Positions 1-20,380 of a DNA stretch of 20,380 nucleotides are shown in pieces. The notes beneath the pieces are model-generated. The model saw nothing but the letters and a program-made list of their open reading frames with translations. It made no database searches and was not told the origin of the DNA. Each line of letters opens with the position of its first letter. The stretch's first letter is position 1. The position numbers and the translations under genes are program-made. The DNA is taken from positions 1 to 20,380 of IMG/VR virus record IMGVR_UViG_3300020562_000023; one strand, 5' to 3'. Source of the stretch: a virus.

Positions 1-1249
1 TATCACTGACTTTTAAGTTTGTTATTGTTGCTGTATCATTAACAATCAAATTACCTCGGGCAGTTACATTTCCTGTAGTACTTCCCATTGAAATATTAGC
101 TATTAGACCAAAATTAATATTACCAATTGCTGTAGTAAAAATACCAGCATCACCGCCACTAACAGCTACTGTACCAGTACTTAATGTTAATAACCCGGCA
201 GTTGACGATATATTTCCAGTAATACTAGCATTGCCACTAGCAATAATATCACCCGTCACATCAACATTAGTTCTATTAATAGTTGCTACTATATTAGCTG
301 TACCAGAACCGCCTACTATGAATTTTACTGCGCTAGGAATTTTACTAGTTCCTATAACTAAATTACCACCACGTACATATAGATATCCGTCATCTGGCGT
401 TAGTGCATTACCTAAACTATTTGTTTGAGTACCGTCCCATGCACTACCTGTAATACCCATATTGATATAGTTGTTTACACTATTACCATTATCTGAGGTT
501 AATGCAATGTCAGTACTAGATGTTGCTCCGGTATTGATATTTTGAAAATTTATCTGTGACGCACTATTTAAGTTACTAGTAAATTGTACTATAGTGTTTG
601 GAACAGCAGTAAAACCAGTAACACCTGCCTGCAATGCATTTTTACCATTAATACTGTTGCCAGAAAATATACCATTTGCGGCACTTATATTAGCTGTTGT
701 TAATGTATTTGTTACAGAATTAAACGTAAGATTTGCGGTTGCACCAAACTCATTATCATTATTAAATTGAATTTGTGTATTGCTACCGGCTGGTACACCA
801 CCTATGTCCCATGCCGCCCCGTTTGCATATAATAAATGATCGGTTAGTACATTTCCGGCTGATATATTACTTGTTACTGATAAATTACCTAATGTTCCAA
901 CACTAGTGATATTGGGTTGACTTGAACTTGTACTATCAAATACGCCATGGAAGAAATTAGCAGTTACAAGATTACCTAAATTAGCATTACCGGATGATAT
1001 ATTACCAGTTAGACTTAATGAAGTACTAGTGCCTGGATAAGCTGTGGTTTGAGTTGTGGTATCCGGAAATACAACATTTCCGGTACTATCAAAATTCCAA
1101 ACTTTATTACCATTATCAGATACTATATCAACATCTATGTATGAAGTAATCTTAGATGTAAAAACATTACCTGAGGTATCTATAACCTCGGTGAGTTCAT
1201 CACCCACCGAGAATCCATTTATAGAATTAAACCATCTAATTGTTGCCAT
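1..1249 (-). CDS. Tail-fibre-like virion structural protein, C-terminus cut off by window edge
   Basis: The reading frame is open from ATG at 1249 to the window edge without a stop (416 codons seen), so the 3' end lies outside. The N-terminus carries FNSINGFSVG (residues 7-16), also present in the 1203-aa and 2110-aa neighbours. Next come Asn/Gly/Thr-rich units such as GNANLGNL and LLYANGAAWDIGG, then TQIQFNNDNEFGA. Around residues 205-320 is a different segment containing YINMGITGSAWDG and DDGYLYVRGGNLVIG, a pattern I recall from other marine phage fibre proteins. The role in a fibre or tail filament is inferred from composition, repeats and context. The start is 19 nt after the stop of the 1203-aa gene, with no clear Shine-Dalgarno, so translation may depend on coupling. 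The exact virion location is unknown. Confidence 0.8.
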   Translation of the reverse strand, partial: MATIRWFNSINGFSVGDELTEVIDTSGNVFTSKITSYIDVDIVSDNGNKVWNFDSTGNVVFPDTTTQTTAYPGTSTSLSLTGNISSGNANLGNLVTANFFHGVFDSTSSSQPNITSVGTLGNLSVTSNISAGNVLTDHLLYANGAAWDIGGVPAGSNTQIQFNNDNEFGATANLTFNSVTNTLTTANISAANGIFSGNSINGKNALQAGVTGFTAVPNTIVQFTSNLNSASQINFQNINTGATSSTDIALTSDNGNSVNNYINMGITGSAWDGTQTNSLGNALTPDDGYLYVRGGNLVIGTSKIPSAVKFIVGGSGTANIVATINRTNVDVTGDIIASGNASITGNISSTAGLLTLSTGTVAVSGGDAGIFTTAIGNINFGLIANISMGSTTGNVTARGNLIVNDTATITNLKVSD

Positions 1250-1268
1250 ATTATGTAATCAGCAATAA

Positions 1269-4200
1269 TTAAATTGTCCTAATCTGTGTAGTCCAAGCAG
1301 TACTGTTACTACTAGATGGTGTAGCTTGCAATAATACATTGCCTGAAGCAACATTAACTGCTAGTGTTCCTGTAGTAGTACCAATACGAACTGTTCCGTA
1401 AATTACGTAATCTGCATCAGTACCATCAGTAACAGCTAATACAGTTGCTACACTATATTTTGATCCTGCTGAATCATATCCTTTAACTAAGAATTCAACA
1501 CCTGTCACATTAGAACCAGTTAACTGGAATGTAGCAATTGTTTGATTAGCAGTAATAGATGTAGTACTTACTGTGTTTGCAGTAATTGATGTATTACCAA
1601 TACCCAATGTAGTAACAGCAAATGAGTTTGCACTTAACGAACCGGTTGAAAGATTTCCAACTGTTACATTACCTATCTTAGAAACACTGAATTTACTTGC
1701 ACCGCCAACTTGCAAGTCCATCAATAATGAGCCTGCACTAGAGTTAGTGTCAGTTATATTTTCTAGTATACCAGTAAATGTTGCTGAAGCATTATTCCAA
1801 GTTTGACTTACATTTATAGCTGATTTACTTGTCGTTATAGTTCCAGTTGATAGTTGTGCTGTATTTCCTACAAAATTATCAGCGTTAACGTTAGCTGTTG
1901 CGGTAAATGTATTTGCAGATACTACATTAGCACCAGTAATATTTCCACCAGAACCAGTTGTACTAATGTTACCAAATGTACCATTACCAGTTGCAGTAAC
2001 TGCGCCGGCTGTACTAATATTTCCACCAGATATATTGCCAGTTGCAATAATTAGACCAGCTGTACCTAAATTACCTACGTTAGCATTACCAGTAACATCT
2101 AGTGTTAAGTTAGCCGTTAATACATTAGCAATAACATTTCCTGTTATTGTTACTGATGTACCAGTTGCCGCACCAATATTAGGTGACGTAAATGCTGCGC
2201 CAGCCGGAACATAAATGTTACCATTACCGTCAAACGCTGTTGTTGGGTTAGGGTTACCGTCAACCTTAGCATTAAACTGTGTGCCTATTAATACTAAACC
2301 AGCACTTGTATTAGCAGTGAATGAGCCAGCACCAGAGAACTGTACAAATACAATATCAGTTGTACCAACAGTAACTGGTGAGTTAGTTGTACATACCCAA
2401 CCAGTATCAGCATTAGTTGTACCATATTCAACGAATACAAACGCACCTGGTATCTCACCACTTGGTGATGCACTATCAAAGTCAGTTGTTCTAGTAAGTA
2501 CGTATGCAGCCGCACCTGAACCTGCAGCAGTAACTACATATATACCATTATAAGGTGCATTAGTTGTAGTTTCATTTTTAACCAATACTCGTTCGTTTAT
2601 GGAAACTGCAGATCCATCAATTGACAATGCGCCAACTGCGTTACCTGTAATTGTTGCTCCTATGCCACTTGCACCGTTATTGTAAGTGTAAGCAGGAAGT
2701 CCGGCTGCTGTAGCATATACTACAGATGCTTTTGGATCTAGTCCTTGAGCAACACTATCAACATATGCTTTAGTAGCGGCATCATTATCTAGTGTTGGTG
2801 TAGCAAGATTTATAATTTTCTTACTAGAAACACTAACATTACCGGCACCAGTTGGAACTAGTATAACATCATTGTCACCGGGTGCGGCAGTTAATGTTAA
2901 CGTAGTAGTATTAGAAGTTAATGTAGGTGATACCAATGCAAGTGCATTAACGGTGACACTAGCATTGATACTAGAGGTAGTTATATTTCCAACACTTATG
3001 TTACCTGTACCAATAATTTGACCATTACCAAAACCAAGATTACCAACGTTAGCATTGCCAGTCGTTGTAATTGTATTAGATCCGGCAGCGATAGTACCAA
3101 TAATGTTACCAGCAGTTATATTACTTGTAGCAACAATATTACCTGTAGAAATACTGACGTTAACTGTGCTATTACCAACATTTAATACATTGGCTAAATT
3201 AGCAGTATTAGATGTTTTGTCAAAAGTAAATCCAGTACTTGAATTTGCAAAGCTATCATCATTAAATACAATTCCAGTATTTGAACCAGGTATTGTAACA
3301 TTACCTGTGATATTACCACTGAAGTTACCACTAAAGTTATTAGCAGATATAGTACCAGTAGTAGTAATATTTGCATTAATAGTTAATAGATTTGAAGACA
3401 ATACCATTAAGTTAGCTATTGGTATATTACCATTAGCAGGGTCAGCAATGTTGAAAGACACATTACCGTTTGGTGTTGTAGTTACAGTTGTATTACCGTT
3501 AACAAGTTTATCGGCTGCAATAGCAACAACACCTGTTAATTGACTACCGTTACCTAAGAAGTAACTACCAGTCACGTTACCAGTTGCAGTAACGTTACCT
3601 GTAACAGTTAATAAATTAGTACTATTATTGAAAGTGAAATTAGCACTAGCACCTAAGTTTCCGTCACCGTCATTAAATTGAATCTCTGTGTTTGCGCCAG
3701 CTGGGGTAATAAAGTCCCATGGTGTTCCATTTGCATATAATAAATTGTTAGTACGTAGGTTACCTACATTTGCTGTATCAGTTACAAATAAATTGCTTGA
3801 TACATTTACAAAGTTTGCTGTAGCTAGATTACCTAAATTAGCATTGTTAAATTGAGCATTACCAAGAACAGTTAGTAGTTGAGTACTATCATCGTATATT
3901 AAATTACTAGAATCAGTTAATACACCACCAGTACCAGCAAATGTTACTCTAGTTGATGTTAATGCGTTAGAACGCAGGCTGTTAGCAATTACATTACCAC
4001 TAAAGTTTGCTGTGTTACCTGAAAGTTCTAAATTAACTGTAACATTTGGAGCTACTACATTACCAATAAAGTTAGCTGTGTTACCTTGTATATTAAGACC
4101 AACGTTTGCATTACCACTTACAAAAACATCAGTTAAGAATGTTGTATTTGAAAGTGCTATACCACTAGCATTTGATGATATATTTTGATCACCAATAAGA

Positions 4201-4880
4201 ATACTACTACCACTTAGAAATAAATCTTTCCAACGATTTGTCGCATTACCCAAATTAAACGTTATGTTGGCTGAAGGAATTAAGTTTCCAGTTGTTGTAC
4301 CAGAAATTTCTAAGTTACCAATATTAGCTAAACCAAGTGTATTTAAGTTAGCACCTGTAATATTAGCATTTGCAGTAATATTAGCACTAGCATTAATATT
4401 ACCAGTGACATTTACTACATTGGCTAGATTAGCGATACCATCAACATTTAATGAAATTAGATTACCAACATTAGTGATATTTGCTTGATTAGAACTTGTA
4501 CTATCAAATACACCATGAAAGAAATTAGCAGTTGCAAGATTACCTAAATTAGCATTAGTAGCACTAATATTACCAGTAATAGTTAATAGGTTAGTACTAG
4601 AGTTAAAGGTAAAGTTCGCACTAGCACCAAACTCATTATCATTATTAAATTGAATTTGAGTGTTACTACCAGCTGGAATACCACCAATATCCCAAGGTTG
4701 ACCGTTTGCGTATAACAAATGGTCTGTGCGTACATTACCAACATTTGCGGTGTCAGATACGTACAAATTGCCTGTTAGGTTAGCATTAGTTGTGGTAATG
4801 TCACCGTTTGCTAGTATAATATTGGCGGCATTTTCTCCTACTGAGAAGCCGCCAATCGAGTTAAATGCTTTGATTGCCAT
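1269..4880 (-). CDS. Large repetitive tail-fibre-like structural protein (1203 aa)
   Basis: A 1203-residue protein, very rich in Asn, Gly, Thr, Ala and Ser and poor in charged residues. It starts with the FNSIGGFSVG motif (residues 6-15). Residues 30-690 are repeated units: DTANVGN, LLYANGQPWD, SNTQIQFN, SANFTFNSSTNLLT, NANLGNLATANF. Residues about 695-850 form a distinct module beginning DAATKAYVDSVAQGLDPKAS and ending near VFVQFSGAG. The same module occurs in the 2110-aa protein and, from memory, in many phage tail fibres. Residues about 1105-1203 look like a compact beta-rich C-terminal domain (VEFLVKGYD, YVIYGTVRIG, LLQATPSSSN) of a kind common at phage fibre ends. It has its own late promoter and a good ribosome site (AAAAGGAC). 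A structural fibre role is likely; which fibre is unknown. Confidence 0.85.
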   Translation of the reverse strand: MAIKAFNSIGGFSVGENAANIILANGDITTTNANLTGNLYVSDTANVGNVRTDHLLYANGQPWDIGGIPAGSNTQIQFNNDNEFGASANFTFNSSTNLLTITGNISATNANLGNLATANFFHGVFDSTSSNQANITNVGNLISLNVDGIANLANVVNVTGNINASANITANANITGANLNTLGLANIGNLEISGTTTGNLIPSANITFNLGNATNRWKDLFLSGSSILIGDQNISSNASGIALSNTTFLTDVFVSGNANVGLNIQGNTANFIGNVVAPNVTVNLELSGNTANFSGNVIANSLRSNALTSTRVTFAGTGGVLTDSSNLIYDDSTQLLTVLGNAQFNNANLGNLATANFVNVSSNLFVTDTANVGNLRTNNLLYANGTPWDFITPAGANTEIQFNDGDGNLGASANFTFNNSTNLLTVTGNVTATGNVTGSYFLGNGSQLTGVVAIAADKLVNGNTTVTTTPNGNVSFNIADPANGNIPIANLMVLSSNLLTINANITTTGTISANNFSGNFSGNITGNVTIPGSNTGIVFNDDSFANSSTGFTFDKTSNTANLANVLNVGNSTVNVSISTGNIVATSNITAGNIIGTIAAGSNTITTTGNANVGNLGFGNGQIIGTGNISVGNITTSSINASVTVNALALVSPTLTSNTTTLTLTAAPGDNDVILVPTGAGNVSVSSKKIINLATPTLDNDAATKAYVDSVAQGLDPKASVVYATAAGLPAYTYNNGASGIGATITGNAVGALSIDGSAVSINERVLVKNETTTNAPYNGIYVVTAAGSGAAAYVLTRTTDFDSASPSGEIPGAFVFVEYGTTNADTGWVCTTNSPVTVGTTDIVFVQFSGAGSFTANTSAGLVLIGTQFNAKVDGNPNPTTAFDGNGNIYVPAGAAFTSPNIGAATGTSVTITGNVIANVLTANLTLDVTGNANVGNLGTAGLIIATGNISGGNISTAGAVTATGNGTFGNISTTGSGGNITGANVVSANTFTATANVNADNFVGNTAQLSTGTITTSKSAINVSQTWNNASATFTGILENITDTNSSAGSLLMDLQVGGASKFSVSKIGNVTVGNLSTGSLSANSFAVTTLGIGNTSITANTVSTTSITANQTIATFQLTGSNVTGVEFLVKGYDSAGSKYSVATVLAVTDGTDADYVIYGTVRIGTTTGTLAVNVASGNVLLQATPSSSNSTAWTTQIRTI
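2325..2795 (-). repeat. Fibre module shared with the 2110-aa protein (copy in the 1203-aa protein)
   Basis: This stretch encodes the module from DAATKAYVDSVAQGLDPKAS to VQFSGAG. The same module lies at about 10444-10912 within the 2110-aa gene. The two translations match closely through AYTYNNGASG, VLTRTTDFD, SPSGEIPGAF and DTGWVCTTNSPVT. They are paralogous protein modules rather than a recent DNA duplication, since many codons differ synonymously. Confidence 0.8.
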
Positions 4881-4901
4881 GGTAATGTCCTTTTATAAAT
4901 G

Positions 4902-4909
4902 TATTTATG
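4902..4909 (-). promoter_or_regulatory. T4-type late promoter for the 1203-aa gene
   Basis: The minus strand reads GCATAAATAC here, one base from the T4 late consensus TATAAATA. It ends 21 nt before the ATG, so initiation about 6 nt downstream would give a short leader holding AAAAGGAC. The identical core GCATAAATA appears before the 179-aa gene and at the HNH endonuclease start. It lies in the 44-nt gap after the stop of the 675-aa gene. Confidence 0.7.
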
Positions 4910-4924
4910 CTAGGTATAATAAAG

Positions 4925-6952
4925 TTACTTTGCATATTGTATAATCATCAGATTATATTTGGTTAAATTAGTAGAATCCGGAGTCACTACCAATTGTATC
5001 GTATCAGGCGATCCTGCCTGATAATTCACTGAAAAACTTCCCACACCACCATTGATGTAGAGTCCTGAATACTCATTAAATACCACCTCAGTTCCTAGAA
5101 CTGCGGCAGCTATTTTTGCTGTTTGTCTGGTGTTACCTGCTACATCTGTGGAAATAATAGTAAAATCTATAGCTGATAAGTTGGCCAATGATGTTGACCA
5201 CAATAATTGATTAGGTGTCGTAGCGGCTGTAGTAGCAAAATAAACAGTTGATTGATAAAATTCATTATCTCCTACACCCATTCTGAACGTATTTGCTATA
5301 ACATTATTGGCAATAGACGTATTGCCCAAATTAGCATTAGCTGATGTAATATTACCAGATGCATTAAGCGTTACTGTAGATATTAAATTAGCCCCGGTAA
5401 TATCACCGCTAGGGCCAGTGGTAGATAAATTACCAAATATGCCATTATTACCGGTAATATTACCTGTAGCATTAAATGTAGTAACATTTGCTGTACCAAC
5501 TACAGTTAGTAAACTTGTAGTTTTATCAAATGTAAAGTTAGCACTTCCACCAAATTCATTAATGTCGTTGAATTGAATCTGTGTATTGCTACCGCCGGGC
5601 GTGCCACCAAAATCCCAAGCTGAACCATTTGCGTATAGTAAATTATTAGTACGTACATTACCCACAGTTGCAGTATTAATTACAGATAAATTGCTTGATA
5701 CATCTACAAAATTAGCGGTTGCTAAGTTACCTAAATTAGCATTATTAAACTGCGAATTACCTACAACAGTTAATAAATTAGTTGTTTGGTTAAATGTAAA
5801 GTTGGCACTAGCACCAAAGTTAGTATTGCCGTCATTAAATTGAATCTGCGTATTAGATCCTGCAGCCTCTTGTAAATCCCAAGGTTGACCATTTGCATAT
5901 AATATATTGTTAGTACGTAAATTACCTACATTTGCTGTATCAGCTACAAAAAGATTACCTGATATATTTCCAGAATTTGCAGTAACTGTGTTAGATGATA
6001 CATTAGACGTAATATTAGTAGCAGTTAAATTACCTGTAACAGTTAAATAACCAGATACGTTTGTTCCGGTACCTGTAACAACTAGTGTTGTATTGCCGGT
6101 AGCAGTAATATTAACATTACCATTAGCAATTGGAATGTTTACGTTACTATTACCGTTTGCTACCCCTGAACTATTTAAGTTTGCTAAATATCCACCGTCA
6201 CCAATAAAGAAAGCACCAGTGTTGGCAACAATATTTCCACTAGCTGTTAGTGAGGTTGTTACGTGTATATTTCCAGAACCATTTGGAGTAAGAAATATAT
6301 TACTGTTAGCAGTAATAGTACTGATAGTAGTATCAGTAAAGTTTAGATTACCAATATTAGTATTACCACTGATATTACCACTGGGTTGATTAGTTACACC
6401 AATCAAGCCTACATACTGATAACCTACAACATAAACACTTTTACCTGTAATAGGGCTGGCAATCTGAGTTGGTACATTTGCACCGTTGAAGTTTAATACA
6501 CCAGATTGATAATCAAAGAACCATGTATCATCTCTTCCAGAACCAGCTTGGAATAATTTAGTACCTGATGTTTGTGGATTAGTTACACCAGTGTTGGCTA
6601 CATATACTTGTACAAGATAGTTGTCGCCAAATTGAGTTGGTACCCAATTAATTTCGTTTGTCTTCCACGTTTGATTGTCAGGGGCGGTTAAGTCTTCAGT
6701 ACATTCTACGCTAGGGCTAAAACTCCCTACACCATCTTTATAAACTTTAATAATACTAGTTGTTGTGGCAGGCGGATTTCCTGTAATCTGGTCACTCTCC
6801 ATCCAAACAAGATCGCCACGATATAGTAATGGGCTAGGGATACTTTCATTGAAAGCTTCTTTAACTGTTGCTTCTGCAGTTTTGGTTACAGCGTAACCAA
6901 CTTTTTTCCACAGATAGTCAATCTTTTGTGATTCGTTAAACGTTGCGGCCAT
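4925..6952 (-). CDS. Tail-fibre-like structural protein with cyanophage-type N-terminal domain (675 aa)
   Basis: Three parts are visible. Residues 1-185 form a non-repetitive domain (FNESQKIDYLWKKVGYAVTK, NESIPSPLLYRGDLVW, FFDYQSGVLNFNG, GKSVYVVGYQYVG) that I recognise as the conserved N-terminus of virion structural proteins in T4-like cyanophages and relatives. It is probably the virion-attachment end. Residues about 190-560 carry the same NANLGNLATANF, LLYANGQPWD and TQIQFND units as the neighbours. Residues about 560-675 are a beta-rich C-terminal domain (NEFYQSTVYFATT, GLYINGGVGSFSVNYQAGSP) analogous in position to that of the 1203-aa protein. The start overlaps the stop of the 2110-aa gene as TAATG, with TAGGAG about 10 nt upstream inside that gene, so the two are translationally coupled. 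Assignment to a specific fibre is inference. Confidence 0.87.
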   Translation of the reverse strand: MAATFNESQKIDYLWKKVGYAVTKTAEATVKEAFNESIPSPLLYRGDLVWMESDQITGNPPATTTSIIKVYKDGVGSFSPSVECTEDLTAPDNQTWKTNEINWVPTQFGDNYLVQVYVANTGVTNPQTSGTKLFQAGSGRDDTWFFDYQSGVLNFNGANVPTQIASPITGKSVYVVGYQYVGLIGVTNQPSGNISGNTNIGNLNFTDTTISTITANSNIFLTPNGSGNIHVTTSLTASGNIVANTGAFFIGDGGYLANLNSSGVANGNSNVNIPIANGNVNITATGNTTLVVTGTGTNVSGYLTVTGNLTATNITSNVSSNTVTANSGNISGNLFVADTANVGNLRTNNILYANGQPWDLQEAAGSNTQIQFNDGNTNFGASANFTFNQTTNLLTVVGNSQFNNANLGNLATANFVDVSSNLSVINTATVGNVRTNNLLYANGSAWDFGGTPGGSNTQIQFNDINEFGGSANFTFDKTTSLLTVVGTANVTTFNATGNITGNNGIFGNLSTTGPSGDITGANLISTVTLNASGNITSANANLGNTSIANNVIANTFRMGVGDNEFYQSTVYFATTAATTPNQLLWSTSLANLSAIDFTIISTDVAGNTRQTAKIAAAVLGTEVVFNEYSGLYINGGVGSFSVNYQAGSPDTIQLVVTPDSTNLTKYNLMIIQYAK

Positions 6953-9900
6953 TACGTTGCTACTCCTATCTGTAAATCAGTTATAGTTTGACCGGCTGCC
7001 AACGCAATTCTAATTAAAATATTATTACCAAAACTATTAGCTTGATTCTGTGACCCAAGCGTCATAGTATATCTTACATTTGTTATCTGTGTATTCAATG
7101 GTATAACATCTGATCCAGTTAACGCACATCCGTTAGTACCAGCTGGGTTTCCACCTGTAGCACTATTACCCGGTACTCCCGCACCGTTATATTGTTCATA
7201 TCCAGTTAACCATCCGTTAATAGTACTAGTGGGTCCTGGGAATCCCGGAGTAGGTGATGCGAATCCACCCTTGTCAATTGTTGTGCCAGGTGCCGCTACC
7301 CATAAGCCTGATATACCAGTTGACCCTGTAGTTAATATAATATCAAAATTAGCTAAACTAGTTCTTACAAATGCAAAAGTAAAATACTGTAACCCTGATC
7401 GTCCTGTAGCTAAGTCAGGTCCAATTGGTAAATACCCAGTAGATAAATCTACAGCATAATGTTTTAACACACCGTATCTAACAACTGCTTCTGGTGTACC
7501 TGCAATAGTTTGAGCACCTGACCATACATTGCTAGTATAATAATTTGTATTATTACTAAAGACTGGTGTATTACCTGCTGTACTCATTACTATACGAATA
7601 GCAGGTTGTGTATTACTTGCTACATTAGCAGGTATATTTGCTTCATTAAATCCAGAGTTGGCGCCAGCATACATTTGTATTTTAGTAGGCAGTTGAATTG
7701 TTGTGCTAGTACCAACAACGTTGAATATATTTGCCGCTAATGTTGATACTCCGTTAACTGCACCGTTAACTAATACGTTGAGATTACCCATTGAATAGTT
7801 AGTTGATATACCTATGTTAGCTTTAACATTTGATCCAGTCAACATAGAGTTAGCACTATTATCAATCTGTGCTAATGTTTTAGTTTGTGTAGATATAACT
7901 GATCCAGAACCTTCATATGATGTACCAGATGCTACCGTGAATGGGTCAGCACTACGGAATGTTTGTCCTGTAAAGTTTTGTAATTCTAAATTAGCGACTG
8001 TAATTGCAGGAGATCCAGTAGCACTATAATATGGAATACCTGAAATGTATCTAAATGTTCCTGAAGTAGCAGTAACCATCGCTGTATTCGTAGTAACTAA
8101 GGTTGGTGCAGAATTTAAGTTGTCTTTTACCATTCCAATAGTATTAGTATTACCTGTAGTTGAATGACGTAATTGGAAATCATTGTAACCATTACCTAAA
8201 CTAGCTAGTGTATTGCTAATCGTAGCAGAGAATACTTTGTAGAATCCTGTAGGAACAGCGGTATTTGCTACATGTAAATCTCTGTCGGCTGATACTACTA
8301 ATGAACTGTATGTTCCAACAGCATTTCCACTAGTACTGAATGAAGTGTTGCCGGCTTCTGCATTATTTACATAGGCAGTTAATGTACCGGTAAGTGCTGT
8401 ATTTGCATTTGTTACTTGTGTGCTGGTTGATACTGGTGTAGTTGTAGCTATACGGGTAACTGCTGTACCATTAGCTAATATATTTCCGCCAGTATTATCA
8501 GCCGCTCCTGCCGCTAATAATGGGCTAGTACCTTGACTAGCTGTAGCGATAGTAACATTAGTGAAACTACTTAGATTAGAAGGAGCTGTTGGATTAGCTA
8601 AAATAGTAATATAATTTGTTTTTGTATTTGTATTACTTTGTAACGTGGTGCCTGGAGTACCGTTTGCTTGTAATGCAACTGTTTTACCACCAATAGTAGG
8701 TGATCCATAATCGTTAAGATATGAGTGTGTAATATTAGCACGACTTGTTACACCACTGTTACTTGTAGTGTCACCCCATGACCAATTAAACACATTACCA
8801 GTAAAGTTAACGTTAGGTGATGTATCATTACTGAAGTTAAACAAGCTTCTATCACGACCTAAATAGTCAGTAAACAAGTAACCAACTTGAGCATTAGAAG
8901 TATATCCTGTAGCGTCAGTTTGAGTATTAGCGGTTCCTGTAAAGTTAGCTCTAACTTCTGGTTCAACTGTAATTGTAATATTACTAGATATGAACGGGCT
9001 AGTACTAAATCCTGTATACAATGAAAGATTTGCTACATAACTTACTGTGGTAGCCGCATTCTGTTGTACTGAACTTAACGCAAATGCATGAGTAATATTA
9101 GCCGCTCCTGGGTTACCAGCAAGTCCAGTTTGAATATTAATGTTACTATTAGCTGTACCATCTCCCCAACGGAAGTTATATAATTGTTGTGCACCAAAAC
9201 TAGCAGTATTACCTGGACTGCCAGGAGTATCATTTCTGAAACTAATTACACCACCTGAGGTAGCAAGATAGTTAATAGTTGAAGTAGAATTAGCTGTAAA
9301 TGCCGGGCTTTGCGGAGAATATACTTTAACATTAGTATTCGCTGTTGTAACACTATACGGAGGCGCATTACCTGCTGTCTGGTTTGTACCAGTTAAATTA
9401 ATTCCATATATAGAATCAACATTGGCAGAATTAATGTATTGATGAGAATCAGTTGTCCATGAATTACCAGGATTAACAGCAGTATTGCCATCACCATAAT
9501 TAATTGTAAATGATGTAGCATACAAACTTGTATTAGTTAATGTAACATTACTACCAGTATCTAAACTAGTTGGACTAGCTGTAAATGATGGTATTGGTAA
9601 TGGTGTGAACAGTGTTATGAAATTAGTATTAATTGAAGTAGCGGTTGAGCCTTTTGCTCCATTGGCTGCATTACCTCCATATGTACCATTTACATTGAAT
9701 GCTGTAAATGTAACTGTAAATTGTCCACCTAATACATTACTATATGTTTTTGTAGGATTACGTAAAGTGCTAGTTGTGCCGTCACCAAAATTCCAAAGAT
9801 AATTAGTAGGATTGCCAATATAGTTTCCAGTAAATGCCACTGATAACGGACTAGGCCCTGATGTTACATTAGCACCAATGTATATATTACCTACAAAAGT

Positions 9901-12900
9901 ATTTCCAGCAATATTTAAACTAACCTGATTCAAATCATCTAATCCATCAGTAACATATGTACTAGTAGTCCATCCGTTATACGCAACATTAGTTGTTAAG
10001 TCACTATCAGATGGTGTACCTAATGGAATAAGATTACCTGTAACTCCGGCTATGCTACCACCGCTAATCCAAGACAGGTTACCGGTGCCGTCAGTACCTA
10101 ATACGTATCCAGTAACTCCTCCAGTAATATGTACATTAGTAACATTACCCAATGCTACATTAGCTGTGTTTGCAAAATTTATATTACCAGTAGATGTTAA
10201 ACCAGTTAGATTGCCCACGCTTGTTAAATTACTAGTAGTAATATTTGAATTTAATGTTGTGCCTGATAAGTTAGCGGCATTAGCAGTAATTGCTACATTA
10301 CTTGCGGCAGTTAACTGACCTTGTGGATTAACCGTAAATGTAGCAACAGCATCGCCGTCACCATATGAACCAGCCGTTACTGCTGTATTAGATATACTAA
10401 ATTCAGTACCATTTAATGTTAAACCAGTGCCTGCTGTGTATGAACCTGCACCAGAGAACTGAACAAATATAATTGGTGTTGTGCCCATTGTAACTGGTGA
10501 GTTTGTTGTACAGACCCAACCAGTATCAGCTAATGTTGTACCATGCTCAACAAAAGTAAATGCTCCTGGAATTTCACCACTCGGTGAACCGTTGTCAAAA
10601 TCAGTAGTTCTAGTTAATACAAAAACTGAACTAGCACTTCCTGGATCAGTAACTAGATAGATACCGTTATAAGGATCATTTGCCCCTGTTTCATTTTTAA
10701 TTAATACACGACTGTTAATACTTGGATAACCACTATCAAGTGTTAATTCTCCATTACTAGTTGCAGTAATAGTTGCCCCGACACCGCTTGCTCCGTTATT
10801 ATATGTATATGCTGGAAGTGCTGTTGTACTAGCATAGGTTACAGATGCCTTAGGATCTAGGCCTTGTGCAACTAAATCAACATATTGTTTTGTTGCGGCA
10901 TCTTGATTATTTACAGGTTCAGCAAGACTTGTAATGTTCCTGTTGTTCATGTTTACATTGGCGCCAAAACTACCTGCACCAGTAGCAATTAAATTAGTTG
11001 TTCCTAAATTAGCAACATTAGCATTACCAGTAAAGGTAGCTGTATTACCCGTTAAATCAAACGCAAAATTAGCATAGTTTGCTTTTACTAAGTTACCTAA
11101 ATTAGCATTTGCTGAAGTTAAATTGCCACTAAAATTAGCAATATTACCATTGACTTCATATGCAACGTTTACATAATTAGCTATTGCCAAGTTACCTAGA
11201 TTAGCATTTAATGAAGTTAAATTACCAATAAAGGTAGCAGTATTGCCTTCAAGGTGATAAGAGACATTTACATAATTTGCTGTTGCTAGATTACCTAAAT
11301 TAGCGTTACCTGAGGTAAGATTAGCAGTAATATTTGCATTACCGTTTACTAGTATTCCAGTAGATGAAATAACAACTACATTACTAACAGTGTCTGAACT
11401 TATATTAATATTTGCATTTGCATCTACTATAATGCTACTACTACCATTTACGATACTAGCTGTATTAGAATTACCTGTACCTATTACAGTAAACGTACCA
11501 CCTAATGGGTTTGTTAATGTAATTCCGTTTGACCCTGACGTAATAGTAGATCCGTTTAGGTCAATTGTATTACCTGATATATATAAATCATTCCAACGTT
11601 GTGTTGGACTACCTAAATTGTATGTTAGATTAGAACTTGGTACTAAATTTCCAGCAACAGTTAAATTAGATTCTGTTACAGTTAATGTTGTGCTACCATT
11701 AGCAGTAAGAGTTATATTACCGTTTACTAACGGAATTTCTACATAACTATTACCATTGGCAAATCTACCTATAAAATTACTAGCAGTTACATTGCCAGTT
11801 GCAGTAATATTTCCGCCAATTATAACAACATTAGATACTAGATTACCTATAGTTAAATCTGTTAAATTACCTACGCTAGTAATGTTTGATTGATTACTTG
11901 CGGTAACATAACCAGAGAAAGATGAATAGTTTGCATTTGCTACATCTCCGGTAACATTAGCACCTTGGATATTACTTAAATTGTTTCCTGATCCAATAAA
12001 GAAATTTGCAGTTACTGCATTACCTAAATTAGCATTTAACGAAATTAAATTACCACTGAAGTTAGCTATATTACCATTTAGATCATATACAACATTTACA
12101 TAATTAGCGGTAGCTAAATTACCTAAATTAGCATTATTAAATTGTGTATTTCCTAATACTGTTAATAAATTAGTAGTATTATTGAATGTTAGATTAGCAC
12201 TGGCACCAAATTCACTATTATCATTAAATTGAAGTTGTGTGTTATTTCCGGCTGGGTTTCCACCTAAATCCCAAGGACTACCATTTGAATATAATAAATT
12301 ATCTGTACGTAAATTACCTACGTTTGCTGTATCAGTTACAAACAAATTGCTTGAAACGTTTACAAAGTTTGCTGTTAGTAGATTACCTAAATTAGCATTA
12401 CCCGAAGTGATATTACCATCAACTGTTAAACTTGTTAAGTTGCCAACACTTGTAATATTAGGTTGAGCATTTGTATATACTGTACCTGCAACTAATGCAT
12501 TGGCTGCTTGACCGGTAACATTGGCTCCATTAATTGATGATAATCCAGAACCGTTTCCTGTAATATTAGTAACAGATAGTGTATTAGTATTGTAATCAAA
12601 TGTAAAGTTTGCGCTAGCACTAAATGCGTTATTATTATTAAATTGAACTTGTGTATTACTACCAGCCGCATTAGTTGTGAATACGTAGGGTGTACCATTT
12701 GCATATAAAATACTATCTGTTTTAAGAGTACCTGTAGTAGTATTACCCTGAACGGTTATTCCCTCAGTAGTGATAATAGCTACATTAGATGTGCCATTTA
12801 CACTGGCTGTAATATTACCACCAACTGTTGCAATATCTACATTACTATTACCATTACTAATGGCTGATCCGGTACCAGGAGGTGACCATTGAATTACGCC

Positions 12901-13284
12901 ATTACCGTCTGTAGTTAATAAATATCCAGAACTACCACCTGTAATTGTTATGTTAGATACTGGTCCTAAATTACTTAACCTAGTAACGTTTATGCTTGGA
13001 ACTGTAAGTAGATTAGTTGCAGCCTCAAATGTTAAATTTGCACTACCGTCAAACTGTCCATTACTATTATATTGTAAGCTATTATTAGGACCAAATGGGT
13101 TTCCACCTGCATTAAAAGGTCTTCCATTGGCATAATAATAATTAGCGGCATATACACTATGTACAGCCACGTTACCATTGGCATTTAATACGTTAGTAAT
13201 TATATTGCCATTGGCATCAATTACTGGTACAGGTGGTATACCTACTGAGTATCCACCGAACGAATTAAAGTTATCTACTGCCAT
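6952..13284 (-). CDS. Giant modular virion structural protein with PKD-like domains (2110 aa)
   Basis: A 2110-residue protein without internal stops. Residues 5-15 have the shared NFNSFGGYSVG start. Residues up to about 790 are repeats of the NANLGNL, DTANVGN and TQVQFNN type. Residues about 790-945 are the DAATKQYVDLVAQGLDPKAS module also found in the 1203-aa protein. Residues about 1120-1570 hold four PKD-like (Ig-fold) units, marked by WNFGDG (1163), INYGDG (about 1262), FRWGDG (about 1371) and WSWGDT (about 1501), the first followed by a TYSN...QFTVTFTAFN segment. The rest (about 1580-2110) ends in a domain with TPEAVVRYGVLKHY, DLSTGYLPIGPDL and YFTFAFVRT, which I recall from very large cyanophage structural proteins. 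PKD domains are typically extracellular adhesion or sugar-contact modules, so host-surface binding is plausible. It has its own late promoter and an AGGA ribosome site. Confidence 0.88.
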   Translation of the reverse strand: MAVDNFNSFGGYSVGIPPVPVIDANGNIITNVLNANGNVAVHSVYAANYYYANGRPFNAGGNPFGPNNSLQYNSNGQFDGSANLTFEAATNLLTVPSINVTRLSNLGPVSNITITGGSSGYLLTTDGNGVIQWSPPGTGSAISNGNSNVDIATVGGNITASVNGTSNVAIITTEGITVQGNTTTGTLKTDSILYANGTPYVFTTNAAGSNTQVQFNNNNAFSASANFTFDYNTNTLSVTNITGNGSGLSSINGANVTGQAANALVAGTVYTNAQPNITSVGNLTSLTVDGNITSGNANLGNLLTANFVNVSSNLFVTDTANVGNLRTDNLLYSNGSPWDLGGNPAGNNTQLQFNDNSEFGASANLTFNNTTNLLTVLGNTQFNNANLGNLATANYVNVVYDLNGNIANFSGNLISLNANLGNAVTANFFIGSGNNLSNIQGANVTGDVANANYSSFSGYVTASNQSNITSVGNLTDLTIGNLVSNVVIIGGNITATGNVTASNFIGRFANGNSYVEIPLVNGNITLTANGSTTLTVTESNLTVAGNLVPSSNLTYNLGSPTQRWNDLYISGNTIDLNGSTITSGSNGITLTNPLGGTFTVIGTGNSNTASIVNGSSSIIVDANANINISSDTVSNVVVISSTGILVNGNANITANLTSGNANLGNLATANYVNVSYHLEGNTATFIGNLTSLNANLGNLAIANYVNVAYEVNGNIANFSGNLTSANANLGNLVKANYANFAFDLTGNTATFTGNANVANLGTTNLIATGAGSFGANVNMNNRNITSLAEPVNNQDAATKQYVDLVAQGLDPKASVTYASTTALPAYTYNNGASGVGATITATSNGELTLDSGYPSINSRVLIKNETGANDPYNGIYLVTDPGSASSVFVLTRTTDFDNGSPSGEIPGAFTFVEHGTTLADTGWVCTTNSPVTMGTTPIIFVQFSGAGSYTAGTGLTLNGTEFSISNTAVTAGSYGDGDAVATFTVNPQGQLTAASNVAITANAANLSGTTLNSNITTSNLTSVGNLTGLTSTGNINFANTANVALGNVTNVHITGGVTGYVLGTDGTGNLSWISGGSIAGVTGNLIPLGTPSDSDLTTNVAYNGWTTSTYVTDGLDDLNQVSLNIAGNTFVGNIYIGANVTSGPSPLSVAFTGNYIGNPTNYLWNFGDGTTSTLRNPTKTYSNVLGGQFTVTFTAFNVNGTYGGNAANGAKGSTATSINTNFITLFTPLPIPSFTASPTSLDTGSNVTLTNTSLYATSFTINYGDGNTAVNPGNSWTTDSHQYINSANVDSIYGINLTGTNQTAGNAPPYSVTTANTNVKVYSPQSPAFTANSTSTINYLATSGGVISFRNDTPGSPGNTASFGAQQLYNFRWGDGTANSNINIQTGLAGNPGAANITHAFALSSVQQNAATTVSYVANLSLYTGFSTSPFISSNITITVEPEVRANFTGTANTQTDATGYTSNAQVGYLFTDYLGRDRSLFNFSNDTSPNVNFTGNVFNWSWGDTTSNSGVTSRANITHSYLNDYGSPTIGGKTVALQANGTPGTTLQSNTNTKTNYITILANPTAPSNLSSFTNVTIATASQGTSPLLAAGAADNTGGNILANGTAVTRIATTTPVSTSTQVTNANTALTGTLTAYVNNAEAGNTSFSTSGNAVGTYSSLVVSADRDLHVANTAVPTGFYKVFSATISNTLASLGNGYNDFQLRHSTTGNTNTIGMVKDNLNSAPTLVTTNTAMVTATSGTFRYISGIPYYSATGSPAITVANLELQNFTGQTFRSADPFTVASGTSYEGSGSVISTQTKTLAQIDNSANSMLTGSNVKANIGISTNYSMGNLNVLVNGAVNGVSTLAANIFNVVGTSTTIQLPTKIQMYAGANSGFNEANIPANVASNTQPAIRIVMSTAGNTPVFSNNTNYYTSNVWSGAQTIAGTPEAVVRYGVLKHYAVDLSTGYLPIGPDLATGRSGLQYFTFAFVRTSLANFDIILTTGSTGISGLWVAAPGTTIDKGGFASPTPGFPGPTSTINGWLTGYEQYNGAGVPGNSATGGNPAGTNGCALTGSDVIPLNTQITNVRYTMTLGSQNQANSFGNNILIRIALAAGQTITDLQIGVAT
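10444..10912 (-). repeat. Fibre module shared with the 1203-aa protein (copy in the 2110-aa protein)
   Basis: Second copy of the module at 2325-2795. It reads DAATKQYVDLVAQGLDPKAS, then AYTYNNGASGVGATIT, SGEIPGAFTFVEHGTT and VQFSGAG. In both proteins it follows the NANLGNL repeat section. Here it precedes the PKD-like region, whereas in the 1203-aa protein more Asn-rich repeats follow. Confidence 0.8.
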
Positions 13285-13311
13285 CTAGTATCCTGAATAA
13301 TAGTTATTATA

Positions 13312-13319
13312 TATTTATC
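13312..13319 (-). promoter_or_regulatory. T4-type late promoter for the 2110-aa gene
   Basis: The minus strand reads AGATAAATAT, one base away from TATAAATA. It ends 27 nt before the ATG at 13284. The predicted leader of about 21 nt contains CAGGA, a suitable ribosome site. It also lies between the start of the plus-strand HNH-like gene and this gene, in the only divergent gap of the window. Confidence 0.6.
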
Positions 13320-13369
13320 TTTTCCTAGTCAGTAAAAAGCATGAAAAAAGCACCCTGGAGATCTTTTTC

Positions 13370-13377
13370 TCTAAATA
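13370..13377 (+). promoter_or_regulatory. Probable late promoter for the plus-strand HNH-like gene
   Basis: TCTAAATA lies 4 nt before the ATG at 13382. It resembles TATAAATA and the GCTAAATA form before the kelch cluster. Initiation at the normal distance would fall at or next to the start codon, so the message would be leaderless or nearly so. The nearest purine-rich stretch (GGAG at about 13357-13360) is too far upstream to be a normal ribosome site. Confidence 0.4.
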
Positions 13378-13381
13378 CAAT

Positions 13382-13747
13382 ATGTTAACAAGACAACCAT
13401 CAAGACCACTATGTGAAAATTGTAAAGTAACATTGGCAAAGGCTAATGGTATAAGCAAACATGGCTTTAATAAATGGCACAAGTATTGTGTTGAATGTAG
13501 TAAAGCCGCATACAATCCAAAGCACGGTTATCTATTACATAAGAAAAATAAATGTGAGAAGTGTGGTTTTATACCAGAAGATAAATGTCAACTTGATATT
13601 GTTTATAAAGATAACAATAAAAAGAATAAAGAAAAAAGTAACTTGAAAACACTATGTGCCAATTGTAATAGAGTGTACCAAAAAAAATTAAAAGAAAAAC
13701 AAAAATCTATATTAGATATTACTGTTGACACTGACTATACGTTATAG
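13382..13747 (+). CDS. Small Cys-rich HNH-like zinc protein, catalytic histidines absent
   Basis: A 121-residue protein, the only gene on the plus strand. Four CxxC pairs are visible: C11/C14, C36/C39, C58/C61 and C92/C95, consistent with two zinc sites. The second half (CEKCGFIPEDKCQLDI ... NLKTLCANCNR) matches the small phage HNH family that I recall as having LDVDHIDG and LCANCHR. Here the DH pair is replaced by V74-Y75 and the CHR histidine by N96, so normal HNH nuclease chemistry is doubtful. It may be a DNA- or RNA-binding relic, or a subfamily with another role. The C-terminus is Lys-rich. It is convergent with the Gly-rich gene and overlaps its 3' end by 6 bp. Lys and AAA use is high compared with the fibre genes around it, fitting an inserted element. 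Confidence 0.75.
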   Translation: MLTRQPSRPLCENCKVTLAKANGISKHGFNKWHKYCVECSKAAYNPKHGYLLHKKNKCEKCGFIPEDKCQLDIVYKDNNKKNKEKSNLKTLCANCNRVYQKKLKEKQKSILDITVDTDYTL

Positions 13748-14671
13748 ATTACCAGTGTCTGTTGATGGGAACGCTCTGCCCTCTCCCCATATAATTCGTA
13801 CTGCACCCGGGCCGCCTCTTCCAGCATTAGTATTTTGGGCGCCACCTTGTCTGCCCCCGGCGCCACCTCCTCCGTAATAACCACCCATTTGATAAGTGGT
13901 CTCTGGGTAATTAGCGGCAGTGTAAGCAGGATTTTGACCTTGTCCATATGGATATCCAGCGCCTCCGCTAGATCCACCGGCGCCTGCAGCACGGCTACCG
14001 ACTCCCCCTGCTCCATTAGATCCTTGACCATATATACCAACACCACCGCCCGGCCCACCTGACAGGACACTGCCGCTAGCTCCACTAGCTCCTCCACCTC
14101 CACCTCCACCTGTACCGGCGGCGCCGTTAACGGCTGCACCACTCAAACCCGTGCCTCCATTACCACCATTACCAGAATATCCACCGGCGCCACCGGCACC
14201 TGGAAAATAATTTGTGGTGCCACCACTTCCGCCATTACCGCCTCCGTCGCCAGTATAGCCACCACCACCTCCACCTCCGCCAAAATTTGGAGTTGCTCCT
14301 CCTCCACCAGCGCCTAAAACTAAACTAGAATTATTAAACCAACTTGATTCGCCACCACCACCATTATAGTTTCCACCACTAAAGAACCCACCTCTTCCAC
14401 CATTTCCAACTACAACAGTATAGCTTACACCCGGAGTTACTGCAATATTGTTTTTCCAACCTAGACCGCCACCTCCACCACCCGGCGCCCAATCAACTGT
14501 AGTATTTGCTAACGCTCCGCCACCCCCGCCACCTACTGCTACTGCACAAACTGATGTTACATTAGGTGGACATACCCATGAATATGTCCCGACTGCAATA
14601 AATTCGGTCTGCGCAGGAGCTGTATATGTAACTGTTAATCCAGCTGGTAAAGTTATACCACTAATTATCAT
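13742..14671 (-). CDS. Gly-rich tail adhesin-like protein (309 aa)
   Basis: After a short start (MIISGITLPAGLTVTYTAP) comes EFIAVGTYSWVCPPNVTSV then VAVGGGGGG, the usual opening of phage Gly-rich domain proteins. Residues about 48-285 are long glycine runs, as in PGGGGGG and GAGGGG, broken by short Asn/Ser/Tyr segments. The end, GPGAVRIIWGEGRAFPSTDT followed by GNL, is a C-terminus I recall from marine phages. T4-like gp38 adhesins fold such Gly-rich stretches into bundled polyglycine helices with variable loops that contact receptors, so a receptor-binding tip is a reasonable inference, though this is not gp38 itself by full-length likeness. Two Cys (in WVCPP and SVCAV) are unusual. There is no Shine-Dalgarno of its own. 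The ATG overlaps the stop of the upstream micro-ORF as TAATG, so translation is probably coupled. Confidence 0.82.
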   Translation of the reverse strand: MIISGITLPAGLTVTYTAPAQTEFIAVGTYSWVCPPNVTSVCAVAVGGGGGGALANTTVDWAPGGGGGGLGWKNNIAVTPGVSYTVVVGNGGRGGFFSGGNYNGGGGESSWFNNSSLVLGAGGGGATPNFGGGGGGGGYTGDGGGNGGSGGTTNYFPGAGGAGGYSGNGGNGGTGLSGAAVNGAAGTGGGGGGGASGASGSVLSGGPGGGVGIYGQGSNGAGGVGSRAAGAGGSSGGAGYPYGQGQNPAYTAANYPETTYQMGGYYGGGGAGGRQGGAQNTNAGRGGPGAVRIIWGEGRAFPSTDTGNL

Positions 14672-14715
14672 TATAAGTTACCAGTATTAGTTGATACTTC
14701 AAATACTATTGGCAT
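14671..14715 (-). pseudogene. 14-codon micro-ORF: fusion relic of a kelch gene start and a Gly-rich gene end
   Basis: The frame reads MPIVFEVSTNTGNL then stop. The first six residues and the ribosome site (AAGGAA, 14724-14729) are those of the kelch-like genes upstream. The last seven, STNTGNL, match the C-terminus STDTGNL of the Gly-rich protein immediately downstream. It looks like the scar of a deletion that joined the start of a fourth kelch copy to the end of a second Gly-rich gene. Its stop overlaps the Gly-rich start (TAATG), so it may now serve as a leader that brings ribosomes to that gene. Expression as a peptide is uncertain. Confidence 0.6.
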
Positions 14716-14765
14716 AATTGTTATTCCTTAAAAAATTGTTGCTTAACCGTAACTTGCGGCTGCTA
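14697..14765 (-). repeat. Copy of the kelch gene junction (matches 15666-15734)
   Basis: These 69 nt match 15666-15734 with only two mismatches. They cover the end of a kelch-like gene (ending AASYG), the ribosome site, and the first codons MPIVFE. This is the direct evidence that the micro-ORF derives from a kelch gene start. Similarity ends just after the sixth codon. Confidence 0.8.
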
Positions 14766-15684
14766 GATAACCTCTTGCTGTACCAACACCAGTAACATCA
14801 GTACCTACTACACCCGTATTTGTTACTAGGTTAGTTATTGATTGCCGGCCGGCTCCGCCAGTAGTGCCATATCCAAATATAGCCTTATCAGTGCCATAAC
14901 CTGCAGCAGCTGGATATAATCTAGCAGTACCTACGCCAGTTGTATCATTAGCAACTACACCTGTGTTTGATACTAGATTGGTTATTGCTGTTACACCACT
15001 ATTGCCTTGTCCATATCCGAATATAGCTTTATCACTACCATATCCTGCAGCCGCTAATTGATTTCTAGCAGTACCAACTCCGGTAACATCTGTTGAAACT
15101 ACACCGGTGTTTGATACTAAATTTGTCATTGATAGAACACCGGATGCATCACCATAACCAAATATAGCTTTATCACCGCCATAATCTGCGGCTGTTGGAC
15201 CATTTCTAGCAGTACCAACACCTGCAGTATCATTAGATACTACACCTGTATTTGATACTAAATTGGTTATTGACTGATTGCTAGTACTATAGCCATATCC
15301 AAATATAGCTTTATCTGTACCATATCCGGCTGCCGCTAAACTATACCTAGCAGTACCAACACCAGCAGTATCATTTGCTACTACACCGGTATTTGATACT
15401 AAATTGGTTACCGATTGATTAGTGTAAGTAGGAGGACCAAGTAGACCGTATCCAAATATAGCTTTATCTCCCCCATACCCGGCGGCTGCAAGAGCCCATC
15501 TAGCAGTACCTACGCCAGTTGTATCATTAGCAACTACACCTGTGTTTGATACTAAATTGGTTATTGATGTTGGTCCAGCACTTATATCACCGTAACCAAA
15601 TATAGCTTTTTTACCCACCGGCGCTACATATGGTTCAATACTAATCCCACCTGATATAGTTGCACCTTCAAATATTATTGGCAT
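14743..15684 (-). CDS. Kelch-like six-bladed propeller protein, copy A (313 aa)
   Basis: It starts MPIIFEGATISGGISIEPY, then six units of about 46 residues, each with KAIFGYG, a variable loop, (M/I/V)TNLVSNTGVV, then D(T/V)(T/A)GVGTAR, three variable residues and AAAGYG. The order fits a kelch blade: a strand like IYVFGG, then a strand ending in 'N' before a 'W'-like position, then R followed by small residues. I infer a six-bladed beta-propeller. The variable loops here include DISAGPTS, LLGPPTYTNQS, YSTSNQS, DASGVLS, QGNSGVTA and TTGGAGRQS. Blades 1 and 5 share a 69-nt tract with one mismatch, pointing to recombination between blades. The ribosome site is AAGGAA. It lies 27 nt after copy B and is probably read from the promoter upstream of copy C. 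A surface-exposed tail or adhesin role is inferred from context. Confidence 0.8.
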   Translation of the reverse strand: MPIIFEGATISGGISIEPYVAPVGKKAIFGYGDISAGPTSITNLVSNTGVVANDTTGVGTARWALAAAGYGGDKAIFGYGLLGPPTYTNQSVTNLVSNTGVVANDTAGVGTARYSLAAAGYGTDKAIFGYGYSTSNQSITNLVSNTGVVSNDTAGVGTARNGPTAADYGGDKAIFGYGDASGVLSMTNLVSNTGVVSTDVTGVGTARNQLAAAGYGSDKAIFGYGQGNSGVTAITNLVSNTGVVANDTTGVGTARLYPAAAGYGTDKAIFGYGTTGGAGRQSITNLVTNTGVVGTDVTGVGTARGYLAAASYG

Positions 15685-15711
15685 AATTGTTATTCCTTAA
15701 AAAATTGTTGG

Positions 15712-16653
15712 TTAACCGTAACTTGCGGCTGCTAATCCATATCTTGCAGTACCAACGCCTGTAGTATCTGTTGCTACTACACCGGTGTTTGATACTAAGT
15801 TGGTCATTGATAATCCATCACCACCACCTAAATAAGGATTATAACCATATCCAAAGATAGCTTTATCTGTGCCATAACCTGCGGCTGCAAGCCTTTCCCT
15901 AGCAGTACCTACTCCAGTTGTATCACTTGCAACTACTCCGGTATTTGATACTAGGTTGGTCATGGATAATTGAGAGCCAACACCATTGCCTCCATAACCA
16001 AAAATAGCTTTATCAGTTCCATATCCGGCAGCGGAAGGATATTGTCTAGCAGTACCAACACCTGCTGTATCAGTTGCAACAACACCTGTATTAGTTACTA
16101 GGTTAGTTATCGCTGTATTTGTCCCGGTATATCCATATCCAAATATAGCTTTATCAGTGCCATAACCTGCGGCTGCTAGATAATATCTAGCAGTACCTAC
16201 GCCTGTTGTATCAGTAGCAACAACTCCGGTGTTTGAAACTAAGTTAGTCATTGATACTGCTACAATAGTATATCCATATCCAAATATAGCTTTATCAGTA
16301 CCATAACCAGCTCCCGCTAAAAGCCATCTAGAAGTACCAACACCTGCGGTATCTGTAGCTACTACTCCGGTATTTGATACTAGATTAGTTAGTGATACAG
16401 TAGTGCTACCATTATTTCCATATCCAAATATAGCTTTATCTGTGCCATAACCTGCGCCTGCAAGATATCGTCTAGCAGTACCAACACCTGTTGTATCAGT
16501 TGCAACAACACCTGTATTACTTACTAGGTTGGTCATTGATACAACAACAGTTGTCAATCCATATCCAAATATAGCCTTACTACCCGCCGGTGGTATATAC
16601 GGTTCAATGCTAATCCCACCCGATATAGTTGCACCTTCAAATACTATTGGCAT
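15712..16653 (-). CDS. Kelch-like six-bladed propeller protein, copy B (313 aa)
   Basis: Paralogue of the adjacent copies, with the same start (MPIVFEGATISGGISIEPY) and six blade units. Variable loops after FGYG are LTTVVVS, NNGSTTVS, YTIVAVS, YTGTNTA, GNGVGSQLS and YNPYLGGGDGLS. The triplets after GTAR are RYL, (GTSR) WLL, YYL, QYP, ERL and YGL. The last blade has the longest loop of the whole cluster, and its Gly and aromatic residues suggest a ligand-contact position. The gene lies 21 nt after copy C with AAGGAA as ribosome site and no terminator between, so it is part of one operon. Function is inferred: propeller fold from the kelch-like pattern, host-surface or virion-decoration role from its place between capsid and fibre genes. 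No enzymatic residues of galactose oxidase type are recognisable. Confidence 0.8.
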   Translation of the reverse strand: MPIVFEGATISGGISIEPYIPPAGSKAIFGYGLTTVVVSMTNLVSNTGVVATDTTGVGTARRYLAGAGYGTDKAIFGYGNNGSTTVSLTNLVSNTGVVATDTAGVGTSRWLLAGAGYGTDKAIFGYGYTIVAVSMTNLVSNTGVVATDTTGVGTARYYLAAAGYGTDKAIFGYGYTGTNTAITNLVTNTGVVATDTAGVGTARQYPSAAGYGTDKAIFGYGGNGVGSQLSMTNLVSNTGVVASDTTGVGTARERLAAAGYGTDKAIFGYGYNPYLGGGDGLSMTNLVSNTGVVATDTTGVGTARYGLAAASYG

Positions 16654-16674
16654 AATTGTTATTCCTTAAAAAAT

Positions 16675-17595
16675 TTATGAGCCGTAACTTGCGGCTCCCA
16701 CATAACCTCTTGCGGTACCAACTCCAGTAGTATCAGTAGCAACAACACCTGTATTTGACACTAGGTTGGTCATTGATTTATTAGTGTCTCCATATCCAAA
16801 TATAGCTTGACCAGAACTACCAAAATTAGTGGCTGCAAGATAACCTCTAGCAGTACCAACTCCAGTAGTATCAGTAGCAACAACACCAGTGTTACTTACT
16901 AGGTTAGTCATAGAAACACCAGAAGCACTTGAGTTCAACCCATATCCAAATATAGCTTTGTCTGTGCCGTATCCTGCCGCAGCTAATCCAAATCTAGCAG
17001 TACCGACTCCAGTGGTATTATTAGCAACGACACCTGTGTTGCTTACTAAGTTGGTTATTGATACTCCAGTAGGGAATGAGGTAGTTCCGTATCCAAAAAT
17101 AGCTTTGTCTGTGCCGTATCTTGCGGCTGCTAGTTCACTTCTAGCAGTACCGACTCCAGTAGTATCAGTAGCAACAACACCAGTGTTACTTACTAAATTT
17201 GTTACTGACGTACCAAATCCATATCCAAATATAGCTTTATCTGTTCCATAACCAGCGGCCGCTGGATAAGCTCTAGCAGTACCAACTCCAGTAGTATCAG
17301 TAGCAACTATCCCTGCATTACTTACTTTGTTGGTCATTGATACTTGAACACCTGTATTTCCATATCCAAAAATAGCTTTATCACCTCCGTAACCAGCGGC
17401 TCCCACTCCATATCTAGCAGTACCAACTCCAGTTGTATCTGCGGCTACTACACCTGTGTTTGATACTAAGTTAGTCATTGACAGATTAGAACCATTATAC
17501 CCATATCCAAATATAGCTCGTATTCCAGCCGGTGGTATGTATGGCTCAATACTAATCCCACCCGATATAGTTGCACCTTCAAATATTATTGGCAT
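16675..17595 (-). CDS. Kelch-like six-bladed propeller protein, copy C (306 aa)
   Basis: First gene of the kelch-like cluster in transcription order. It has the same N-terminus, then six units. Loops are YNGSNLS, NTGVQVS, FGTS, TTSFPTGVS, LNSSASGVS and DTNKS, including the shortest of the set (FGTS). Unit 5 to unit 6 departs from the pattern: AATNFGSSGQ-AIFGYG replaces AAAGYGTD-KAIFGYG, and unit 2 has MTNKVSNAGIV. The protein ends AASYGS. Several blades in this gene share nearly the same DNA around the VVATDTTGVGT segment, suggesting local homogenisation. A GCTAAATA late promoter and AAAGGA ribosome site precede it, so it probably drives the whole C-B-A, micro-ORF and Gly-rich transcript. As with its paralogues, the propeller fold is a prediction from the repeat pattern. 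Confidence 0.8.
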   Translation of the reverse strand: MPIIFEGATISGGISIEPYIPPAGIRAIFGYGYNGSNLSMTNLVSNTGVVAADTTGVGTARYGVGAAGYGGDKAIFGYGNTGVQVSMTNKVSNAGIVATDTTGVGTARAYPAAAGYGTDKAIFGYGFGTSVTNLVSNTGVVATDTTGVGTARSELAAARYGTDKAIFGYGTTSFPTGVSITNLVSNTGVVANNTTGVGTARFGLAAAGYGTDKAIFGYGLNSSASGVSMTNLVSNTGVVATDTTGVGTARGYLAATNFGSSGQAIFGYGDTNKSMTNLVSNTGVVATDTTGVGTARGYVGAASYGS

Positions 17596-17614
17596 ATTAT
17601 GTTATCCTTTATGT

Positions 17615-17622
17615 TATTTAGC
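17615..17622 (-). promoter_or_regulatory. Probable late promoter for the kelch-like cluster
   Basis: The minus strand reads GCTAAATA, a variant of the GCATAAATA box used elsewhere in the window. It ends 19 nt before the ATG at 17595, with AAAGGA in between at good spacing. No other promoter-like box is seen upstream of the B, A or Gly-rich genes, so these are likely read from here. Confidence 0.5.
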
Positions 17623-17680
17623 AAAAAAACATAGTATACTAATAAGCTATTACTATATGTGTAAGACATTTTTAGCCAAC

Positions 17681-17705
17681 AAAAAAGCACTACGAATAGT
17701 GCTTT
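17681..17705 (-). terminator. Rho-independent terminator after the 179-aa gene
   Basis: A perfect 9-bp inverted repeat (AAAGCACTA / TAGTGCTTT, 17684-17692 and 17697-17705) has a four-base loop that reads TTCG on the minus strand. On that strand the stem runs straight into six T (17686-17681). It lies 30 nt beyond the stop of the 179-aa gene. The gap from here to the kelch cluster start (about 17606-17680) holds the next late promoter and no gene. Confidence 0.85.
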
Positions 17706-17734
17706 ATTGTAACTTCCCATCCCAAGGGTTGATT

Positions 17735-18274
17735 TTAATCTCTATCGTCACTCATACCTACATAGTATAATAACGTTAAACCATATATGATACACATTAA
17801 TGGCAATCCATAATTAATAAGCATTGCAGGTAAACGCTCATCAGCTAACATACTATTAACCATGGTAGGATCATTCACAGGTGTTGCCATGATGTGTGCC
17901 ATAGTATCATATATTTTATTCAATACTAAGTAAGCACTACCACCTAACACACCTAAACCACCGGCAATTGTTTTACCCATATTGTTTCCAAATCCTTCAG
18001 AAATTCCTGAACCAGCATCAGCTTTGGCTAGTGCTTCAGTTTTCTTTTTAGCTTCTTCAGCACTTTTACTAGTTTTCAAAATGTTAATTAATTCATTTTT
18101 TCTACTCTGTGCTTGTTTATATGCTTGTTGCGCTTTAGGAGATGAGGCTAAAAACTTATCTAATAAACCTGATACTTTTGATTGTAACCATTCTCCAATA
18201 CCCTCATCAAGTTGTTGTTGTTCACTTGCTTCATTGATGAGGTCTATGTAATTTCTAAATAAGTCCGTACTCAT
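17735..18274 (-). CDS. Small two-helix membrane protein with capsid-targeting-like N-terminus (179 aa)
   Basis: I do not recognise a named family. The N-terminus, LFRNYIDLINEASEQQQLDE, resembles the capsid-targeting peptides of T4 internal proteins (which I recall as YQEFIAEA). It holds two candidate prohead-protease sites of the (I/L)xE type, after E15 and E24. Residues 45-85 are Lys/Ala/Gln-rich and probably helical or coiled. Two hydrophobic segments follow, about 103-124 (IAGGLGVLGGSAYLVL) and 150-173 (MLINYGLPLMCIIYGLTLLY), and the tail is acidic (SDDRD). Its place next to the major capsid gene, with its own late promoter and terminator, fits a virion protein. One possibility is a protein packaged in the head and ejected into the host membrane; an ordinary late membrane protein is the simpler alternative. 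AAAGGA precedes the start. Confidence 0.78.
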   Translation of the reverse strand: MSTDLFRNYIDLINEASEQQQLDEGIGEWLQSKVSGLLDKFLASSPKAQQAYKQAQSRKNELINILKTSKSAEEAKKKTEALAKADAGSGISEGFGNNMGKTIAGGLGVLGGSAYLVLNKIYDTMAHIMATPVNDPTMVNSMLADERLPAMLINYGLPLMCIIYGLTLLYYVGMSDDRD

Positions 18275-18290
18275 AATAATTCCTTTAATA

Positions 18291-18298
18291 TATTTATG
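18291..18298 (-). promoter_or_regulatory. T4-type late promoter for the 179-aa gene
   Basis: The minus strand reads AGCATAAATAT. The box ends 16 nt before the ATG at 18274, leaving a leader of about 11 nt that holds AAAGGA. The TAA inside the box is also the stop codon of the HNH endonuclease gene, so promoter and stop are the same bases. Confidence 0.7.
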
Positions 18299-19055
18299 CT
18301 ATCTTACGCTTTTTGCCACCAAGTTGCCAACCATCATCTAAGTAACTTTGTAGTACATCCTTCTTTACTTTCTTCTCTGTATTGTCTTTGTTGATACTTA
18401 TATTACCAAGTACAGCGTTGGCTACATTAGCTCCGTGTGTCTTTACTTTTGCTACACCTTTTTGTGTTATAGAACGCTTTAGTTTTTCTTCTTCACTCAT
18501 AGGACCTTTAGATTTACCTTTAAGTGCTAAACTTTGTTTTTGTTTTGTTTCTTCACTTGCTATATAACCTGCTCTACTTTCTTTCCACTTAGCAATAGTT
18601 TCTTCTGATTTTGGTGCTCTTTGTAATGCGGCATTTCTTAAATTTTTTCTATGTTCATCTGTTATTTCTACTCCACCTTTATTCCATGGTACAAGATTTT
18701 TAGATTTCATAATCTTTGAATGATTCTCAGCGTGTTCTATTCTATATTTTTCATAAACTCTGGAAGTAATTGCTGATGAGTATCGTTGATGTGTATCTCC
18801 TATTGCCCTCATACCCATCAACGCATATATCATTTTACTTCGTGCTTCTCCATCAGTCATTTTAACTAATAGCCAATGACAAATGAAATGCTCACGGGCT
18901 GATAGATATGTTAGATTAGATTTATCATTAGACCCGCCTAAAGATTGAGGCATAATATGATGCCGTTCTCGTCCGGGTGCTTTGCTCCAATTACGAGAAA
19001 CTGAACGGTCTATAAATTTATGATATAGTTTGGTATATTTATTTTCTTTGTACAT
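18294..19055 (-). CDS. HNH homing endonuclease with NUMOD3-like DNA-binding repeats (253 aa)
   Basis: A free-standing homing endonuclease, which cuts DNA of phages lacking it so that its gene is copied in. The N-terminal half holds the HNH core: RHHIMPQSLGG (H32-H33), N47 in SNLTYLS, H56 and H60 in AREHFICHWLL. After PWNKGG (about 123-128) come NUMOD3-like helical repeats: DEHRKNLRNAA, SEETIAKWKESRAG, SEETKQKQSLALKGKSKG, SEEEKLKRSITQKG. The C-terminus has VLQSYLDDGWQLGGKK, an ending common in phage HNH proteins. I chose the ATG at 19055. A further in-frame ATG lies at 19082, but it adds nine unlike residues, has no ribosome site and sits beside the upstream terminator. The gene lies just after gp23, a frequent homing site in T4-like phages. 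No intron is evident. Confidence 0.85.
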   Translation of the reverse strand: MYKENKYTKLYHKFIDRSVSRNWSKAPGRERHHIMPQSLGGSNDKSNLTYLSAREHFICHWLLVKMTDGEARSKMIYALMGMRAIGDTHQRYSSAITSRVYEKYRIEHAENHSKIMKSKNLVPWNKGGVEITDEHRKNLRNAALQRAPKSEETIAKWKESRAGYIASEETKQKQSLALKGKSKGPMSEEEKLKRSITQKGVAKVKTHGANVANAVLGNISINKDNTEKKVKKDVLQSYLDDGWQLGGKKRKIA

Positions 19056-19093
19056 AATAGTATTTATGCCAATACTTGACATTCTACTATTAT
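19054..19093 (-). promoter_or_regulatory. Inverted repeat enclosing the HNH start codon and its late promoter
   Basis: ATAATAGTA at 19054-19062 and TACTATTAT at 19085-19093 are perfect 9-bp complements around a 22-nt loop. A smaller alternative hairpin (AGTATT / AATACT, 19059-19064 and 19071-19076) lies within. In a transcript reading through from gp23, the first two bases of the start codon would be paired. A transcript from the internal late promoter would lack the 5' arm. This matches the logic known for T4 I-TevI, where upstream transcripts are translationally silenced. Confidence 0.5.
19061..19068 (-). promoter_or_regulatory. T4-type late promoter at the HNH endonuclease start
   Basis: The minus strand reads GGCATAAATAC. 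The box ends only 5 nt before the ATG at 19055, so the expected transcript start falls on or beside the start codon. The box lies inside an inverted repeat (19054-19093). Confidence 0.6.
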
Positions 19094-19098
19094 ATCAT

Positions 19099-19121
19099 AA
19101 AAAAGAGTGCCGAAGCACCCT
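19099..19121 (-). terminator. Rho-independent terminator after gp23
   Basis: On the minus strand, AGGGTGC-TTCG-GCACTCT (19121-19104) forms a 7-bp stem with one G-T pair and a C(TTCG)G tetraloop, followed by a run of T. It lies 45 nt beyond the gp23 stop and should separate the abundant capsid message from the HNH gene. Confidence 0.85.
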
Positions 19122-19129
19122 TTTGATTG

Positions 19130-19153
19130 CAGATTGTCCCGAAAGACAATCTG
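19130..19153 (-). other. Second hairpin in the gp23 3' untranslated region
   Basis: A perfect 9-bp inverted repeat, CAGATTGTC (19130-19138) and GACAATCTG (19145-19153), with a 6-nt loop. It lies between the gp23 stop (19166) and the terminator. It lacks its own T-run, so it is more likely an RNA-stabilising 3' structure or part of a tandem terminator. Confidence 0.65.
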
Positions 19154-19165
19154 ATGTACCCAATT

Positions 19166-20362
19166 TCACTGAAAAGTTAAATTTTGTACTGCTATTTCGC
19201 CAACATAGTCGGCAGCATTACCAAATGAGCTGGCCGTATTCGTTAATTCGATGTAACCATATCTGGTCATAAAACTAACTACTGGTTCGAATGTTGATGG
19301 ATCCAATACAACTCCACTGCTCATCAATGGAATGTATGGGCAATAGAATGCGGCTGCATCAGTTTCGCTAGAACCTTTATAACCAACTAGTACTGGAATA
19401 GTATCAGCGGCATAACTGTCAACGAACACACGCATAGCGCCGTTCAATGTACCAACAAACTTAGTGTTAGTTGGAGCTTCGAATGTACCTTCTGTTGTAC
19501 GAGCAAAAGCACTAGTAGTTGCAGATTGCAATACTGTTAATGCGGCGCTAGAAACAACAGCCCAGTTACCTGCGCCACGACGTGTACGTTGGGCGATCAA
19601 GTTAGCAACACGGTTGATAAGAACAGCTAAGGCAGCGTGTTCGTCACCAACGTAAGTAGCTGTACCTGATACAGTAGCTTGGTTGAATGTAAACTCAGTA
19701 GATGCTAATGTACGCAATGACAATAGAATCTCTTGGTCAATCTCAGCAGTAATCTCTTGTGCAAGAGCTGCCATGATTTCTGCTTCTACGTCGATACCAT
19801 GTTGAGACTGAGCATCTTGTGCTGCCTCAAATGTCCAACGTGCTTGCAATTTACGTGACTTAGCTTCAACAGCTTGACGTAGAATCTGAACACTGATTTG
19901 CTTACCACCGTTGCCTTCTAGGGCAGCAGTATCGTTAGCAGTGTAATATTCAGATGTTCCACCAGCTTGCGGTGTGCGTGAATATGCTTGAGCAATCAAG
20001 AATGGACTTAGTGCTTCTTGACCAGCTGTTACGCTAGTTGCGGCAGTACTATTGTCTGTTAATGATTGAGCATAACGTACACGTAGAGTGTGAATCTGAC
20101 CAACTGGTCCTGTCATTGGCTGAACGCCTACCAATTCGTTAGCGATAACGGTTGGCATGACACGACGAATAACTGGAAGAATCACACGGTTTAGTGTAGC
20201 GATATTACCAGCTGTAGTTGTACCGGCTGAAGATTCAGCTAGTAACTGTTTTTTGGTGTTTTCTAAAATAACACCCATTGTTGAACGGCGAGTTCCTTTT
20301 AAGCCTTCTAACAGAGCTTCTTTGGTCTCGTCCCAACGGCTTTCTAAGAGTACTTTTGACAT
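19166..20362 (-). CDS. 23: Major capsid protein, T4 gp23 family (398 aa)
   Basis: It forms the hexameric shell of the T4-like head. Family features seen: VILPVIRRVMPTVIANELVG then VQPMTGPVGQIHTLRVRYA (about 60-96), QAVEAKSRKLQARWTFEAAQ and HGIDVEAEIMAALAQEI in the middle, then RRGAGNWAVVSS, MRVFVDSYA, LVGYKGSSETDAAAFYCPYI and FEPVVSFMTRYGY toward the end. The first part (MSKVLLESRWDETKEALLEG ...) is a probable scaffold-binding propeptide. LAE at 41-43 is a candidate prohead-protease site, giving a mature protein of about 355 residues. At 398 residues it is shorter than T4 gp23 (521), probably lacking most of the T4 insertion domain. AGGAG lies about 9 nt before the ATG; its promoter is outside the window. 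Tandem hairpins follow the stop. Confidence 0.96.
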   Translation of the reverse strand: MSKVLLESRWDETKEALLEGLKGTRRSTMGVILENTKKQLLAESSAGTTTAGNIATLNRVILPVIRRVMPTVIANELVGVQPMTGPVGQIHTLRVRYAQSLTDNSTAATSVTAGQEALSPFLIAQAYSRTPQAGGTSEYYTANDTAALEGNGGKQISVQILRQAVEAKSRKLQARWTFEAAQDAQSQHGIDVEAEIMAALAQEITAEIDQEILLSLRTLASTEFTFNQATVSGTATYVGDEHAALAVLINRVANLIAQRTRRGAGNWAVVSSAALTVLQSATTSAFARTTEGTFEAPTNTKFVGTLNGAMRVFVDSYAADTIPVLVGYKGSSETDAAAFYCPYIPLMSSGVVLDPSTFEPVVSFMTRYGYIELTNTASSFGNAADYVGEIAVQNLTFQ

Positions 20363-20380
20363 TTTATATTTCTCCTAAAT

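Follow-up and report, generated by a model that had tools for sequence, protein, structure and literature searches.

Three adjacent phage genes encode predicted six-bladed kelch-fold propellers with a near-invariant frame and one inferred variable face, proposed as virion adhesin heads

Three adjacent propeller genes and their context

Three neighbouring genes, K1, K2 and K3, in a 20,380-nucleotide stretch of viral DNA (positions 1 to 20,380 of IMG/VR record IMGVR_UViG_3300020562_000023, the whole of which is called the window here) encode proteins predicted to fold as closed six-bladed propellers of the kelch type, with a near-invariant frame and with variable sites that appear, from the order of the strands, to share a single face. 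We consider it likely that these proteins are paralogous adhesin heads that are displayed on the virion on a short anchor with the variable face outwards; the virion location is inferred and the ligand is unknown. A sequence-only reading of this DNA had counted exactly six units of about 46 residues in each of the three genes, and it was right in the coordinates of the minus-strand open reading frames (Table 1), in the count and in the size, as a 25-residue start is followed in each protein by six units of 44 to 51 residues. In the DNA a 120-nt unit is repeated 18 times in the window at 60% identity or more. A profile search of six records, two of which are the window's own phage or a very near relative, gave 35 matches, all but one near full length, and 17 propeller matches lie within one 524-kb record.

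Table 1. Features of the window that concern the propeller genes
Feature	Position	Strand	Remarks
Three large genes (1203, 675 and 2110 aa)	1269..13284	-	Downstream; fibre-like in our reading
Glycine-rich protein, anchor-like N-terminus	13742..14671	-	Adjoins cassette; Pfam Gly_rich_2 5.2e-08; phrog_4474 (unknown function) 8.4e-47
Remnant of further cassette gene	14671..14729	-	Same leader, MPIVFE anchor start, tail like C-terminus of glycine-rich protein, stop
K1	14743..15684	-	313 aa; anchor and predicted six-bladed propeller; six units of 47-51 aa; 72% identity to K2
N-terminal anchor of K1	15610..15684	-	25 aa, MPIIFEGATISGGISIEPY...; LamG and glycine-rich proteins of this phage bear similar anchors
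K1 leader	15682..15698	-	17 nt, Shine-Dalgarno-like AAGGA and start codon
K2	15712..16653	-	313 aa; anchor and predicted six-bladed propeller; residues 24-313 modelled
N-terminal anchor of K2	16579..16653	-	
K2 leader	16651..16667	-	17 nt, identical to K1 leader
K3	16675..17595	-	306 aa; anchor and predicted six-bladed propeller; six units of 44-50 aa; 76% identity to K2
N-terminal anchor of K3	17521..17595	-	
Major capsid protein (gp23 type)	19166..20362	-	Pfam Gp23 3.5e-97; upstream of cassette, same direction

The source phage is related to giant phages, and the 15 isolates closest in capsid protein among the matches listed are jumbo phages. K1 to K3 sit between the capsid gene and the large fibre-like gene block, all on one strand; the 1203- and 675-residue proteins of that block, the only two scanned, match PHROGs families of unknown function. 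Among 13 relatives that have a 94-97% identical capsid protein and in which the stretch from the capsid gene to the first fibre-like gene is present, only one (L121) has a propeller, and the genes are thus accessory; a further relative, L056, also has a propeller, and its contig ends there. A tblastn search of 50,697 phage records at E 1e-5 gave no match to the family, so no isolate carrying it was found. One relative with a signal-like N-terminus lies in a bacterial MAG, and therefore not every family member need be part of a virion.

If an anchored-head cassette is defined as one kind of short N-terminal peptide that bears different heads within one genome, this phage has one. A similar anchor is found in it with a LamG_3 head (6.5e-40) and with a glycine-rich one (7.9e-15), starts of the ISGG type are found on propellers, LamG_3 heads and Gly_rich_2 heads of the same phage, and L121 has the same kind of anchor with a glycine-rich head at the same site. 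Sorting of N-terminal starts into classes by regular expression was unreliable and placed the window's own anchors under "other". The window has the 17-nt leader three times without a mismatch, where 0.21 matches would be expected even with up to three mismatches, and the K3 leader is similar, not identical, to that of K1 and K2. The window contains no T4-type late promoter TATAAATA, and sigma-70-like sites are present in it at chance level only.

Kelch fold and ring closure

The K2 propeller was modelled by AlphaFold2 with an alignment of 150 sequences (pLDDT 93.2, pTM 0.90), and our structural conclusions rest on this model and not on an earlier one, made with 48 sequences and with the anchor included (pLDDT 54, pTM 0.45), the PDB matches of which were already kelch proteins. 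Every one of the 50 PDB matches that Foldseek listed for the propeller model is a Kelch domain or a SAKe design (best E 1.1e-14), and superposition on Kelch domains (VIA) gave a Z of 33.5 and an rmsd of 2.3 over 275 residues with 14% identity. The prediction thus has what we ask of a six-bladed kelch fold, a closed ring of six four-stranded blades that superposes on kelch domains, and the confident non-propeller model that would have refuted the earlier assignment did not appear. By sequence the family does not belong to the Pfam Kelch repeat families (Kelch_1 and relatives): the Pfam families listed for K1 to K3 (E up to 1) and for 48 family members (E up to 0.1) include no Kelch model. Pfam Kelch repeats are marked by a double glycine and by spaced Tyr and Trp; the consensus of the units here has FGYG and lacks the Trp. 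The "kelch pattern" that had been assigned to the units is therefore upheld as a fold and not as a match by sequence, and the K1-K3 family is, on the model, a kelch fold without the kelch motif. We discounted weak Pfam matches that fell short of the cut-off (gp37_trimer, Peripla_BP_4 and others) as noise from the repeats.

Closure of the ring into six blades is shown by the prediction together with the unit counts. Among 164 complete distinct family proteins, a set that includes the window's own, 152 have six units, three have 12 and two have 18, so that 157 carry 6, 12 or 18; the other seven have 5, 5, 5, 3, 2, 2 and 2. No 7- or 8-unit protein is among the 164, and the six-unit query with which most family loci were retrieved is biased against shorter proteins and not against those of seven or eight units. 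In the secondary structure of the model blade 1 supplies both ends of the propeller chain, strand B at the start and strand A at the finish, which indicates that the C-terminal strand closes the ring.

Variable sites and the face they occupy

The scaffold had been described as nearly invariant and the loops as variable, and among related phages the loops are indeed far more variable than the scaffold. Variability is concentrated in the B-C loop and in the two residues that follow the arginine. Three variable residues after GTAR had been proposed; the first two (3.55 and 3.47 bits of entropy) are so, and the third is mostly Leu (670 of 772 units, 0.84 bit). The window's 18 units have 15 different pairs of residues after the Arg, the length of the FGYG-to-TN stretch within the family is 3 to 16 residues, and 851 parsed blades show 844 different loop combinations. 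The entropies come from the 831 of 1,008 units that a regular expression could parse (177 were dropped), reduced to 772 distinct units of modal length. That expression itself fixes some scaffold positions; an unfiltered MAFFT alignment of 150 propellers has the same near-invariant positions.

A four-strand meander has its A-B and C-D turns on one side and its B-C and D-A loops on the opposite side. The order of the strands places the variable sites in the B-C and D-A loops, where a kelch protein that binds by its ligand face would make its contacts (no ligand is known here). From this we infer that all twelve variable segments share a face, with the constant turns and both termini opposite. 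The expectation that variable parts would occupy defined faces of a propeller is thereby narrowed to one face, by inference from strand order and without a coordinate measurement of exposure.

The adhesin-head proposal

The short N-terminal peptide and the proline-rich linker would, by inference, anchor the disc to the virion through its constant face; the variable face would then point away from the virion, three copies would give three binding faces, and the ligands would probably be host or environmental glycans or surface proteins. A role at the phage surface had earlier been offered as inference, and it remains one that is now better supported. The propeller is the C-terminal end of 42 complete proteins that have a longer N-terminal part, with no more than four residues after it. 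LamG_3 was found in three of the longer proteins that were scanned, and fn3 and Gly_rich_2 in one each; five of nine fused proteins have virion- or baseplate-type PHROGs among their matches, alongside others of unknown function. Their PHROG matches are not all structural, since L105 matches "regulator of chromosome condensation" families and L070 none; Calx-beta and Ig_3 matches of L063 fell below cut-off and were set aside.

In favour of adhesin heads are the fold, the ring closure, the variable sites and the excess of loop replacement over framework synonymous change, the structural-gene position, the fusions to LamG, fn3 and glycine-rich parts, the shared anchors and the precedent of phage CBB (below). 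Against them are the unknown attachment site of the anchor, the absence of a T4-type late promoter, the accessory distribution and the lack of detectable homology to CBB_554; no family member has so far been seen in any virion.

A variant of the head proposal, which we regard as possible and do not favour, is that the propellers, as decorations of the virion, attach to environmental surfaces or glycans (particles, mucus-like matter) and not to the infection receptor. The accessory distribution among relatives, the many copies in one phage (the 17 matches in the 524-kb record) and the company of LamG and glycine-rich heads would suit it; nothing separates it from receptor binding, and a propeller that ends longer fibre-like proteins fits receptor contact equally well. 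It is improbable, in our judgement, that the propellers instead do their work in the infected cell, where as variable modules they would bind proteins, for example those of host defence. Eukaryotic and poxvirus Kelch proteins are protein-binding modules inside cells, and Kelch domains that bind proteins are the closest solved folds; this use is opposed by the structural-gene neighbourhood, the fusions to LamG, fn3, glycine-rich and virion-type PHROG parts, the anchors that propellers have in common with LamG and glycine-rich heads, and the CBB virion precedent.

Loop change and framework change

In 27 disjoint pairs taken from 320 close pairs, scaffold pN/pS is 0.22, and loop pN is 0.50 against a scaffold pS of 0.34. 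Loop pN/pS is 1.06 over all 27 pairs, loop N versus loop S is not significant (p 0.15), and once the two youngest pairs are set aside loop dN exceeds scaffold dS by a factor of only 1.3 to 2.9; the case for selection above neutrality therefore rests on the comparison with framework synonymous change, on the youngest pairs and on seven blade pairs within genes. Gapped loop alignments may inflate the pairwise loop values. The seven blade pairs are those of 388 within-gene pairs with scaffold pS below 0.05; in them the framework shows synonymous change at 0 of 129 sites, and the two residues after the Arg show replacement at 16 of 33. The framework DNA of blades within a gene is homogenised, yet at the Arg-flanking residues these blades are nearly as different from one another as blades of different phages. 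In the most homogeneous arrays (L213 and L235) the C-D frame segments are 91-98% identical in DNA within the gene, and the loops differ in most blades.

The nearest blade in another gene is at the same position in 19.9% of cases versus 16.8% by chance, so blade position is conserved between phages only weakly, if at all. Sixty-one blade pairs share an identical B-C loop of at least six residues (6.9 pairs expected for independent residues). Within one gene the DNA of such loops is also identical in 15 of 17 pairs; between loci it is identical in 5 of 31 different-position pairs and 4 of 8 same-position pairs, which points largely to convergence or to a limited repertoire. New faces appear to arise through changes restricted to loop codons, with framework DNA becoming homogenised across the blades of a gene. 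This signature is observed; its cause, whether recombination, selection or both, is inferred. We put forward only as speculation, and as rather doubtful, a retroelement-free counterpart of an antibody repertoire, in which blades and paralogues on a fixed six-fold frame would swap and replace loop codons alone, recombination between near-identical frame segments would homogenise the frame and reassort B-C and D-A loops and selection would keep the faces different.

The comparison with antibodies made from the sequence alone survives as a static display of many differing faces on one frame; no ongoing diversification was seen. K1-K3 are unchanged in five of six near-identical contigs, the sixth has one altered scaffold codon, and the loops are the same in all six. 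It is very improbable that an active system, a diversity-generating retroelement or similar, rewrites the loops within a population. A retroelement target would be expected to have a reverse transcriptase gene close by and adenine-directed change. Such a system could explain why change stays within the loop codons even in blades whose framework has no synonymous change at 129 sites, and one sub-threshold RVT_1 match (15.3 bits, a 37-aa frame containing a stop) lies at the end of G006; RVT_1 exceeds its cut-off in none of 15 records, mostly fragments, the loops vary in length, third-base use at the first position after the Arg roughly tracks background with no fixed base there or at the second, the loops are stable in the six contigs, and L213 and L214 differ at a single base in 10,597 nt. 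Repeats are hard to assemble and a few relatives have 2, 3 or 5 units, yet assembly artefact is hardly credible as the source of the pattern and is already refuted for the window genes, as K1-K3 recur in six other contigs, two assemblies of a very homogeneous array agree, and 157 of 164 proteins have multiples of six.

Comparison with known systems

The nearest phage counterparts are CBB_550, CBB_552 and CBB_554 of the jumbo phage vB_PcaM_CBB, which are annotated as Kelch-type propellers and are likewise encoded by clustered small genes; in the accessible part of the source, three Kelch-type proteins are described and CBB_552 was detected in virions by mass spectrometry (PMC5259590). Nine CBB proteins, of the Kelch, LamG and an unnamed type, start with MLPF, so there too Kelch-type and LamG proteins have a short N-terminal start in common. 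Pfam Kelch domains are annotated in the CBB proteins; the window family lacks such a match and has a near-invariant frame and a different anchor, and hhalign of the family against CBB_554 gave no significant homology. Comparison with a WFGGG-repeat protein (L018:4942-5916) and of unit against unit was likewise insignificant in hhalign, so that no sequence link to other kelch-like families was shown, although the motifs resemble one another by eye.

The Kelch domains of Keap1 and the KLHL proteins share the fold (Z about 33) and differ in their 12-14% identity; the window proteins have no Pfam Kelch match, are viral, and have variable residues in place of a fixed peptide site. We take Ser508, Ser555 and Ser602 of Keap1 to follow directly a conserved Arg, as the variable site of the family does. 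These serines, 47 residues or about one blade apart, are among the Keap1 contact residues in the portion of the source available (PMC12266349). The best PDB sequence-profile match, to the Photorhabdus PLL/PHL lectins (2.5e-05), may be one of repeat against repeat; these too are propeller-fold repeat proteins, and they bind sugar, but PLLs are seven-bladed according to the section seen (PMC12203525) and the family has six units per ring. The repetitive propellers amplified from single blades that Pereira and Lupas describe, Kelch among them, also have high blade identity within a chain; in the text as available the word "phage" does not occur and constant frame and variable face are not contrasted (PMC9218822). 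Tentaclins are phage receptor-binding proteins that likewise display a single variable surface and keep the part towards the virion conserved; in the excerpt available, their variation is retroelement-driven and lies in a hypermutated C-type lectin hairpin, a different fold (PMC10743442).

Among the listed titles of papers on phage kelch and propeller proteins none describes this propeller family, and a 2020 paper, in its accessible part, states that the functions of jumbo-phage Kelch-like proteins had not been elucidated (PMC7760394). Such proteins were already known in jumbo phages. The family is a clean case of an inferred variable face opposite a constant face and termini, with a like anchor on other lectin-type heads, and it offers a system for studying a constant frame alongside changing loops. 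A binding role is directly testable with small soluble proteins. The SAKe designs also repeat blades on a kelch frame and are computationally designed, whereas the window family is natural and has one variable face; it is thus a natural library on the kind of scaffold that engineers have built.

Genomic setting of the propeller genes

The window, a virus record of 20,380 bases, belongs to a phage that encodes a gp23-type major capsid protein, and the nearest isolate capsid proteins (15 among the matches listed, 63–67% identity) all belong to jumbo phages of 285–469 kb, for example Vibrio phage 2.275.O, PA5oct and Phosso. Positions 1–13739 of the window are identical to the 137-kb record G003, and the remaining bases are 99.5% identical. 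Along the minus strand the capsid gene is followed by an HNH-type homing endonuclease, a 179-amino-acid protein, the propeller genes K3, K2 and K1, a glycine-rich protein and large fibre-like genes; large ORFs, most of which we read as fibre-like, continue for about 50 kb in G003. Among the 13 relatives whose capsid protein is 94–97% identical and whose sequence extends from the capsid gene to the first fibre-like gene, one (L121) has a propeller; L056 also has one, and its contig ends before that stretch is complete. In other relatives, further genes lie downstream of the capsid gene (see table), including one for a protein of about 235 amino acids, which we take to be a fatty-acid desaturase look-alike. 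Between the window and near-identical contigs, base differences occur within the capsid gene for L001, L004 and G003 and within the HNH gene for L002; many of them are synonymous, and strain mixing there may be their source.

Coordinates of the propeller genes and of other features in the window and in related loci
Feature	Location	Strand	Description
K1	window 14743–15684	minus	propeller gene
K2	window 15712–16653	minus	propeller gene
K3	window 16675–17595	minus	propeller gene
Cassette-gene remnant	window 14671–14729		between K1 and the glycine-rich gene; same 17-nt leader, first six anchor residues, glycine-rich-type tail
Capsid/HNH base differences	window 18294–20362		relative to near-identical contigs
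WFGGG protein	L018:4942–5916		exactly six units, variable loops at matching places, ISGG-type start
Oligoflexia MAG relative	L085:7860–9666		six units, signal-like N-terminus, among housekeeping genes of a bacterial contig
LamG_3 protein	L132:11201–13273		three LamG_3 stretches, anchor-like start; located downstream of a capsid gene with 94% identity
~235-aa protein	L122:3657–4358		downstream of the capsid gene; also in L123, L127 and other relatives

Repeat units and predicted fold

Each K protein consists of a 25-residue start (the anchor) and six units of the pattern K-AIFGYG-loop-S.TNLVSNTGVVATDTTGVGTAR-xx-LAAAGYG.D, as the sequence-only reading had counted in three neighbouring genes. Scans of IMG/VR with K2, a family alignment and a MAG relative as queries gave 360, 530 and 348 confirmed stretches, respectively, and the best 80 of each were retained. 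The retrieved loci yielded 186 distinct family proteins, 164 of them complete; 152 of the latter have six units, 3 have 12, 2 have 18 and 7 have some other number. A closed ring demands multiples of six. A collection of genomes from 84,980 species contained eight pattern-matching stretches, one of which is a relative, and annotated phage records gave no match to the propeller family. One very large virus record (G002, IMG/VR 3300027749_002876, 524,565 b) has 17 family matches in several clusters.

The AlphaFold2 model of the K2 propeller, built with 149 relatives, has a pLDDT of 93.2 and a pTM of 0.90. Foldseek and VIA group it with the Kelch domains of KLHL17, KLHL12 and Keap1 and with the designed SAKe proteins. 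Its nearest neighbours in a viral structure library are uncultured Caudovirales phage proteins without assigned function (best 73% identity), and the first named isolate protein there is the kelch-motif protein of Burkholderia phage BcepSaruman (23% identity, TM 0.83). The Pfam Kelch models do not match the propeller family sequences, which together with the structural matches indicates a kelch fold without the kelch sequence signature. The kelch-like propeller that had been proposed is thus upheld as a predicted fold, to near certainty, but not as a Pfam sequence signature.

The proposed contrast between variable loops and a near-constant scaffold is borne out when entropy is calculated per position across 772 units. 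In the loop that follows FGYG, with positions counted from both loop ends, six of eight lie between 2.75 and 3.71 bits (the last two residues before TN have 0.87 and 2.05), and values near 3.5 bits are reached by the two residues following Arg. The scaffold is mostly below 1 bit per position (maximum 1.75), and the A-B turn has a single position of moderate variability (2.08 bits), usually Thr or Gly. Within a unit the model gives strand B as KAIFGYG and strand C as S.TNLVS; D follows, and after it comes strand A of the next blade (LAAAG). A four-stranded meander puts its B-C and D-A connections on the same side, so the variable parts very probably share one face of the predicted propeller; this is deduced from strand order, without coordinate measurement. 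The same order would place the chain start (strand B) and chain end (strand A) on the opposite face.

Evolution of blades and loops

Framework DNA is more alike within than between genes in 149 of 151 genes (0.806 vs 0.732). Blades of one gene agree at the two post-Arg residues hardly more often than blades of different genes (0.127 vs 0.118), and their equal-length B-C loops agree somewhat more (0.293 vs 0.205). Seven of 388 within-gene blade pairs have a framework pS below 0.05; these have synonymous framework changes at 0 of 129 sites and post-Arg replacements at 16 of 33, and the 21 pairs of the next pS bin have 34 of 386 and 58 of 104, respectively (Fisher p = 2e-14 and 2e-23, nominal because sites were treated as independent). 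In a set of 27 disjoint pairs of genes, scaffold pN/pS is 0.22. Loop dN, whose comparison among related phages the sequence-only reading had proposed as a check, exceeds scaffold dS in every pair: 4.5- and 6.8-fold in the two youngest (L235/L235 and L235/L213) and 1.3- to 2.9-fold in the other 25. Codon-level change is directly readable in L213 and L235, the former confirmed by L214, a contig from another sample.

Where blades of one gene have a common B-C loop, the loop DNA is also identical in 15 of 17 cases, but the two residues that come next are shared in just 4 of the 17, a pattern compatible with short segments having been exchanged. Of six contigs nearly identical to the window, five carry K1–K3 without change and the sixth has one altered codon, in the scaffold at K1 residue 98. 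Because the loops are this stable, their diversity looks historical rather than ongoing at a visible rate.

Anchors, heads and jumbo phage parallels

ISGG-type starts of the anchor kind are also found in this phage on a LamG_3 protein (6.5e-40) and a Gly_rich_2 protein (7.9e-15). The same MPIVFEGATISGGIS start recurs in L121 on a glycine-rich protein, and in L018 ISGG-type starts stand on proteins with a different six-fold repeat, WFGGG. In other phages the same propeller follows a different short start or forms the end of a longer protein, and a domain scan of ten proteins found LamG_3 in three propeller proteins, fn3 in one and Gly_rich_2 in one. The remnant next to K1 marks the loss of a gene from the cassette.

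The tabulated WFGGG protein has tblastn relatives at 17 places in Synechococcus phage S-SKS1, and no homology between it and the FGYG family could be demonstrated. The gene after the Oligoflexia propeller is similar by eye to the phage gene following propellers in L016, L229 and L225, and the two are possibly a captured phage pair.

Virion or baseplate PHROGs are matched by five of the nine propeller proteins scanned. Display of the K proteins on the virion is likely, and both the observation and the main inference of the earlier reading hold. Tail and capsid hairs are described for phAPEC6, also a jumbo phage, their role being left open in the part of that report available (PMC7247149). For jumbo phage vB_PcaM_CBB, the available part of its description lists three Kelch-type propeller proteins, names CBB_552 as a virion component and states that it is not known which gene products form the tail whiskers (PMC5259590). 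In the CBB record, LamG proteins and others with a structural annotation surround the Kelch genes, and all nine CBB proteins read have MLPF at their start. CBB and the present phage are alike in having a short common start with interchangeable heads, although the sequences differ.
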